Below, piece by piece: positions 1-64,000 of a DNA stretch of 64,000 nt. The stretch lies in the NCBI GenBank assembly GCA_026125795.1, contig JAHCKM010000003.1, positions 744,001-808,000 of the forward strand. The letters are read 5' to 3'. The stretch's first letter is position 1; the number at the start of each line of letters is the position of its first letter. Below the pieces are notes generated by a model that saw nothing but the letters and a program-made list of their open reading frames with translations, made no database searches and was not told the origin of the DNA. A program made the position numbers and the translations under genes. Source of the DNA: Burkholderiaceae bacterium (GTDB taxonomy: Bacteria > Pseudomonadota > Gammaproteobacteria > Burkholderiales > Burkholderiaceae_C).

Positions 1-767
1 CGCCGGTGGGCAAGCTGCGCATCGAGGGCGGCGTGCTGCGCAACATCGTGCACTGCAACTGGAAGATGTACCTCGAGAACATCAACGACACGGTGCATCC
101 ACCCTCGACGCACGAGTCGGCCACCGCAGCAGCGGGCCGGCTGTGGGAGGGCCAGCCCACCGATGCGCCGAAGCCGATGGCGATGGAGCAGATCCTGCCG
201 TTCGCCGCCAGCTACGACTTCTTTGACCGCATGGGCGGTCGCGTCTATCCCAATGGCCACAGCCTGCTCGGCGTCAACTTCAGCATCCACTCGGGCTACG
301 CCGCGTTGCCCGAGTACGAGGCCGCGATGCGCGCCGCGCACGGCGACGCACGCGCCGCCGAGATCCTGGAGCGCTCGCCGCAGAACGCGCTGTGCTTCCC
401 GAGCCTGGCGCTCAAGGGCTCGCCGCAAGCCATCCGCGTGATCCGGCCGCTGGCGGTGGACCGCACGCTGATCGAGGCCTGGAGCTTCCGCGTCGAGGGC
501 GCCCCTGACATCCTGTTCCAGCGCTCGCTCACCTACAACCGCCTCGTGTTCTCGCCGATGTCGGTGGTGGCGCACGACGACGTGCACCTGTTCGAAAGCA
601 TCCAGCAGGGCCTGCGCGCCGACGGCAACGAATGGATCAGCCTGCACCGCGGCTTCGATGCTCGGGAGTTGGAGCAGAGCACGGCCACAGTCGGTGGCAC
701 CAACGAGCTGTTGATGCGCAACCAGTTCCGTGCCTGGGTGAAGTTCATGACGTTGGGGATGATGTGA
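1..767 (+). CDS. Aromatic ring-hydroxylating dioxygenase, large (alpha) subunit, C-terminal part
   Basis: Partial gene: the frame is open to the left edge, so the N-terminal Rieske [2Fe-2S] domain lies outside the window. What remains is the catalytic domain. The mononuclear iron site is seen in NWKMYLENINDTVHPPSTHE (His-x4-His preceded by Asn/Asp), and the distal acidic ligand is probably in AHDDVHLFESIQ. The family inserts both atoms of O2 into an aromatic ring using electrons from a ferredoxin/reductase, neither of which is visible here. The beta subunit follows after a 346-bp gap that holds a repeat. The substrate is unknown; the neighbourhood suggests an aromatic acid or an indole-type compound. 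Confidence 0.9.
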   Translation, partial: PVGKLRIEGGVLRNIVHCNWKMYLENINDTVHPPSTHESATAAAGRLWEGQPTDAPKPMAMEQILPFAASYDFFDRMGGRVYPNGHSLLGVNFSIHSGYAALPEYEAAMRAAHGDARAAEILERSPQNALCFPSLALKGSPQAIRVIRPLAVDRTLIEAWSFRVEGAPDILFQRSLTYNRLVFSPMSVVAHDDVHLFESIQQGLRADGNEWISLHRGFDARELEQSTATVGGTNELLMRNQFRAWVKFMTLGMM

Positions 768-801
768 AGCTCGTGGAAGCCTCCAATCAGCGTGTGGCGC
801 G

Positions 802-1036
802 GCGCGGTGAGCGGTACCCGGGGCGGGCTCCTACTGGGTCGGTCGGCGCTGCGCGCCGACTTCGCAGCGGTGCTCACTCCGAGAGGGCGGCTGCGATGCC
901 GCTCGCAGCGGCCCTGAACGGGCCACTGCCTCATGGCTTCTCGCCGGTCCGGCCCCTGCGGGCCCGGACTTCCCCTCTCTGCGTTCCGCTCCTCGCCGCC
1001 CCACAAGTCGCCCACCCCGGATACCGCCCACCGCGC
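802..1036. repeat. 235-bp MITE-like element, copy 1
   Basis: This fills most of the 346-bp gap between the dioxygenase subunit genes. Its ends are near-perfect inverted repeats of about 23-25 bp (802-826 against 1012-1036, sharing a core close to GCGGTACCCGG). Inside are several hairpins, for example GTCGGCGCTGCGCGCCGAC and a stem beginning GTCCGG near 950. A second copy of exactly the same length, about 85-90 % identical by eye, lies at 10576-10810. It has no convincing reading frame of its own. It could be a non-autonomous transposable element or a structured intergenic repeat. Confidence 0.8.
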
Positions 1037-1113
1037 AGAGACGCTCGTGGTGTGCGTCGTGGAATACCCGGCCGCGGCTTTGCCTTGCTCGGTGTTTGCG
1101 TGGGAGTGGCCGA

Positions 1114-1602
1114 ATGATCGACTCCACCATTGAGCGCGAGTTGAGCAATCTCATCGTGCACGAAGCCGCGCTCATCGACGCGCGCCGCTTCGATGAATGG
1201 CTCGCCCTGTTCGCCGACGATTGCCGCTACTGGATCCCGCTGCAAGGCGCCGCGCAGGCCGAAGACGCGCAGCACAACGCGCTGGCCGACGAGGACAAGC
1301 TCCTGCTGAAGCTGCGCGTCGAGCGCCTCAAGAGCCCCAAAGCGCATTCGCAGCACCCGCCGAGCCGCTGCCAGCACGTGCTGCAGCAGCCTCGTGTCGT
1401 ACAGGCCGATCTCGCAGCCGGAAGCTGCGAGTTGCACACACCCTTCATCTATGTCGAATCGCGCGGCGAGCAGCAGTTGATGCTCGCCGGCGTGGCGCGG
1501 CACCGGCTGGTGCGGCGCGAGGAGAGTTGGCGGATCGCGTTCAAGCGAGTCGATCTGCTCAATGCCGGCGCTGCGCTGCCGGCGATCCAGTTGTTCCCGT
1601 GA
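1114..1602 (+). CDS. Aromatic ring-hydroxylating dioxygenase, small (beta) subunit
   Basis: A 162-residue protein with the NTF2-like cone fold expected for the dioxygenase beta subunit. Family features are the start MIDSTIERELSNLIVHEAAL, FADDCRYWIPLQ, and the late block HRLVRREESWRIAFKRVDLL. It packs under the alpha subunit in an alpha3beta3 enzyme and is mainly structural. The chosen ATG gives the usual family start; an ATG six codons upstream (1096) is also in frame. The gene lies 34 bp before the ABC binding-protein gene, so dioxygenase and importer are probably co-transcribed. Confidence 0.9.
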   Translation: MIDSTIERELSNLIVHEAALIDARRFDEWLALFADDCRYWIPLQGAAQAEDAQHNALADEDKLLLKLRVERLKSPKAHSQHPPSRCQHVLQQPRVVQADLAAGSCELHTPFIYVESRGEQQLMLAGVARHRLVRREESWRIAFKRVDLLNAGAALPAIQLFP

Positions 1603-1635
1603 CGTTCGTCCATCCAACCCATCGGAGATGCCGAC

Positions 1636-2781
1636 ATGACAACCTTGATTCGCAACGCGGCACTGGCCACAGGGGCCCTGGCCTTCGCCGCAGCAACGCT
1701 CGCCGCTGACCTCAAGGTCGGCCTGAGCGTGTCGCTGTCGGGCCCGAATTCGTCGCTTGGCATCCCGTATGCCAAGGGCATGCAGGCGGCGGTGGCCTAC
1801 AAGCCCGAGATCAACGGCCGCAAGGTGCAGCTGATCGTGCTCGACGACGGCTCGGATCCCACCAATGCCGGCCGCAACGCGCGCAAGCTGGTCGAGGAGG
1901 AGAAGGTCGACATCCTGATGGGATCGTCGGGCGTGCCGGCCACGATCGCGATCTCGCAGGTGGGGCGCGAGAGCAAGACGCCGATGATCGGGTTGTCGCC
2001 GATCTCGCTGCCGCCGGCCGAGAGCGACTGGACCGTCACGGTCGCGCAGCCGCCGCAGCTGATGATCGACGCCGTGGTCGCGCGCATGAAGCGCGACGGC
2101 GTCAAGACCGTGGGCTACATCGGCTTCACCGACGCCTGGGGCGACCTGGTCTACAACTCGCTGATGAAGGCGGCCGAGCCGGCCGGCATCAAGGTCGTGA
2201 CCAACGAGCGATATGCGCGCTCGGACCAGTCGGTGACCGGCCAGGTGCTCAAGATCGTCGCCGCGCGGCCCGATGCCGTGATGACCGGCGGCTCGGGCAC
2301 GCCCGGCGCGCTGCCGTACCTGGCGCTGGCCGAGCGCGGCTTCAAGGGCGGCGTGTACGGCCAGCACGGATTGATCAACCCCGATTTCGTGCGCGTGGCG
2401 GGCGCCTCGGCCAACGGCAGCTACATGCCCACCGGCCCGGTGATCGTGGCCGAGCAGTTGCCCAACGACTATCCCACCAAGAAGCTCGCGCTCGACTTCC
2501 GCAGCACGTTCCAGAAGGTCAACAACGCGCCCACCACCGATGCGTTCTCGGCCTATTCGTTCGACGCCTACATGGTGTTCGCCGATGCCGTCGCGCGCGC
2601 CAAGGGCGAGCCCGGCAGCGCGGCGTTCCGCCAGTCGTTGCGCGATGCGATCTTCAGCGCCAAGGAAGTGATCGGCACGCACGGCGTCTACAACTTCAAG
2701 CAAGGCAACCTGTACGGCGTGGACGAGCGCGCCCGCGTGATCGTCAAGCTCGAGGGCGGCCAGTGGAAGCTGGTGCCGTGA
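1636..2781 (+). CDS. ABC transporter substrate-binding protein, branched-chain amino acid (LivK/HAAT) type
   Basis: A 381-residue periplasmic binding protein. Residues 1-23 form a signal peptide (hydrophobic ALATGALAFAAATLA before ADLKVG). The mature protein begins DLKVGLSVSLSGPNSSLGIP, typical of type I HAAT receptors, and contains the usual VIVLDDGSDPTNAGRNARKL-like block. In Burkholderiales such receptors beside aromatic-catabolism genes commonly bind aromatic acids rather than amino acids. The permeases and ATPases follow directly (LivH, LivM-LivG, LivF), so this is probably the receptor for the compound degraded by the surrounding enzymes. Confidence 0.93.
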   Translation: MTTLIRNAALATGALAFAAATLAADLKVGLSVSLSGPNSSLGIPYAKGMQAAVAYKPEINGRKVQLIVLDDGSDPTNAGRNARKLVEEEKVDILMGSSGVPATIAISQVGRESKTPMIGLSPISLPPAESDWTVTVAQPPQLMIDAVVARMKRDGVKTVGYIGFTDAWGDLVYNSLMKAAEPAGIKVVTNERYARSDQSVTGQVLKIVAARPDAVMTGGSGTPGALPYLALAERGFKGGVYGQHGLINPDFVRVAGASANGSYMPTGPVIVAEQLPNDYPTKKLALDFRSTFQKVNNAPTTDAFSAYSFDAYMVFADAVARAKGEPGSAAFRQSLRDAIFSAKEVIGTHGVYNFKQGNLYGVDERARVIVKLEGGQWKLVP

Positions 2782-2791
2782 CGCAGAGCAA

Positions 2792-2873
2792 GTCATGAGA
2801 CCCCCCCGCTCACTTCGTTCGCTGCCCCCCGAGGGGGCTTCAGCCTCCTTGAGGCGGCTCGGCGGAGGCTGAC
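2792..2873. repeat. Intergenic repeat of the CCCCCGCTC...CCCCCCGAG type, copy 1
   Basis: The 92-bp gap between binding protein and LivH holds a GC-rich element starting with a C-run, then CGCTCACTTCGTTCGCTG, then CCCCCCGAGGGGGC, and ending GGCGGAGGCTGACATG at the LivH start. A diverged relative lies at 18271-18431 before phnI and also ends in GGCGCTGACATG. The CCCCCC/GGGGGG arms can pair. In both places the element lies inside an operon and donates the sequence just upstream of the start codon. Confidence 0.6.
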
Positions 2874-3938
2874 ATGACCTGGGACGTCGCCCTCATCCTC
2901 GGCATCGACGGCATCGCCAACGGTGCGATCTACCTGCTGGCCGGCCTCGGGCTGGTGCTGATCTTCTCGGTCACGCGGGTGGTCTTCGTGCCGTTCGGCG
3001 ACGTGGCCGCGTTCGCCGCGCTGAGCCTGGCGGCGTTCGAGGTCGGGCGGCTGCCGCCCACCGTGGGGCTGGTGGCGATGCTGGCGCTGCTGGCCGTGGT
3101 GGCCGAGGTGTGGAGCCTGGTGCGGCGCGGCGAGACCGCGCGCATACCGCGCGCCGTGCTCGGCTGGGGCGTGCTGCCGCTGCTGCCGTGTGCGCTGGCG
3201 TGGGCCTGCGCGTCGATGTATGGCGGCAAGCTGCCGCATGCGCTGTCGGTGGTACTGGCCGTCGCGCTGGTGGTGCCGATCACGCCGCTGGTGGCGCGCG
3301 TGGCGCTGCAGCCGATCGCCGACGCGTCGGTGCTGGTGCTGCTGATCGCGTCGCTCGCGCTGCACTTCTTGTTGTCGGGGCTCGGATTGCTGTTCTTCGG
3401 CCCCGAGGGCTTTCGCACCGCGCCGCTGGCCGCTGGCGCAATCACGCTGCCCGGCGGCTTTCCGGTCAGCGGGCAGGTGATGCTGATGCTGGCCTCGGCG
3501 GTGGTGCTGAGCGGGCTGTTCTTCCTGGCTTTCGAGCGCACGGTGGCCGGCAAGGCGCTGCGCGCCACCGCGGTCAACCGCGTCGGCGCGCGGCTGGTCG
3601 GGATCCGGCCTGCGCGCACCGCGTTGCTGGCCTACACAGCAGCGTCTCTGCTGGCCGGGTTGATCGGCGTGCTGGTGGCGCCGATCACGACGATGTATTA
3701 CGACTCGGGCTTCCTGATCGGACTGAAGGCGTTCGTCGCCGCCATCATCGGCGGGCTCGTCAGTTATCCGCTCACCGCGATCGGCGCGCTCGCCGTCGGC
3801 GTGGTGGAGAGCTTCGGCTCGTTCTGGAGCGGAGCGCTGAAGGACGTGATCGTGTTCAGCCTGCTGATCCCGGTGTTGCTGCTGCGCTCGGCGCTGGCGC
3901 GGCACGCCGAGGAAGAGCAGGAGGAGATCGAGACATGA
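2874..3938 (+). CDS. ABC transporter permease, LivH type
   Basis: A 354-residue inner-membrane protein made of successive hydrophobic helices. The N-terminus GIDGIANGAIYLLAGLGLVL and the late block FLIGLKAFVAAIIGGLVSYP are hallmarks of branched-chain-amino-acid-type permeases (LivH/BPD_transp_2). It is somewhat longer than typical LivH (about 300), with extra hydrophobic sequence around residues 60-140. It should pair with the permease half of the next gene to form the transmembrane channel for the receptor encoded upstream. Confidence 0.92.
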   Translation: MTWDVALILGIDGIANGAIYLLAGLGLVLIFSVTRVVFVPFGDVAAFAALSLAAFEVGRLPPTVGLVAMLALLAVVAEVWSLVRRGETARIPRAVLGWGVLPLLPCALAWACASMYGGKLPHALSVVLAVALVVPITPLVARVALQPIADASVLVLLIASLALHFLLSGLGLLFFGPEGFRTAPLAAGAITLPGGFPVSGQVMLMLASAVVLSGLFFLAFERTVAGKALRATAVNRVGARLVGIRPARTALLAYTAASLLAGLIGVLVAPITTMYYDSGFLIGLKAFVAAIIGGLVSYPLTAIGALAVGVVESFGSFWSGALKDVIVFSLLIPVLLLRSALARHAEEEQEEIET

Positions 3939-4050
3939 GCCGCTGGGCCGCTCCCGAGGCGACAACGAAGTTGCGGCGAAGACTCACAACTGCGCGAAGC
4001 GCTTGTGATGGCGCAGCCAATACCGTAGCGCGCAGCGCGGAGGATCGTCG

Positions 4051-5892
4051 ATGACGCGGCGGATGTGGGGGGTTGTCGCCGCCGTCGTGGCGCTGGCCGT
4101 TGCGCCGGCGCTGATGGGGCGCTTCGGCGTCTCGCTGCTCAACGACATCGGCATCGGCGCGCTGGTGGCGCTCGGGCTGGTGATGCTCACCGGCGTCGGC
4201 GGCGCCACTTCGTTCGGCCAGGCCGCGTTCGTCGGCATCGCGGCCTACACCAGCGCGTGGCTCAGCACCGTGCAGGGCTGGTCGCCGTGGCTCGGGCTGC
4301 CGCTGGCGCTGCTGCTCACCGGCGTGGCGGCGCTGGCCATCGGCGCGCTGACCTTGCGCTTGGGCGGACACTTCCTGCCGCTGTCGACCATCGCGTGGGG
4401 GCTGTCGATCGCGCTGCTGTTCGGCAACATCGAAGCGCTGGGGCGCCACACCGGCATCTCCAACGTGCCGCCGATCGCGCTGTTCGGCGTGTCGCTGTCC
4501 GATCCGCGCGCGGTGTACTACCTGATCTGGCTGCTGGTCGGGCTGGCGGTGCTGTTCTGCCACAACGTGCTGCAGTCGCGCCCGGGGCGCGCGGCGCGCG
4601 GCCTGCGCGGCGGCGCGATCCTGCTGGCCAGCGTGGGCGCCGATGCGTTTCGCGTGCGGCTGATGCTGTTCGTGCTGGCGGCGCTGCTGGCCGGACTTGC
4701 CGGCTGGCTCTACGCGCACGCCAACCGTTTCGTCAGCCCGGCGCCGTTCGACGTGCGCGCCAGCATCGAGTACCTGCTGATGGCGGTGGCCGGCGGGCTC
4801 GGCCACCTGGGCGGCGCGCTGGTCGGCGCGGCCGCGGTGCTGGTGATGAAGAACGCGGTGCAGGACGTGCTGCCGATCTTCACGTCGGCGGGCGGGCGCT
4901 TCGAGGCGGTGGTGTTCGCGCTGCTGTTCATCCTGCTGTTGCACCATGCGCGCGGCGGCGTCATGGGCTGGGTGATGCGTTGGACGCACAAGCGCATGGC
5001 GCCCGCGCCGGTGTCGTTGTCACCTGCCCAGGCGGCACCGTTGCCGCGCCGCACGCTGCCCGTGCGCGGCGAGCGACTGCTCGCGGTGCACAACGCGGTC
5101 AAGCGCTTCGGGGGCCTGGTGGCCGTCAACGATGTGAGCTTCGAGGTGCGCGCCGGCGAGATCGTCGGCCTGATCGGCCCCAATGGTGCCGGCAAGTCGA
5201 CGATGTTCAACCTGCTGACCGGCACCGCGCCGATGACCTCGGGCCGCGTCGAGTTCCTGGGCCAGGACATCACTGGCGTCGCGCAGCGCCGCGTCGCCAA
5301 CCGGGGCATGGCGCGCACCTTCCAGCACGTGAAGCTGAGGCCGAACATGAACCTGCTCGACAACGTGGCGCTCGGCGCGCACGGCCGCACGCGTTCAGGG
5401 GTGCTGGCCGCCGGCCTGCGGCTCGACCGTCGCGAAGAGGCGCAGATCATGGCCGAGTCGCTGGCGCAGCTCGAGCGCATCGGCCTGCGCGAGCGTGCGC
5501 ACGAACTGGCGGGCAGCCTGCCGCTGGGCACGCAACGGCTGCTCGAGATCGCGCGCGCGCTCGCCGGAGATCCGGTGCTGCTGGTGCTCGACGAGCCGGC
5601 GGCCGGGCTGCGGCGCCAGGAGAAGCAGGCCTTGGCCGATCTGTTGCGCAAGCTGCGCGCCGACGGCGTGACGATCCTGATCGTCGAGCACGACATGGAT
5701 TTCGTGATGAAGCTGGTCGATCGCCTGGTGGTGATGAACTTCGGCTCCAAGCTGGTCGAAGGCGTTCCGGCCGCGGTGCGTGCCGATCCGATGGTGCAGG
5801 CGGCCTACCTCGGCGCCGCGGTCGAGCCCGCGCCGGCGGCTGCCGATGCAGCGCCTGCGCTGGCCACAGAGAACGGGGCAGCGGGACGATGA
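4051..5892 (+). CDS. Fused ABC transporter permease-ATPase (LivM-LivG)
   Basis: A 613-residue fusion. Residues 1 to about 310 are a LivM-type permease with many membrane segments and the motif [19 protein letters not shown]. After a Pro/Ala-rich linker, residues about 345-595 form a LivG-type ATPase with Walker [10 protein letters not shown] near residue 375, the Liv-type signature [15 protein letters not shown], and Walker [12 protein letters not shown]. The SD-like GGAGGA precedes the ATG. It overlaps the next gene (livF type) by 4 bp. The fusion is a recurrent arrangement in Burkholderiales aromatic-acid importers (established knowledge). The 112-bp gap before it shows no gene. Confidence 0.93.
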
Positions 5893-6620
5893 GCACGGTG
5901 ATGCTCGAGATCGGCGACCTGCACGTCTCGTACGGCCAGGTGGATGCGGTGCGCGGCGTCTCGCTGCAGCTGGCGCACGGGCAGATCGTCTCGGTGATCG
6001 GCCCCAACGGTGCCGGCAAGACCACGCTGCTCGGCGCCGCGATGGGCCTGCTGCCGTCCAAGGGCACGCTGCGCTTCGACGGCGAGAACCTCGAGGGCCT
6101 CGATGTCGAGGCACGCGTCGAGCGCGGCCTGACGCTGGTGCCCGAGAAGCGCGAGCTGTTCGGCGAGTTGTCGGTGCTCGACAACCTGATGCTCGGTGCC
6201 TACGCCAAGCGCGCCGGCGCCACTGCGCTGCGCGGGCGGCTCGACGCCGTGTATGCGCGCTTTCCGCGCCTGGCGGAGCGGCGCGCGCAGCGCGCCGACA
6301 CCTTGTCGGGCGGCGAGCGGCAGATGCTCGCGCTGGGCCGCGCGCTGATGTCGGCGCCGCGCCTGCTGATGCTCGACGAGCCCAGCCTCGGCCTGGCGCC
6401 GCTGATCGTGCAGGAGATCCTGTCGATCGTGCGCGGATTGCGCGCCGATGGTGTCTCGATCCTGCTGGTGGAGCAGAACGCGCGCGCCGCGCTCGAGAGC
6501 TCCGACCACGGCTACGTGCTCGAGACCGGAGAGATCGCGCTCAGCGGCGAGTCGTCGGCGCTGGCCAAGGATCCGCGCGTGCAGGCCACCTACCTCGGCG
6601 GAGGTACCGATGACGATTGA
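5889..6620 (+). CDS. ABC transporter ATP-binding protein, LivF type
   Basis: A 243-residue cytoplasmic ATPase. It has Walker [17 protein letters not shown], signature [15 protein letters not shown], Walker [12 protein letters not shown] and the LivF C-terminus with [20 protein letters not shown]. It is the second nucleotide-binding subunit of the Liv-type importer. Its start overlaps the LivM-LivG stop (ATGA), and its last 11 bp overlap the acyl-CoA ligase start, showing translational coupling between import and CoA activation. Confidence 0.94.
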
Positions 6621-8226
6621 CGCGCTGCCGCCACCCGAGCGCACGCTGCCGGCGATGCTGCGGCGTGGCGCCGGGCGTGCGCTGGTCGCGTTCGGTGACG
6701 TCTCGTGGAACGTGCACGATGCCTGCGAGGCCGCGGCGGGCCGCGGCGCGGCGCTGCGCGCCGCCGGCGTGGCGCGCGGCGACCGCGTGCTGCTGATGTG
6801 CGGCAACCGCATCGAGTTCCTCGAGGCGTTCCTCGGTTGCGCCTGGATCGGTGCGGTGGCGGTGCCGGTGAACACGGCATCGATGGGGCCGCAACTCGAG
6901 TACTTCCTCGCCAACAGCGGCGCGCGGTTGCTGGTGATCGAGGCGCCGTTCGTGCAGCGGCTCGCGACGGTGGATCTGTCGCGCACTGCGCTGCGGGCCA
7001 TCTGGGTCATCGGCGCGGCGGAGCCTGCGGTCGGGACCGTGCCTAGCATCGCCTGGCCGTCGCGTGGCCAGGCGATCGAGCCGGAGCCGGTGCAGCCCGG
7101 CGACCCGCTCGCCATCCTCTACACATCGGGTACCACCGGGCCGGCCAAAGGTGTCATCTGCCCGCACGCGCAGTTCCACTGGTGGGGCGTGAACAGTGCG
7201 CGCATCCTCGGGCTCGACGCCGGCGACGTGTTGTGCACCACGCTGCCGCTGTTCCACATCAACGCGCTCAACACCTTCGCGCAGGCGCTGGTGACCGGCT
7301 GCCGCGTGGTCTACGAGCCGCGTTTTTCGGCTTCGGGCTTCTGGCCCGCGATGCGGGCAGCGGACGCCACGGTGGTCTACCTGCTCGGCGCGATGGTGCC
7401 GATGCTGCTGGCGCAGCCCGCGAGCGGAGACGAGCGCGAGCACCGCGTGCGCATCGGTCTAGGCCCCGGCGTGCCCGCGGCTGCGGCCGAGGCGTTCCAA
7501 GCGCGCACCGGCGTCACGCTGCTCGAAGGCTACGGCTCGACCGAAACCAACTTCGCGATCGCATCCACGCGCGAGGCGCGAGGCCGTGGTGTGATGGGCT
7601 GGGTGCAGCCCGGCTTCGTTGCACGCGTGGTCGACGAGCACGACGTCGAGCTGCCGGCCGGCGTCGCAGGCGAGCTGGTGCTGCGCGCCGACGAGCCGTT
7701 CGCCTTTGCCAGCGGCTACTTCGGCATGCCGGAGAAAACCGTCGAGGCGTGGCGCAACCTGTGGTTCCACACCGGCGACCGCGTGGTGCGCGAGGCCGAC
7801 GGCGCGTTCCGCTTCGTCGACCGCATCAAGGACGCGATCCGGCGACGCGGCGAGAACATTTCGTCGTACGAGGTGGAGCAGGTGCTGCTGAGCCATCCGG
7901 CGGTGGCCAGCGTGGCGGTGTACGCGGTGCGCTCCGAGCTGGCCGAAGACGAGGTGATGGCCGCGCTGGTGCTGCGCGACGGCCAGCGCTGTGCGCCGCA
8001 GGAGCTGGCCGCGTTCTGCGAGCCGCGCCTGCCGCACTTTGCGATCCCGCGCTACATCGAACTGATGGACGACCTGCCGCGCACCGAGAACGGCAAGGTG
8101 CAGAAATACCGGCTGCGCGAGCGTGGCGTCACGAGCGCCGCCTGGGAGCGGCCGGCACGCGCAACGCGAGCCACGCCGTCGCGAAGCGACGGCAAATCGA
8201 CGATAGGCAGTGAGGACTCTCGATGA
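6610..8226 (+). CDS. AMP-dependent acyl/aryl-CoA synthetase
   Basis: A 538-residue ANL-superfamily ligase expected to activate a carboxylic acid to its CoA thioester at the expense of ATP, giving AMP and PPi. Visible motifs are the P-loop [12 protein letters not shown] near residue 170, [15 protein letters not shown], the hinge [19 protein letters not shown], and the catalytic C-terminal lysine in [10 protein letters not shown]. Overall it resembles carnitine-CoA ligase-like ATP-dependent acyl-CoA ligases more than classical benzoate-CoA ligase. Its position just before the aryl-CoA monooxygenase/reductase suggests that 2-aminobenzoate (anthranilate), salicylate or a relative is the substrate. 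The Ser/Arg/Thr-rich C-terminal tail is unusual. Confidence 0.9.
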
Positions 8227-10556
8227 AGATCGTCTGCATCGGCGGCGGCCCCGCCGGCCTGTACTTCGGGTTGCTGATGAAGAAGCTCAACCCGGCGCAC
8301 GACATCACCGTGGTCGAGCGCAACAAGCCGTACGACACGTTTGGCTGGGGCGTGGTGTTCTCCGACGCCACCATGGACAACATGGAGCGTTGGGACGCCG
8401 AAACAGCGGCCGAGATCCAGCAGTCGTTCGCGCACTGGGACGACATCGAGCTGCTGTTCAAGGGGCGACGCTTGCGCTCGGGCGGCCACGGCTTCGTCGG
8501 CATCGGACGCAAGAAGCTGCTCAATATCCTGCAGGCGCGCTGCGAGCAGCTCGGCGTGAAGCTGGTGTTCGAGCGCGAAGTCGATTCGGACGAGGACTAC
8601 CCCGACGCCGACCTGATCATCGCCAGCGACGGCATCAACTCCAAGATCCGCAGCAAGTACGCCGCGACCTTCAAGCCCGACATCGTCACGCGGCCCAATC
8701 GCTTCATCTGGCTCGGAACCCACAAGCTGTACGACGCGTTCACGTTCGACTTCCGCAAGACCGAGCATGGCTGGTTCCAGGCCCACATCTACAAGTTCGA
8801 CGACGGGACCACGACCTTCATCGTCGAATGCCCCGAGCACGTGTGGCTCGCGCACGGCCTCGACAAGGCCGACCAGGAGGCGTCGATCGCGTTCTGCGAG
8901 GACCTGTTCGCCGACAACCTGCAAGGTGCCAAGCTGATGACCAACGCGCGGCACCTGCGCGGTTCGGCGTGGCTCAACTTCCAGCGCGTGGTGTGCGAGC
9001 AGTGGTGGTTGAAGAACGAACACGGCAGCCACGTGGTGCTGATGGGCGATGCGGTGCACACCGCGCACTTCGCGATCGGCTCGGGCACCAAGCTGGCGAT
9101 CGAAGACGCCATCGAGCTGGCGCGCCAGTTCCAGCGGCTCGGCGACAAGGCGGAGCACATCCCCGAGGTGCTGCCGGCGTACCAGGAGGCGCGCCGCATC
9201 GAGACGCTGCGCATCCAGAACGCGGCGTGGAACGCGATGGAGTGGTTCGAGGTGTGCGGCGCGCGCTACTGCGACCAGCTCGAGCCCGAGCAGTTCATGT
9301 ACTCGATGCTGACGCGCAGCCAGCGCATCAGCCACGAGAACCTGCGCCTGCGTGACAAGCGCTGGCTTGACGGCTACGAGCGCTGGTTCGACGAGCGCTC
9401 GGGGCTTCATAAGGTGAACGCAGTGCCGCCGATGTTCACGCCCTACACGGTGCGCTCGGTCACGTTGAAGAACCGCGTGGTGGTATCGCCGATGGCGCAG
9501 TACTCGTGCGTGGACGGTATCCCGGGCGAGTTCCACCTCGTGCACCTGGGCTCGCGTGCGCTCGGAGGCGCCGGCATGGTGGTGGCGGAGATGACGTGTC
9601 CGTCGCCCGAGGCGCGCATCACGCCAGGCTGCCCAGGCCTGTGGAACGAGGCGCAGGCCCAGGCCTGGAAGCGCATCGTCGACTTCGTGCACCGCGAGAG
9701 CGACGCCAAGATCGCGATGCAGCTCGGCCACTCCGGCGCCAAGGGCTCCACCAACGCGCCGTGGGACGATGCCGGCGCCGATTACCCGCTGCCCAGCGGC
9801 AACTGGCCGGTGATCGCGGCGTCGCCGGTGCCGTACCTGGACGACGGCGGCCCGATCCCGAAGGCGATGGACCGCGCCGACATGGAGCGCGTCACGGCCG
9901 ACTTCGTGCGCGCGGCGCGTTACGCGGCCGAGGCGGGATTCGACTGGCTCGAACTGCACTGCGCGCACGGCTACCTGCTGTCGAGCTTCATCTCGCCGCT
10001 GACCAACCGGCGCACCGATGCCTACGGCGGAACACTGGCGAACCGGCTGCGCTATCCGCTCGAGGTGTTCGCCGCGGTGCGTGCGGTGTGGCCGCAACAC
10101 CTGCCGATGTCAGTGCGCATCTCGGCGCACGACTGGGTCGAAGGCGGCATCACGCCGGTCGACGCGGTGCAGATCGCACGCGCCTTCAAGGCCGCCGGCG
10201 CCGACATGATCGACTGCTCATCCGGCCAGGTCAGCGCGCATCAGAAGCCGACCTATGGCCGCATGTACCAGACGCCGTTTGCCGACCGCATCCGCAACGA
10301 GGCCGGCATCGCGACGATTGCGGTCGGTGCGATCTCGGAAGCCGACCACGTGAACAGCATCATCGCGGCCGGGCGCGCGGACCTCTGTGCGATCGCGCGG
10401 CCGCATCTCGCGAATCCGGCGTGGACGCTGACCGAGGCGGCCAAGATCGGGTTTACCGACATCGCCTGGCCCAAGCAGTACCGCACGGCCAAGCAGCAGA
10501 TGGAGAACAACTTCGCGCGCGAGAAGGCGATGGCGGCGCAAGGGGTGAAGTCGTGA
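8223..10556 (+). CDS. Bifunctional aryl-CoA monooxygenase/reductase (2-aminobenzoyl-CoA or salicylyl-CoA type)
   Basis: A 777-residue two-domain flavoprotein. Residues 1 to about 395 form an FAD aromatic monooxygenase with dinucleotide motif [20 protein letters not shown] and the FAD-binding block [20 protein letters not shown]. Residues about 400-777 are an Old Yellow Enzyme-type FMN reductase ([34 protein letters not shown]). This architecture is known from 2-aminobenzoyl-CoA monooxygenase/reductase of Azoarcus evansii and from salicylyl-CoA 5-hydroxylase/oxidoreductase proteins. It hydroxylates and, in the first case, also reduces the CoA-bound ring, giving a non-aromatic product for beta-oxidation. 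The downstream hydratase, dehydrogenase, thioesterase and RidA favour the 2-aminobenzoyl-CoA route; which substrate is used is inference. Confidence 0.92.
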
Positions 10557-10575
10557 TCCGTCGGTCGTTGGCGCG

Positions 10576-10810
10576 GCGCGGCGGGCGGTACCCGGTAGCG
10601 GCTCCTACTGTCGCGGTCGGCGCTGCGTGCCGACTTCGCTGCGGTGCTCGCATCACGAGGGCGGCTGCGATGCCGCTCGCAGCGGCCCTGGACGGGCCAC
10701 TGCTTCATGGCTTCTCGCCGGTCCAGCCCCTTCGGGTCTGGACTTCCCCTCGCGCTGCTCCGCTCCTCGCCGCGCCACAAGTCGCCGCCACCGGGTACCG
10801 CCCACCGCGC
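10576..10810. repeat. 235-bp MITE-like element, copy 2
   Basis: It occupies most of the 379-bp gap between the flavoprotein and MarR genes. The terminal inverted repeats are 10576-10601 and 10785-10810, nearly identical apart from two positions. It has the same length as copy 1 (802-1036) and aligns without obvious gaps. Differences keep pairing: the stem beginning GTCCGG in copy 1 reads GTCCAG here, and its partner changes from CCGGAC to CTGGAC. Outside the right inverted repeat a further short block close to CCCGGCCGCGGC.TTGCC is shared by both sites (about 1066-1094 and 10880-10908). No gene is seen in the gap. Confidence 0.8.
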
Positions 10811-10935
10811 AGCACCACCGAGGTCCTCGTCGATCAACACCGCGGTGGTGCCGGCAAAGCCGCAGCCGAGCGCCGGCGCATGCCCGGCCGCGGCCTTGCC
10901 TCGCTCGGCCTTGCGCATGCGAGGGAAGAGCACAA

Positions 10936-11537
10936 ATGAAGCTCAACGACCCCTCGCACACCGCGCTGCGCGAAGCCAACGGCCTCGGCCTCGAGGGCCG
11001 TGCGCGCCAAGGCGACCATGCCAAGCTCAGGCTGTGGCTGCGCCTGCTGTCGTGCACCACGCACGTGGAGAACGAGATTCGCCGGCGGCTCCGGGCTCGC
11101 TTTGACATCTCGCTGGCGCGCTTCGACTACATGGCGCAGCTCTATCGCCATCGCGATGGGCTGAAGATGCGCGAGCTGTCGCGCTACTTGATGGTGACGG
11201 GCGGCAACATCACCAGCCTCACCGATGAGCTGGAGCACGATGGCCTGGTGGTGCGCGAAAGCAGCCCCACCGACCGGCGCGCCTGGATCGTGCGGCTGAC
11301 GCCCGAAGGGCGCAGCGGTTTCGAGGAGATGGCGCGCGAGCACGAGGAATGGATCGTCGAGCTGTTCGCAGGCCTCGACGATGCCGCGGTGCCCGAGCTG
11401 TACGACCTGCTCGGCAAGCTGCGCGTCCATCTGGTGTTGAACGAACAAGTCGCCGCCGGGCCGCCCCTAGGCGACGACGCCCCCTTGGGGGGTCGACGCC
11501 ACCGGCGTCTTGGGGGCCAACAGTCCGGAGACAAGGA

Positions 11538-11541
<4 letters not shown>
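10936..11541 (+). CDS. MarR-family transcriptional regulator
   Basis: A 201-residue winged-helix regulator. The core spans about residues 35-165, with the recognition helix region [20 protein letters not shown] and the wing [21 protein letters not shown]. MarR proteins repress catabolic genes and release DNA on binding an aromatic or aryl-CoA ligand; this one lies inside the cluster it presumably controls. The last 28 or so residues (from [15 protein letters not shown]) are low-complexity and encoded by an intergenic-type repeat, so the ancestral protein probably ended near LVLNEQ. The stop overlaps the hydratase start (ATGA). MITE-like copy 2 lies upstream, between about 126 and 360 bp before the start. 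Confidence 0.9.
11452..11525. repeat. GC-rich intergenic repeat read through as the MarR C-terminus
   Basis: The stretch contains CCGGGCCGCCCCTAGGCGAC, then CCCCCTTGGGGGG and CACCGGCGTCTTGGGGG, with pairing C- and G-runs. Such CCGGGCCGCCCC/CCCCTTGGGGGG units are typical between genes in this bacterial group. Here the unit has no in-frame stop, so it forms the end of the MarR coding sequence and reaches to the ATG of the hydratase. Confidence 0.55.
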
Positions 11542-12395
<854 letters not shown>

Positions 12396-12396
12396 G

Positions 12397-13559
<1,163 letters not shown>

Positions 13560-13563
<4 letters not shown>

Positions 13564-13982
13564 AGCGTTTCGAGCGCGCGCGCTCCATCCGCTTCTCCGA
13601 CTGCGACCCGGCAGGCATCGTGTTCTATCCGCAGTATTTCGTGATGTTCAACGGGCTGGTCGAGGATTGGTTCAACGACGCGCTGCAGGTGCGCTACAGC
13701 GATATCGTCACGACTCGCCGTGTCGGTCTGCCCACCGTGCGGCTCGAAGCCGAGTTCAAGGCCGTGAGCCGGCTCGGCGACGCGGTGCAGTTGGCGCTCG
13801 AGGTCGGCCGCCTGGGCGCGCACTCGCTGACGCTGGCGCTGCAATGCCTTGGAGAGCACGGTGACGTGCGCATGCGCATGCGCCAGACCCTCGTCACCAC
13901 GTCGCTGGAGACGCACAAGGCCATCGAGGTTCCACCCGACGTGCGCGACGCGGTCATGCGATTCGCGCAGATCGATTCATGA
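13560..13982 (+). CDS. Acyl-CoA thioesterase, 4-hydroxybenzoyl-CoA thioesterase type
   Basis: A 140-residue hot-dog-fold protein. The motif [15 protein letters not shown] near residues 13-27 carries the aspartate nucleophile/base of the 4-hydroxybenzoyl-CoA thioesterase family. In aryl-CoA pathways these enzymes hydrolyse dead-end CoA esters and free trapped CoA. It is translationally coupled to the acyl-CoA dehydrogenase (ATGA overlap) and followed 11 bp later by RidA. Confidence 0.92.
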
Positions 13983-13993
13983 AGGAGAGCCCC

Positions 13994-14395
13994 ATGCAAG
14001 TGCTGCTGCCGCCCGGTTGGCCGCGCCCCAAGGGTTATGCCAACGGCGTTGTCGCCAGCGGTCGCCAGGTGTTCATCGCCGGCATGATCGGATGGGACGC
14101 CGAAGGCGTATTCCACACCGATGACTTTGCCGGCCAGGTGCGGCAGGCGCTGCTCAACATCGTCAGCGTGCTGCGCGAGGCCGGTGGCATGCCCGAGCAC
14201 ATCGTGCGCATGACCTGGTACGTGACCGACAAGCGCGAGTACCTCGCCGCCGGCCGGGAAGTGGGGCGCGTATTCCGCGAGGTCATCGGTTCGTACAACG
14301 CGGCCATGACCGCGGTCGAAGTACGTGCGCTGATCGAAGACCGCGCCAAGGTGGAGATCGAGGCGACCGCGGTCATCCCCGACGCGCTGCCGTGA
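13994..14395 (+). CDS. RidA family protein (enamine/imine deaminase type)
   Basis: A 133-residue protein with typical RidA blocks: YANGVVASGRQVFIAGMIGW, QVRQALLNIVSVLREAGG and the C-terminal VEVRALIEDRAKVEIEATAV with the substrate-binding arginine. A strong SD-like AAGGAG lies just before the ATG at 13994, so this start is preferred over the ATG at 13979 that overlaps the thioesterase stop. RidA hydrolyses reactive enamine/imine intermediates. In an amino-aromatic CoA pathway it could deaminate the ring-reduced amino product, which supports the 2-aminobenzoyl-CoA assignment (inference). It is the last gene of the cluster. Confidence 0.9.
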   Translation: MQVLLPPGWPRPKGYANGVVASGRQVFIAGMIGWDAEGVFHTDDFAGQVRQALLNIVSVLREAGGMPEHIVRMTWYVTDKREYLAAGREVGRVFREVIGSYNAAMTAVEVRALIEDRAKVEIEATAVIPDALP

Positions 14396-14607
14396 CCGCG
14401 AAAGCACCGAGCACATCTCGCAGGTTTCTGCAACCGTGAGCCGGCGCTTCGCCGGACATGCGCGCCGGGCATGGATCCTGTTGGCCGTCGCGCCATGGAT
14501 CCTGATCGCTCCGCAGGGTTTCAAAGTGTGCAAGGACGGTGCCCACTAGCATCCGCCCCGCTGTGCCACGTCGGCGCAGCCGTTTTGCTGCAGAGGGTGC
14601 TCAAGCG

Positions 14608-14838
14608 ATGAACCTCGCCCGTACGGTGTTCCTGGAATCTCAGATCGGTGCCGTCGAAGAGTTGCCGCGCACCGGTTCCGCGCTGGAAAACCCGTTCGTC
14701 TTCGATGCCGTGGCCAACGACCTGAAGCGCATGGCGGCGTCGGGCCTGGTGGAAGTCGTCGAAGAACGGCGTACCCGCGCCGATGGCGGCGACACGCTGA
14801 TCGAATCGTTCCGATATCGCCGATTGCGCGCGGGCTGA
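14608..14838 (+). CDS. Small conserved-looking protein, unknown function
   Basis: A 76-residue protein from the ATG of MNLARTVFLESQIGAVEELP. The middle (AVANDLKRMAASGLVEVVEERR) looks like a helix-strand segment of a small winged-helix domain, but no family is recognised with confidence. An upstream in-frame ATG (14539) would add a basic stretch unlikely to be coding. It stands alone between the aromatic cluster and the CYTH-CHAD gene, in a 500-bp stretch otherwise free of genes (14396-14607 shows nothing else). Confidence 0.6.
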   Translation: MNLARTVFLESQIGAVEELPRTGSALENPFVFDAVANDLKRMAASGLVEVVEERRTRADGGDTLIESFRYRRLRAG

Positions 14839-14899
14839 GGCCGCCGGCTCGTTGTGGCTGCGCGTGTCGTCGCAGACACGGGGCAGCCGCGCCGCGCGC

Positions 14900-16420
14900 T
14901 CAACGCCAGAACGGCTTGGAGTCGAGCGTCTTGACCAGCGCCTTGCGCGCGGCACGCGCGGTGACGGAGAGGTGCGCCTGCAGATAGCCGGCGGCGAACC
15001 ACGCGGCCGGGCGCTCAACCGCATCGAGCCGGAACGCCTCGGCTGCCACGGCCACGTCGTTGTGGTGGCCCAGCGCATCCTGCGCCGCATTCATGCGCTT
15101 GAGGTAGGCCTGCACGGCGTGTCCCGGCCACAGCGAGCCGGTGAGTTCGGCCAGGTAGCGCAAGCGCTTGAGACGCTTGCGCACCTGATGCTGCCGTTCC
15201 AGCAGCAAACGTTCAAAGCGCCGGCCGTCGCGCTCGACCTGGCGATGCAGCTCGTCGAGCCGCCGGGCCAGCAGCTCTCGAGTGGCCTGCGGGCTGAGTT
15301 CGGCAAACTGCGCCGCCTCGCCGTGCGCCAGCGCGAGGATCTGCACCAGCGTGATCTGAAACGTGGGGTCGCGCACCACGGCCACCGGGTCCACCTGCTC
15401 GGGCGGCGTCCAGGTGAGCAGCGGCGCCGACACCGCTTGCAGCAACGGACGGACGGCGGCAGACACCACGTCGTGGTCGCGCCGTTGCCCGAGCCGGCCG
15501 AAGGTGGCCGACAGCACCGTGGCCCACTCCGGCTCGATCGCCGGGGACAGCGCCGACAGCTCGCGCAGCACCGTGCGCAGCCGGCGCAGCCCGACACGCA
15601 GCTGGTGGATGGTCTCGGCGTGCTCGCTGCCCTCGGCGATCAGGCCGGCGTTGGAGATCACCTGCTGCAGCGTGGCCTGCAGCACGGCACGCATCACGGT
15701 GGCGCCGTCGGAGCGGTGTGCCAGCTGCGGCTGTCGCGCCTTGACGGGCGGCGGTGGCTGCTGCGGCTGCAGCAGACGTTCGCCGCGTTCGGCCTTGGTG
15801 GTGGCATTCAGCCACAGGGCGCCGTGCCGGATCCATGCGGTGGCCAGATCGAACAGCCCTTGTGTGGGCCCCGATCGGAGCTCCAGCTCCAGCTCGGCGA
15901 TCGTTGCCCGGCGCTGGCCGGCGCTGACGTGGCCCAGGTCGAGGGCGACCTCGACGGCGCTGCCGCGTTCGGCCCGAACCACGCAGGCCAGGCGCTGCAC
16001 GTCGGTGGCAAAACGCTCCACCAGGCCACCGTTGGGCGCCGCCTGCAGCGACGCGGCCAGCACCTTGCCGGCGTCGCTGTCGTCGTGGCGATGCACGTCG
16101 AGCGCCGGCACACGGCCCGGCGCGCCGACCACGCGCGCCTCGTGCTCCATGCGGTGCGCGATGCCCTGGCCTTCGGCCTTGAGGGTCTGCATCCATTGCC
16201 GGCCCTCCCGGCGCAGCCGCAGCGCGATGCGCGCGCGCGCCAGGCGGCGGTTGGGCGTGTCGAAGTAGTGGGCGCGCAGGCGCTGCGAGCGTGCCCCATG
16301 CGCGCGCAATGCATCGCGCAGCGATGTCAGCGCCGCTTCGGGCACGTGGAACTTGAGCTCGAGCTCGCCATGGGCGGGCTCTGGCACCGGCTCGATGCGC
16401 TTGGGTTTGGCGTTGTTCAC
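14900..16420 (-). CDS. CYTH-CHAD domain protein (polyphosphate/triphosphate-related)
   Basis: A 506-residue protein from a GTG start (VNNAKPKRIEPV). Residues about 15-210 form a CYTH domain with the diagnostic ExExK motif in HGELELKFHV; these tunnel-fold domains bind or hydrolyse inorganic triphosphate. Residues about 240-500 form a CHAD domain, helical and His/Arg-rich (IHQLRVGLRRLRTVLREL, KRLKRLRYLAELTGSLWPG), known to bind polyphosphate granules. It is 7 bp downstream of the DUF1045 gene, probably co-transcribed with it, which ties it to the phosphonate/phosphate theme. An ATG further upstream (16588) would overlap the neighbour. Confidence 0.88.
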   Translation of the reverse strand: MNNAKPKRIEPVPEPAHGELELKFHVPEAALTSLRDALRAHGARSQRLRAHYFDTPNRRLARARIALRLRREGRQWMQTLKAEGQGIAHRMEHEARVVGAPGRVPALDVHRHDDSDAGKVLAASLQAAPNGGLVERFATDVQRLACVVRAERGSAVEVALDLGHVSAGQRRATIAELELELRSGPTQGLFDLATAWIRHGALWLNATTKAERGERLLQPQQPPPPVKARQPQLAHRSDGATVMRAVLQATLQQVISNAGLIAEGSEHAETIHQLRVGLRRLRTVLRELSALSPAIEPEWATVLSATFGRLGQRRDHDVVSAAVRPLLQAVSAPLLTWTPPEQVDPVAVVRDPTFQITLVQILALAHGEAAQFAELSPQATRELLARRLDELHRQVERDGRRFERLLLERQHQVRKRLKRLRYLAELTGSLWPGHAVQAYLKRMNAAQDALGHHNDVAVAAEAFRLDAVERPAAWFAAGYLQAHLSVTARAARKALVKTLDSKPFWR

Positions 16421-16427
16421 GGTGCCA

Positions 16428-17147
16428 TCATGCGCCGAAGGCAAAGCGGCGCAGCAGCACGAACGGCCCGTCGGCGCGCAGCTGCGCGAACAGCGCGACG
16501 CCGCCGGCCCGAAGCGGTTGACCCAGCGCGACGGCAAAGTGCCGTTCGGCGCGCTGCTGCAACCCCGATGCATCCGGCGGATCGGCATCGCTCAAGGTCA
16601 GGTGAAAGCGCCACTGCGCCAGCACATGCGGGTAGCCCCAGCTGTCGAGCATCAGCTTGTGCTCGCGCGAGACCGCCTGGCGCTCGCGGCGCCGGCGCTC
16701 GAGCGCATCGGGCGGCGCACGCCAGAGATCGAGCTGGGTGACGCAGCGATCGGCCAGGCGCCACAACGGATGCCCGGCGTGCAACGACGCGGCCGGTCGC
16801 AGCGCCAGAAACCCGTCGAGCCAGCCCACCTGCAGCGGCGGCATCGCAAAATCGGCCGACGTGCGCGCGAGGCGCACGATCTCGTGGAACAAGCCCTTGG
16901 GGTCGACGCCGGCGCGCAGCCGAAACGGCGCCTTCAGCGTGGCATGGAAACCGTAGTGCCAAGGCTGTGCGGCATGATCTGGCGGCACACCTCCATCGGT
17001 CATCTCGGGGTTGCGGCCCAGCCACGCATTGCCGGCCACCCACAACGGGTGCTCGCGCGGCGGCACCCAGTACAGCGCATAACGCGGCGACGGTTCGTTG
17101 GACCGCCGTGGCGGGCGGGCAGCGAGCGGGACCATGGCGACCGTCAT
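16428..17147 (-). CDS. DUF1045 protein, phosphonate-operon associated (2H phosphoesterase type)
   Basis: A protein of about 239 residues. RYALYWVPPREHPLW and the pair of His motifs WHYGFHATLKAP and WRFHLTLSDAD (HxT/HxT-like) identify the DUF1045 family found in C-P lyase loci and related to 2'-5' RNA ligase/cyclic phosphodiesterase folds. It may process a phosphorylated intermediate of phosphonate breakdown, possibly replacing a missing phn accessory enzyme (inference). It diverges from phnG with only 49 bp between starts. The first ATG (17147) lies inside the predicted Pho box; an ATG at 17135 is an alternative start. Confidence 0.85.
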   Translation of the reverse strand: MTVAMVPLAARPPRRSNEPSPRYALYWVPPREHPLWVAGNAWLGRNPEMTDGGVPPDHAAQPWHYGFHATLKAPFRLRAGVDPKGLFHEIVRLARTSADFAMPPLQVGWLDGFLALRPAASLHAGHPLWRLADRCVTQLDLWRAPPDALERRRRERQAVSREHKLMLDSWGYPHVLAQWRFHLTLSDADPPDASGLQQRAERHFAVALGQPLRAGGVALFAQLRADGPFVLLRRFAFGA

Positions 17148-17158
17148 ACGCGTTTCAC
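17141..17158 (+). promoter_or_regulatory. Candidate PhoB box upstream of phnG
   Basis: CCGTCATACGCGTTTCAC: halves CCGTCAT and GTTTCAC start 11 bp apart, matching CTGTCAY at 6/7 and 5/7. It reads toward phnG and ends 38 bp before its ATG. It overlaps the first possible start codon of the divergent DUF1045 gene. Confidence 0.6.
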
Positions 17159-17196
17159 AAAGCGCCGACATCCTCTGCGCCGTCAATGGCACCCGT

Positions 17197-17664
17197 ATGA
17201 CATCACGCGCACAGTCTCTTCGCCGCCGTTGGATGTCGGTGCTGGCGCATGCGCCGCAAGAGCCGTTCAACCGGCTGGTTGCCGGCGCACTCGGCACGCA
17301 TGCGTTTCGCACGCTGCGTGCGCCCGAAGTCGGCCTCGCCATGGTGCGCGCGCGCGCCGATGGCGCCGGCGCGCAGTTCAACCTCGGCGAGGCGACGATC
17401 GCGCGTTGCGCGCTGCGCTACGACGGACCCGATGGCGTTACGACCGTGGGGCTCGGCTACCGGCTCGGGCGCGACGTGGGGCGCGTGCGCCAGATGGCCG
17501 CGCTGGATGCGCTGCTGCAGCACAGCGCGCATCAGGCCGATCTGCTGCGCAGCGTGATCGAGCCGCTGGCCGCGGCCATCGATGCCGAACGCGCGCAGGC
17601 GCAACGCCGTGCCGCGGCCACGCGGGTGCAGTTCTTCACGCTGCAGGCGGAGGTCGCCCGGTGA
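17197..17664 (+). CDS. phnG: C-P lyase complex subunit PhnG
   Basis: A 155-residue protein beginning MTSRAQSLRRRWMSVLAHAP. FNLGEATIARCALRY and GVTTVGLGYRLGRDVGRVRQMAALDALLQ are PhnG hallmarks. PhnG is part of the PhnGHIJ core that transfers the alkylphosphonate to ribose triphosphate and then breaks the C-P bond. It is the first gene of the + strand phn operon and overlaps phnH by 4 bp. A candidate PhoB box lies upstream. Confidence 0.93.
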   Translation: MTSRAQSLRRRWMSVLAHAPQEPFNRLVAGALGTHAFRTLRAPEVGLAMVRARADGAGAQFNLGEATIARCALRYDGPDGVTTVGLGYRLGRDVGRVRQMAALDALLQHSAHQADLLRSVIEPLAAAIDAERAQAQRRAAATRVQFFTLQAEVAR

Positions 17665-18275
17665 GCACGGTGCAGGCGCCCGCGCCCGGCTTTGCCGAGC
17701 CGGTGACGGCGACACAGGCGTGTTTCCGCGGCGTGTTGTGGGCGCTGTCGCATCCGGGGCGCGCCGCCGAGCTGCCCACCACCGAAGATGCCAGGCCGCC
17801 GCGACTGGCCGCCGCCACCGCGGCGCTGCTGCTGACCCTGCTCGATGCCGAGACGACGGTGCGCCTGCACGGCTCGCTGCGCGATGCGTCGGTGCTGGCG
17901 TGGCTGCGCTTTCACACCGGCACGCGCGAGGCCGCAACGGACGAGGGCGCACCGTTCGTCGCGGTGCGCGCCGATCAGCTGAACGCCGCGCTGTGGTCCA
18001 CGCTGCCGCTCGGCAGCGACGAGGCGCCGCAGGACGGCTGCACGTTGATCGTCGAGCTGCCCCTTTCGGTGGATGCGCCGCTGCAGCGCTTGTCGCTGCG
18101 CGGCCCCGGCGTGCCGGGCGAGCGTCTGCTCGAGGTGGCCGGCGTGCCGGCGGCCTTCTGGACGCACCGCGTCGCGCTGCAACGCGAGTTTCCGCGCGGG
18201 TTCGACATGCTGCTCGCGCGCGGCCGCGACGTGATCGCGATCCCGCGCAGCGCGCGCGTGGAGATGTTGACATGA
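17661..18275 (+). CDS. phnH: C-P lyase complex subunit PhnH
   Basis: A 204-residue protein starting at GTG (VSTVQAPAPGFAEPVTATQ), overlapping the phnG stop. FRGVLWALSHPGRAAELP, LTLLDAETTVRL and the C-terminal EFPRGFDMLLARGRDVIAIPR are typical of PhnH. In the core complex PhnH is a structural dimer subunit with a pseudo-PLP-transferase fold. A 156-bp repeat-bearing gap separates it from phnI. Confidence 0.93.
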   Translation: MSTVQAPAPGFAEPVTATQACFRGVLWALSHPGRAAELPTTEDARPPRLAAATAALLLTLLDAETTVRLHGSLRDASVLAWLRFHTGTREAATDEGAPFVAVRADQLNAALWSTLPLGSDEAPQDGCTLIVELPLSVDAPLQRLSLRGPGVPGERLLEVAGVPAAFWTHRVALQREFPRGFDMLLARGRDVIAIPRSARVEMLT

Positions 18276-18431
18276 GGCCCCCACGCTCGCTTTACTCGCT
18301 GCCCCCCGAGAAGGGTGAGCGCGGACGTGGACGGTCCAGTGGACCGGCCGCGCCTGGCGAACGGTTGGTCCGTCAGGACCAGCGCGGCCTGCAAGGCCTT
18401 CAGCGCCTTCGGGCGGCCGGGCGGCGCTGAC
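18271..18431. repeat. Intergenic repeat of the CCCCCGCTC...CCCCCCGAG type, copy 2
   Basis: The phnH-phnI gap contains CCCCCACGCTCGC, CTCGCTGCCCCCCGAGAAGG, then an inserted stretch rich in GGTCC/GGACC inverted repeats (around 18335-18385), and ends with GCCTTCGGGCGGCC and GGCGCTGACATG at the phnI start. Both ends resemble the element at 2792-2873, while the middle is longer. No gene is seen in it. Confidence 0.55.
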
Positions 18432-19556
18432 ATGTACATCGCTGTCAAAGGCGGCGAGCAGGCGATCGAGGCGTCGCGTGCGTGGCTCGCCCGTGCGCGG
18501 CGCGGCGACCCGCAGGTCAGCGAGCTCGAGGTGTCGCAGATCGCGCAGCAGCTGCCGCTGCTGGTGGGCCGCGTGATGTCCGAAGGCTCGCTGTACGACC
18601 CCGAGCTGGCGGCGCTGGCGCTCAAGCAGGCGCTCGGCGACCCGATCGAGGCGGTGTTCCTGCTGCGGGCCTACCGCACGACGTTGCCGCGCCTGGCCTG
18701 CACCGAGCCGCTCGCCACCGCCGGCATGCGCATGCAGCGGCGCGTGTCGGCGATCTTCAAGGACCTGCCGGGCGGCCAGTTGCTCGGCAGCAGCTTCGAC
18801 TACACGCAACGCCTGCTCGATTTCGCGTTGCTGCGCCCGGCCGGCACACCGGCACCCGCGCCCGAGGGCACGGCGGAGCCGCGGCAAACCGATGCGCAGA
18901 GCCCGCTCGACGTGCTGGCTGCCGATAGCCTGATCGAACCCGCCGCGCCGGCGCCGGGCGACCCTGCGCCGCCGGACATCACGCGCGATCCACCGGTGTA
19001 CCCGCTGCCGCGCGCGGCGCGGCTGCAGATGCTGGCGCGCGCCGACGAAGGCTGGGTGCTCGGGCTGGGCTATTCGACGCAGCGCGGTTATGCCAACAGC
19101 CATCCGTTTGCCGGCGAGATCCGCCACGGCAAGGTCAACGTGGAGCTGGTGCCCGACGAGCTGGGATTCGCGATCGACATCGGCGAGGTCGAGCTGACCG
19201 AGTGCCAGATGATCAACCAGTTCGTCGGCGGGACCGGCGCGCCGCCGCAGTTCACGCGCGGCTATGGCCTGCAGTTTGGCCACGGCGAGCGCAAGGCGAT
19301 GGCGATGTCGCTGGTCGATCGTGTGTTGCGCGCCGACGAGTTCGGCGAGCGCCAGACCAGCCCGGCGCAGCAGCAGGAGTTTGTGCTGCCGCACGGGGAC
19401 AACGTGGAGGCGTCGGGCTTCGTGCAGCACCTGAAGCTGCCGCACCACGTGACGTTCGAGTCGGAGCTGCAGCTGATCCGCGCGTTGCGCGAGTCGGCCC
19501 TCGTCCGCAGCGCGACCGCCGACGCCGAGTTGCCGGTCACGGAGTGTGCCAAGTGA
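18432..19556 (+). CDS. phnI: C-P lyase complex subunit PhnI
   Basis: A 374-residue protein from MYIAVKGGEQAIEASRAWLA, the invariant PhnI start. FKDLPGGQLLGSSFDYTQRLLDFALL and SHPFAGEIRHGKVNVE are also diagnostic. PhnI carries the nucleosidase-like activity that couples phosphonate to the ATP-derived ribose, with PhnGHL. Upstream in-frame sequence belongs to the repeat and is not coding. The end overlaps the phnJ GTG start by 4 bp. Confidence 0.95.
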   Translation: MYIAVKGGEQAIEASRAWLARARRGDPQVSELEVSQIAQQLPLLVGRVMSEGSLYDPELAALALKQALGDPIEAVFLLRAYRTTLPRLACTEPLATAGMRMQRRVSAIFKDLPGGQLLGSSFDYTQRLLDFALLRPAGTPAPAPEGTAEPRQTDAQSPLDVLAADSLIEPAAPAPGDPAPPDITRDPPVYPLPRAARLQMLARADEGWVLGLGYSTQRGYANSHPFAGEIRHGKVNVELVPDELGFAIDIGEVELTECQMINQFVGGTGAPPQFTRGYGLQFGHGERKAMAMSLVDRVLRADEFGERQTSPAQQQEFVLPHGDNVEASGFVQHLKLPHHVTFESELQLIRALRESALVRSATADAELPVTECAK

Positions 19557-20410
19557 GCGCGGCACCGCCGGTGCCGATCGCCGAGGGCTACAACTTCGCC
19601 TACCTCGATGAGCGCACCAAGCGCATGATCCGCCGCGCCATCCTGAAGGCGGTGGCGCTGCCCGGGCACCAGGTGCCGTTTGGCTCGCGCGAGATGCCGC
19701 TGGCCTACGGCTGGGGCACCGGCGGCATCCAGGTGACGGCGGCGGTGATCGGCCCGCTCGACGTGCTGAAGGTGATCGACCAAGGCTCGGACGACACCAC
19801 CAACGCGGTCAACATCCGCCAGTTCTTCCAACGCACCACCGGTGTCGCGACCACCGAGCGCACGGCGCAGGCCACGCTGATCCAGACGCGCCATCGCATC
19901 CCCGAACGGCCGCTCACCGAATCACAGATCCTGGTCTATCAGGTACCGCAGCCCGAGCCGCTGTACAAGCTCGAGCCGCGTCGCGCCGAGGCGCTCAAGC
20001 TGCATGGCGCCCAGGAGTACGGGCTGATCAACGTCAAGCTGTACGAAGACGTGGCGCACTGGGGCCGCATCGATGCAAGCTACGACCACCCGGTGCGCGT
20101 CAACGGCCACTACGTGATGTCGCCATCGCCGATCCCGAGCTTCGACAACCCCAAGATGCACCAGTCGCCGGCGCTTCAGCTGTTCGGCGCCGGACGCGAG
20201 AAACGCATCTATGCGCTCCCGCCGTACACCGACGTCCAGAGCCTCGATTTCGAAGACCATCCGTTCAGCGTGCCGCGGCAGGTTCATGCCTGCACGTTGT
20301 GCGGCTGCCGCGACAGTTTTCTCGATGAAGTGCTGATGGCCGACGGGGAACGGCTGTTTGCATGCTCCGACAGCGACTGGTGTCGTGAACAGCGCGAGGA
20401 CCGGGGATGA
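19553..20410 (+). CDS. phnJ: Carbon-phosphorus lyase PhnJ (radical SAM)
   Basis: A 285-residue protein with a GTG start. FGSREMPLAYGWGTGGIQVT and the C-terminal cysteine cluster (CTLC, then CSDSDWC about 20 residues later) match PhnJ, whose [4Fe-4S] cluster cleaves S-adenosylmethionine and generates the radical that breaks the C-P bond. The cluster spacing is C-x2-C-x20-C-x5-C, close to the family pattern. All four cysteines are present, so the enzyme looks intact. It overlaps both phnI and phnK by 4 bp. Confidence 0.95.
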   Translation: MSAAPPVPIAEGYNFAYLDERTKRMIRRAILKAVALPGHQVPFGSREMPLAYGWGTGGIQVTAAVIGPLDVLKVIDQGSDDTTNAVNIRQFFQRTTGVATTERTAQATLIQTRHRIPERPLTESQILVYQVPQPEPLYKLEPRRAEALKLHGAQEYGLINVKLYEDVAHWGRIDASYDHPVRVNGHYVMSPSPIPSFDNPKMHQSPALQLFGAGREKRIYALPPYTDVQSLDFEDHPFSVPRQVHACTLCGCRDSFLDEVLMADGERLFACSDSDWCREQREDRG

Positions 20411-21213
20411 GCCGGCTCTCGCATCCCGACACCGACCCGATTCTTCGCGTGCGCCACCTCTCGCATCGCTTCGCTGCCGTGCCGGACAACCGCTGGGCCC
20501 TGCGCGACGCGACCTTCGAGCTGCACGCCGGCGAGGTGGTGGCCATCGTCGGTGAATCCGGTTCGGGCAAGAGCACGCTGCTGCAATGCATTGCCGGCCG
20601 CATCGAGCCCACCGCTGGCGAGGTGCACTACCGCGATGCGGACGACCGCTGGCGTCATGTGCAGGCCCTGAGCGAGCGCGAGCGCCGTGTGCTGGCGCGC
20701 ACCGAGTGGGGTTTCGTCGAGCAGCACGGTGCCGATGGCTTGCGCATGGACGTGAGCGCCGGCGCCAATCTGAGCGAGCGGCTGATCGGCCAGGGCGTGC
20801 GGCACTACGGCCGCCTGCGCGCCAGCGCACTGCAATGGATGCGGCGCGTCGAGCTCGACGAGGCGCGCGTCGACGAAACGCCGCGCGCGTATTCGGGCGG
20901 CATGCGCCAGCGCCTGCAGATCGCGCGCAACCTGGTGACGCGGCCGCGCCTGCTGCTGATGGACGAGCCGACGTCCGGGCTCGACGTGTCGGTGCAGGCG
21001 CGCCTGCTCGACCTGCTCCGGCTGCTGGTGGGGCGCCTGCACCTGGCCGCGCTGATCGTCACGCACGACCTCGGTGTGGCGCGCCTGCTGGCGCAGCGCA
21101 CGCTGGTGATGCGCGACGGCTGCATTGTCGAAGCGGGTCTGACCGACCGCGTGCTCGACGACCCGCAGCATGCCTACACGCAACTGCTGGTGTCCTCGGT
21201 GGTCTCGGCATGA
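20407..21213 (+). CDS. phnK: C-P lyase ATP-binding protein PhnK
   Basis: A 268-residue ABC-type ATPase: Walker [13 protein letters not shown], signature YSGGMRQRLQIARNLVTRPR, Walker B LLLMDEPTSGLDVSVQ. The PhnK-specific part includes WGFVEQHGADGLRM. PhnK is not a transporter; it docks onto the PhnGHIJ core. The stop lies next to the left end of the IS110 element, which leaves phnK itself intact but cuts it off from phnL. Confidence 0.94.
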   Translation: MSRLSHPDTDPILRVRHLSHRFAAVPDNRWALRDATFELHAGEVVAIVGESGSGKSTLLQCIAGRIEPTAGEVHYRDADDRWRHVQALSERERRVLARTEWGFVEQHGADGLRMDVSAGANLSERLIGQGVRHYGRLRASALQWMRRVELDEARVDETPRAYSGGMRQRLQIARNLVTRPRLLLMDEPTSGLDVSVQARLLDLLRLLVGRLHLAALIVTHDLGVARLLAQRTLVMRDGCIVEAGLTDRVLDDPQHAYTQLLVSSVVSA

Positions 21214-21214
21214 G

Positions 21215-22696
21215 ACATCCAGTGTCAACCTCCGTGCTCCGAAGCCTTGAGGGCGCCGAGGTGGAGCTGGGGGTCGTAGGGTTTGCGATCGACCCAGGCG
21301 CGCCAGATGACGCGCAACCAGGCGCGCGCGAGGATGCGGATGGCGTGTGGATGGTCGCAACCGCGATGACGAGCGGCGGTGTAGATGTTGCGTGCCCACA
21401 GATTGGCATGACGGGAGTTGTCGGCCAAGGTGGTGATGGCGCGGCGCAAGCGGTGATTGCACGCCCAGCGGAAGCCCACGCAGCGGCGCTTGCCCGACTC
21501 ATAGGTCAGCGGCACGACACCGGCCTCGGCGGCGAGGCGATCATCGCTGGGGTAGCGCTCGCGCACGTCGCCGATCTCGGCAAGGATCTGAGCGGCACAC
21601 ACGCGCCCTGCACGCGGGAAGGACATGAAGATCAGACCGTCGGGCAGCGAGTGCACGAAGTGCTCGATGCGTCGGGTGAGCGAGGCCAGTTGCTCGACCA
21701 AGGGCTTGAGCACGCTCACCAGGGCCAGCACGACATCGCCCATGGCCGCTGTGGTCAGCGCGCCGGTGTGTCCAGGCGCTGCGGCGCGCAGGCGTGCCAG
21801 CAGTTGCGCAGGGCTGCGATGACCGCTGTAGTGCTGGGCGCGCAAGAAGCGCCCGAGTTGCACTTGGCCCAAGCGAGCTGCCATGGCCGGCGCTGGATAG
21901 CGGCGCAGGAACGCCAACCCGATAGGCGAGTCCACGGCGGCGAAGATGCGCGCAGCGCCGGGCCAGAAGGCCTCCAGCGTGGCGCGCAACTGGTTGGCCA
22001 ACGCGATGCGGGTGGCCACCAGTTCATCGCGCGCACGCACCAGCGCGCGCAAGGCGCGGATGGAGTCCGATTGCGGCGACAGCGGCGCCCAGCGATGGCC
22101 GTCGGTGCGCAGCAAATCGGCCAGCAGGTACGCATCGCTGGCATCGCTCTTGGCGCCGTGGCTGCGATAGCGCGGCCGGCTGGCTGCCACGGCGTTGGGA
22201 TGTATCGGGAAGACCTGGTGCCCGGCTTCGACCAAGGCATCGACGATGAGGCCCGAGGGGCGCTCGATGGCGATGCGCACGCGCGGGCCAAAGCGCGCCA
22301 GCCGGCGCAGCAGCTCGGCCAGGCCGTCGCGATCGTGAGCGACGCTGAAGCGCTCGAGCACGTGCCCGGTGGCGTCGATGATGCACACCGCGTGCGTGGT
22401 TGTGGCCCAGTCCAGGCCGACGGAAACATCAGCACTCATAGACAGACTCCTAGCAGTTGCGCTATGACTGCCCGTGTCGGAAGGCGCGACGGGGAGCTCA
22501 TTGATCGGCGCTCCAGCTTCCAAGGCGTGGCGCTACATCCAGTGGCCCGTTGTGGCCTTCCGGCACCCCACGGCGCCGCGGGTCTCATGCGGGCCTTCAA
22601 GAGGCAGCCGCGCAAGGCAGTCACCGCGAGGGCACGGAAGTCGGTCACACCATCGGCTGCTCTCCTTCGCGGTGTCAATACCGGGGAGGATGCCCA
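21215..22696 (-). mobile_element. IS110-family insertion sequence inside the phn operon
   Basis: A transposase gene with a non-coding region of about 257 bp on its upstream side (22440-22696). The limits are inferred: ATGAG occurs at 21210-21214, where it contains the phnK stop, and again at 22697-22701, so about 1.48 kb between them looks inserted. This is a normal IS110 size. IS110 elements lack long terminal repeats, so the exact ends are uncertain. In characterised members the long non-coding end encodes the bridge RNA that selects the target; this stretch is the candidate here, transcribed on the minus strand. Confidence 0.7.
21225..22439 (-). CDS. IS110-family transposase (DEDD recombinase)
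   Basis: A 404-residue protein from MSADVSVGLDWATTTHAV. The N-terminal RuvC-like domain shows the acidic residues: Asp in GLDWAT, Glu in IAIERPSG, and the pair in KSDASDAYLLADLLR. The C-terminal transposase-20 domain has SFPRAGRVCAAQIL, LAAEAGVVPLTYESGKRRC (with the conserved serine) and NHRLRRAITTLA. It appears full length. An upstream ATG (22523) would add 28 residues and is less likely. It lies opposite to the phn genes, whose reading it interrupts. Confidence 0.93.
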   Translation of the reverse strand: MSADVSVGLDWATTTHAVCIIDATGHVLERFSVAHDRDGLAELLRRLARFGPRVRIAIERPSGLIVDALVEAGHQVFPIHPNAVAASRPRYRSHGAKSDASDAYLLADLLRTDGHRWAPLSPQSDSIRALRALVRARDELVATRIALANQLRATLEAFWPGAARIFAAVDSPIGLAFLRRYPAPAMAARLGQVQLGRFLRAQHYSGHRSPAQLLARLRAAAPGHTGALTTAAMGDVVLALVSVLKPLVEQLASLTRRIEHFVHSLPDGLIFMSFPRAGRVCAAQILAEIGDVRERYPSDDRLAAEAGVVPLTYESGKRRCVGFRWACNHRLRRAITTLADNSRHANLWARNIYTAARHRGCDHPHAIRILARAWLRVIWRAWVDRKPYDPQLHLGALKASEHGG

Positions 22697-22759
22697 ATGA
22701 GCGCGCACGGCCGCTCCGAAGCGCGAATCCCGAAGCGCCCAGCGCGGAGGGTCCGATGA
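22697..22759 (+). other. Possible 20-codon leader ORF before phnL
   Basis: The ATG at 22697 opens 20 codons (MSAHGRSEARIPKRPARRVR) and stops at TGA 22757-22759, overlapping the phnL ATG as ATGA. If the IS110 element is removed at its ATGAG borders, the phnK stop would overlap this ATG in the same way. It may therefore have linked phnK and phnL translation before the insertion. There is no evidence that the peptide has a function. Confidence 0.35.
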
Positions 22760-23517
22760 AGAGAGATGCGTGGCCGTTGCAGCCGCCCGTGCCGGTGCTG
22801 CGGGTGTCCGGACTGGCCAAGGCGTTCACGCTGCACCTGCGCGGCGGCCTGCGCCTGCCGGTGCTGCACGGCGTGGCGCTCGAGGTGCGGGCCGGCGAAT
22901 GCGTGGCGCTGGTCGGTCGCTCGGGCAGCGGCAAGAGCACGCTGATGAAGTGCCTGCACGGCAGCTACGGCATCGATGCGGGCGAGGTCCGGTTGCACGG
23001 CGGCACCGGGCCGGTGAACCTGGCGCAGGCCAGCGTGCAGCAGGTGCTGGCGCTGCGGCGGCGCGACATCGCCTACGTGAGCCAGTTTCTGCGCGCGCCG
23101 CCGCGCGTGTCGGCGATCGACGTAGTGGCCGAGCGAGTGCTGCAGTCCGAGCCGGCTGCACCGCTCGACGATGCGCTCGATGCGGACGATGCGCGCGTCG
23201 ACGCGGCGCGGGCGCAGGCCGGCGCGCTGCTGCAGCGCCTGAACCTGCCCGAGTCGTTGTGGTCGCTGCCGCCGGCCACGTTTTCCGGCGGCGAGCAGCA
23301 GCGCGTCAACATCGCCCGCGGCCTGGTCGTGCCGGCCCGCCTGCTGCTGCTCGATGAGCCCACCGCGTCGCTCGACGCCACCAACCGCCAGGTGGTGATC
23401 CGGCTGATCCACGAGGCCAAGGCCGGCGGCACCGCGGTGGTCGGCATCTTCCACGACGAGGAAGTGCGCGATGCCGTGGCCACGCGATGCATCGAGCTGC
23501 AGCGGGCGCTGAAATGA
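22756..23517 (+). CDS. phnL: C-P lyase ATP-binding protein PhnL
   Basis: A 253-residue ABC-type ATPase: Walker [17 protein letters not shown], the PhnL-specific IAYVSQFLRAPPRVSAIDVVAE, signature FSGGEQQRVNIARGL, Walker B LLLLDEPTASLD. PhnL joins PhnGHI in forming the ribose triphosphonate. The ATG at 22756 has CGGAGGG just upstream. The frame stays open further upstream into IS110 sequence, but that part is not PhnL-like. Expression may now depend on a promoter in or near the insertion. It overlaps phnM by 4 bp. Confidence 0.94.
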   Translation: MKRDAWPLQPPVPVLRVSGLAKAFTLHLRGGLRLPVLHGVALEVRAGECVALVGRSGSGKSTLMKCLHGSYGIDAGEVRLHGGTGPVNLAQASVQQVLALRRRDIAYVSQFLRAPPRVSAIDVVAERVLQSEPAAPLDDALDADDARVDAARAQAGALLQRLNLPESLWSLPPATFSGGEQQRVNIARGLVVPARLLLLDEPTASLDATNRQVVIRLIHEAKAGGTAVVGIFHDEEVRDAVATRCIELQRALK

Positions 23518-24659
23518 CCCACGAACAGATCTTCACCCGCGCCCGCGTCGTGCTGTCGGACCGCGTGCTGCCGCATGGCACGGTGGTGCTGCGCGATGGC
23601 CTGATCCATGACGTGGCGAGTGAAGCGAGCCACGTGTCGACGGCTCAGGACCTGTGCGGCGACTGGCTGCTGCCGGGTCTGGTGGAGCTGCACACCGACG
23701 CGCTCGAGCGCCACGTGATGCCGCGCCCGAAGGTGAGTTTTCCGATGCAGGCCGCGGTGCAGGCGCACGACGCCGAGATTGCCGCCGCCGGCATCACCAC
23801 GGTGCTCGATGCGATCGGCGTCGGCGACCCGTACGGCGATGGCTTTCGTGCGCACGACCAGAGTGCGCTGCTCGATGTGCTCGATTGGATCGAAGCCGCC
23901 GGGCTGCTGCGCGCCGACCATCGCATCCATGTGCGCTGCGAGCTGCCGGCTCCAAACGCGCGCGAGCTGTTCGAGCCGTTCTCGACGCACCCGCGGCTGC
24001 TGCTGATCTCGCTGATGGACCACACGCCGGGGCAGCGCCAGTGGTCGCAGATCGAGCAGGCACGCGTCTACTACACCGGCAAGAAGGGCTGGAGCGACGA
24101 ACGGTTCGAGCACGAGGTGCGCATCGCTCCACAGCGCCAGGCCGAGCATGCGGCGCCCAACCGCGCGTGGTTCATTCACTTTGCGCGCCGGCACGGCATC
24201 GTGCTGGCCACGCACGACGACACCACGCCCGAGCATGTCGACGAAGCGGTGGCCGCCGGCGCGGCGATCAGCGAGTTCCCCACCACGCTGGAGGCGGCGC
24301 AGCAGGCCAAGCGCGTCGGCCTGTCCACCGTGATGGGTGCGCCCAACGTCGTGCGCGGCGGCTCGCACTCGGGCAACGTGGCGGCCATCACGCTGGCGCG
24401 CCAGGGTCTGCTCGATGCGCTGTCGAGCGACTACGTGCCGGCCAGCTTGCTGCAGGCGGCCTGGAGCCTGATGCGCGAGGCCGGCTACAGCGCGCCCGAG
24501 GCGGTAGGTGTCGTGAGCCTCAACCCCGCACAGGCCTGCGGCCTGCTCGACCGCGGCCAGATCGCCGTGGGGCTGCGCGCCGACATCGTGCGTTTGCGCG
24601 AGATCAAGGGGCTGCCCGCGGTGCGTGAAGTCTGGCGCAGCGGCCGGCGCGTGGCCTGA
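23514..24659 (+). CDS. phnM: Alpha-D-ribose 1-methylphosphonate 5-triphosphate diphosphatase PhnM
   Basis: A 381-residue amidohydrolase-superfamily enzyme. It has the metal-site motif VELHTDALERHVMPRP, the block LISLMDHTPGQRQW, HDDTTPEHVDEAVAAG and SSDYVPASLLQAAW. It removes pyrophosphate from the ribose triphosphonate before C-P cleavage by PhnJ. It is the last phn gene of the + strand set; phnN and phnP, usually needed to complete the pathway, are not in the window. Confidence 0.95.
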   Translation: MTHEQIFTRARVVLSDRVLPHGTVVLRDGLIHDVASEASHVSTAQDLCGDWLLPGLVELHTDALERHVMPRPKVSFPMQAAVQAHDAEIAAAGITTVLDAIGVGDPYGDGFRAHDQSALLDVLDWIEAAGLLRADHRIHVRCELPAPNARELFEPFSTHPRLLLISLMDHTPGQRQWSQIEQARVYYTGKKGWSDERFEHEVRIAPQRQAEHAAPNRAWFIHFARRHGIVLATHDDTTPEHVDEAVAAGAAISEFPTTLEAAQQAKRVGLSTVMGAPNVVRGGSHSGNVAAITLARQGLLDALSSDYVPASLLQAAWSLMREAGYSAPEAVGVVSLNPAQACGLLDRGQIAVGLRADIVRLREIKGLPAVREVWRSGRRVA

Positions 24660-24710
24660 GCCGGACGTGGGTCCGTCCGCGCGGACCGGTGTCGCGCGCC
24701 TGCGACCGAG

Positions 24711-24733
24711 GCCGGCGCCTGCACAGCGCCGGC
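24711..24733. terminator. Hairpin after phnM
   Basis: GCCGGCGC at 24711-24718 pairs with GCGCCGGC at 24726-24733 around a 7-base loop. It lies 52 bp after the phnM stop in a 200-bp gap before a histidine kinase gene. There is no T-run, so it is only a candidate transcription end or mRNA-stabilising hairpin. Confidence 0.35.
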
Positions 24734-24859
24734 GCGCGCCACCAGCCTGATCCGGCGCGTGCGTTGCATCGGCGCCGAGCGTGACGGCATGCCGCGCCGC
24801 ACGCACGCCGAGACGCTGTCCTGTAGCCGGCGCCCGCAACGCCGGCTTACATTGCGCCC

Positions 24860-26317
24860 ATGCTGCAGTCCGCACCGGTGCCGATCCTGACCGCGATCGA
24901 TGTCGAGGTCATCGTGGTGGCGGCGCTGGCGATCCTGTTCGGCGCGGTGTGGCTGCGTGATCGCGAGCGCGGCATGGCGTGGCTGTCGTTCGGCTTTGCG
25001 CTGATGGCGCTGTGGTACTTCAACAGCGACCGGCTGGTCATCACCGGCTCGACGATGTCGGCGGCGCTGCTGCGCCACTGGGCAATCGTGATCGCCGCCG
25101 CGGTGTGGGCGGTCAACGCCGGCGTCATCGCGTACCTCGGCCCGCCGCAGGGATGGATGAAGTGGCTGGTCTTCGCCTGCTGGCTGCCTACGCCGCTGCT
25201 GATGGTGGCGCTGGGTCTCGGAGTGTCGTTGCCGGTGCGCCTGTTCCACGTTGGGTCGCTGCTGTGCTACCTGGCCTCCGCGGTGCTGGCGTTCCAGCGC
25301 CAGCGTGACGAGCCCGGCGCTGGCCACCTGCTGCTCGGCCTGGTGCTGCTGTCGCTGCCGCTCACGCCGTTCGTGATGCTGGCGCTCGGCATCCCGGCGG
25401 CGCAGTTGCGTTATGTGGCCGCCGTGCCGGTGGCGCTGTTCGGACTGATCCTGCTCACGGTCAGCCTGCTGCGCCGGCGCCGGCGGCTTGAGGCGGAGGT
25501 CGTGCGCCGCGCCGAGGCCGAGGAGCAGCTGCGCAAGGCCAATGCCGAGCTGGAGTCGCGCGTGCAGCAGCGCACGCTGTACCTGCAGGAGCTGGTGCAG
25601 GGCCTGGAGGAGTTCAACCGCAGCGTGTCGCACGATCTGCGCGGTCCGCTGTCGGGCATGGCAAGCCTGGCGCGCCTGGCGCACGAGAAACTGCTGCAAG
25701 GCGATGCCGATCTCGCCAAGCGCGCGCTGCCGGCCATCGCCGAACAGGCCAACGCGTCGACCCAGCTGGTGAGCACCTTGCTGCAGCTGGCGCGGCTCGA
25801 CGATGCCAAGCTGCAGCAGGAACGCGTCGATCTCGAGGAGCTGGTGCGCTCGGCGTTCAACGAAGTGACGCTCGCACTCGGGGCCGCCGCGGCGCCGCCG
25901 GCGTTGCGCCTGAGCCGCCTGCCGGTGGTGACGGCCGACGCCTCGCTGCTGCGGCCGGCGCTGGTCAACCTGCTGGCCAATGCCGCCAAGTTCTCGCGCG
26001 AGGCGCCGGCGCCGGCGATCGAAGTCGACGCGAGCGTGCACGGCCGCAGCGTCACGGTCAGCGTGCGCGACAACGGCGTCGGGTTCGAGCCGGCGGTAGC
26101 CGACAGGCTGTTCGATCCCTTCTACCGCGGTGATGCCGCGCGTTTCGAGGGCCATGGCCTGGGCTTGCACATCGTGCGCCGCGCGATCGAGCGCCACGGC
26201 GGCCGCGTGTGGGCCCAGAGCGGCGGCAGCGGCGCGGCGTTCTGCTTCACGCTGCCCGATGCCGCGCCGGCGCCGGTGGCCACCACCAACGGCAGGCCGG
26301 CGGCGCTGGTCGCCTAG
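24860..26317 (+). CDS. Membrane sensor histidine kinase
   Basis: A 485-residue protein. Residues 1-205 contain six or seven hydrophobic segments without a large periplasmic domain. A coiled-coil linker (about 207-245) follows, then the HisKA dimerisation domain with the phosphoacceptor His258 in FNRSVSHDLRGPLSGM. The HATPase domain shows the N-box NLLANAAKFS, VRDNGVGFEP and GHGLGLHIVRRAIERHGG. No response regulator gene is adjacent. It lies between the phn genes and the convergent phnCDE block; a link to phosphonate sensing is possible but unsupported. Confidence 0.88.
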   Translation: MLQSAPVPILTAIDVEVIVVAALAILFGAVWLRDRERGMAWLSFGFALMALWYFNSDRLVITGSTMSAALLRHWAIVIAAAVWAVNAGVIAYLGPPQGWMKWLVFACWLPTPLLMVALGLGVSLPVRLFHVGSLLCYLASAVLAFQRQRDEPGAGHLLLGLVLLSLPLTPFVMLALGIPAAQLRYVAAVPVALFGLILLTVSLLRRRRRLEAEVVRRAEAEEQLRKANAELESRVQQRTLYLQELVQGLEEFNRSVSHDLRGPLSGMASLARLAHEKLLQGDADLAKRALPAIAEQANASTQLVSTLLQLARLDDAKLQQERVDLEELVRSAFNEVTLALGAAAAPPALRLSRLPVVTADASLLRPALVNLLANAAKFSREAPAPAIEVDASVHGRSVTVSVRDNGVGFEPAVADRLFDPFYRGDAARFEGHGLGLHIVRRAIERHGGRVWAQSGGSGAAFCFTLPDAAPAPVATTNGRPAALVA

Positions 26318-26324
26318 CGCTCGG

Positions 26325-26903
26325 TCAATCCGGCCCGTAGGCCAACGCCTCCGAGGCAGCGCGCCGCTGGCGCAACGTGTCGACCATCGCCAGGTAGTAG
26401 GACAGCGGTGGCGTGCGCTGACCCGGCGTCTTGGCGGCATCGTCCCAACGCCGCAACGCGAGAGCCTCTTCGGCGTGCGGCAGGCTCGCGAACCAGCGTT
26501 GTTCGTCCAGGCTCATCGCACCGCCTTGCAGTTGCAGCGAATGCCGTGACGCCGGCGACAGCTGGGCGAGGTAGTCGCGATCGGTCGCCACCAGGTAGCG
26601 CTTGGCTTCCACGTGCAGGCGGATCGGCTCCAGCATGTCGCGGCCGAATTCCAGGCTCAGCAGACCGAGCGCACGCTGCTCGTGCGCATCGTCGGTGTCG
26701 TCATCGCTGGCGCTGCCGACGAAGTGGCCGATGTCGTGCAGCAGTGCGGCGGCCACCAGGGCGGGCGTCGAGCCGGCCCACTCGGCGAGCTGCGCGCATT
26801 GCAGCGCATGCTGCTGCGCCGTCACCGCCTCGGCGCGACGGCTGTCGTAGAGCGTGTGGCCGTGCGTCAGGAACAGCGTCTCGATGCGTTGAATCAGGTC
26901 CAC
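26325..26903 (-). CDS. HD-domain protein associated with phosphonate degradation
   Basis: A 192-residue protein from a GTG start (VDLIQRIETLF) with an AGGAG-like site upstream. It has QQHALQCAQLAEW, the HD motif AAALLHDIGHFVG and the late helix ADEQRWFASLPHAEEAL-like block, matching the 'phosphonate-operon HD' family related to the mixed-valent di-iron oxygenase PhnZ. PhnZ cleaves a 2-hydroxy phosphonate made by a PhnY dioxygenase; no phnY is seen here. It follows phnE by 11 bp and probably belongs to the phnCDE transcript. Confidence 0.8.
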   Translation of the reverse strand: MDLIQRIETLFLTHGHTLYDSRRAEAVTAQQHALQCAQLAEWAGSTPALVAAALLHDIGHFVGSASDDDTDDAHEQRALGLLSLEFGRDMLEPIRLHVEAKRYLVATDRDYLAQLSPASRHSLQLQGGAMSLDEQRWFASLPHAEEALALRRWDDAAKTPGQRTPPLSYYLAMVDTLRQRRAASEALAYGPD

Positions 26904-26914
26904 CCGTCGTCTCC

Positions 26915-27712
26915 TCAGATCAATCGCCTGCGCAGCTGCGCCGACACCAGATCGATCAGCGCCACCGACACCACCAGCATCAGGAGCACGGCGGCGGTCT
27001 GCGCATACTGAAAGCCCCGGATCACCTCCCACAGCACCATGCCGATGCCGCCGGCGCCCACCATGCCCACCACCGAGGCCGAGCGCACGTTGGCCTCGAA
27101 GCGGTACAGCGCATACGAGATCCACAGCGGCAGCACCTGCGGGATCACGCCATAGAGCACTTCGGCCAGCGGGTGCGCGCCGGTGGCGCGGATGCCTTCC
27201 ACCGGCTGCGGGTCGATCGCTTCCACCGCCTCGGAGAACAGCTTGGCCAGCGTGCCGGTGGTGTGCACCCACAGTGCCAGCACGCCGGCGAACGGACCCA
27301 GACCGACCGCGACGACGAACAGCAGCGCGAACACCATCTCGTTGATCGCGCGGCACGCGTCGAGAAAGCGCCGCACCGGATGGCGCAGCCACCAAGGCGA
27401 GAGGTTGCTGGCGGCCAGCAGCGCCAGCGGGATCGACGTGACGATGGCCAGCGCCGTGCCCCACACCGCGATCTGCAGCGTGACCACCAGCTCGTCGAGA
27501 TAGAAGCGCCACTCGCGGAAATCCGGCGGGAAGAAGCCGCTGGCGTACTGCAGCATGTTGCCGCTGTCGCGCCACAAATCGAGCGGGCGCATGTCGGCGC
27601 CGCGCCAGCTGCCGGCCAGCAGCGCCAGCAGCAGGCCCCAACCGAGCAGTGTGGCGAGGCCGTTGCCTTCGCGGCGCGGGAGCGGCGCCAGGCTCGGCGC
27701 GCCTGCGGTCAC
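26915..27712 (-). CDS. phnE: Phosphonate ABC transporter permease PhnE
   Basis: A 265-residue inner-membrane permease with a GTG start overlapping the phnD stop. The EAA-type loop reads [20 protein letters not shown], followed by the PhnE-characteristic [26 protein letters not shown]. Six or so membrane segments are visible. With PhnC and PhnD it imports alkylphosphonates or phosphonate-like anions. Confidence 0.93.
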
Positions 27713-28692
27713 TTGGCGCTGGCCACCTGGCGGCCCAGCTCGGCGAGCTTGTCGTCGATCTCCTGCAGGCGGCGCTTCTTCTCGTCGGTGGCCATGTTGG
27801 CATCGGCTTCGATCTTGCCGCGCTCGCGCGCCAGCTCGAGCTGGCGGATCGGCACCAGCTGCGCGTTGCTCGACGGCTTGAAGCCCGACAGCACCAGCGT
27901 GGCCAGGATCTTCTTCTCGCGCTCGTCGCGGCCGTAGCCGAGGAAGAAGTCGCGCACCTTGGCCTTGGTGGCGGCGTCGAGGTCCTTGCGCCACAACATC
28001 GGGTCGCTCGGGATCAGCGGCGAGCGCCACACCTCGCGCAGCTCGGCGGCCTTCTCTGGCTGCTTGATCTTCATGCGCGCCACGCCGTCGCTGGCCACCG
28101 TGGCCACGTCGATCTGCTTGCTCGCCACCGCCAGGATGTTGGTCTCGTGGTTGGCCCGCACCATGCGCTTGAAATCACGCGTCGGGTCGACCTTGTTCGC
28201 GGCGAACGCGTAGTAGCCGGGGACCAGCGCGGCGCTGGTGGAATTGGGGTCGCCGAAGCCGAGCGTCAGTTGCGCGCGCGCCTTCAGCACGTCTTCCAGC
28301 GTGCGCAGCGGGCTGTCCTTGTGCACGATCATCAGGCCCCAGTAGCCTTCCGAGCCGTCGGCGTTGACGATCTTGGCAAACACCTCGCCATTGGCGCGGT
28401 CCACCGCCTCGGCGCCGGACTTGTTGCCCATCCACGCCACCTGCACCTTGTTGAAGCGCATGCCTTCGATCACGCCGGCGTAGTCGGGCGCGAAGAACGC
28501 GTTCACCTTGATGCCGGTGACTTTCTGCATGTCGTCGAGCAGCGGCTGCCACGCATTCTTCAGGTTGGCCGACGACTCGGTGGAGATGATGCCGAAGTTC
28601 AGTTCGTTCACCTGCGCGGAGGCGGTGCCGAACCACAGTGCAGCCGTGGTGGCCAGCAGCGAGAGGGTGTTGCGTCGATTCATGATCGTCAT
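27709..28692 (-). CDS. phnD: Phosphonate ABC transporter substrate-binding protein PhnD
   Basis: A 327-residue periplasmic protein. The signal peptide covers about residues 1-27 ([21 protein letters not shown]). The mature part has [20 protein letters not shown], the ligand-site block [18 protein letters not shown], and [20 protein letters not shown], as in PhnD. The last 60 residues are charged and coiled-coil-like. Two starts are possible (28692 and 28683). phnC lies 28 bp upstream. Confidence 0.93.
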
Positions 28693-28720
28693 GTCGGGTC
28701 CCGGGGTTGAGGACGGTTGA

Positions 28721-29548
28721 TCAGGCAGCCTGGAGTTCAGGCGCCGCGTCGAAATCGGCCGCTCGTTCGCCGGCCTCGATCAGTTCGTCGGCCTGCGAGT
28801 CGTACAGCTCGCGCAGCCGCTGCTTGCTCAGCGCACGCGTCGGGCCGTCGTAGACGATCTCGCCGTGGCGCAGCGCCACCGTGCGCGGACAGAATGCGAA
28901 CGCATAGTCCACCTGGTGCAGCGACACCAGCACGGTGGCGTTGAGCTCGCGATTCAGCTCGGCCAGCAGCGACATCACGCGCCGGCTCGACGTGGGGTCG
29001 AGCGACGCGATCGGCTCGTCGGCCAGGATGACCTGTGCACCTTGCACCACGGCGCGCGAGATCGCGGCGCGCTGCTGCTGGCCGCCCGACAACGTGGAGG
29101 CGCGCTGCCAGGCGCAGGCCTCGATGCCGACGCGCGTCAGCGCCGCATGGGCGCGCGCCAGTTCATCGGCCGGGAAGCGGCCGAGTGCCCAGCGCCAGGC
29201 CGGCATGCGGTACAGCGCACCGGCCAGCACGTTGGTCATCACCGGCAGCCGGTCCACCAGGTTGAACTGCTGGAAGATCATGGCCACCTTGGCGCGCGTG
29301 CGCCGCACGTGCGGCGCCAGGCGGCCACCGGCCTGCACAGTGGCGCCGAGCACCTCCACGCGGCTCTCGGATCCGGCGTCGGCCACGTGCAGGCCTGCCA
29401 GCGCACGCAGCAGCGTGGACTTGCCCGAGCCCGATGCGCCGAGCAGCGCCACCATCTCGCCGGGCCGCACCGACAGCGACACGTTGTGCAGCGCGGGCTT
29501 CGCGCCGAAGTGCTTGCGCAGGTTGCTGACTTCGATCGCTTTGGGCAT
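28721..29548 (-). CDS. phnC: Phosphonate ABC transporter ATP-binding protein PhnC
   Basis: A 275-residue ATPase with Walker [17 protein letters not shown], the PhnC-typical [20 protein letters not shown], signature [15 protein letters not shown] and Walker [14 protein letters not shown]. The ATG at 29548 is preferred over the GTG one codon upstream. It leads the phnC-phnD-phnE-HD transcript, and a strong candidate PhoB box lies 27 bp upstream. Confidence 0.94.
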
Positions 29549-29574
29549 CACGGCGGCGATGCTCGTGGCCGCCG

Positions 29575-29592
29575 ATGACGGCGCTGTGACAG
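29575..29592 (-). promoter_or_regulatory. PhoB box upstream of phnC
   Basis: On the minus strand it reads CTGTCACAGCGCCGTCAT: the halves CTGTCAC (7/7) and CCGTCAT (6/7) are spaced 11 bp apart. It reads toward phnC and ends 27 bp before the ATG, as expected for PhoB activation of phosphonate uptake. Confidence 0.75.
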
Positions 29593-29600
29593 CGCTGCGT

Positions 29601-30626
29601 CTACTCGCGGCGCGGCCGCAATCGCTTGAGCGCGAACAGCGCGATGGCGCCGGTCAAGGCGCCGATCAGGCCCACCATGATCCAGAAGCCCGTGGGGTGC
29701 TCTCCAAGGGGGATGCCGCCGACGTTCATGCCGAACAGACCCGACACCAGGTTGATCGGCAGCGCCATCACGGTGACCATGGTGAGCAGGAACAGGCTGC
29801 GGTTGTTCTCCTCGGCGACGCGTGCCGCGGCTTCGTCCTGCATCAGTTTGATGCGCTCCTGCAGCCCGGCGATGTCGCGCAGCACCAGCGCGAACTCCTC
29901 GTTGGCCTGGCGCAGTCGCTGCACGTCTTCGGCTGCGATCCAGGACGGCGGATTGACCAGCACGCGCATCAGCGCGCCCGGCTCGAGCGCGAGCAGGCGC
30001 TGCAGGCGCACCATCAGCCGGCGCAGGCGCGCCAGCTCGGCATCGTGGCGCCGGTGTTTGCCGGCCAGCACCTCGTCCTCGATGTCGTCGACGCGTTCGG
30101 TGGTCTTGCGAACCACGCGTTGCAGCTCGTCGGCCTGCTCGCGCAGCAGGTGGTCGAGCAACGCCACGCTGCTGGGCAGCGGCGTGCCGCGCCTGACCGC
30201 CATGCGCAGCCGGTCGACCGCGCGCAGCGGATGGCGCCGCGCGCTGACGACCACGTGCTCGCTCACCGACAGCCACAAGGTCGCGACGTCGCCGACGTCG
30301 AAGCTGAACTCGAACGCCACGTCGTTGACCACGGCGAACAGCACCTCGCCGTCACGCTCGATGCGGGTGCTGCGCGAGCCGGTGTTCAGGGCCTCGAAGA
30401 AGTTCTCGCTCAGGTTGGCGTGCTGGCGCAGCCAGCGTTCGGCGCCTGCGTGGCTCAGGTTGAAATGCAGCCAGACGAACCCGCGCCGAATGCCGCCGGG
30501 CAGGGGCGCGGCTTCGTTGAGCGGCTGCGCCGGTTCGCCCGGCACGAAGCGAAAGCCGCAGATCAGGCCATGCTCGTCGCTGCCGTAGGGCAGCACCGGC
30601 GGTGTCAGCAAGGTGGCGTTGTTCAT
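29601..30626 (-). CDS. CorA/ZntB-type metal ion transporter
   Basis: A 341-residue protein. The large N-terminal cytoplasmic domain ([24 protein letters not shown]) leads into long helices (residues about 170-270) and two C-terminal membrane segments. The signature GMN is present in [14 protein letters not shown], with the GxP extension typical of ZntB (Zn2+) rather than Mg2+ CorA. It forms pentameric channels in the inner membrane. It is divergent from ppk2; its 3' end lies 8 bp from the phnC Pho box. Confidence 0.88.
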
Positions 30627-30667
30627 CGGATGCGACGGCGATCGTAGTGACTGACGCAGCACGCCGC

Positions 30668-30696
30668 GCGTCACCAATCTGTCATATGACCTTCAC
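30668..30696 (+). promoter_or_regulatory. Tandem PhoB half-sites upstream of ppk2
   Basis: Three half-sites start exactly 11 bp apart: GCGTCAC (30668), CTGTCAT (30679) and CCTTCAC (30690). The middle one is perfect against CTGTCAY and the others match 5/7. They read toward ppk2 and end 28 bp before its ATG. Confidence 0.78.
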
Positions 30697-30723
30697 ACAA
30701 TGCGCGTTTGCCCGGCGACGGCC

Positions 30724-31641
30724 ATGAACGACAAAACCGACCACGGCGAACTGCTGCAGCGCCTGCAGAACGAATTGATCGACAGCTTCGACGAGGAGCT
30801 CGAAGTCGAATTCGAGGATCGCAGCCAGTTCGACCTCGACGCCGACGGGCCGCAGGCCGATGCCCGGCGCAACGAGCGGCGCGCCTACTTCAGGCAGCTG
30901 TTCCGACTGCAGGGCGAGCTCGTCAAGCTGCAGGACTGGGTGGTCGCCACGCGCCAGAAGGTGGTGGTGGTGTTCGAGGGCCGCGACGCGGCGGGCAAGG
31001 GTGGCGTCATCAAGCGCATCACGCAGCGCCTGAACCCGCGCGTGTGCCGCGTGGTGGCGCTGCCGGCGCCCAACGACCGCGAACGCACGCAGTGGTACTT
31101 CCAGCGCTACGTGCCGCACCTGCCGGCCGCCGGCGAGATCGTGCTGTTCGACCGCAGCTGGTACAACCGCGCCGGCGTCGAGCGCGTGATGGGCTTCTGC
31201 GGCGACGACGACGTGGAGGAGTTCTTCCGCTCGGTGCCGGAGTTCGAGCGCATGCTCACGCGCTCGGGCATCAAGGTGCTGAAGTACTGGTTCTCGATCA
31301 CCGACGAGGAGCAGCACCTGCGCTTCCTCAGCCGCATGCACGATCCGCTGAAGCAGTGGAAGCTGAGCCCGATGGATCTGGAATCGCGCCGCCGCTGGGA
31401 GGCCTACACCAAGGCCAAGGAGGCGATGCTGGATCGCACCCACATTCCGGAGGCACCGTGGTGGGTGGTGGAGGCCGACGACAAGAAGCGCGCCCGGCTC
31501 AACTGCATCGCGCACCTGCTGGGCCAGTTTTCCTACCGCGAGGTTGACCATCCTCCAGTGGTCTTGCCGCCGCGCGAGCGGCATCCCGACTACTCGCGCC
31601 GGCCGGTGCCGCCCGAGATGTTCGTGCGGGAAATCCACTGA
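30724..31641 (+). CDS. ppk2: Polyphosphate kinase 2
   Basis: A 305-residue PPK2-family kinase that moves phosphate between polyphosphate and nucleotides. Walker A is VFEGRDAAGKGGVIKRI, Walker B FDRSWYNRAGVERVMGF, and the lid region SRMHDPLKQWKLSPMDLESR. An acidic N-terminal extension of about 60 residues precedes the kinase core. The ATG of MNDKTDHGELL is chosen because upstream in-frame sequence (30700) lies just after the Pho box and looks like leader. Control by PhoB makes sense for a polyphosphate enzyme. Confidence 0.93.
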   Translation: MNDKTDHGELLQRLQNELIDSFDEELEVEFEDRSQFDLDADGPQADARRNERRAYFRQLFRLQGELVKLQDWVVATRQKVVVVFEGRDAAGKGGVIKRITQRLNPRVCRVVALPAPNDRERTQWYFQRYVPHLPAAGEIVLFDRSWYNRAGVERVMGFCGDDDVEEFFRSVPEFERMLTRSGIKVLKYWFSITDEEQHLRFLSRMHDPLKQWKLSPMDLESRRRWEAYTKAKEAMLDRTHIPEAPWWVVEADDKKRARLNCIAHLLGQFSYREVDHPPVVLPPRERHPDYSRRPVPPEMFVREIH

Positions 31642-31679
31642 GCGCCTGTTCACGCGCCGCCGGTGCGGCCGCGGCCGAG

Positions 31680-31697
31680 TCGTCACAGCGCTGTCAT
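31680..31697 (+). promoter_or_regulatory. PhoB box upstream of the olsB-like gene
   Basis: TCGTCACAGCGCTGTCAT: the second half CTGTCAT is perfect and the first half matches 5/7, spaced 11 bp. It reads toward the olsB-like gene and ends 25 bp before its ATG. Confidence 0.72.
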
Positions 31698-31721
31698 GCC
31701 GCCCGGGGAGCATGCGGGCTC

Positions 31722-32534
31722 ATGAACACCGCGCAACTGCAGCTCGATCGTCCCCACGTTCATCGGCATCTGCCGCCGGCGCCGCGACGCGGCCGCGACG
31801 AGTCTTCTTTCGATGTGCGCTGGGCACGCAGCGAGCGCGAGGTGGCCGAGGCGCAGCGCCTGCGTTACCAGGTGTTTGCCCAGGAGATGGGGGCTCGGCT
31901 GACGCCGATGCTCGGAATGCCGCCGATGCACGACGTGGATCGCTTCGACGAGCACTGCGAGCACCTGATCGTCCGGGCGCAACTGCCCGGCACCGGCGAC
32001 CGGTGCGCGGTCGGCACCTGTCGGGTGCTGACGCCGGCCGGCGCCCTGCGCGCCGGCGGCCTGTACAGCGACGACGAGTTCGACCTCACGCCGATCGATG
32101 CGCTGCGCCCGCTGATGCTGGAGCTCGGCCGCTCGTGCGTCGACCCGGCGTATCGCCAGGGCACGGTGGTGATGCTGCTGTGGAGCAGCATCGTGGCATT
32201 CATGCAGCGCAACGGGCTGCGCTGGGCCATCGGCTGCGCCAGCGTGCCGATGCGCGACGGCGGCCATGCCGCCGCCAGCCTGTGGCGCGGCTTGTGCGAG
32301 ACGCATCTCGCCGCGCCCGAGTGGCGCGTGACGCCGCGCCGCCCGTTGCCGGTGGAGCAGCTGCGCCAGGACCTGAAGGTCGAAGCGCCGCCGCTGATCA
32401 AGGGCTACCTGCGTTGTGGCGCGCAGCTGCTCGGCGCGCCGGCGTGGGACGCCGAGTTCGGCACCGCGGACCTGCCGCTGCTGATCGACGTGAAAGCGAT
32501 GTCGGATCGCTACCAGCGCCGCTTCACCGATTGA
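31722..32534 (+). CDS. olsB: OlsB-like N-acyltransferase (ornithine lipid synthesis)
   Basis: A 270-residue GNAT-fold protein of the ornithine-acyl-ACP N-acyltransferase/hemolysin-like family. The start of the domain is SFDVRWARSEREVAEAQRLRYQVFAQEMG, here read in pieces; MLELGRSCVDPAYRQGTVVMLLW and AIGCASVPMRDG are also characteristic. OlsB adds a 3-hydroxy fatty acid to ornithine to make lyso-ornithine lipid, a phosphorus-free membrane lipid that replaces phospholipid in phosphate starvation. The second enzyme, OlsA, is not in the window. Its 3' end overlaps the convergent membrane-protein gene by 11 bp. Confidence 0.82.
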   Translation: MNTAQLQLDRPHVHRHLPPAPRRGRDESSFDVRWARSEREVAEAQRLRYQVFAQEMGARLTPMLGMPPMHDVDRFDEHCEHLIVRAQLPGTGDRCAVGTCRVLTPAGALRAGGLYSDDEFDLTPIDALRPLMLELGRSCVDPAYRQGTVVMLLWSSIVAFMQRNGLRWAIGCASVPMRDGGHAAASLWRGLCETHLAAPEWRVTPRRPLPVEQLRQDLKVEAPPLIKGYLRCGAQLLGAPAWDAEFGTADLPLLIDVKAMSDRYQRRFTD

Positions 32535-33342
32535 TCGTGCGCCGTGGAAGCGGCGCGTGCACCAGCGCGATGCTGAGCCAGACGGCGACGCTGAAGTACA
32601 GCGACATCCACAGCACCTCGCTCTTCCAGTCTTCCCAGCGGTGCGACACCACCCAGCGCGCCGAGACGTCGAGCGCGCCCTGCGCCAGCGTGAGATAGGG
32701 GCGCCCCGCTGCCTCGTCGGCGAGCCAGCGCGACCAGTACATCGGTACGTCGACGGCGAACATGAACAGCACGTAGACCACGCCGGCGGCGCACCACAAG
32801 GCCATCAGCGGCCGCATCGACGGCGGGCAGCGCGGCCAGATCGCGAGCAGGCTCGCCACCAGCAACGCGGCACACAGGCCCCAGATCGTTTCTTCGATCA
32901 CATGACCGAGGTTCGACGTGGTCAGCACCGAGTACCACGAGAAGGCCTCCGCCACGGCGATCAGCGGCACCATGACCCAGGCGGCCGTGCGGCCGAAGCC
33001 GCTGCCGGTGGCGCGTGACGACTCGCGCAGCAGCAACGCCCACTGCGCCACGAAACACAGCTCGGCCACGGTGGCCACCGAGCGCCCGACCAGCACGCTG
33101 GACCACCAGGAATCGAACATCACCTGCCGTGGCACGTCGAAGACCGGCAGCACCGAGCGGTAGGCGCAGCCGAGCACATAACCGGCCGACAGCACCAGCA
33201 GCCAGCGGCGCAGCACGAACTCCGATGGCTCCAGGCGCGGCTGCCGAACGCCAAGCGCGACGCCGCTGGCCATCCAGCCCACGACATTGACCGCACTGAC
33301 CACGCACAGCACGGTCCACCACACGAGGACGGGATCTGTCAC
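32524..33342 (-). CDS. Uncharacterised multi-pass membrane protein in the Pho island
   Basis: A protein of about 272 residues from a GTG start, with seven or so hydrophobic segments (for example VLVWWTVLCVVSAVNVVGWM, LLVLSAGYVLGCAYRSVL, ALWCAAGVVYVLFMFAVDV). Conserved-looking charged or polar spots include EETIWGLCAALL and SHRWEDWKSEVLW. I do not recognise the family. It lies 32 bp downstream of the PlcP-like gene on the same strand, so it may be co-transcribed and serve the same lipid change. The start codon lies inside an inverted PhoB-box-like sequence, so a start further in is possible. Confidence 0.75.
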   Translation of the reverse strand: MTDPVLVWWTVLCVVSAVNVVGWMASGVALGVRQPRLEPSEFVLRRWLLVLSAGYVLGCAYRSVLPVFDVPRQVMFDSWWSSVLVGRSVATVAELCFVAQWALLLRESSRATGSGFGRTAAWVMVPLIAVAEAFSWYSVLTTSNLGHVIEETIWGLCAALLVASLLAIWPRCPPSMRPLMALWCAAGVVYVLFMFAVDVPMYWSRWLADEAAGRPYLTLAQGALDVSARWVVSHRWEDWKSEVLWMSLYFSVAVWLSIALVHAPLPRRTINR

Positions 33343-33353
33343 GATCCTGTCAT
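33336..33353 (+). promoter_or_regulatory. Perfect but inverted PhoB box
   Basis: CTGTCACGATCCTGTCAT: both halves match CTGTCAY at 7/7 with 11-bp spacing, the best match in the window. Yet it reads on the + strand, away from the membrane-protein gene whose GTG start it contains, and no + strand gene follows. Its function is unclear (antisense transcript, bidirectional action or chance). Confidence 0.5.
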
Positions 33354-33374
33354 CGTGCCATGCTGGTGCAGCCC

Positions 33375-34214
33375 TTACGTCAGGGTTGGTACGAGAGCCA
33401 GCGCTTCAGCCTGTGGCGTCGCGCCATGCGACCAATCGATGATCTCGAGCCGCCCGTCGGCGTGCTCCACCAGCGCGGTCAGGCTCTCGACCCAATCGCC
33501 GTCGTTGCAGTACAGCACGCCGTCGATCATGCGCATCTCGGCATGGTGGATGTGCCCGCACACCACGCCGTCCACGCCGCGGCGCCGCGCCTCGCGCGCC
33601 AGCGCGGCTTCAAAGTCGGAGATGAAGCTGACCGCGCGCTTGACTTTCAGCTTGAGGTACCTCGACAGGCTCCAATAGGGCAACCCGAGGCGCGCACGCA
33701 GCGAGTTGAAGTGGCGGTTCAGCTCGAGCGCCACGTCGTACATCTTGTCGCCCAGAAAGGCCAGCCAGCGCGCGTGCTGCACCACGCCGTCGAACAGATC
33801 GCCGTGCGTCACCCACAGGCGGCGGCCGTCGAACGTGCGGTGGACGCAGTCGTCCTCCACGTCGACGCCGCCGAAGTTGTGGCTGACGTAGCGGCGCGCG
33901 AACTCGTCGTGGTTGCCGGGCACGAAGACCACCTGCGTCCCCTTGCGCGCCTTGCGCAGCACTTTTTGCACCACGTCGTTGTGCGCCTGCGGCCAGTACC
34001 AGCTGCGCCGGAGCTGCCAGCCGTCGATGATGTCGCCCACCAGATACAGCGTGTCGCACTCGACGTGGCGCAGGAAGTCGAGCAGCGCCGCGGCGCGGCA
34101 GCCGGGCGTACCGAGGTGCAGGTCGGAGATCCACACCGTGCGAAAGCGGTGGCTCGCGGGTGGCTCCGGGATCGATGCGCCCGGTGCCGAGACGGCGGGG
34201 TCGTCGCGGCGCAT
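33375..34214 (-). CDS. PlcP-like metallophosphoesterase (phospholipase C type)
   Basis: A 279-residue calcineurin-like phosphoesterase. Metal-ligand motifs in order: WISDLHLG, LVGDIIDGW, VPGNHDE, THGDLFDG and CGHIHHAE. It resembles the LpxH/UDP-2,3-diacylglucosamine diphosphatase group, but the block DFLRHVECDTLYLVGD followed by HNDVVQKVLRKARKG is like PlcP, which removes the head group of phosphatidylcholine/PE/PG during phosphate starvation. The nearby glycosyltransferase and the PhoB box upstream support PlcP over LpxH. Precise substrate is inference. Confidence 0.82.
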   Translation of the reverse strand: MRRDDPAVSAPGASIPEPPASHRFRTVWISDLHLGTPGCRAAALLDFLRHVECDTLYLVGDIIDGWQLRRSWYWPQAHNDVVQKVLRKARKGTQVVFVPGNHDEFARRYVSHNFGGVDVEDDCVHRTFDGRRLWVTHGDLFDGVVQHARWLAFLGDKMYDVALELNRHFNSLRARLGLPYWSLSRYLKLKVKRAVSFISDFEAALAREARRRGVDGVVCGHIHHAEMRMIDGVLYCNDGDWVESLTALVEHADGRLEIIDWSHGATPQAEALALVPTLT

Positions 34215-34236
34215 GCGCAGAGCATTGCGTTATCGC

Positions 34237-34254
34237 AAGACACGCTCGTGACAA
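34237..34254 (-). promoter_or_regulatory. PhoB box upstream of the plcP-like gene
   Basis: On the minus strand TTGTCACGAGCGTGTCTT: halves TTGTCAC (6/7) and GTGTCTT (5/7), spaced 11 bp, followed by TAACGC as a possible -10. It ends 23 bp before the ATG, the same distance as at the glycosyltransferase gene. Confidence 0.65.
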
Positions 34255-34284
34255 GGCGCGCTTCTTGCCCCGTCCGTCGTTCCT

Positions 34285-34302
34285 CTGTCACCACCACGCC
34301 AC
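34285..34302 (+). promoter_or_regulatory. Weak PhoB-box candidate upstream of the lplT-like gene
   Basis: CTGTCAC at 34285-34291 is perfect, but the second half (ACGCCAC, 34296-34302) matches only 4/7. It reads toward the transporter gene and ends 44 bp before its ATG. Confidence 0.35.
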
Positions 34303-34345
34303 ATCGCGGCCGTCCAATGCCGCGGTCTCGCGTCGCACTGGGGTC

Positions 34346-35608
34346 ATGCCGCCGAGCTTTCACCGCATCAACGCCGCGCAGTTCCTCTCGGCGCTGGCCG
34401 ACAACGCGCTGCTGATCGTGGCCATCGCGCTGATGCAACGCACCGGACAGCCGGCCTGGTGGGTGCCGCTTTTGAGGTTCTTCTTCATCATCGCCTACGT
34501 CGGGCTCGCGCCGTTCGTCGGTGCGCTGGCAGATGCGGTGCCCAAGGCGCGGCTGATGGCATGGATGAACGCGCTCAAGTGGCTCGGCGCGGCGGCGCTG
34601 GCGCTGGGCCTGCACCCGCTGCTGGCATTCGGTGTCATCGGCATCGGCGCTGCGGCCTATGCGCCGGCCAAGTACGGCCTGGTCACCGAACTGGTCGAAG
34701 CTCAGCAACTGGTGGCCGCCAACGCCTGGATCGAGGTGACTGTGGTCTGTGCAGTGCTGTTGGGCACGGCCGGTGGCGGCTATCTGGTGAGCCGGGAGTT
34801 CGAGTCGACGCTGTTTGCGCTGGCGATCCGCAGCTGGGCGGTCGAGCAGCGGCTGGTCTCGGTGAGCCTGGCGCCGGCGCTGCTGGTGGTGCTGTTGCTG
34901 TACGGCGCATCAACGGCCATCAACTGGAGCATCCGCTGTGCCGCACCGCGCCTGGTGGCACTTCATCTGCCGGCGCTTGGCCGGGAGTTCGCATCTGCGC
35001 ACTGGACGCTATGGCGGGATCGCGACGGTGGCCGGCTGTCGCTGGCGGTCACGGCGGTGTTCTGGGGCGCCAGCGCGGTGATGCAGTTCGCCGTGCTGCG
35101 CTGGGCCACCGAGCATCTGGGCCTGTCGCTCACCGCCGCCGCCTATCTGCAGGCGGCGGTCGCCGTGGGGCTGGTGGTCGGGGCTGCCATCGCCGGGCGA
35201 CACGTGGCGCTGGCGCGCGCGCCGCGCATGATGTGGGCCGGCGTGGCGCTCGGCATGCTGGTGGCCCTCGGCCCCTGGCTGCGCGATCCGTGGTCCGCCG
35301 CCGCGCTGCTGCTGGCCGTGGGCACGCTGGGCGGCGTGTTGATGGTGCCGATGAATGCGCTGCTGCAGCACCGCGGCTGCGTGCTGCTGTCGCCGGGCCG
35401 CTCGATCGCCGTGCAAGGCTTCACCGAGAACGCCAGCGTGCTCGCCATGCTCGCGGTCTACTCCTGGACCGTGTGGCTCCAGGTGCCGATCACGCCGACG
35501 ATGGCCGGCTTTGGACTGGGGCTGGCGGCGACGATGGCGCTGCTGTGGTGGCGCTTTCGCGGCTTGTCGGGCCGACGTGTGCAGGACCGGGCGCAGCCTG
35601 CGGCATAG
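34346..35608 (+). CDS. LplT-like lysophospholipid transporter (MFS)
   Basis: A 420-residue, roughly 12-segment membrane protein. FLSALADNALLIVAIALM, FFFIIAYVGLAPFVGALAD, ARLMAWMNALKWLGA and GAAAYAPAKYGLVTELV match LplT, which flips lysophospholipids inward for reacylation; in many bacteria it is coupled to Aas, not seen here. Its position between the PlcP-like and glycosyltransferase genes suggests a role in lipid turnover. The ATG of MPPSFHRINAAQF is chosen; the upstream in-frame stretch covers the divergent gene. Confidence 0.85.
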   Translation: MPPSFHRINAAQFLSALADNALLIVAIALMQRTGQPAWWVPLLRFFFIIAYVGLAPFVGALADAVPKARLMAWMNALKWLGAAALALGLHPLLAFGVIGIGAAAYAPAKYGLVTELVEAQQLVAANAWIEVTVVCAVLLGTAGGGYLVSREFESTLFALAIRSWAVEQRLVSVSLAPALLVVLLLYGASTAINWSIRCAAPRLVALHLPALGREFASAHWTLWRDRDGGRLSLAVTAVFWGASAVMQFAVLRWATEHLGLSLTAAAYLQAAVAVGLVVGAAIAGRHVALARAPRMMWAGVALGMLVALGPWLRDPWSAAALLLAVGTLGGVLMVPMNALLQHRGCVLLSPGRSIAVQGFTENASVLAMLAVYSWTVWLQVPITPTMAGFGLGLAATMALLWWRFRGLSGRRVQDRAQPAA

Positions 35609-35622
35609 CGCGGCCAGCGCCG

Positions 35623-35640
35623 GGCCGCTCCCAAGCGGCC
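35623..35640. terminator. Hairpin between convergent genes
   Basis: GGCCGCT (35623-35629) pairs perfectly with AGCGGCC (35634-35640) around CCCA. It lies between the convergent ends of the LplT-like and glycosyltransferase genes. There is no T-run, so termination is only suggested by position. Confidence 0.4.
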
Positions 35641-35693
35641 GCGCGACCCGCTCGGCGGGTGGTGGCGCGTACTCGCGCCGCCGGGTGCGCCAT

Positions 35694-36926
35694 TCAGATA
35701 GCTGACGGCCGCAGCAGCAACGGGCTCTGGTTGGCTGCGTGACGCAGCACGGCGTGCAGCAGCACGGCCTCGAGGTCGTCGATCACATGGCGCCAGTCGA
35801 GCAGCGCGGCGCGTCCGCGGGCGTGTTGGCCGCGCACGCGCAATGAACGGCGGTCTCGTGCGACGTGCAGGGCCTGCTCGATGAACGCCGGGGCGTCGGG
35901 TGGCGGCACCAGCACGCCGCTGTCCGGGCTGACCAGTTGCGCGGCGGCCGCACAGTCGAAGGCCACCACCGGCAGCCCGCTCGCCATCGCTTCGGGCACC
36001 ACGTTGCCAAAGGTCTCGGTGAGGCTCGGAAACAGGAACAGGTCGGCCGACGCATAGTGCGCCGCCAAGTCGTCGCCGCGGCGCACGCCGGCCAACAGGG
36101 CCTCGGGCCAGCGGCGCTGCAGCGTCGCGCGCAACGGGCCGTCGCCCACCAGGACGAGCCGTGCCTTGATGCCGCCGGCGCTGATGGCATCGAAGGCGCG
36201 GCACAGCAGCTCGATGTTCTTCTCCTGCGCCAGGCGCGACACGCACAGCACGACCAGCGTGTCGTCGTCGGCACCCCAGCGCGCGCGCAGCGCCGCATGG
36301 CGGCGGCCGGGATGAAAGCGCACCGTGTCGACACCGCGCGACACCACCTCGAGGTTGGCGAAACCCAGATCCTCGAGCTGCCGGCGCATCGCCTGCGTGG
36401 GCACCATCGTGCAGGCGGTGCGGTTGTGAAAGCCGCGCAGGTAGCCGACGATGGGCCGCTGCAGCCAGGCCAGCCCGTAGTGCCGGCTGTACGCATGGAA
36501 GTTGGTGCGGAAGTCCGACACCACCGGCAGCTGCAGGCGGTGCGCGGCGCGCAGCGCGGACCAGCCGAGCGGACCTTCGGTGGCGATGTGCACCACGTCG
36601 GGCCGTTGTTCGGACCACAGCCGCTGCAGCGCGCCGCTGCACGGCACGCCCATGCGCAGCGACGGATAGCGGGGGATCGGCACGCCGCGCATCAACGCCT
36701 CGTTGAAGCGCACGCCTCTGAGCGGCACGTCACCCGTGTGCTGGCGCAGGCGCACCAGCTGGATCCGGTGCTGGCGTTCCTTCAGTCCTTCCAGCATGCG
36801 CTGCAGCGTGACCGCGACGCCGTTGACCTCCGGTGGATAGGTCTCGGTCACCACGGCCACCGACAGCGGCTGGCGCACCGCGGACAACACGTCGACTCTT
36901 GCGGGCAGGTCGGTCATCGCGTTCAT
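35694..36926 (-). CDS. GT4-family glycosyltransferase, probably glycolipid-forming
   Basis: A protein of about 410 residues. The N-domain has VAVVTETYPPEVNGVAVTLQ and HIATEGPLGWSALRAAH; the C-domain has VSRLAQEKNIELLCRAF and the nucleotide-sugar motif TETFGNVVPEAMASGLPVV (E-x7-E). The GT-B enzymes of this type near PlcP in other bacteria (Agt) put sugar on the diacylglycerol released by PlcP, giving glycolipids that replace phospholipids. The acceptor here is inferred from context. Starts at 36926 or 36917 are both possible; a strong PhoB box ends 23 bp before 36926. Confidence 0.85.
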   Translation of the reverse strand: MNAMTDLPARVDVLSAVRQPLSVAVVTETYPPEVNGVAVTLQRMLEGLKERQHRIQLVRLRQHTGDVPLRGVRFNEALMRGVPIPRYPSLRMGVPCSGALQRLWSEQRPDVVHIATEGPLGWSALRAAHRLQLPVVSDFRTNFHAYSRHYGLAWLQRPIVGYLRGFHNRTACTMVPTQAMRRQLEDLGFANLEVVSRGVDTVRFHPGRRHAALRARWGADDDTLVVLCVSRLAQEKNIELLCRAFDAISAGGIKARLVLVGDGPLRATLQRRWPEALLAGVRRGDDLAAHYASADLFLFPSLTETFGNVVPEAMASGLPVVAFDCAAAAQLVSPDSGVLVPPPDAPAFIEQALHVARDRRSLRVRGQHARGRAALLDWRHVIDDLEAVLLHAVLRHAANQSPLLLRPSAI

Positions 36927-36948
36927 GCGCGCATGGTTACGTCGCTGC

Positions 36949-36966
36949 GTCACAGCTTGATGACAG
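36949..36966 (-). promoter_or_regulatory. PhoB box upstream of the glycosyltransferase gene
   Basis: On the minus strand CTGTCATCAAGCTGTGAC: halves CTGTCAT (7/7) and CTGTGAC (6/7), spaced 11 bp. A possible -10, TAACCA, follows about 10 bp later, which would place the transcript start almost at the ATG. Confidence 0.75.
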
Positions 36967-36978
36967 CCGTTGCATCGC

Positions 36979-36996
36979 TCGTCACTCCCACGTCAC
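36979..36996 (+). promoter_or_regulatory. PhoB box upstream of the Mpo1-like gene
   Basis: TCGTCACTCCCACGTCAC: both halves (TCGTCAC and ACGTCAC) match 5/7 with 11-bp spacing. It reads toward the Mpo1-like gene, 70 bp before its GTG, and lies 12 bp from the divergent box of the glycosyltransferase. Confidence 0.5.
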
Positions 36997-37065
36997 ATGC
37001 GCCGCACACGATGCGCGGCGGGTGCGGCACCGAGCCGCGCCATCCGTGACAAGGAGGCAACGACA

Positions 37066-37668
37066 GTGAACTCGTTCATGAAGACACTGGCAGAACAGCG
37101 TTGGGACGACCACCGCTACTACCACCAGAGCCGCATCAACCAGAGCCTGCACCTGGTCAGCGCCATCGCGTTCTTGTGCGCCTACGCGATGTTGTTCATC
37201 GACCCCGCGCTGGCCGGGTTGCTCGGCTGGGGCGTGTCGATGGTCACGCGCCAGGCCGGACACTTCTTCTTCGAGCCCAGGGGCTTCGACCACGCGAACA
37301 ACGTGAGCCACGAGTACAAGGAAGCGGTCAAGGTGGGCTACAACCTGCAACGCAAGGTGGTGTTGATGTCCGCCTGGGCGCTCTCACCGTTGCTGCTGTG
37401 GTGGTCGCCGTCGCTGTTCGGTCTGATCGATCCGACGCCGGGAAGCGCCGGCTTCGTCCATGACGTGGGTCTGTTGTGGCTTGCGCTCGGCGTGGCCGGA
37501 CTGCTGGTGCGCGTGCTGCAGTTGATGGTGACGCGCGGCTTGGAGACCGCCTGCGTGTGGGTGGTGAAGATCCTGACCGATCCGGTCTACGACATCAGCC
37601 TGTACTGGAAGGCGCCGTACTTTTTGGCACGCGGCCAGTTGATCGACCCCGACCCGAACAAGCACTAG
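37066..37668 (+). CDS. DUF962/Mpo1-like membrane protein
   Basis: A 200-residue protein with a GTG start preceded by a strong AAGGAGG. It has three or four membrane segments. The polar motifs YYHQSRINQSLHLVSAIAF and VTRQAGHFFFEPRGF resemble the His motifs of DUF962/Mpo1 proteins; yeast Mpo1 is an iron-dependent dioxygenase of 2-hydroxy fatty acids. The assignment is tentative. Its PhoB box and neighbours suggest a part in fatty-acid or lipid changes under phosphate limitation. Its stop codon coincides with the end of the convergent aminotransferase gene. Confidence 0.72.
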   Translation: MNSFMKTLAEQRWDDHRYYHQSRINQSLHLVSAIAFLCAYAMLFIDPALAGLLGWGVSMVTRQAGHFFFEPRGFDHANNVSHEYKEAVKVGYNLQRKVVLMSAWALSPLLLWWSPSLFGLIDPTPGSAGFVHDVGLLWLALGVAGLLVRVLQLMVTRGLETACVWVVKILTDPVYDISLYWKAPYFLARGQLIDPDPNKH

Positions 37669-39330
37669 GCGCTGCGCCTCGAGAAGCGGTGGGCCAACAT
37701 CTCGCGCAGCACGCCGCGGCGGATGCCGCGGTTGGTGAGCGCCGGCATCGGCCCACCACCAGCCGTCGGCCTGCATCGCGCGCGCCGCGGCCACGAACAC
37801 CTCGAGCACCGCCTGAAAGTCGACTTCGGTGTGGTTCAGCGTGAAGATCAGTCGGCCGGTGCCGATCCAGCTCAGCGCCACGCCGTGCAGCCGCAGGTAG
37901 AACTGCAGCATCCAGTTGTAGCGCGAGGGCTCCGTGTAGAGCACCGTCCAGATGCTCGACAGGTTGGCCACGCGCACCGGCACGCCCGCGGCCTCGAGCG
38001 CGGCGTTGAAGCGTGCCGCGCGTGCGTTCCAGCGCTCGTCCAGGCCGTCGTAGAGCGCCGCCACCTCGGGGCTCTCGAGCCGGTCGAGGAACGCGCTCAT
38101 CGACGCCATCACCGCCGGGTGCGCGTTGAAGGTGCCGCGCGCGAAGCAGATGTCGGCCGGGCGTTCGTCGCGGAAGCGCTTCATCAGCGCCGCGCGCCCG
38201 CACACCACGCCCACCGGCAGCCCGCCGCCGAGCGTCTTGCCGTAGGTGACCATGTCGGCCTGCACGCCGAAGTACTCCTGCGCGCCGCCCTTGGCGAGGC
38301 GGAAGCCGACGAAGATCTCGTCGAAGATCAGCACGATGCCGCGCTCGCTGCACACCGCGCGCAGGCGCTTCAGCCAGTCCGCGTAGGCGGCGCGGTCGAC
38401 GCCGGCGCGGCGGCTGCTGTCCACCAGCGACGAGTCGCCCGGCGCACTGGCGTTCGGGTGCAGCGCCTGCAGGGGGTTGACCAGCACGCAGGCGATGTCG
38501 CGCCGGGTGCGCAGCACCGCGAGCGCACGTTCGTCCATGTCCTTGAGCGTGTAGGTCTCGCGCGGCGGCACCGGGTTGCCGGGGCCGGGCTGCACGTCCT
38601 CCCACCAGCCGTGGTAGGCGCCGCTGAAGCGCACCAGGTGGCGCCGGCCGGTGTGGTAGCGCGCCAGGCGCACCGCCTGCATCACGGCCTCGGTGCCGCT
38701 CATGTGGAACGAGACCTCGTCCAGGCCCGAGAGCGCCTTCAGGCGCTCGACGTTGCGCGCCACGCACGGGTGGTACGAGCCGAGCACCGGCCCCAGCGCA
38801 TCGGCGGATTCCACGGCCTCGCGAATGCAGGCCTTGTAGAAGTCGACGCCGAACACGTTGACGCCGTACGAACCGGTGAGGTCGTGCAGCACGTTGCCGT
38901 CGAGGTCGGTCAGCGCGGCGCCGGCGGCCGACTGCACGAACGCGCCGACGCGCAGGTGTTTGCGCAGGTGCTGCGCGTACTGGAACGGCACGCGGTAGGC
39001 GGCGGTGAACTGCAGATCGGAGATGCCGGCGCGTGCGGCGTCAGTGGCCTGCAGCGAGCGCGGGAAGCGCGCTTCGTAGCTGGCCTGCAGCCACTGCAGC
39101 GCGGCCTGGCGCCGCGCCTGCACTTCGGGCGGCGCGCCGTCGGAGCCGAAGAACTGCGCCTCGTCGTAGGCGTAGCCGGGCACCAGCGACGCCACACGCT
39201 TGGCCAATCGCGTATGGCCGGCCAGCGACGGGTGTTTGGCCGATGAAAGCTGCAGTCGGCGACGCGCCAGCACAAGCGCACCGACCAGCACCGCCGTCGC
39301 AAGTGCCGACAAGGCAAGGGTTTGACTCAT
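37665..39330 (-). CDS. Membrane-anchored class III aminotransferase, frameshifted near its end
   Basis: An N-terminal membrane segment (SQTLALSALATAVLVGALVL) precedes a PLP-fold enzyme like glutamate-1-semialdehyde aminomutase/class III transaminases: MSGTEAVMQAVRLARYHTGR, IFDEIFVGFR, and the PLP lysine in VTYGKTLGGGLPVGVV. Near 37752-37754 one extra base in a G-run throws the frame; unshifted, it would run to 37384 through the neighbouring + gene. Removing one G gives a plausible tail (PALTNRGIRRGVLREMLAHR...) ending at TAG 37665-37667. This may be a recent mutation or a sequencing error. It is divergent from psd; the substrate is unknown, possibly an amino lipid precursor. Confidence 0.8.
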
Positions 39331-39363
39331 GTGCGCTTCATACGCGCGCCGATTGACAGGACC

Positions 39364-40245
39364 ATGAACATCAAAACGATGCGCGACGGCGTGCTGCTGC
39401 ACGAAGGCCTGAACTTCGTGCTGACCAATCGCATACCGCGCCTGGCCGTCAACCGCGCGATCGGCTGGTTCAGCCGCATCGAGAGTCCATGGCTGACGCG
39501 GCTGTCGGTCGCGGTGTGGCGCTGGTTCACCGACCTCGACCTGAGCGATGCGCGCGAGCAGCGCTTTGGCAGCCTGCATGCGGTGTTCACGCGCGAGCTG
39601 CGGCCCGGCGCGCGGCCGATCGACCCGGACCGCAGCGCGCTGGTCAGCCCGTGCGACGCGATCGTGGGCGCCTGCGGCGACGTGCAGGGCCTGCGCGTGC
39701 TGCAGACCAAGGGGTTTCCGTACACGCTCGACCGGCTGTTCGGCAGCGCCGAGGCAGCGGCTCCATGGCGCAACGGCTGCTACGCGACGCTGCGCCTCAC
39801 GTCGAGCATGTACCACCGCTTCCACGCCCCGGTGGACGCGCGCATGGAACACGTGACGCACATCCGCGGTGACGCCTGGAACGTGAATCCGAGCGCCCTC
39901 AAGCGCGTGCCGGGGCTGTATTGCCTGAACGAGCGCGCGGTGATTCGGCTGCGCCTGCCTGATGGCGAGTCGCTGGCGCTGGTGCCCGTGGGCGCGATCC
40001 TGGTGGCGAGCATCCGGCTGCACGCGCCGCAACTGCACCTGCACCAGCGCTACGAGGGCGCCGACGAGATCGCCTGCGACGTGCCGCTGCACAAGGGCCA
40101 GGAACTCGGCTGGTTCGAGCACGGCTCGACCATCGTGCTGTTCGCGCCGCCGGGCTTCGTGTTGCGGCCGCACGTCGAACCCGGGCTGCGCATCCGGATG
40201 GGCGAGGCGTTGATGACGCTGCCGGTGCACGCGGCAAGCCGGTGA
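39364..40245 (+). CDS. psd: Phosphatidylserine decarboxylase
   Basis: A 293-residue proenzyme. SSMYHRFHAPVDARMEHVTH carries the catalytic-site His and the C-terminal motif HGSTIVLF contains the serine that becomes the pyruvoyl group after self-cleavage. It converts phosphatidylserine to phosphatidylethanolamine at the inner membrane. The start at MNIKTMRDGVLLHEG is favoured; an ATG at 39322 would reach into the divergent neighbour. A phosphatidylserine synthase gene lies about 2.4 kb downstream. Confidence 0.9.
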   Translation: MNIKTMRDGVLLHEGLNFVLTNRIPRLAVNRAIGWFSRIESPWLTRLSVAVWRWFTDLDLSDAREQRFGSLHAVFTRELRPGARPIDPDRSALVSPCDAIVGACGDVQGLRVLQTKGFPYTLDRLFGSAEAAAPWRNGCYATLRLTSSMYHRFHAPVDARMEHVTHIRGDAWNVNPSALKRVPGLYCLNERAVIRLRLPDGESLALVPVGAILVASIRLHAPQLHLHQRYEGADEIACDVPLHKGQELGWFEHGSTIVLFAPPGFVLRPHVEPGLRIRMGEALMTLPVHAASR

Positions 40246-40410
40246 ACGACGCGATGGGGCAGCCGATTCGCGGCGGCTGGGCGGGTGTTGACGGCCCCCC
40301 GGCCGATGTCCCAAGCTTTTCCCTCGATTTCCAACGCATTTCCACAGACCTGTCCACTGGCCCTGCGACGCCCCCACCGGTAGCATCACCAGCGTTGCCG
40401 GGGGGGCGCG

Positions 40411-40605
40411 ATGAAGCCGCAGCTGAAGTTGATCTGTGCCAGGTGCCGTGGATCGGGCTGGCTGTGCGACGAGCATCCCATGGAGCCCTGGGACCATGCC
40501 GATTGCGACGCTGCGGGCGTCGCCTGCTCCTGCAACGCGCTGGCCGCGATGCCGCACGCCGACGTGTTCGTCGAGTTCGACGGCCTCAACGAAGCGCAAG
40601 CCTGA
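40411..40605 (+). CDS. Small Cys-rich protein (zinc-finger-like)
   Basis: A 64-residue protein. Cysteines occur as CARCRGSGWLCDEHP and then CDAAGVACSCN, with a conserved-looking HPMEPWDHADC block, as in small proteins seen widely in rhizobia and Burkholderiales (CxxC...GWxCxxHPxxPW). It probably binds zinc; function unknown. It stands alone; the 165 bp upstream hold no other gene. Confidence 0.7.
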   Translation: MKPQLKLICARCRGSGWLCDEHPMEPWDHADCDAAGVACSCNALAAMPHADVFVEFDGLNEAQA

Positions 40606-40609
40606 TCCG

Positions 40610-41404
40610 CTATCCCGCCTGTCGCGGTGCCATGCGCGGCGCGGCTGACGTGGCCTTGGTGCGCGCCTTGGCCAGTGCAGGGCCGGCATAAGGTCGCCAC
40701 GCGTTCTCCGGCTGGCTCAGGCGGTCGGCGATGATGGTGAAGACACGCGCGTTCCAGCCCAGTCCGCAATGGCTGCCGTCGACCTCGATGTTTTCGGCGC
40801 ACGGTCCGCCGTCTTGCAGGCAGGTTTGCCACGCCACGATGCCGTCGCTGCGGCTGAACACCGACGTGGTGGGCACGTCGGGCGGCGTGCGCAGCTGCTT
40901 CATCAGCGCGTCGTCGTAGGCGGGCGCGCGGCCGTTGACGAGGCGGTAGACCCATGCCGCGTGCGTGTGCTCGGCCCGGCCTGCGAACGGCGTGCCCACG
41001 CTGACCACTTGTCGCACGCGTCCGCGCAGGCGCTTGGCGACCTCGCGCGCGTAGAAGCCGCCGAGGCTCCAGCCGATCAGGCTGATCGTGCGCGCGTCGC
41101 GCGCGGTCAGCGCGTGCACGTGGCGCGCCAGCTCGTCGAGCCAGGCCGTGACATCGCCGCGCGGGCCGGTGTTGAAGCCGCGCCCCCAGTCGCATGCGGC
41201 GTAGCCGAGCGTGCGGCACAGCCCCACCAGCGGGGCGGTGGAAGCCTGGTTGGCGGCCAGCCCGGGAAACACCACCACCGGATGGCCGTCGCCGCGCGGT
41301 AACGTCGCGATGTCCATCGAACGCATGCGCAGGTACTCGACGGCCGCGCGCACCGGTTCGGTTCCCAACAGCATCCAGTGCGGGGCGCGAATCGGTGTGT
41401 TCAT
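40610..41404 (-). CDS. Alpha/beta hydrolase, lipase-like
   Basis: A 264-residue protein. PVVVFPGLAANQASTAPL is the oxyanion region and LIGWSLGGFYAREVAKRL contains the nucleophile elbow GWSLGG. An aspartate (VFSRSDGIVAW) and a late histidine (VDGSHCGLGWN) complete a plausible triad. It resembles small esterases/thioesterases or PGAP1-like lipases. It follows no obvious partner; a role in lipid turnover is possible given the neighbourhood. Confidence 0.82.
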   Translation of the reverse strand: MNTPIRAPHWMLLGTEPVRAAVEYLRMRSMDIATLPRGDGHPVVVFPGLAANQASTAPLVGLCRTLGYAACDWGRGFNTGPRGDVTAWLDELARHVHALTARDARTISLIGWSLGGFYAREVAKRLRGRVRQVVSVGTPFAGRAEHTHAAWVYRLVNGRAPAYDDALMKQLRTPPDVPTTSVFSRSDGIVAWQTCLQDGGPCAENIEVDGSHCGLGWNARVFTIIADRLSQPENAWRPYAGPALAKARTKATSAAPRMAPRQAG

Positions 41405-41520
41405 GTTCCGGAGGCGACGGGTGGTTGCTGCGCTCATGGAGGCAGCCGGCGTGCCCACAACGGCACCCTCGGTCGCTCGATTCGATGTCGGAAAGCGCTG
41501 ACGTGCCGAAGGTGGGCCGC

Positions 41521-42048
41521 TCAGCGCGCCGGAGCACTGCCGTCGCCGGCGCCCAGCGCGCGCTGCATCAGCACGGTGTCGACCCAACGCCCGTGCTTGA
41601 AACCCACCGATCGCAGCGTGCCGACCGCCTCGAAGCCGAGCCGGCGGTGCAGCGCGATCGAACCGGCGTTGCGGCTGTTGCCGATCACCGCGAGCATCTG
41701 GCGCCACGGACCGCGCTCGCAGCGCTCGATCAACGCCTGCAGCAGCGCGCTGCCGATGCCGCGCCCGTCGAGCCCTTGTGCGACGTAGACCGAGTCTTCC
41801 ACCGTGAAGCGATAGGCGGGCCGCGGGCGGTAGGCGGTGGCATAGGCGTAACCCAGCACGTGGCCGTCGAGCTCGGCGGCGAGGTACGGCAGGCCCGCCT
41901 TCAGCACCGCGGCGCGTCGCTCGGCCATCTCGGTGACCGACGGCGGCACTTCTTCGAAGGTGGCAATGCCGTGCAGCACATGGTGCGCATAGAGCGCCTG
42001 GATTGCCGGCATGTCGGACTCGGCGGTGTCGCGGAGCAGGACGGGCAT
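41521..42048 (-). CDS. GNAT acetyltransferase, phosphinothricin acetyltransferase-like
   Basis: A 175-residue protein. IQALYAHHVLHGIATFEEVP and ATAYRPRPAYRFTVEDSVYV are typical of the PAT/YncA-type N-acetyltransferases; the acetyl-CoA loop is QGLDGRGIGSALLQALIERC. The ending KHGRWVDTVLMQRAL is also characteristic. It probably acetylates amino acids or analogues such as methionine sulfoximine. Its start overlaps the stop of the DUF1643 gene, forming a two-gene unit. Confidence 0.85.
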   Translation of the reverse strand: MPVLLRDTAESDMPAIQALYAHHVLHGIATFEEVPPSVTEMAERRAAVLKAGLPYLAAELDGHVLGYAYATAYRPRPAYRFTVEDSVYVAQGLDGRGIGSALLQALIERCERGPWRQMLAVIGNSRNAGSIALHRRLGFEAVGTLRSVGFKHGRWVDTVLMQRALGAGDGSAPAR

Positions 42049-42575
42049 CACAAAGGCTGAAGCTGGCAGGTGTAGCGCAGCAGCAGCGGATGCGCCGGCG
42101 TGCCACAGCTGCAACGCTCGAGCACCATCGGCGAGATGCCGCAGGCACGGATGATGCGGATCACCTCGTCGGCGCGCGCAAAGCCGCTGGCGTGATGGCC
42201 CCAGGCGCACACCACGTGGCCGCCGCCGCGGTGCGTGGCCCGGGCCGTGGTCTCGATCCAGTCGTCGTTGAGCGGCCCGACCGGGTAGCCGGCCGCACGC
42301 AGGTCCTTGGGGTAGCGCGCCGCATGCGCGTACAGGTTCACCACGTCGATGCCGGCATAGCCAAAGCGCTTGGCAAAGCCCATGCACTTGCGGATCGTCG
42401 CATCGTCGACCGTGTCGTCGGCAAGACTGGGGTTGAGCATCACGAAGCACAAGGTGCCGCGCCCGAAGTGCCACGCGCGGCTCAGGTGGTAGCGGTAGCG
42501 CCGGTCATGGCTGAACACGGCGCTGCGGATGACGTCGTCGGTGTCGTCGGTCGGGTGAGGGCGTGTCGCGAGCAT
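42048..42575 (-). CDS. DUF1643 protein
   Basis: A 175-residue protein with the family blocks SHDRRYRYHLSRAWHF, CFVMLNPSLADDTVDDATIRK and VNLYAHAARYPKDL. DUF1643 members are often close to mobile or defence loci but have no settled function. The C-terminal CSCGTPAHPLLL is a typical ending. It is translationally coupled to the acetyltransferase gene that follows on the minus strand. Confidence 0.82.
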   Translation of the reverse strand: MLATRPHPTDDTDDVIRSAVFSHDRRYRYHLSRAWHFGRGTLCFVMLNPSLADDTVDDATIRKCMGFAKRFGYAGIDVVNLYAHAARYPKDLRAAGYPVGPLNDDWIETTARATHRGGGHVVCAWGHHASGFARADEVIRIIRACGISPMVLERCSCGTPAHPLLLRYTCQLQPL

Positions 42576-42689
42576 CGGCCGACACTGTGCCAAAAGTCGG
42601 CCGCCGCTCGCGTTACACGCTGTGACGGTTCTCGGGATACGCGGCGGGCGGGTCCGGGCGGCGCGGGGCGCGGAGGGCGCTTTCGGCCC

Positions 42690-43361
42690 ATGAGCGATAC
42701 TGCCCGCGCATCGCTTGCCCGAGTCATGCCTATGGCTGCCACCGACACGCCGCGCAAACCGTTCTCGATGATCCGCGAGTTCCATCTCGCCGACTGGTTC
42801 ACGCTCGGCAACGCGATCTGCGGCACCGGCGCGCTGTTCTCGGTGATGACCTACCTGCAGGTGCAGGACGTGCGCCACATCCACTTCGCCTGCGCACTGG
42901 TGCTGGCGGCGCTGGTGTTTGACGTGCTCGACGGCCGCATCGCGCGCTGGCGGCAGAAGAGCTCGGCGCTGGGCCGCGAGCTCGACTCGCTGGCCGACGT
43001 GATCTCGTTCGGCGTGGCGCCCGCGGTGATCGCCTACGGTTGCGGCATGCAGGGCCTGTACGACCGCATCGTGCTCGGCTACTTCGTCGCCTGCGGCGTG
43101 TCGCGCCTGGCACGCTTCAACGTGACGGCCGAGGCGCTCTCCGGCGGCACCGGCAAGGTGAAGTACTTTGAAGGCACGCCGATCCCGAGCTCGATCCTCC
43201 TGGTGTTCGTGCTCGCGGCTGCGGCGGCCTCGGGCGCCATCGGCGACCAACTGTGGTGGGGTGCGCTGAAGCTGGGCGGCTTCACGCTGCACCCGCTGGT
43301 GCTGCTGTTCGCGCTGTCGGGCTCGCTGATGATCAGCCGCATCCGCATACCCAAGCTTTGA
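42690..43361 (+). CDS. pssA: CDP-diacylglycerol-serine O-phosphatidyltransferase
   Basis: A protein of about 223 residues, shorter if one of the ATGs at 42726 or 42732 is used. The CDP-alcohol phosphatidyltransferase motif D-G-x2-A-R-x8-G-x3-D-x3-D is seen in DVLDGRIARWRQKSSALGRE followed by LDSLADVISF. Several membrane segments follow. Its likely product, phosphatidylserine, is the substrate of the psd product encoded at 39364-40245. An SD-like GGAGGG lies before the ATG at 42690. Confidence 0.87.
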   Translation: MSDTARASLARVMPMAATDTPRKPFSMIREFHLADWFTLGNAICGTGALFSVMTYLQVQDVRHIHFACALVLAALVFDVLDGRIARWRQKSSALGRELDSLADVISFGVAPAVIAYGCGMQGLYDRIVLGYFVACGVSRLARFNVTAEALSGGTGKVKYFEGTPIPSSILLVFVLAAAAASGAIGDQLWWGALKLGGFTLHPLVLLFALSGSLMISRIRIPKL

Positions 43362-43416
43362 GCGCCGCGCGGACCCGTCGGCCTCCAGGTGAGCAAGCAG
43401 GGTGCCGCAGGTCGTT

Positions 43417-43782
43417 TCAGTGCAGCGGCTGCAGGATGCGCCGGAAGCGGTCGATGTCGAGCGGCTTGTGCAGCAAGTAGTCGATGCCGGCCTGCTCGGC
43501 GGCCCGTTCGTCGTCGACCCCCTGGGAGCCGGTGACGGCGATCACCACCAAGGAATGGTCGTGCGTGGCGCGCAGGCTGCGCGCCAGATCGATGCCGCTT
43601 GCGCCGGGCAGCCCGAGGTCGAGGATCACGCACAACGGCGAGTGCTCCGCGATCACCGCATGGGCCTGCTCGGCGCTGGCTGCCGTGTGGACGCGATAGC
43701 CGTCCAGCTCGACCAGCGACTTCAGCGCCTCGCGTGCCTCTGGGTCGTCCTCGACGATGACCACAGGCACTTCTTCGGTCAT
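43417..43782 (-). CDS. Single-domain response regulator
   Basis: A 121-residue receiver domain without output domain. The acidic pair is in VVIVEDDPEAREAL, the phosphorylated aspartate in CVILDLGLPGASG, then VVIAVTGSQG and the lysine in LLHKPLD. It probably passes phosphate within a relay or controls a partner by contact. No histidine kinase is adjacent. An upstream ATG at 43821 is possible. Confidence 0.87.
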   Translation of the reverse strand: MTEEVPVVIVEDDPEAREALKSLVELDGYRVHTAASAEQAHAVIAEHSPLCVILDLGLPGASGIDLARSLRATHDHSLVVIAVTGSQGVDDERAAEQAGIDYLLHKPLDIDRFRRILQPLH

Positions 43783-43908
43783 CGCGGTGCGGGGTTCGTT
43801 GCGGGGCAGCCAGGCGTCCATGAGGAAGTGGTGGCGGTGATGGGTTGATCGGGCAATGGCAATTGCTGTGCCCAGACCCCAGGCCGTGGTGCCGGCCCCA
43901 AAGAAGAA

Positions 43909-43963
43909 CCGGCCAGGTTCTGGCCGGGCCGGTTGGAAGAACGGCCCGGCTCTTTCCGGGCCG
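43909..43963 (-). terminator. Two strong hairpins, terminator-like
   Basis: CGGCCCGG (43942-43949) pairs with CCGGGCCG (43956-43963), and CCGGCC (43909-43914) with GGCCGG (43922-43927). Read on the minus strand, the first stem is followed by TTCTTCC, so it can act as a terminator for the gene at 43983-44354. Confidence 0.5.
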
Positions 43964-43982
43964 GTCGGGTCCGCCGCTCGGA

Positions 43983-44354
43983 TCAGTAGCGGCGACGGTC
44001 GTGGCGATCGTGGCGGTTCGGGATGCCGTCGCCGTCGCGGTCCCACACCGGGTTGTACAGGCGGTCATGGCGATTGGGGATGCCGTCGCCGTCGCGGTCC
44101 CAGCGCGTGGGCTGGCGATAGCCGCGGTGATGGTCGTACACCGGAACCCGCACCGGCGCCGGGTAGACGACCGGCGTCGGGCGCACCACCGGCACCAAGA
44201 CCGGGGCAGGCCGGATGATGGCCGGGGCGGGAAACACGGGGCCGTTGGAACCGATGGTGACCGACCAGCTGACGTCGGCGGCCTGGGCGGCCCCCGCACC
44301 CAACACGCCCGTCAGGGCCAGTGCGGCAGTGGCGAGAAGTCGGGTCTTGTTCAT
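43983..44354 (-). CDS. Secreted protein with Pro/Val-rich region and DRDGDGIPN calcium-type repeats
   Basis: A 123-residue protein with an SD-like CAGGAG upstream. The signal peptide is residues 1-27 (MNKTRLLATAALALTGVL, then AGAAQA). The middle is a Pro-Val-Arg repeat (VFPAPAIIRPAPVLVPVVRP). The C-terminal part has two copies of WDRDGDGIPNRHDR, like thrombospondin type 3/calcium-binding loops. Similar small secreted proteins occur in betaproteobacteria with unknown roles. Confidence 0.82.
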   Translation of the reverse strand: MNKTRLLATAALALTGVLGAGAAQAADVSWSVTIGSNGPVFPAPAIIRPAPVLVPVVRPTPVVYPAPVRVPVYDHHRGYRQPTRWDRDGDGIPNRHDRLYNPVWDRDGDGIPNRHDRHDRRRY

Positions 44355-44436
44355 GCGTTGCTCCTGGTGTGCGACCTTGCCGGCCGCACTGCCACAACGG
44401 GCCGGCTGCGGGCGCCGACCACCGGGCAACGTCAAC

Positions 44437-44456
44437 GCTGCGTAAAGCTGCGTGAA
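44437..44456. promoter_or_regulatory. Tandem decamer, possible operator
   Basis: GCTGCGTAAAGCTGCGTGAA consists of two copies of GCTGCGT.AA in 10-bp phase, about 80 bp upstream of the secreted-protein gene on the minus strand. On that strand TTGACG follows it. Such direct repeats resemble response-regulator sites; no factor can be named. Confidence 0.3.
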
Positions 44457-44474
44457 GCGCGCGGGGCAGCCTTG

Positions 44475-44936
44475 TTACGACTCCGCTGCGGGCGGTGGCT
44501 GCTCTTCGTGCTTCAGTGGCGTCAGCAGCCAGAGCGTGAGGAACGTGAACAGTGAAATGATCACGGCCACGTCGAAGGCGCCGAGGCCCACGGCCGCACC
44601 GGTGGCACCGGTGGCCCACAAGCTCGCCGCCGTGGCGGTGCCGCGCACCGAGCCGCGGTCCTTCAGGATGGCGCCGCCGCCGATGAACCCCATGCCGGTC
44701 ATCAGTCCCTCGATGATGCGCGCCGTGCCTTCCGGGTGGCCGGCGAGCATCAGTTCCGTGGCTTGCACGATGCCGCAGGTGGCGATGGCCACCAGCGGAA
44801 ACGTGCGCACCCCGGCGCTGCGCTCGTGGCGTTCGCGGTTCCATCCGATCGGCAAGGCGAGCAGGTAGGCCACCGAGAGCGCGATCAGGTGCGGCAGCAC
44901 CCGGAACTCGAGATCCGTGCCGAGCAGCGACAGCAT
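44475..44936 (-). CDS. MgtC/SapB family membrane protein
   Basis: A 153-residue membrane protein with four or so segments. ALPIGWNRERHERSAGVRTF, MTGMGFIGGGAILKDRG and TAASLWATGATGAAVGLGAF define the MgtC N-terminal domain. The soluble C-terminal domain of virulence-type MgtC is absent, so this is the short MgtC-like kind. MgtC proteins are linked to Mg2+ limitation and to modulation of the F-type ATP synthase. The start MLSLLGTDLEF is chosen over an upstream ATG (44987). Confidence 0.88.
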   Translation of the reverse strand: MLSLLGTDLEFRVLPHLIALSVAYLLALPIGWNRERHERSAGVRTFPLVAIATCGIVQATELMLAGHPEGTARIIEGLMTGMGFIGGGAILKDRGSVRGTATAASLWATGATGAAVGLGAFDVAVIISLFTFLTLWLLTPLKHEEQPPPAAES

Positions 44937-45034
44937 GCGGACCTCAGTCGGCGCGGGGCCGCTCCCGGGAAAGCGGCTTGCGGCCAACGCGCCTGGCAGG
45001 GGCCGCGAGCCAGGCGTGCCTGGAAACGGTCATG

Positions 45035-45472
45035 TCACGCGTCGATGCGGATCAGCGCGAGGCCGCTGTTTGCATCGTGCACGCGGCGCAGGTGGGCGGG
45101 CGACTCGATCAGCAGCACTTCCAGCGTCGGCCGCACCTGCGCCTCGAGCAGGTGGCCGCCCACCGTGCTGCCGTCGCGCCGACCGAGCACGACATGCACA
45201 TGCACCTTGGGTGCCTTGCCGTCGAGCGCGATGTCCCCCACCAGCGACAAGACCTCGACCTGCTCGTCGACCGCGATGCGGTCGTACTCCTTGCGCTCCC
45301 AGTTGAAGTAGCCGAGCGTGGCGCCTTGGAACGCGCCGATCGCGGTCAGGCGGCTGGCGCTGAGATCGTGATCGGCGGCAAAGGCCTGCAGGGTCGACAT
45401 CACTTCGTCGCCCGCATCGAACACCAGCGCGATCGTGCGCTCGGGGGCGTCGTTGATGACTTTGGCTTTCAT
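45035..45472 (-). CDS. PPC (DUF296) domain protein
   Basis: A 145-residue protein of the plants-and-prokaryotes-conserved family. FDAGDEVMSTLQAFAADH, LTAIGAFQGATLGYFNW and the His motif KVHVHVVLGRRDGSTVGGHL are diagnostic. Bacterial members form trimers and may bind metal or nucleic acid; function is not settled. A single gene unit between mgtC and the tandem repeats. Confidence 0.87.
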   Translation of the reverse strand: MKAKVINDAPERTIALVFDAGDEVMSTLQAFAADHDLSASRLTAIGAFQGATLGYFNWERKEYDRIAVDEQVEVLSLVGDIALDGKAPKVHVHVVLGRRDGSTVGGHLLEAQVRPTLEVLLIESPAHLRRVHDANSGLALIRIDA

Positions 45473-45558
45473 GGGTGGCCTCTCGCCGCCGAAGATAGCG
45501 GCGGCGCGGCGTGCGCACGATCGTCCGGCGCCGCATCGTGCTGTAGGACGGGAGCACC

Positions 45559-45672
45559 GTTGGCGGGAGGCACGCTTAGCGCGTGCCGTTGACGGGTGGC
45601 AGGCTCAGCGCGTGGCGTTGGGGGAGGCACGCTCAGCGCGTGGCGTTGGGGGAGGCACGCTCAGCGCGTGCC
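45559..45672. repeat. Four tandem 28-29-bp repeats
   Basis: Units begin at 45559, 45588, 45617 and 45645 and follow GTTGGSGGAGGCACGCTCAG plus CGCGTGSC with few changes; the third and fourth differ by one base. The last unit contains the final codons and stop of the DUF3500 gene (TGA at 45661-45663), so the array looks like a duplication of that gene's 3' end. Confidence 0.75.
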
Positions 45673-46752
45673 GTGGCCGTGTCCAGGGCTTGCGCCGCGG
45701 TAATGGTCGGCCAACACGTCGCGGCCCCAGTCGCCGTCAAAGTCGCGCCAGACCGAGTGCACGTGGTTGCCCCCCGAGTTGTCGAACTCGATCAGGAACT
45801 TGGCGCCTTGCACGCGAAAGTAGAACGGCTGCCCCGGCTCGGTGGGCCCGGCCCAGCCGAAGCGCAGCGAGGCCAGCCCGTTGCCTTCGCGCACACGCGC
45901 CAGCCGCGCCTGCACCAGCTCGGGCTTCAGGTGCTCGGCGAATGCGGTGATCAGCGTCAGCAGCTGAGCCTGTTGCGGCGCCGACAGCGCATCGAATCCG
46001 ATGCCCTGCGGCTCGGGCGCACGGGCTTGCGCGGCGTTGCGCGTGACGATGTCGCCGTAGGTTCGCGTGTCGAAGACGGCGCTGCCGCGCTGGGTCGGCG
46101 ACAACGATGCAAGCAGCGCGCGCGCCAGGTCTTCCTCGCGGCCCAGCACGCGCGTGCCGGCGCGCGGTGCGTTGCCGATGTCGCGCGGCATGCGCGCCGG
46201 GTTGGCACCGAAGAACTGCGGCAGCGTGGCGACGTAGCGGTCGCCTTGCAGCGTCCAGTGCAGCGACAGGTGATGGCCTTCGATGCGCCAGCCCCATGCG
46301 CGCTGGCCGGCGTCGGGCTCGCCGTAGATCGCCACCGCATAGTTGTCGGGGTCGCGCTGCAGGCCGAAGGTCTCGAGCTGGCGCAGCGCGATTTCCAGTG
46401 CCATCACCGCGCGCACCTTGTCGAGACCGTTTTCGCTCAGCGCCGTGCGCAGCAGCGCGGTGGTGGCACTGCGCTGCGCCGACGACATGTCGCGCCACGC
46501 GATGCCGGCACGCCGGCGCGGCGTGTAGTGCCAGTCGGTGCGTGCCGCCAGCGTGAACGGCTGCATCAGCGCGTCGCGGTCCGCGGCAGGCGTGGCATCG
46601 CGCAGGCGCGCCGCGGCGCTCGATGCACTGAGCGGCTCGGCTGCTGCGGGCACCATCGCCACCACCGCGGTCATCGCCGCGATGCGCCACAGCGCCGCGA
46701 CCCAACGCCGCTGCCGGCTGGCTGACGCGGCAACATTGGCGGCAGGCTCCAC
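45661..46752 (-). CDS. DUF3500 protein, exported
   Basis: A 363-residue protein. A basic start (RQRRWVAALWRIAAMTAVVA) and Ala-rich stretch form a signal peptide to about residue 38. The DUF3500 core has GIAWRDMSSAQRSA, DNYAVAIYGEP, GWRIEGHHLSLHWTL, FFGANPARM, and near the end FDNSGGNHVHSVWRDFDGDW. The His/Asp-rich end suggests metal binding. Function is unknown. The coding end lies in a tandem repeat, which could change the C-terminus between strains. Confidence 0.85.
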   Translation of the reverse strand: MEPAANVAASASRQRRWVAALWRIAAMTAVVAMVPAAAEPLSASSAAARLRDATPAADRDALMQPFTLAARTDWHYTPRRRAGIAWRDMSSAQRSATTALLRTALSENGLDKVRAVMALEIALRQLETFGLQRDPDNYAVAIYGEPDAGQRAWGWRIEGHHLSLHWTLQGDRYVATLPQFFGANPARMPRDIGNAPRAGTRVLGREEDLARALLASLSPTQRGSAVFDTRTYGDIVTRNAAQARAPEPQGIGFDALSAPQQAQLLTLITAFAEHLKPELVQARLARVREGNGLASLRFGWAGPTEPGQPFYFRVQGAKFLIEFDNSGGNHVHSVWRDFDGDWGRDVLADHYRGASPGHGHGTR

Positions 46753-46798
46753 GGGAGCGATGCTACGCGCTGCGCGTCCCTGCGTCGCGCACGCGCCG

Positions 46799-47320
46799 TC
46801 AGGGCGCGACTTCGGAGCGCTTGACCTCGAGGATCTCTTCCTTGCGAGCGGCCATCTTGGAAGCCATGGCCTGCAGATCGAGCTGCGTGCGTTGGACCTG
46901 CGGGAACACCAGGTCTTCTTCGTCGGTCACGTGCTGGTCGATGGCATCGCGCAACAAGCGCACGCGCGTGTTGAACAGCGGATCGCCCGCCGATGCGTCC
47001 ACCAGCTGCGCGATCAGCTCCTTGGCGCGCCCGTGCTCCTCGAGCGCCCGATCCAGCAGACGCGGGTCGGCGATCGACTTGCGCGCCGCCGGATAGAACA
47101 GCTCTTCCTCGATCATGGTGTGGGCCGTCAGCACGGCGCACAGGTTCTCGATCAGCGACTGCCGGCTGTCGGCGTCGGCATGCAATGCGCACAGCTCGTC
47201 GAAGCGTTCGAACAGCTGGCGCGCCTCGACATGGTCGGCCTTGAGCAGGGTGACGGCATCGGTGAGCGGGGCGGCGCGAGGGGTGCCGGCTGGATTCGCG
47301 CGGGCGGATGTTGCGGCCAT
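46799..47320 (-). CDS. Hemerythrin-like HHE domain protein
   Basis: A 173-residue cytoplasmic four-helix protein. Putative di-iron ligands are in LKADHVEARQLFERF, AHTMIEEELFYPA, LEEHGRAKELI and DQHVTDEEDLVFPQ. Such proteins bind O2 or NO, or store iron. The SD-like AAAGGAG precedes the ATG. An upstream in-frame stretch is not coding in character. Confidence 0.88.
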   Translation of the reverse strand: MAATSARANPAGTPRAAPLTDAVTLLKADHVEARQLFERFDELCALHADADSRQSLIENLCAVLTAHTMIEEELFYPAARKSIADPRLLDRALEEHGRAKELIAQLVDASAGDPLFNTRVRLLRDAIDQHVTDEEDLVFPQVQRTQLDLQAMASKMAARKEEILEVKRSEVAP

Positions 47321-47498
47321 GTGACACTCCTTTGCTGAAGACGCGAGCGCGATGCGGCAAGGCACGTTCCTTGGAGGTGCCCCTCGCAGTGCGCCCGACG
47401 GCCGCGGTTTCACGGCGCAAGTTTTGCCGACAAGACATCCATCCAACGGAATTCCGGTGCCCGGGTAAGCTTCGCGCGCAACCCCCACAGGCGAACCG

Positions 47499-47879
47499 AT
47501 GTCCCGATTGCGCCGATTGCTGGCCACCTTGGTCCTGTTGCTGGCCCTGCAACCGCCCGCCGACGCGGAGTTTCGCCGCGGCCGCCTCGGCTTCACGGTG
47601 TACGTGCAAGTCGACGGTTCGTATGCCAAGCCCGTGCTGAAATCGGTGCACGTGCAGGAGATCGAGCCCGGATCGCCGGCCGAAGCGGGCGGACTGCAGA
47701 TCGACGACGAGATCGTGCAGGTGCAGGGCAAGCGGCTGGCGGGCGCCAATGCGCGCGAGGTGGCGGCCATGGTGCAGGTCCCCCCAGGGCAGCGGCTGCG
47801 GCTCGTGGTGCTCGGCCGCGACGGCCATCGGCGCGAAGTGACGATCGTGGCCGGGCCGCCGGTGAAGAGCCGGCGCTGA
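47499..47879 (+). CDS. Small exported PDZ-domain protein
   Basis: A 126-residue protein with a signal peptide (residues 1-23, RLLATLVLLLALQPPADA). The rest is a single PDZ domain: VHVQEIEPGSPAEAGGLQIDDEIVQV, here in pieces, and ANAREVAAMVQVPPGQRL. PDZ modules bind C-terminal peptides; without a protease domain it may be an adaptor in the periplasm. Partner unknown. Confidence 0.83.
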   Translation: MSRLRRLLATLVLLLALQPPADAEFRRGRLGFTVYVQVDGSYAKPVLKSVHVQEIEPGSPAEAGGLQIDDEIVQVQGKRLAGANAREVAAMVQVPPGQRLRLVVLGRDGHRREVTIVAGPPVKSRR

Positions 47880-47925
47880 ACGCCGGCACGGAGGCCACGG
47901 CGCCAAGCCCTATGATCGGCGCGAC

Positions 47926-48207
47926 ATGATCCAATCCCGCCTGATCGGGTTGACCACCGCTGCGCTGGTGCTGGCCCTCGCCTTCGTGCTCAACCCCTCG
48001 GCGCAGAAGCACCGCGACGCGATCCGGGCCGCGGTGAAAGACCGCAGTCCGCTGGCCGGCGCGCTGGGCGTGGGCGCGCTGACCGCGTTCACGTCGACCT
48101 ACCAGTCGTGGGGCGTGTGCTCGTTCACCACGGTCAACGATCGCACCATCAGCATCGGCGCATTCGGCCTCGTGCACGTGCGCGACGTGGTGCCCGACGG
48201 CAAGTGA
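47926..48207 (+). CDS. DUF4359-like small membrane protein
   Basis: A 93-residue protein. One N-terminal membrane segment or signal anchor (LIGLTTAALVLALAFVLNPS) is followed by FTSTYQSWGVCSFTTVNDRT and GAFGLVHVRD, as in DUF4359. Function unknown. Its TGA overlaps the GTG start of the GrdB-like gene, implying co-translation. Confidence 0.75.
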   Translation: MIQSRLIGLTTAALVLALAFVLNPSAQKHRDAIRAAVKDRSPLAGALGVGALTAFTSTYQSWGVCSFTTVNDRTISIGAFGLVHVRDVVPDGK

Positions 48208-49127
48208 ATTCAGACGCGCCGATTCCGTACCTGCAGCGCACGCGCAGCTACTACCAGGCGCTCGGCTACAACGCGCCGTACGAGTGGGCGCGCCAGGACC
48301 AGGTGCCTCTGCAGCCGCTGGCCAAGCCGCTGAGCGAATGCCGCGTCGGCGTGGTGACCACCGCGGCGCCGTACCGGAGCGACAAAGGCGATCAGGGTCC
48401 CGGTGCGCCGTACAACGCGGCGGCCAAGTTCTACCGCGTGTACTCGGGCGATACCGCCGTCGATCCCGATCTGCGCATCTCGCACGTGGCGATCGATCGC
48501 GCGCACACCACTGCCGAGGACATCGGCAGCTACTTTCCGCTGGCGGCGCTGCGCCGCAGCGCGACGGCGCGCCGCATCGGCGGCGTCGGGCCGCGCTTTC
48601 ATGGCCTGCCCACCAATCGCAGCCAGCGCGTGACGCTCGAGGTCGACGTGCCCGAACTGGTGTCGCGTTGCTGCGCCGATGCGGTTGACGCGGTGCTGCT
48701 GGTGCCCAACTGCCCGGTGTGCCACCAGAGCGTGAGCCTGGCGGCGTGCGCGCTCGAGCGCGCCGGCATCGCCAGCGTCGTGATGGGTTGCGCCAAGGAC
48801 ATCGTCGAGCATGTCGGCGCGCCGCGGCTGCTGTTCACGGACTTCCCGCTCGGCAACGCAGCGGGCCGGCCGCGCGACGTCGCGTCGCAAGACCTGACGC
48901 TCGAGCTGGCGCTGCGCTTGCTCGAGAGCGCAACTGCGCCGCGTTGCACGGTGCAATCGCCGTTGCGCTGGAGCGAGGACCCGGCATGGAAGCTCGACTA
49001 CTGCAACATCGAACGCCTGTCCGCCGACGAGATCGCGCGCCGCCGCGCCGCCTTTGATGCCGGCAAGGCATTGGCCCGCCTGGTGCGCGACGACGCGGGC
49101 GTGGGCGAGAATCCAGCGCGCGCATGA
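48204..49127 (+). CDS. GrdB-like protein (glycine/sarcosine/betaine reductase B family), non-selenocysteine
   Basis: A 307-residue protein with a GTG start. The blocks RVGVVTTAAPYR, DLRISHVAIDRAHTTAEDIG, FPLAALRR and LLVPNCPVCHQSVSLAACALERAGI match the GrdB/PrdB selenoprotein family. In clostridial enzymes a selenocysteine does the reductive cleavage; here the position area has a Cys-x2-Cys (NCPVCHQ) and no in-frame UGA is read. The role in an aerobic proteobacterium is unknown. It is coupled to the DUF4359 gene upstream and a small gene follows after 9 bp. Confidence 0.78.
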   Translation: MNSDAPIPYLQRTRSYYQALGYNAPYEWARQDQVPLQPLAKPLSECRVGVVTTAAPYRSDKGDQGPGAPYNAAAKFYRVYSGDTAVDPDLRISHVAIDRAHTTAEDIGSYFPLAALRRSATARRIGGVGPRFHGLPTNRSQRVTLEVDVPELVSRCCADAVDAVLLVPNCPVCHQSVSLAACALERAGIASVVMGCAKDIVEHVGAPRLLFTDFPLGNAAGRPRDVASQDLTLELALRLLESATAPRCTVQSPLRWSEDPAWKLDYCNIERLSADEIARRRAAFDAGKALARLVRDDAGVGENPARA

Positions 49128-49136
49128 GGAGTTGAG

Positions 49137-49388
49137 ATGTCGCAACCGCACACCGAGCTGGTGTTCAGCACCGAAGACCAGGCCTGGATCCGCCGCGAGA
49201 AGATCGTGGTGCCCAAGTTCTGGCAGGGCCATGCAGTGCCGCCGCTGGTGGGCGACGTGGTGCGCTTTGGCGGGCGCCAGTTCGTGATCGAGGCTCGGCT
49301 GTGGGAGCACGTGGACGGCCAGCCGCTGCTGCGGCTGTTCGTCGGCAACGCACGCGCCGAGAGCGATACGTCGCTCGGCAGTCTTTGA
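49137..49388 (+). CDS. Small hypothetical protein
   Basis: An 83-residue protein, MSQPHTELVFSTEDQAWIRR start, with an SD-like AGGAG upstream. It has WQGHAVPPLVGDVVRFGGRQ and FVIEARLWEHVDGQPLLRLF, which look like a small beta-rich fold. No family recognised. It follows the GrdB-like gene by 9 bp and is probably part of the same transcript. Confidence 0.7.
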   Translation: MSQPHTELVFSTEDQAWIRREKIVVPKFWQGHAVPPLVGDVVRFGGRQFVIEARLWEHVDGQPLLRLFVGNARAESDTSLGSL

Positions 49389-49431
49389 TGAACCCACGCA
49401 GCATGCGGCAACTGGGCATGAAAGGTCAGGC

Positions 49432-50190
49432 ATGTTCGATCTGAAAGGCCGCGTGGCCATCGTCACCGGCGGCAACGGCGGCATCGGTCTCGGCATGGCC
49501 CGCGGCCTGGCGCGTGCGGGTGCGCGCGTGGTGGTGGCCGGGCGCAACGAGCAGAAGTCAAGCGCTGCCGTGCGAGAACTCAAGGCGCTGGGATCCGACG
49601 CGTTCGCGCTCGCGATCGACGTGACCGATGAAGCCGCGGTGCAGGAAATGGTCGATGCCGCGGCGCAGCGCTGCGGTCGCCTGGACATTCTGGTCAACAA
49701 CGCCGGCATCAACATCCGCAAGCCGGCGCACGAGCTGTCTCTGGCCGAATGGAAAGAGGTGATCGAGACCAACCTGACCAGCGCGTTCGTCTGTTCGCGT
49801 GCGGTCTATCCGCACCTGAAGCACAGCGGCGGGGGCAAGATCATCAACATCGGCTCGATGCTGTCGATCTTCGGTGCGTCGTTCGCGCCGGCCTATGGCG
49901 CCAGCAAGGGCGGCCTGGTGCAGCTGACCAAGTCGCTCGCGGTCGCGTGGGCCGGCGACAACATCCAGGTCAACGCCGTCCTTCCCGGCTGGATCGACAC
50001 CGATCTGACCAAGAAGGCGCGCGAGCAGCTGCAAGGCCTGCACGAGCGCGTGCTGGCGCGCACGCCGGCCGCGCGCTGGGGCGCGGCCGCTGACTTTGAA
50101 GGCATCGCCGTGTTCCTGTCGAGCGCGGCGTCCGACTTCATCACCGGCACCGCGATTCCGGTCGATGGCGGCTACTCGACGCAGGTCTAG
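49432..50190 (+). CDS. Short-chain dehydrogenase/reductase
   Basis: A 252-residue SDR of the gluconate 5-dehydrogenase/2-deoxygluconate dehydrogenase-like group. Cofactor motif TGGNGGIGLGMARGLARAG, then LVNNAGINIRKPAHEL, active-site Ser in NIGSMLSIFG and the pair YGASKGG. The ending SSAASDFITGTAIPVDGGYS is typical. The arginine in VAGRNEQKS suggests NADP(H). Substrate unknown. Confidence 0.9.
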   Translation: MFDLKGRVAIVTGGNGGIGLGMARGLARAGARVVVAGRNEQKSSAAVRELKALGSDAFALAIDVTDEAAVQEMVDAAAQRCGRLDILVNNAGINIRKPAHELSLAEWKEVIETNLTSAFVCSRAVYPHLKHSGGGKIINIGSMLSIFGASFAPAYGASKGGLVQLTKSLAVAWAGDNIQVNAVLPGWIDTDLTKKAREQLQGLHERVLARTPAARWGAAADFEGIAVFLSSAASDFITGTAIPVDGGYSTQV

Positions 50191-50214
50191 GATGCCCCAC
50201 GCTCACGCGCAGGC

Positions 50215-51144
50215 ATGAACGTCTTCATCGCCGGCGGCACCGGGGCGATCGGCCGGCACCTCGTGCCGCTGCTGGTGCGCAGTGGCCATCGCGTGACCGC
50301 GTTGACGCGCAGCGCGCAAGGCGCGGCTGCGCTGCAGGCGATGGGTGCGACCGCGGTGCTCGGCGACGTGTTCGACCGCGCGCGGCTCGAGGCCCACATG
50401 GCCGAATTCGAGCCCGAGGTGGTGTTGCACCAGCTCACGGCTTTCAGCACCACCGACGGTGACCCGCTGCAGGCGACCATCCGCGTGCGCACCGAAGGCA
50501 CACGCAACCTCGTGGCAGCGGCGCGCGCGGCCGGCGCGCGCCGCCTGATCGCACAGAGCATTTCGTTCGTCTGCTCGCCGCGGCACGATGGCCTGGCCGA
50601 CGAAGACACGCCGCTTTACCTGGACGCGCCGCCGGCGATGCGCCCGTTGGTGGACTCGATCGCCACGTTGGAAGCCGAGACTCTTGGCGCGGTCAACCCG
50701 ATCGGCACGGTGTTGCGCTACGGTTTCTTCTATGGCGCGGGCACGAACTTCCATCCTGAAGGAGCGACCGCGGCGGCCATTCGCAAGGGACGCCTGTCGC
50801 TGGTGGGCGAAGGCGCCGGCCGTTATTCGTTCATCGGGCTGCCCGATGCCGCCGCCGCCACGCTGCAAGCCCTGCAGCGCGGTGCCGGCGGCGTGTTCCA
50901 CATCGTTCAAGACGCGCCGGCGGCATTGCGCGAATGGCTGCCTTGGGTCGCGCAGCGGCTCGGCGCGCCGATGCCGGCGTCGCTGGACGTGGCCGCGGCG
51001 CGCCGGCAGCTGGGCGACACGATGGTCTATTTCATGAACGAGCAGCGCGGTGCCAGCAACGCCAAGGCGCGGCGCGAGCTCGACTGGGTGCCACGCGAGA
51101 ACTCCTGGCGCCTTGCCTTCGATGCGCTGTTTCCGCCACGTTGA
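50215..51144 (+). CDS. NAD(P)-dependent epimerase/dehydratase family protein
   Basis: A 309-residue extended SDR. The Rossmann motif MNVFIAGGTGAIGRHLVPLL opens the protein, followed by GATAVLGDVFDRARL. The usual YxxxK is not clear (VDSIATLEAE), and the end AKARRELDWVPRENSWRLAF is typical of sugar epimerase-like or NmrA-like proteins. The substrate cannot be assigned. Confidence 0.87.
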   Translation: MNVFIAGGTGAIGRHLVPLLVRSGHRVTALTRSAQGAAALQAMGATAVLGDVFDRARLEAHMAEFEPEVVLHQLTAFSTTDGDPLQATIRVRTEGTRNLVAAARAAGARRLIAQSISFVCSPRHDGLADEDTPLYLDAPPAMRPLVDSIATLEAETLGAVNPIGTVLRYGFFYGAGTNFHPEGATAAAIRKGRLSLVGEGAGRYSFIGLPDAAAATLQALQRGAGGVFHIVQDAPAALREWLPWVAQRLGAPMPASLDVAAARRQLGDTMVYFMNEQRGASNAKARRELDWVPRENSWRLAFDALFPPR

Positions 51145-51149
51145 GACCC

Positions 51150-51572
51150 ATGGCCACGCGGCGCCGGACCCATCCATCCCAACGACTGGCACGACAGTCG
51201 GTGGAGCTCGCGCTGGCTGCGCCGCAGGTGGTGATGCACCGCCTGTCGCGCATGGCGCTGGCCGGTGCGTCGCCGACGCAGCGCGACCGGCGCGAGTTCG
51301 TGCGCATGGGCCAGGAGAAGGCGCTGGCGTTCTGCCAATCGGGCGCTGCGTTCTGGGGCGAGCTGCTGCGCATGCAGTTGCAGATGGCGCAGGCCTGGCT
51401 GGTCGCCGGCTGGGCCGTGGCGCTCGGTGCGCGGCCGAAGGGCTTGCCTGCCAGCCATTCGCAACGCGCCGCGGCGCGCGCATGGTCGGCCGCGCTCGGG
51501 CCGCTGCACGTTACGGCTGTAGCGAACGCGCGCCGCCTGGGCGGTGGCAAGCGCCGCAAAATGCGCGCATGA
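51150..51572 (+). CDS. Phasin-like, polyhydroxyalkanoate granule-associated protein
   Basis: A 140-residue, helix-rich, basic protein. RLARQSVELALAAPQVVMHRLSRMALAG and RDRREFVRMGQEKALAFCQS, taken in parts, match a Burkholderiales family annotated as PHA granule-associated phasin. The C-terminus is Lys/Arg-rich (GGGKRRKMRA), which could contact DNA. It overlaps the next gene by 4 bp. Function assignment is by resemblance only. Confidence 0.68.
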   Translation: MATRRRTHPSQRLARQSVELALAAPQVVMHRLSRMALAGASPTQRDRREFVRMGQEKALAFCQSGAAFWGELLRMQLQMAQAWLVAGWAVALGARPKGLPASHSQRAAARAWSAALGPLHVTAVANARRLGGGKRRKMRA

Positions 51573-52168
51573 CGCGCATCGCCATTCTCACCTTCGACGG
51601 TTTCAACGAGCTCGATTCGATCGTTGCGCTGGGCATCCTGAGCCGGGTGCGCAAGACCGATTGGCACGTCACGCTGGCCTGCCCCACGCCGACCGCCACG
51701 TCGATGAACGGCGTGACGGTGCACGCGCAGTCGACGCTGGCCGGGGCCAACTCGGCCGACGCCGTGATCGTGGGCAGCGGCGTGCGCACGCGCGAGATCG
51801 CCGCCGATGCGGCATTGATGTCGGCGCTGCAGCTCGACCCGAAGCGGCAGTTGATCGGCGCGCAGTGCTCCGGCACGCTGCTGCTGGCCAGGCTGGGATT
51901 GCTGGGCACGCTGCCGGCGTGCACCGACCTGACAACCAAGCCCTGGGTGCAGGAGGCCGGCGTCGAGGTGCTCAACCAGCCATTCGTGGCGCACGGCAAC
52001 GTGGCCACCGCCGGCGGCTGCCTGGCGTCGCAGTACCTGGCCGCATGGTTGCTCGCGCGTTTGCTCGGGCGTGAGGCGGCCGCGGCCGCGCTGCACTACG
52101 TGGCGCCCGTAGGGGAGAAGGAGCTCTACGTGTCGCGTGCCATGGAGCACGTGGCGCGCTGCATCTAG
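51569..52168 (+). CDS. DJ-1/PfpI family protein
   Basis: A 199-residue protein. IAILTFDGFNELDSIVALGI opens the flavodoxin-like fold, and the nucleophile elbow cysteine is in GAQCSGTLLLARLGLL. ATAGGCLASQYLAAWLLARL is like the GATase-1 domain of AraC-type regulators, without the DNA-binding part. It could be a glyoxalase/deglycase-like or isonitrile hydratase-like enzyme; not decided. Confidence 0.85.
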   Translation: MTRIAILTFDGFNELDSIVALGILSRVRKTDWHVTLACPTPTATSMNGVTVHAQSTLAGANSADAVIVGSGVRTREIAADAALMSALQLDPKRQLIGAQCSGTLLLARLGLLGTLPACTDLTTKPWVQEAGVEVLNQPFVAHGNVATAGGCLASQYLAAWLLARLLGREAAAAALHYVAPVGEKELYVSRAMEHVARCI

Positions 52169-52238
52169 CCGCGCCGCGATCGATGGCACTTTGCGCCCGA
52201 CATGCGCTCTAATCCGACCGCATGGTGAGGAGCCATTG

Positions 52239-52589
52239 ATGCACGCGTGGTTTCGGGCGGGGCTGCTTGTTGCGCTGGCGCTGCTGCCGTGGGCCGCGCG
52301 TGCCGAGTCGCTGCGCTGCAGCGGCGGCATCGCCAGCGAAGGCGACTCGCGCCTGTCGGTGGTCTACAAGTGCGGCCAGCCGATGATGCGAGACTCGTAC
52401 TGCGCGCCGGTGTACTTCAGCCAGAGCCGCAACCTTTACCTCGTGCCGGAGCCGTTTGCCAGCGCGTACCTGCCGTGCCAGCAGACCGAGGAGTGGCTGT
52501 ATGACCGGGGCCCCGGCAATCTGGTGGCCACGGTGCGCATCCGTTCCGGCGTGGTCCAGTCCATCGTCTACGGGCGCCAGCCGCGCTGA
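52239..52589 (+). CDS. DUF2845 exported protein
   Basis: A 116-residue protein. Signal peptide residues 1-23 (FRAGLLVALALLPWAARA). The mature part has LRCSGGIASEGDSRLSVVYK and CGQP with several cysteines (likely disulfides), then TEEWLYDRGPGNLVATVRI, as in DUF2845. GAGGAG precedes the ATG. Function unknown. Confidence 0.8.
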   Translation: MHAWFRAGLLVALALLPWAARAESLRCSGGIASEGDSRLSVVYKCGQPMMRDSYCAPVYFSQSRNLYLVPEPFASAYLPCQQTEEWLYDRGPGNLVATVRIRSGVVQSIVYGRQPR

Positions 52590-52607
52590 CGCAAGCCAGG
52601 GGGCGCG

Positions 52608-52988
52608 ATGGCGATCGGCTGGCTGACCGTGCTGAAGATCGTGCCGTGGGCCGACGTGATCCAGAACGCACCGGTCGTCGTCGACGGCGCGAAGAAGCTC
52701 TGGAACGCAGCGTCGCGCCAACCCCGCCAGCCCGCGGCCGCGCCGCAACCGACGAGCACCAGCCCGATCGCGCAACTCGAAGGCCGCATCGACGCGCTCG
52801 AAGCCACGCTCGCCGACCAACATGCGCAGCTGTTGGCGTCGTCCGAGTTGATCAAGGCGCTGGCCGACCAGAACGCCCAGCTGATCGGTCGTATCGATGC
52901 ACAGAGGCGCAAGCTGATGTGGCTCGGCGTCATCAGCGGCGTGGCGGCGCTGGCCGCGGCTTCGAGCTTGTGGCTGCAGTGGACGTGA
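52608..52988 (+). CDS. Coiled-coil protein with C-terminal membrane segment
   Basis: A 126-residue protein. The N-terminus (WLTVLKIVPWADVIQNAPVV) is followed by a Pro/Ala/Gln linker, a coiled coil (residues about 55-100, LEGRIDALEATLADQHAQLL) and a final hydrophobic helix (LGVISGVAALAAASSLWLQW). It looks like a membrane-anchored spacer protein. No family function known. Eighteen bp separate it from the DUF2845 gene. Confidence 0.75.
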   Translation: MAIGWLTVLKIVPWADVIQNAPVVVDGAKKLWNAASRQPRQPAAAPQPTSTSPIAQLEGRIDALEATLADQHAQLLASSELIKALADQNAQLIGRIDAQRRKLMWLGVISGVAALAAASSLWLQWT

Positions 52989-53081
52989 ACGGGTCGATGA
53001 CCCTGGTCGTCGAGGACCCGGTGCCCGGCATCGAGCTGACCTTGGGGCGCCGCGCCTGATCGAGCCGAAGGAGCACAGAAC

Positions 53082-53567
53082 ATGTCGACCATCGAATCGC
53101 GGCTGGCTGCGCTGGGGCTGCAACTGCCGGCCGCGCTTCAGGCGCCGCCCGGCGTCAAGCTGCCGTTTCAGTTCGTGCGCGTGGCTGGCACGCGCGCCTA
53201 TGTCTCGGGCCATGGGCCGCAGAACGCCGACGGCTCGATCGCGCAGCCGCTGGGCAAGCTCGGTCGCGAGCTCACGGTGGAGCAGGGTTATCGACAGGCA
53301 CGCAGCGTGGCGCTGGCGATTCTCGGCAGCCTCAAGCGCACGCTCGGCGACCTCGAGCGCGTGCGTCAATGGAACCGCGTGTTCGGCATGGTCAATTCGG
53401 CGCCGGGCTTCAACCAGCAGCCGGTGGTGATCAACGGCTTCTCCGATCTGATCCTCGAGCTATACGGTCCCGTTGCCGGTGGCCACGCGCGCAGCGCCGT
53501 CGGCATGGCCGAGCTGCCGTTCGACATTCCGGTGGAGGTCGAGGCCGAGGTCGATCTGCACGCATGA
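53082..53567 (+). CDS. RidA/YjgF-like protein (YjgH-type)
   Basis: A 161-residue protein of the longer RidA subfamily. LPFQFVRVAGTRAYVSGHGP, GYRQARSVALAILGSLKRTL and NSAPGFNQQPVVINGFSDLI are family blocks; the ending VEVEAEVDL replaces the classical arginine motif, so deaminase activity is uncertain. A good SD-like AAGGAG lies upstream. It is followed closely by two small DUF genes. Confidence 0.85.
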   Translation: MSTIESRLAALGLQLPAALQAPPGVKLPFQFVRVAGTRAYVSGHGPQNADGSIAQPLGKLGRELTVEQGYRQARSVALAILGSLKRTLGDLERVRQWNRVFGMVNSAPGFNQQPVVINGFSDLILELYGPVAGGHARSAVGMAELPFDIPVEVEAEVDLHA

Positions 53568-53578
53568 GGGGACGTGGC

Positions 53579-53860
53579 ATGTGCCGCAACATCAAGACCT
53601 TGTTCAACTTCGAGCCGCCGGCCACCGAGCTGGAGATCCGCGACGCGTCGCTGCAGTTCGTGCGCAAGCTGAGCGGCTTCACCGTGCCGTCCAAGGCCAA
53701 CGAGGCAGCCTTCGAGGCCGCGGTGGAGAAGGTGGCCGCTGCCGCGCGCGAGCTGATCCGCTCGATGGTGACGCAGGCGCCGCCGCGCAACCGCGAGGTG
53801 GAGGCCGCCAAGGCGCGCGAGCGCTCTGTGGCTCGCTTCGGCGCGCGCGAGGAGGCGTGA
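53579..53860 (+). CDS. DUF2277 small protein
   Basis: A 93-residue protein beginning MCRNIKTLFNFEPPATELEI, the highly conserved DUF2277 start; this decides for the ATG at 53579 rather than 53564. FVRKLSGFTVPSKANEAAFE is also conserved. Function unknown. The gene is 11 bp after RidA-like and 2 bp before the DUF3303 gene. Confidence 0.85.
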   Translation: MCRNIKTLFNFEPPATELEIRDASLQFVRKLSGFTVPSKANEAAFEAAVEKVAAAARELIRSMVTQAPPRNREVEAAKARERSVARFGAREEA

Positions 53861-53862
53861 GC

Positions 53863-54147
53863 ATGCTGTTCATGGTGATCGAGCGCTTTCGCGACAACGA
53901 CATGGTTCCGGTCTACGAGCGCGTGCGCGACAAGGGCCGTTCGCTGCCCGACGGACTGACCTACATCGACAGTTGGATCGAACCCAACTTCTCGCGCTGT
54001 TTCCAGCTGATGGAGTGCGACGACGCGCGCCTGCTGCAGGAGTGGGTGTTGCGGCTGCGCGGCTCCGGTGCCAGCTTCGAGTTCATCCCGGTGGTCCCCA
54101 GCGCGCAGACGCGCGAGGTGGTGGCCCCGCACTTGAGGGCGCCGTGA
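53863..54147 (+). CDS. DUF3303 small protein
   Basis: A 94-residue protein starting MLFMVIERFRDNDMVPVYER. It has LPDGLTYIDSWIEPNFSRCF and FQLMECDDARLLQEWVLRL, typical for DUF3303, a ferredoxin-like single-domain family of unknown role. It overlaps the GST gene by one base (TGATG). Confidence 0.82.
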   Translation: MLFMVIERFRDNDMVPVYERVRDKGRSLPDGLTYIDSWIEPNFSRCFQLMECDDARLLQEWVLRLRGSGASFEFIPVVPSAQTREVVAPHLRAP

Positions 54148-55097
54148 TGGCCGGCTGGATGCTCTACCACTACGGCGTGTCACCGTATGCGGAGAAGGCG
54201 CGCTTGTTGCTTGGCCACAAGCAGCTCGCCTGGGGTTCCATCGAAGTGCCGGTAATCCCGCCGCGGCCCGGACTGCAGAAGGTGCTGGGCGGGTTTCGTC
54301 GCATCCCGGTGCTGCAGCGAGGCGCCGATTTCTTCTGCGACACGCGCCTGCTGCCGCACGTGCTCGATAGCGTGCATCCCGAGAGGCCGCTGTTGCCGCG
54401 CCACGCGTGGGTCGTGTCGACGCTGATCGCGCAGTGGGTCGAGCCGCGCGTGTTCCTGATGATGGGTCCGGTTCGGTTCGAGAGCCGCGACGACTTGCAG
54501 GCGCTCGAGGCCATGGGGCTGGTGCCGGGCGACTTCCTGCGCGACCGCGCGCCGTTCATGGCACCGGCGGTTGACACGCGCCGCTCGGGCACCGTGCGGG
54601 CCAGCGCGCGCGATCACGTGGTGTCGTATCTGGCCCTGCTCGAGGCCTTGCTGGACAACGGGCAGGGTTACCTGTGTGGATCCGAACCCTGTGCGGCGGA
54701 CTTTTCCGGCTATCACACCGTGTGGTGGCTGCGCGCAGCACCGCGCCGCCACGCGCTGCTCGATCGGTTCTCGGCGCTCGGTGCATGGGCCGACCGAATG
54801 GCCGCCATCGGTCACGGCCGGCCGCGGCCGACTTCCATTGATGAGGGCCTGCAGGCTGCTTGCGATGCACAGGCCGATGCCGGCTGGCAGCCGGATTGGC
54901 CTGCGGTGAATGATGTACGCCTGGGTTGCGAGGTGAGCCTGCAGCCGGACGACTACGGCCGCGACCCGGTGTTCGGCACCCTGACGGCCGTGACCGAGCG
55001 GCATTTCACCCTGACGCGCGAGGCGCCCGACATCGGCTGGGTGCGGCTGCACTTTCCGAAGGTCGGCTACGAGGTCGTGCTCGCCGAGGCAGCGTGA
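54147..55097 (+). CDS. Glutathione S-transferase family protein
   Basis: A 316-residue protein. The N-terminal thioredoxin-like domain begins MLYHYGVSPYAEKARLLLG and has the cis-Pro region RRIPVLQRGADFFCDT. The helical domain follows (YLALLEALLDNGQGYLCGSE). The last 80 residues (from about LGCEVSLQPDDYGRDPVFG) add a small beta domain, making the protein longer than classical GSTs (about 220). Confidence 0.85.
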   Translation: MAGWMLYHYGVSPYAEKARLLLGHKQLAWGSIEVPVIPPRPGLQKVLGGFRRIPVLQRGADFFCDTRLLPHVLDSVHPERPLLPRHAWVVSTLIAQWVEPRVFLMMGPVRFESRDDLQALEAMGLVPGDFLRDRAPFMAPAVDTRRSGTVRASARDHVVSYLALLEALLDNGQGYLCGSEPCAADFSGYHTVWWLRAAPRRHALLDRFSALGAWADRMAAIGHGRPRPTSIDEGLQAACDAQADAGWQPDWPAVNDVRLGCEVSLQPDDYGRDPVFGTLTAVTERHFTLTREAPDIGWVRLHFPKVGYEVVLAEAA

Positions 55098-55122
55098 CGC
55101 TTCGCGCTACGATCGATCGACC

Positions 55123-55560
55123 ATGACCATCAACATCCAGCCGCTGACACCCGACGACCGTGCCGCGTGGGAGGTGCTTGCGCGGGGCTACAAGGAGTTC
55201 TACAAGACGCCGACCACCGATGCCGAGTACGCGGCGGCATGGAGCCGGCTGCTGGCGCAAGACGGCGTGCATGGGCTCGCGGCCCGGGTCGACGGCCGAT
55301 TGGTCGGCCTCGCACACTACCTGTTCCACACCTCGGTCTGGGCCACGACCAACTGCTACCTGCAGGACCTGTTCACGCTGCACGCCGCGCGCGGCAAGGG
55401 CGTGGCGCGTGCCTTGATCGAGGCGGTGGCCGCCCAGGCACGCCAACGCAAGGCGGCGCGCTACTACTGGCTGACGCAGGAGCACAACGCCGTGGCGCGC
55501 GTGCTGTACAACAAGGTCGGCAAGTACCAGGGTTTCATCCGCTACGACTACCCGCTGTAG
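55123..55560 (+). CDS. GNAT family N-acetyltransferase
   Basis: A 145-residue protein. The N-terminus ITIQPLTPDDRAAWEVLARG-like block, WATTNCYLQDLFTLHAARGK (acetyl-CoA loop entrance) and VARALIEAVAAQARQRKAAR define the GNAT fold; YWLTQEHNAVARVLYNKVG is typical for the 'GNAT with polyamine-like substrate' group. The next gene starts at the base after its stop. Confidence 0.88.
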   Translation: MTINIQPLTPDDRAAWEVLARGYKEFYKTPTTDAEYAAAWSRLLAQDGVHGLAARVDGRLVGLAHYLFHTSVWATTNCYLQDLFTLHAARGKGVARALIEAVAAQARQRKAARYYWLTQEHNAVARVLYNKVGKYQGFIRYDYPL

Positions 55561-56265
55561 ATGAACAAGCCATTGCACATCGGCATCGTCGCGTGCTCCG
55601 CCGAAGGCGCGGCGCTGTGTTATCGCACCATCTGCACCGAAGGCGCAGATCTGCTGGGCCCGCACGCGCATCCCGAGGTGTCGATGCACACGCCGCCGCT
55701 GGCTGACTACATGGAGCGGATCTACCGCAACGACTGGGCCGGCGTGGCCGAGCTGATGCTCGATTCGGCGCACAAGCTGGCGGCCACCGGCGCCGACTTC
55801 CTGATCTGCCCGGACAACACCATCCACCAGGCGCTGCCGCTGGTGCGGCCGCGCTCGCCGCGTCCGTGGCTTCATATCGCGGAAGAGGTGGCGCGCGAGG
55901 CGGTGTCGCGCGGGTACCGGCGCCTGGGGCTGACCGGCACACGCTGGCTGGTGATGAGTGATGTCTATCCGCAGGCGCTGGCCGCGCACGGCCTGGCGTT
56001 TCAGCGGCCGAGCGATGCCGATCGCGACGAGATCAACCGCATCATCATGGACGAGCTGGTCTACGGCCGCTTCAAGCCCGAATCGGTGGCCGTGTTCCAG
56101 CGCGTGATCGAGGGCTTCAAGCGCGACGGCTGCGATGCGGTGGTGCTCGGGTGCACCGAGATCCCGTTGATCATCCACGACGGCAACTCCGCGCTGCCGA
56201 CGCTCGACTCTACCCGCCTGCTGGCACGCGCCGCGCTGCGCCAGGCGGTGCAAGCCAACCGCTGA
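55561..56265 (+). CDS. Aspartate/glutamate racemase family protein
   Basis: A 234-residue enzyme. The two catalytic cysteines are expected in the early block IVACSAEGAALCYRTIC, or in the position occupied by Asn of CPDNTIHQAL, and in CDAVVLGCTEIPLII. If the first cysteine is replaced, as CPDNT suggests, the enzyme may not be a full racemase. The protein has the usual two Rossmann-like halves. It starts directly after the GNAT stop. Confidence 0.85.
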   Translation: MNKPLHIGIVACSAEGAALCYRTICTEGADLLGPHAHPEVSMHTPPLADYMERIYRNDWAGVAELMLDSAHKLAATGADFLICPDNTIHQALPLVRPRSPRPWLHIAEEVAREAVSRGYRRLGLTGTRWLVMSDVYPQALAAHGLAFQRPSDADRDEINRIIMDELVYGRFKPESVAVFQRVIEGFKRDGCDAVVLGCTEIPLIIHDGNSALPTLDSTRLLARAALRQAVQANR

Positions 56266-56270
56266 GCACC

Positions 56271-56648
56271 ATGCCCTGCGCCGAAACCCTCGAGCGCTTC
56301 ATCGCACGCGTGGAATCCAACGCCCATGTGGAGGCGATCGAGGAGTTCTACACCGAGCACGCGACCATGCGCGAGAACATGGCACCGCCGCGCACCGGCC
56401 GTGCCACGCTGATGACGCAGGAACGCGTCACGCTGTCGCGCGTGCGCTCGGTGCAGTCGCGCTGCGTGCGGCCCGTATTGGTCAACGGCGATACCGTGGT
56501 CGTGCGCTGGATCTTCCGCTTCGAGGCGCCCGACGGCCGGGTGCGCGAGATGGAGGAACTGGCCTGGCAGCGCTGGGACGGCGAGCGCATCGCCGAGGAG
56601 CAGTTCTTCTACGACCCGGCGCAGCTCGCCTGGCGCGATCCGGCCTAG
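56271..56648 (+). CDS. SnoaL/NTF2-like protein
   Basis: A 125-residue alpha+beta protein. FIARVESNAHVEAIEEFYTE, ATMRENMAPPRTGRATL and VVVRWIFRFEAPDGRVRE are consistent with the SnoaL-like polyketide cyclase/steroid isomerase fold. The active site and substrate are unknown. It is 5 bp after the racemase gene, same transcript likely. Confidence 0.8.
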   Translation: MPCAETLERFIARVESNAHVEAIEEFYTEHATMRENMAPPRTGRATLMTQERVTLSRVRSVQSRCVRPVLVNGDTVVVRWIFRFEAPDGRVREMEELAWQRWDGERIAEEQFFYDPAQLAWRDPA

Positions 56649-56672
56649 CAGCCGCGGCGTTGAGGCCCCGCA

Positions 56673-58049
56673 TCACTGCAGCGGCTTGAGGTCGCTGAGC
56701 AGCGTCGGGACCAGCTCGCTGACCGTGGGATGCACGTGCATCGCGCGGCGCAAGGTGGTGTAGGGCTGGCGCGCCGCCATGGTGTCGACAAAGGTGTGGA
56801 TCACCTCGTCGGCGTTCAGGCCGAGCAGCGCGGCGCCGAGGATCTGGCGCGACTGCGCATCGACCAGCACCTTCATGAAGCCCTGGGTTTCGCCGGCCTC
56901 GCGCGCGCGGCCGACGCGGGTCATCTGCATGCGGCCGATCAACGCGGGCTTGCCGCGCTCGCGCACCTCTCGCTCGGTGAGGCCCACGCGCCCGAGCGGC
57001 GGGTCGACGAACAGCGCATAGGTCATGATGCGGTCGCTGAGCTTGCGGTGCTCGTCGCGGAACAGGTTGCCGGCGACGATCTCGTAGTCGTTGTACGCGG
57101 TGTGCGTGAACGCGCCGCGGCCATTGCAGTCGCCCAGCGCCCACACGCCGGACACGTTGGTCTCGAGCTGCTCGTTCACCGTGACATAGCCGCGTTCATC
57201 GCAAGCGATGCCGGCGCGATCGAGGCCCAGATCGGCCGTGTTCGGCGTGCGTCCGGTGGCCAGCAACAGGTGCGAGCCCTCGACCTCGGGCCGGCCGCAG
57301 GAGGTGCGCACCGCGATGTGCCTGTCGCGCGGCGCCACGGCGACGCACTGCGACGCGGTGTGCACGTGGATCCCCTCGCCCTCGAGGATCTGCTGGATCG
57401 CGGCCGACACCTCGTCGTCCTCGCGCGCGATCACGCGCGGCGCCATCTCCACCACCGTGACCTGCGATCCGAAGCGTCGGTACATCTGCGCGAACTCCAG
57501 GCCGATGTAGCTGCCGCCGATCACGATCAGGTGCTCCGGCAGCCTGTCGAGCTCGAGGATGCTGGTGTTGTCGAGCGCCGGGACGCGGTCCATGCCCTCG
57601 ATCGGCGGGCGCGCCGCGCGGCCGCCCACGTTGAGGAAGATCTTGGGCGCACGCAAGCGCCGGCCGTTCACCTCGACGGTGTGCGCATCGACAAAGCGCG
57701 CCGCGCCGAAGATCAGCTCGAGCTTGTCGGTGCCATCGATCCAGCGCTGCAGGTTCTGGCGCGACTGGTTCACCACGCCGTCCTTGCGAGCCTTCACCGC
57801 GGCCATGTCGACACGCACGCCGCCATCGAGCTGCACGCCCCACTCGGCGGCGCGCCGTGCCACCTGCGCCGCGCGTGCGCTGGCCACCAGCGTCTTGGTG
57901 GGGATGCAGCCGTCGTTGACGCAGGTGCCGCCGAGGCGCACGCGTTCGATCAGCGCCGTGCGCAGCCCGTGCTGTGCACACTCCACCGCCAACGGAGGTC
58001 CGGCCTGGCCGGCGCCGATCACGATGGCGTCGTACGACGTGGTGTCCAT
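56673..58049 (-). CDS. FAD-dependent pyridine nucleotide-disulfide oxidoreductase
   Basis: A 458-residue flavoprotein close to mercuric reductase/dihydrolipoamide dehydrogenase. FAD motif DAIVIGAGQAGPPLAVECA; the redox cysteines are Cys43 and Cys48 in GGTCVNDGCIPTKTLV. NAD(P) motif VIGGSYIGLEFAQMYRRFG; the second FAD motif GVWALGDCNGRGAFTHTAYN. The C-terminal dimer domain has HPTVSELVPTLL. The N-terminal metal-binding domain and C-terminal Cys pair of MerA are absent, so it probably does not reduce mercury. Confidence 0.9.
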   Translation of the reverse strand: MDTTSYDAIVIGAGQAGPPLAVECAQHGLRTALIERVRLGGTCVNDGCIPTKTLVASARAAQVARRAAEWGVQLDGGVRVDMAAVKARKDGVVNQSRQNLQRWIDGTDKLELIFGAARFVDAHTVEVNGRRLRAPKIFLNVGGRAARPPIEGMDRVPALDNTSILELDRLPEHLIVIGGSYIGLEFAQMYRRFGSQVTVVEMAPRVIAREDDEVSAAIQQILEGEGIHVHTASQCVAVAPRDRHIAVRTSCGRPEVEGSHLLLATGRTPNTADLGLDRAGIACDERGYVTVNEQLETNVSGVWALGDCNGRGAFTHTAYNDYEIVAGNLFRDEHRKLSDRIMTYALFVDPPLGRVGLTEREVRERGKPALIGRMQMTRVGRAREAGETQGFMKVLVDAQSRQILGAALLGLNADEVIHTFVDTMAARQPYTTLRRAMHVHPTVSELVPTLLSDLKPLQ

Positions 58050-58213
58050 TTGTGGTCTCCCGGGCTCCAACGGCCCCGGTCGTTCGTCGTGGCCGGCGAA
58101 CAAACCTTGCAGCCATGGTGCACCCTGCCGCCGACCCGGCAGCCGGTGCGGCGGCATCGGCCGCCCGGCGTCAGGGTCTATGCCGCGCCGCTGCGCCGCT
58201 GGCGGGCTCTTCG

Positions 58214-59407
58214 CTACGGGAATGCGAACAGCAACGGCGGCACGGCCGCCCTGGCATCGATCGACTGGCTCTTCGTCGCGCCACCCGATGTCGCCTCCAC
58301 CGAGTACAGGCCGGTTGCGGCGTTGTCGGCGTTGAACGCGAGTGCGGGCGGCGTGGCCGCGTACCCGGCCCAGACCGGCGTGGCCAGCGGCAACTGCAGC
58401 GAGAACGTGCCGTCCGTATCGTCGGCGGCGGTCCATGCCACTTCGATCGAGGTCGGATTCGGTGTCGTGGCCAGGGTCTGGAGCGCGCGCACCGAGGCGG
58501 ACGCAGGCGGCGTGGTCGTCACCGTGCCTGTCACCGTGCGCGGAGCCGACGCGGCTGCCGGCGGCAGCAGTGGTGCCGAGGCGGCACCCACGATGGTGGG
58601 CGCGGCTGCTGCCATCACGGGGACACCGGTGATTGCGGCAGTGGCACGGGTCGGGTGGGTCAGCACGAGCGTGTACGAGCCCACCGGCACCGGGTAGAGC
58701 ACGAACTTGCCGGTCAGCGGGTCGGGCGGCGTGGCCTTGACCGGCTCTCCAGCGGCCTGCGCCGACACCCGCGCGGTGGCGGCGATCGAGGGGTCGACGT
58801 AGCCTTCGATGCGGCCGACATCGGTGATGCGTGGGATCACCGTGACCACCGGCTTCAGGTTGTATTGCCCGGAGTTGCCGCGACGCACGATGGACTTGCA
58901 GGCATCGAAATCGAGCACCACGTCGGCAATCTGGTTCGCACCGACATCGATGTTCACGTTGAGCTTCAGTCCGGACTGCTGTGCGCTCGGCGTGGTCAGC
59001 GCGACCTCTCTGCCGCCGCTGGGAACCACGGAGTTGGCCAACGGTGCGCCGTTGCCGTTGTCGGCCAGCACGAGGCGCAGCTGCGTGTAGCGGCCGGCGG
59101 GCAGCGGCGTCTCGCCCAGTTCCGCGAGCACGCCGTTGGTCAGCGACAGCAGGTCGACGCGGCGCCGCGGCGAGACGACGAGATCGGTCCAGCCGGCGTC
59201 GTTGTCGCCGGCGCCGCTGCTTTGATGCACGCGCACGCGCTCGATCGTCACGTTGACGGCGTCATAGCCGCATGCCGGCGCGTCGGTGAGCGCGACACGC
59301 AGCGTGCCCGTGCCGTCGGCGGTTTCACCGCTGCCGCCGCACCCGGCCAGTGTGATTGCGGTTGCGGCGCAGGCCGCGGTCAGCGTGGAGACGAACAGAG
59401 TGCGCAT
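58214..59407 (-). CDS. DUF4382 lipoprotein
   Basis: A 397-residue lipoprotein. The lipobox LAGC ends the signal peptide at about residue 22 (AATAITLAGCGGSGE). The DUF4382 domain follows (LRVALTDAPACGYDAVNVTI, PAGRYTQLRLVLADN). The C-terminal half has carboxypeptidase-regulatory-like beta segments and a Pro/Ala/Thr-rich stretch. AAGGAAA precedes the ATG. Probably surface or outer-membrane bound; function unknown. Confidence 0.85.
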   Translation of the reverse strand: MRTLFVSTLTAACAATAITLAGCGGSGETADGTGTLRVALTDAPACGYDAVNVTIERVRVHQSSGAGDNDAGWTDLVVSPRRRVDLLSLTNGVLAELGETPLPAGRYTQLRLVLADNGNGAPLANSVVPSGGREVALTTPSAQQSGLKLNVNIDVGANQIADVVLDFDACKSIVRRGNSGQYNLKPVVTVIPRITDVGRIEGYVDPSIAATARVSAQAAGEPVKATPPDPLTGKFVLYPVPVGSYTLVLTHPTRATAAITGVPVMAAAAPTIVGAASAPLLPPAAASAPRTVTGTVTTTPPASASVRALQTLATTPNPTSIEVAWTAADDTDGTFSLQLPLATPVWAGYAATPPALAFNADNAATGLYSVEATSGGATKSQSIDARAAVPPLLFAFP

Positions 59408-59493
59408 CGTGTTTTTCCTTGCCAACGATAGTATGTGCTTTTAGCCCATATAGGGACGCTCCAAGGAACGAAGTGCGAAGACCCCGGCTACGG

Positions 59494-59512
59494 GCGTGGC
59501 TTTGCGCCACGC
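59494..59512. terminator. Hairpin after the hybrid histidine kinase
   Basis: GCGTGGC (59494-59500) pairs with GCCACGC (59506-59512). It lies just past the kinase stop in a 116-bp gap before the DUF4382 gene. No T-run, so only a candidate. Confidence 0.35.
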
Positions 59513-59523
59513 AAGAGCGCCCG

Positions 59524-61518
<1,995 letters not shown>

Positions 61519-61600
61519 CGCTCGCGCGACTCCTGCGACACTGGCAAAGAAGCATAGCCTACGCAGGTATTCACGGGCGCATGCAGGGGTCGCTGACAGA

Positions 61601-62284
61601 ATGCGGGCGATGCGCGTCATGAAGCTCGCATTGGCACTGTTGCTGGCGGCCAGTCTGGCCGCCAACCTGGTGTGGCTGTCGCGCCTGTGGGGCGAGCCGG
61701 CGCGGCGCAGCTCGACCCAATCCGCCGCCATCGACCAGTTCGAGGTGATCCGTACCAAAGGCGGCCTGCTCGCCGTGAGCACCATCAAGGCGCCGGAGTC
61801 CTTCCAGGCCACGGCCGACCACACCGTGCTCGGCGTGCCGGTGGGCCAGACCACTAGCCAGATCCGCGTGCAGGCGGTCTACGCCTACCACGTGGAGCTG
61901 GCGCCCGAGTGGAAGGTGACGCTGCGCGACAAGACGTTCATCGTGATCGCGCCGCGCGTCAAGCCGACCCTGCCGGTGGCGATCGACACCGCGCGAATCG
62001 AGCGCTATGCGTCGGGTGCGTGGTCGTTGTTCACCGGTGCGGCCGAGCTCGACCGGCTGCAGCGCTCGATCAGCCAGAGCCTGGCGGCCAAGGCCGGGCT
62101 TCCGAGCTACATCCAGTTCCAGCGCGAGGCGGCGCGGACCACGGTGACCGAGTTCGTCACCAAATGGATGCTCGGGCACGAGCGCTACAAGACGGCCGGC
62201 GACTACAAGGTGCGGGTGTTCTTCGCCGACGAGCCGATCGAGGCGCTTGGCTCGGCGCCGCCGCCGTTGGTCAAGGAACAGTAG
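61601..62284 (+). CDS. DUF4230-like membrane-anchored protein
   Basis: A protein of about 227 residues. An N-terminal signal anchor ([20 protein letters not shown]) is followed by the DUF4230-type domain ([40 protein letters not shown]). Three ATGs (61601, 61610, 61619) are possible starts. Function unknown. Its end faces the convergent MacB permease gene with 3 bp between. Confidence 0.8.
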
Positions 62285-62287
62285 ACG

Positions 62288-63493
62288 TCACTCGTGCCGC
62301 AGCGCCTCAATGGGATCGAGCCGCGCCGCGCGCCGCGCCGGGAAGTAGCCGAACACCACGCCGATGCCGGCCGAGAACACGAAGGCCAGCAAGTTGATGG
62401 CCGGGCTGAACAGGTAGGGCACTTGCATCACCTGCGCCAGCACCAGCGACATCGCCGTGGCCAGCACGATGCCGATCACACCGCCGAGCGCGGCCAGCAC
62501 CACGGCCTCGATCAGGAACTGCAGCATCACCTCGTGCTCGAGCGCGCCGATCGCGAGCCGCACGCCGATCTCGCGCGTGCGCTCGGTGACGCTGACCAAC
62601 ATGATGTTCATGATGCCGATGCCGCCCACCAGCAGGCTCACCGCGGCCACTGCGCCGAGCAGCGTGGTCATGATTTTCGTCGTACCCGACAGCGTGTCGG
62701 CCACCTGCTTGGTGTCGAGCACGTTGAAGTTGTCGTCATCCGCGTCGGCCAGCTTGCGGCGCTCGCGCAGCAGCTGCGTGAGGCTGGCCTTGATGCGCTC
62801 GGCGTCGCTGCCGTCTTCCATCGACACCAGCAGCGTGTTGACGCGCTGGTTGCCGAGCACGCGGCGCTGTACGGTGTGCAGCGGCAGCAGGACCACGTCG
62901 TCCTGGTCGTTGCCCATCGCGCCCTGGCCCTTGGCGCCGAGCACGCCGATGATTTCGCAGGAGAACTGCTTCACCCGCAGCGCTTGTCCCACCGGAGAGC
63001 CGCTGGCAAAGAGCTCGCGACGCAGTGTCTCGCCGATCAGGCAGACCGCGGCGCCCGCGTTCAGCTCGTTGTCGCTGAACAAGCGGCCTTCGCGCACGGT
63101 CCAGTTGTTGGTGGTGAAGTAGTCGTTGGTGCTGCCGGTGAGGGTCGTGGTCCAGTTGCGGCCGTTGGCCACCACCGTGCCGCCGCTGCGCGCCTCGGGC
63201 GCCACCGCACGGATGCCACCGATCTGCGTGGCCACGGCCTGCGCATCGGCTTCCTTGAAGTACGGCGCGCCGCCGCTGCCCGGGCCCAGGCGCTGGCCGG
63301 GCCGCACCATCAACAGATTGGTGCCCAGGCTGGTGATCTGGTCCTGCACCGCGCGCGTGGCCCCGTTGCCGAGCGTGACCATGGTGATTACCGCGCTCAC
63401 GCCGATCACGATGCCGAGGATCGTCAGGAACGAGCGCAGCAGGTGGCGGCGGATCTCGCGCAGCGACAGCAGCAGCGTGTTCCACCACATCAT
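62288..63493 (-). CDS. MacB-type ABC transporter permease
   Basis: A 401-residue protein. One N-terminal membrane helix (LLRSFLTILGIVIGVSAVIT) leads into the periplasmic MacB_PCD domain, and three C-terminal membrane segments form the FtsX domain (LLGAVAAVSLLVGGIGIMNI, VTERTREIGVRLAIGA). With the ATPase from the adjacent gene and an adaptor (MacA-like, not in the window) it would export a peptide, lipid or drug. The start overlaps the ATPase stop. Confidence 0.92.
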   Translation of the reverse strand: MMWWNTLLLSLREIRRHLLRSFLTILGIVIGVSAVITMVTLGNGATRAVQDQITSLGTNLLMVRPGQRLGPGSGGAPYFKEADAQAVATQIGGIRAVAPEARSGGTVVANGRNWTTTLTGSTNDYFTTNNWTVREGRLFSDNELNAGAAVCLIGETLRRELFASGSPVGQALRVKQFSCEIIGVLGAKGQGAMGNDQDDVVLLPLHTVQRRVLGNQRVNTLLVSMEDGSDAERIKASLTQLLRERRKLADADDDNFNVLDTKQVADTLSGTTKIMTTLLGAVAAVSLLVGGIGIMNIMLVSVTERTREIGVRLAIGALEHEVMLQFLIEAVVLAALGGVIGIVLATAMSLVLAQVMQVPYLFSPAINLLAFVFSAGIGVVFGYFPARRAARLDPIEALRHE

Positions 63494-64000
63494 CGGACCT
63501 CGTCGGAGGCCACCAGCCCGTCGACAAACCGCACCACGCGGCGCGCATAGGCGGCCATGTCGGGCTCGTGCGTCACCATCAGCACGGTGATGTCGTGCTC
63601 CTCGTTGAGCTTGCGCAGCAGTTCCATGATCTCGAGGCCGCGCTGCGAATCGAGGTTGCCGGTGGGCTCGTCGGCCAGCAGCACCGCCGGCTCGCAGACG
63701 ATGGCGCGCGCGATCGCCACGCGTTGTTGCTGGCCACCGGACAGCTCGGCCGGCGTGTGGTGCTCCCAACCCGTCAGGCCCACCGACGCGAGCGCGCGCT
63801 GGGCCATCGCATGGCGCACCGAGGCCTTCTCGCCGCGGTACAGCAGCGGCAGCTCCACGTTCTCCTGCGCCGACGTGCGCGCCAGCAGGTTGAAGCCTTG
63901 GAACACGAAGCCGAACCAGCGCCGGCGCAGCCGCGCGCGCTGGTCGCGCGACAGCCGCTCCACCGAGACGCCGCGAAACTGGTATTGCCCTGCAGTGGGA
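63490..64000 (-). CDS. MacB/LolD-type ABC transporter ATP-binding protein, partial
   Basis: Partial: it runs off the right edge, so the N-terminus with Walker A is outside. Visible are the Q-loop FGFVFQGFNLLARTSAQENV, signature [15 protein letters not shown], Walker B VLLADEPTGNLDS and the H-loop VTHEPDMAAYARR. It is the ATPase of the permease encoded next to it, with a 4-bp overlap. Confidence 0.92.
   Translation of the reverse strand, partial: PTAGQYQFRGVSVERLSRDQRARLRRRWFGFVFQGFNLLARTSAQENVELPLLYRGEKASVRHAMAQRALASVGLTGWEHHTPAELSGGQQQRVAIARAIVCEPAVLLADEPTGNLDSQRGLEIMELLRKLNEEHDITVLMVTHEPDMAAYARRVVRFVDGLVASDEVR

Follow-up and report, generated by a model that had tools for sequence, protein, structure and literature searches.

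In soils and waters, the cycling of phosphorus is shaped by the replacement of phospholipids when phosphate is limiting. PlcP-Agt lipid renovation is described for Pseudomonas aeruginosa, Phaeobacter, Pelagibacter and Methylosinus, with Pho boxes reported for the P. aeruginosa and marine plcP clusters and ornithine lipids in Methylosinus (PMC8528852, PMC4796936, PMC9239053); the substitute glycolipids of P. aeruginosa are reported to be protective against a last-resort antibiotic (PMC8528852). The window analysed here, by which we mean the whole stretch of 64,000 nt of Burkholderiaceae bacterium GCA_026125795.1 (contig JAHCKM010000003.1), resembles these systems in encoding a PlcP-type phosphoesterase and a GT4 glycosyltransferase, matched by family. 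It differs in that plcP and the glycosyltransferase gene (GT4a) form two units divided by lplT, and in the attachment of a trio of genes coding for an Mpo1-like protein, a class-III aminotransferase (AT3) and a phosphatidylserine decarboxylase (PSD).

Judged from its sequence, the island of approximately 8 kb at 29575-37668 is quite probably a Pho-controlled phospholipid-replacement cluster to which the trio adds a lipid branch, probably amine-bearing. The phospholipid-replacement part is of a known kind, and the trio part is uncharacterised, possibly of an amine-lipid type. The cluster is very probably turned on under phosphate shortage, and its products appear to exchange phosphate-containing membrane lipids for lipids free of phosphate. 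Under such shortage, PhoB would act on tandem boxes before phnC, ppk2, olsB, plcP, lplT, GT4a and the Mpo1-like gene. Diacylglycerol released from phospholipids by PlcP would be glycosylated by GT4a, with glucose or glucuronate, and OlsB, together with an OlsA encoded elsewhere, would yield ornithine lipid. LplT would transport lysophospholipid so that it can be used again, PPK2 would act on polyphosphate, phnCDE would import phosphonates, and the Mpo1-like protein, AT3 and PSD would together supply the extra branch. The genes and sites are listed in Table 1.

Table 1. Genes and PhoB-box-like sites in and beside the island, in window coordinates; cut-offs are in brackets, and expected numbers are matrix matches per 64 kb of Markov sequence.
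Feature	Position	Strand	Evidence
phnE, 3' of phnC	match in ORF 26915-28030		PhnE 298.7 bits (216.7)
phnD, 3' of phnC	27709-28692		PhnD 320.3 bits (261.1)
phnC, phosphonate ABC transporter ATPase	28721..29548	-	TIGR02315 278.6 bits (266.1)
Box before phnC	29571..29592	-	1 mismatch; 19.9 bits; 0.00 expected
CorA/ZntB-like metal transporter, divergent from ppk2	29601..30625	-	PF01544 170 bits (ORF 29601-30677)
Two overlapping boxes before ppk2 (three half-sites 11 bp apart)	30668..30700	+	starts 30668 and 30679; 19.6 and 20.9 bits; 0.00 expected each
ppk2, polyphosphate kinase 2	30700..31641	+	TIGR03707 377 bits (301.8)
Box of olsB-like gene	31680..31701	+	17.8 bits; 0.28 expected; 18-base box ends 25 bp before ATG
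OlsB-like N-acyltransferase (ornithine lipid)	31722..32534	+	PF13444 106 bits (22.4)
memA, membrane protein	32524..33322	-	homologues in L061, L096/L140 (same contig), L112 and L209
Box at 5' end of memA, best of window	33336..33357	+	0 mismatches; 24.1 bits; 0.00 expected
plcP-like calcineurin-type phosphoesterase	33375..34214	-	PF12850 and PF00149 above Pfam cut-offs
Weak box of plcP	34233..34254	-	12.2 bits; 3.4 expected
Two overlapping weaker boxes before lplT	34274..34306	+	starts 34274 and 34285; 15.0 and 13.6 bits; 0.78 and 1.5 expected
LplT, lysophospholipid transporter	34346..35608	+	NF008397 436.6 bits (297)
GT4a, GT4 glycosyltransferase	35694..36926	-	PF13692, PF00534 and PF13439 above Pfam cut-offs
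Box of GT4a	36945..36966	-	1 mismatch; 21.2 bits; 0.00 expected
Weak box of Mpo1-like gene	36979..37000	+	12.7 bits; 2.6 expected
Mpo1-like membrane protein, candidate Fe dioxygenase	37066..37668	+	PF06127 19.9 bits (24)
AT3, class-III PLP aminotransferase (aligned part)	37753..39339	-	68% identical to L062 protein over 39339-37753, one open frame
PSD, second phosphatidylserine decarboxylase	39322..40245	+	TIGR00163 153.9 bits (111.75)

PhoB-box-like sequences in the window and in relatives

Boxes were sought as CTGTCAY-N4-CTGTCAY, tandem half-sites 11 bp apart. With up to three mismatches the window is not enriched (11 sites against 14.5 expected), and this loose count is uninformative. With up to two mismatches all seven window sites lie inside the island; they are seven of the 49 such sites in the genome (31 for the pattern read backwards), where 0.05 would be expected in 8 kb at the density outside (Poisson P about 2e-13, before correcting for the choice of place). 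Only five genomic sites have at most one mismatch, three of them in the island and two between ppk1 and pstS, in a pstSCAB-phoBR locus elsewhere in the genome that is the sole other carrier of such boxes.

Enrichment of tandem half-sites is also seen with a PhoB matrix trained on 93 sites of relatives, the window excluded, which puts 10 of the 11 best window matches inside the island. A preliminary description of this DNA had placed boxes at phnC, ppk2, the olsB-like gene, plcP, GT4a and the Mpo1-like gene, and the sequences are real. For those of phnC, ppk2 and GT4a 0.00 such matches are expected and for that of olsB 0.28, but the plcP and Mpo1-like boxes would not stand alone because 3.4 and 2.6 such matches are expected per 64 kb; both are backed by boxes in relatives, including one with a single mismatch about 24 bp ahead of plcP in a genome of the same genus (G002). 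The strongest box of the window points away from memA, and no annotated start lies ahead of it; reverse-oriented boxes near memA are also present in L061 and L112, and not in L096/L140 or L209. The window AT3 and PSD genes have no upstream box with up to three mismatches, and the sole matrix site before AT3 scores 8.6 bits (18 expected per 64 kb).

Boxes recur before orthologous genes in relatives. Allowing three mismatches and leaving out the window and near-duplicate loci (e.g. L069/L145, L096/L140), they precede 52 of 64 GT4a genes (about 1.9 expected), 58 of 80 MPO1 (about 3.9), 39 of 76 PLCP (1.3), 13 of 32 AT3 (0.7), 12 of 27 LPLT (1.4), 11 of 18 OLSB (0.7), 12 of 35 GT4b (0.9) and all six PPK2 genes (0.2), the expected numbers being obtained from permuted half-sites with the window included. 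Retention is weak for PSD (5 of 28, and 0 of 6 in loci outside the matrix training) and absent at the phnC matches, where none of 19 ABC ATPase genes outside the window has a box, many of these being probably paralogues. Among loci outside the training set, 23 of 63 upstream regions pass against 0.56 expected, one of the 23 coming from a locus near-identical to training loci (L206); none of three PLCP and none of two LPLT regions there pass. Position is also similar, with 16 of 25 non-duplicate GT4a boxes of up to two mismatches ending 20-26 bp from the inferred start. Because the boxes cluster in the island and recur at orthologous genes, Pho control of the island is strongly supported; PhoB binding and the ensuing regulation are what we infer from them.

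The Mpo1-like, AT3 and PSD trio

The preliminary description took the island as a joint lipid-remodelling unit, which is supported in part: Pho control is borne out by the boxes and a PlcP-GT4-OlsB cluster is the likeliest reading, but the island was drawn too short, as the Mpo1-like gene belongs with AT3 and PSD, which lie just past its end. Among 399 genomes of the order, 41 have the Mpo1-like gene, and 40 of these 41 have AT3 as well; in each of the 40 the two genes are neighbours and converge, with -2 to 135 bp separating them. The 80 named loci include MPO1 in 80, AT3 in 78, PSD in 77, GT4 in 76 and PlcP in 40. In G099 MPO1, PSD and GT4a are together with AT3 not detected, and in G743 a second MPO1 copy stands alone. 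Four loci have no detected GT4, and in three of these at least 10 kb is visible where GT4 usually lies; the trio may therefore be independent of glycolipid synthesis. We infer a lipid role for the trio. The Pho-linked trio, whose pairing across genomes is almost perfect, suggests a substitute lipid absent from the literature searched (which included few subscription papers), where we found nothing on the trio.

The Mpo1-like family has 63 columns at least 97% conserved across 86 homologues, several of them His, and we take its candidate Fe dioxygenase chemistry to be that of yeast Mpo1. Its model had no match at E<=0.001 in a fold search, and a profile search of solved structures gave one chance-level match (E 0.68). 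AT3 covers profile positions 5-534 of 556 with no internal stops; past 37753 its last residues are in another frame than in the relatives, and that frame remains open as far as 37384, so at this 3' end the window gene may have been altered or the sequence may contain an error. Its class-III assignment follows from the L062 orthologue (PF00202, 110.6 bits) and from Lys 365 (window numbering), conserved in at least 97% of 80 sequences and, by its motif, presumably the PLP lysine. The closest solved relative is the mycosubtilin synthase aminotransferase domain 6kfm (sequence E 1.6e-43, Foldseek E 3.8e-28), with glutamate-semialdehyde aminomutases and beta-selective transaminases next. Compared with 6kfm, AT3 stands alone, in a lipid-gene setting, and has an extra N-terminal region, whose helix at residues 13-41 of the model reads by its sequence as a membrane anchor. 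An ethanolamine-phosphate phospho-lyase was dropped as a candidate for AT3, none of the 59 solved structures matched at E<=1e-10 bearing that name. PSD is a paralogue of the main decarboxylase of the genome (245.6 bits), and its start is possibly at a downstream ATG. Like E. coli-type PSDs it passes the TIGR00163 cut-off and keeps the GST cleavage motif and the conserved D and H, but it has HGST rather than LGST, which we take to be the usual form, and is linked to AT3 and MPO1.

For the chemistry of the trio one possibility, of less than even likelihood, is an undescribed phosphate-controlled pathway to an amine-bearing, phosphorus-free stand-in for phosphatidylethanolamine. AT3 would aminate a membrane-bound carbonyl and PSD would remove the carboxyl of an amino-acid-like head group; methylation of the amine by a PmtA-like enzyme, in some alphaproteobacteria, would give a choline-like substitute. 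The pathway would work beside GT4 and either PlcP or, in a small number of distant genomes, a fused domain that is perhaps a phosphoesterase. A PmtA-like N-methyltransferase adjoins some alphaproteobacterial versions of the trio, which hints at an ethanolamine-like head group. The fused domain lies ahead of GT4 in L197, L198 and L202; Pfam gave the GT4 part alone for the three whole proteins, a search with residues 1-330 of two of them had no match at E<=10, and our likening of it to a PHP-type phosphoesterase is a guess from the motifs DLHCHD, TNHN, PHP and DDH. On plasmids, a Mpo1-like gene accompanies methyltransferase, aminotransferase and decarboxylase genes in Sphingomonas, and another lies amid transposases on Bradyrhizobium diazoefficiens pNK6a with no trio in its annotation (an incomplete gene table).

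It is rather doubtful that the trio lacks a lipid product of its own, with PSD as a spare phosphatidylethanolamine maker and AT3 and the Mpo1-like protein recycling amines or fatty acids from phospholipid breakdown. The working decarboxylase residues (HGST, D, H), the existence of a second PSD in the genome and the action of yeast Mpo1 on 2-hydroxy fatty acids would all suit such a role, but AT3 almost always occurs paired with MPO1, which argues for one pathway, the AT3 helix reads as a membrane anchor, and the nearest solved relative of AT3 is an aminotransferase domain of a lipopeptide synthase, with an acyl chain as its substrate. This same relative, best by both sequence and fold, favours a product with a beta-amino acyl tail instead of a new head group, as the mycosubtilin synthase domain works on beta-keto acyl chains. 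We regard amination of such a chain by AT3 as unlikely, however, since the fold match has 27% identity and is nearly equalled by the match to glutamate-semialdehyde aminomutases.

The PlcP-like phosphoesterase and neighbouring genes

The phosphoesterase, which has a calcineurin-like metallophosphoesterase domain and is distinct from LpxH, is a candidate PlcP with a predicted phospholipase C-type role; homologues at E<=1e-40 are found in 197 of 399 genomes of the order. That it is the LpxH of lipid A synthesis, in an envelope cluster with incidental boxes, is highly improbable: the superfamily is common to both, its best NCBIfam models are LpxH models (40.4 and 39.4 bits) and plasmid records name orthologues UDP-2,3-diacylglucosamine diphosphatase, but these scores are far under the cut-offs of 134 and 190.35 (39.4-39.5 bits on TIGR01854 for the latter), the genome has a better LpxH match elsewhere (178.6 bits against 39.5, itself just below the cut-off) with 28% identity to the window protein over 90 residues, and the Pho boxes are conserved alongside olsB/ppk neighbours. 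The earlier PlcP-like call holds.

PlcP-like orthologues also lie in the olsB-plcP-GT4b clusters of the order, often with ppk1 and in some cases with phoX or pst. These clusters share PlcP-like and OlsB-like orthologues with the window, and some loci have Pho-box-like sites, but their GT4b proteins are 30-36% identical to GT4a, and the trio, LplT and PPK2 were not found in the stretches examined around them. An olsB-plcP-ppk1 arrangement and the trio are present together in L105, L114, L115, L125 and L130. As the phosphoesterase is not LpxH and has orthologues in these clusters of relatives, the island is best read as a PlcP-GT4-OlsB lipid-replacement cluster.

Most of the families first proposed are borne out, with phnC, PPK2, LplT, GT4 and the phosphoesterase above model cut-offs, but the OlsB-like protein falls below both curated OlsB models (161 and 151 bits; cut-offs 320 and 350) and the Mpo1-like protein below its Pfam cut-off. 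Two proteins had been described as membrane proteins of no known kind; this stands for memA, for which neither Pfam nor NCBIfam gives a family at E<=0.001, but the product of 29601-30625 is CorA/ZntB-like (120 bits on the ZntB model, under its cut-off of 292). PssA (42003-43361) was dropped as a member of the module, having no homologue at E<=1e-8 in 119 loci searched. GT4a, with its GT4 fold domains, is a candidate diacylglycerol glycosyltransferase of the Agt type; its best NCBIfam match is a lipid glycosyltransferase model (NF053787, 150 bits, below the cut-off of 480). Among the 80 module loci, LplT is found in 26 and a UDP-glucose dehydrogenase in 15.

Organization of the island and its flanks

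The preliminary description placed a Pho-controlled lipid-remodelling island at 29575–37668, and the genes in this region are, from left to right, phnE-phnD-phnC and a CorA/ZntB-like transporter gene (leftwards), ppk2 and an OlsB-like gene (rightwards), memA and the PlcP-like phosphoesterase gene (leftwards), lplT (rightwards), the glycosyltransferase gene GT4a (leftwards), an Mpo1-like gene (MPO1; rightwards), a class-III aminotransferase gene (AT3; leftwards) and a phosphatidylserine decarboxylase gene (PSD; rightwards). Two unknown membrane proteins had been counted here; memA is of no known family, and the other is the CorA/ZntB-like transporter. A phosphonate C-P lyase cluster is situated further left of phnE-phnD-phnC, where an IS110-family transposase gene separates phnK from phnL, overlapping the reading frame listed for phnL. 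Beyond PSD there is a PssA-type match (115.1 bits; cut-off 107), preceded by an alpha/beta-hydrolase-like reading frame under Pfam cut-offs.

Positions of features in the window and in relatives' loci
Feature	Position	Strand	Remark
Putative phosphonate-metabolism gene	16428–17381	-	
PhnG match	in 17098–17664		C-P lyase cluster
Divergent box-like pair	17141–17203		
PhnK	20407–21213		C-P lyase cluster
IS110-family transposase	21225–22523		
PhnL	within 22474–23517		C-P lyase cluster
PhnM	23487–24659		C-P lyase cluster
memA	32524–33322	-	
Strongest box	33336–33357	+	
AT3 open frame	39339–37753	-	
PssA-type CDP-diacylglycerol-serine O-phosphatidyltransferase match	42003–43361		
GT4 fusion gene	L197:11608–14484		
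GT4 fusion gene	L198:2344–5025		
GT4 fusion gene	L202:5350–8175		

The PhoB-box-like pattern (CTGTCAY-N4-CTGTCAY) at up to three mismatches is not enriched within the window alone (11 sites; 14.5 expected). With up to two mismatches, all seven window sites lie inside the island; the 6.57 Mb host genome has 49 such sites (31 for the reversed pattern), and the seven in the island's 8 kb compare with 0.05 expected (P about 2e-13, or about 3e-10 after multiplication by 1,622 windows). Three of the genome's five sites with at most one mismatch are also in the island, and the other two form a divergent pair separating ppk1 and pstS, in a locus that also carries pstC, pstA, pstB, phoB and phoR, all above curated cut-offs. 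A PhoB matrix trained on 93 sites from relatives, the same-genus locus L061 among the sources and the window left out, places ten of its 11 best window matches in the island, and is not independent of the consensus because the training sites were picked by it. The island is real. The eleventh match (17141, rightwards) is directly upstream of the PhnG match; the divergent box-like pair there also faces the putative phosphonate-metabolism gene, and the Pho-linked region may therefore extend over about 17–40 kb.

A box had been proposed before each of six genes. By matrix the boxes are strong at ppk2 (two overlapping), phnC, olsB and GT4a, and that of lplT is moderate; those of plcP and the Mpo1-like gene are weak by themselves, at levels expected 3.4 and 2.6 times per 64 kb, respectively. 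Measured to the listed start, the box ends 25 bp away at olsB, 23 bp at plcP and 24 bp at phnC. No box with up to three mismatches is found upstream of the window's AT3 or PSD, and the matrix site before AT3 has 8.6 bits, for which 18 hits per 64 kb are expected. The strongest box, at the 5' end of memA, is oriented away from that gene and faces the 3' end of plcP; a similarly reversed box near memA is also present in L061 and, further upstream, in the relative's locus L112, and is absent from L096/L140 and L209.

The phosphoesterase and its proposed lipid-replacement setting

Against the LpxH model (cut-off 190.35) the window phosphoesterase reaches 39.5 bits, and a much better match elsewhere in the genome 178.6, slightly below cut-off; the two share 28% identity over 90 residues, and the window protein is set apart from LpxH. 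Of 399 genomes from the order Burkholderiales, 197 have a PlcP-like orthologue (E<=1e-40). In several relatives olsB, plcP and GT4b (a second GT4 type) follow in that order, often with ppk1 next, and phoX or pst adjoins some of these clusters; in other relatives plcP is adjoined by a GT28 gene related to diglucosyl-diacylglycerol synthase. Published work describes PlcP-Agt renovation in P. aeruginosa (PMC8528852), marine bacteria (PMC4796936) and Methylosinus (PMC9239053), and prior work further includes PMC9804370. As a Pho-linked lipid-replacement cluster, the island appears to be a version of an already known cluster type.

A conserved Mpo1-like, aminotransferase and decarboxylase trio

The new content is a trio at and just past the boundary drawn earlier, which includes the Mpo1-like gene and leaves AT3 and PSD just outside. 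Among the best 80 of 551 confirmed MPO1 loci, including a few mutual near-duplicates, 78 have AT3, 77 PSD, 57 GT4a, 20 GT4b (76 either kind), 40 PlcP, 26 LplT and 15 OlsB. GT4 is lacking in L109, L116, L151 (which ends just before the Mpo1-like gene) and L178; AT3 is not seen in L122 and L123, nor PSD in these and L180, all three of which end at a contig edge. Genera named in their records include Rubrivivax, Tepidimonas, Variovorax, Hydrogenophaga, Pelomonas, Methyloversatilis and Bradyrhizobium.

Across the 399 genomes of the order, MPO1 (E<=1e-20) is present in 41 and AT3 (E<=1e-150) in 40, all within those 41, and the two are adjacent and convergent in every one of the 40 (gaps -2 to 135 bp); the one exception, genome G099 (L207), has PSD, GT4a and a partial MPO1 match, and AT3 was not detected there. 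PlcP occurs in 36/41 MPO1 genomes versus 161/358 others (odds ratio 8.8, Fisher P 7e-8, uncorrected for ancestry). A phylum-wide sample has MPO1 in 25 of 398 genomes, and 20 further stretches include AT3 in 17 and PSD in 19; one of these, L201, is cut off by a contig edge, and another, L204, is a second MPO1 copy of its genome (G743), standing alone. The trio is well supported as a conserved unit, and a literature search found nothing on it. We note that a 385 kb Sphingomonas parapaucimobilis plasmid (NZ_CP155753.1; L218) carries the trio and a methyltransferase gene, close to genes annotated as a fatty acid desaturase and an N-acetyltransferase.

AT3 orthologues match PF00202 above cut-off and share a lysine that is presumably the one bound to PLP. 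The predicted structure (mean pLDDT 82) has an N-terminal helix, residues 13–41 (local pLDDT about 66–81), that reads as a putative membrane anchor; among solved structures the closest match in both sequence and fold is the mycosubtilin-synthase aminotransferase domain, and glutamate-semialdehyde aminomutases and beta-transaminases come next. Past 37753 the window's AT3 leaves the relatives' frame for its last residues. PSD is above the TIGR00163 cut-off, has HGST and the conserved D and H, and is a second copy in addition to the genome's main PSD. The Mpo1-like protein (predicted structure pLDDT 87) is under the Pfam cut-off and has many conserved residues, several His among them; fold and profile searches of solved structures gave no significant relative.

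Boxes in relatives and hints to a possible lipid product

Upstream regions passing length and start filters were drawn from 119 loci and the window, and boxes recur before MPO1, GT4a, GT4b, PLCP, AT3, OLSB, PPK2 and LPLT, and thus before two of the three trio genes (Mpo1-like and AT3). These counts are not independent events because the relatives have common ancestry, the Bradyrhizobium loci being particularly alike.

Boxes upstream of genes in relatives (sense, up to three mismatches, near-duplicates of >=90% identity and window removed; expected, mean of 40 permuted half-sites, window included) and regions of >=13 bits in untrained loci
Gene	Boxes	Expected	Untrained
MPO1	58/80	3.9	8/21
PLCP	39/76	1.3	0/3
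GT4a	52/64	1.9	
GT4b	12/35	0.9	
GT4			6/12
AT3	13/32	0.7	6/10
LPLT	12/27	1.4	0/2
PSD	5/28	0.5	0/6
OLSB	11/18	0.7	
PPK2	6/6	0.2	
PHNC matches	0/19	0.2	
Methyltransferase			2/6
UDP-glucose dehydrogenase			1/3

In 21 loci outside matrix training, 23/63 regions reach at least 13 bits versus 0.56 for permuted matrices (22/60 without L206, near-identical to training loci). GT4a boxes with up to two mismatches lie 20–26 bp from the inferred start in 16 of 25 non-duplicate genes (18/28 before duplicates were removed). Antisense counts, duplicates included, are high at GT4a (48/70) and MPO1 (53/88) because these are divergent neighbours in most loci.

UDP-glucose dehydrogenase (15) and GT28 (14) neighbours among the best 80 of 551 loci are consistent with a glucuronosyl- or glucosyl-diacylglycerol product. 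A PmtA-like methyltransferase is found in 17 of these 80, chiefly Bradyrhizobium, and in five further stretches (L199, L200, L203, L205, L206); its top NCBIfam model is phospholipid N-methyltransferase PmtA (L127 protein 151.8 bits; cut-off 390). We infer that amine donor, decarboxylase and amine methyltransferase would fit an ethanolamine-like head group. Three loci (L197, L198, L202) have the one-strand order AT3, a domain fused to GT4, PSD and MPO1. Pfam gave no family for the fused N-terminal domain (about 540 residues), which has what we take to be PHP-phosphoesterase-like motifs, and the fusion is perhaps a phosphoesterase-glycosyltransferase. Next after this run is UDP-glucose dehydrogenase in L198 and, in L202, a protein with acyltransferase and GNAT domains, arranged as in OlsF.
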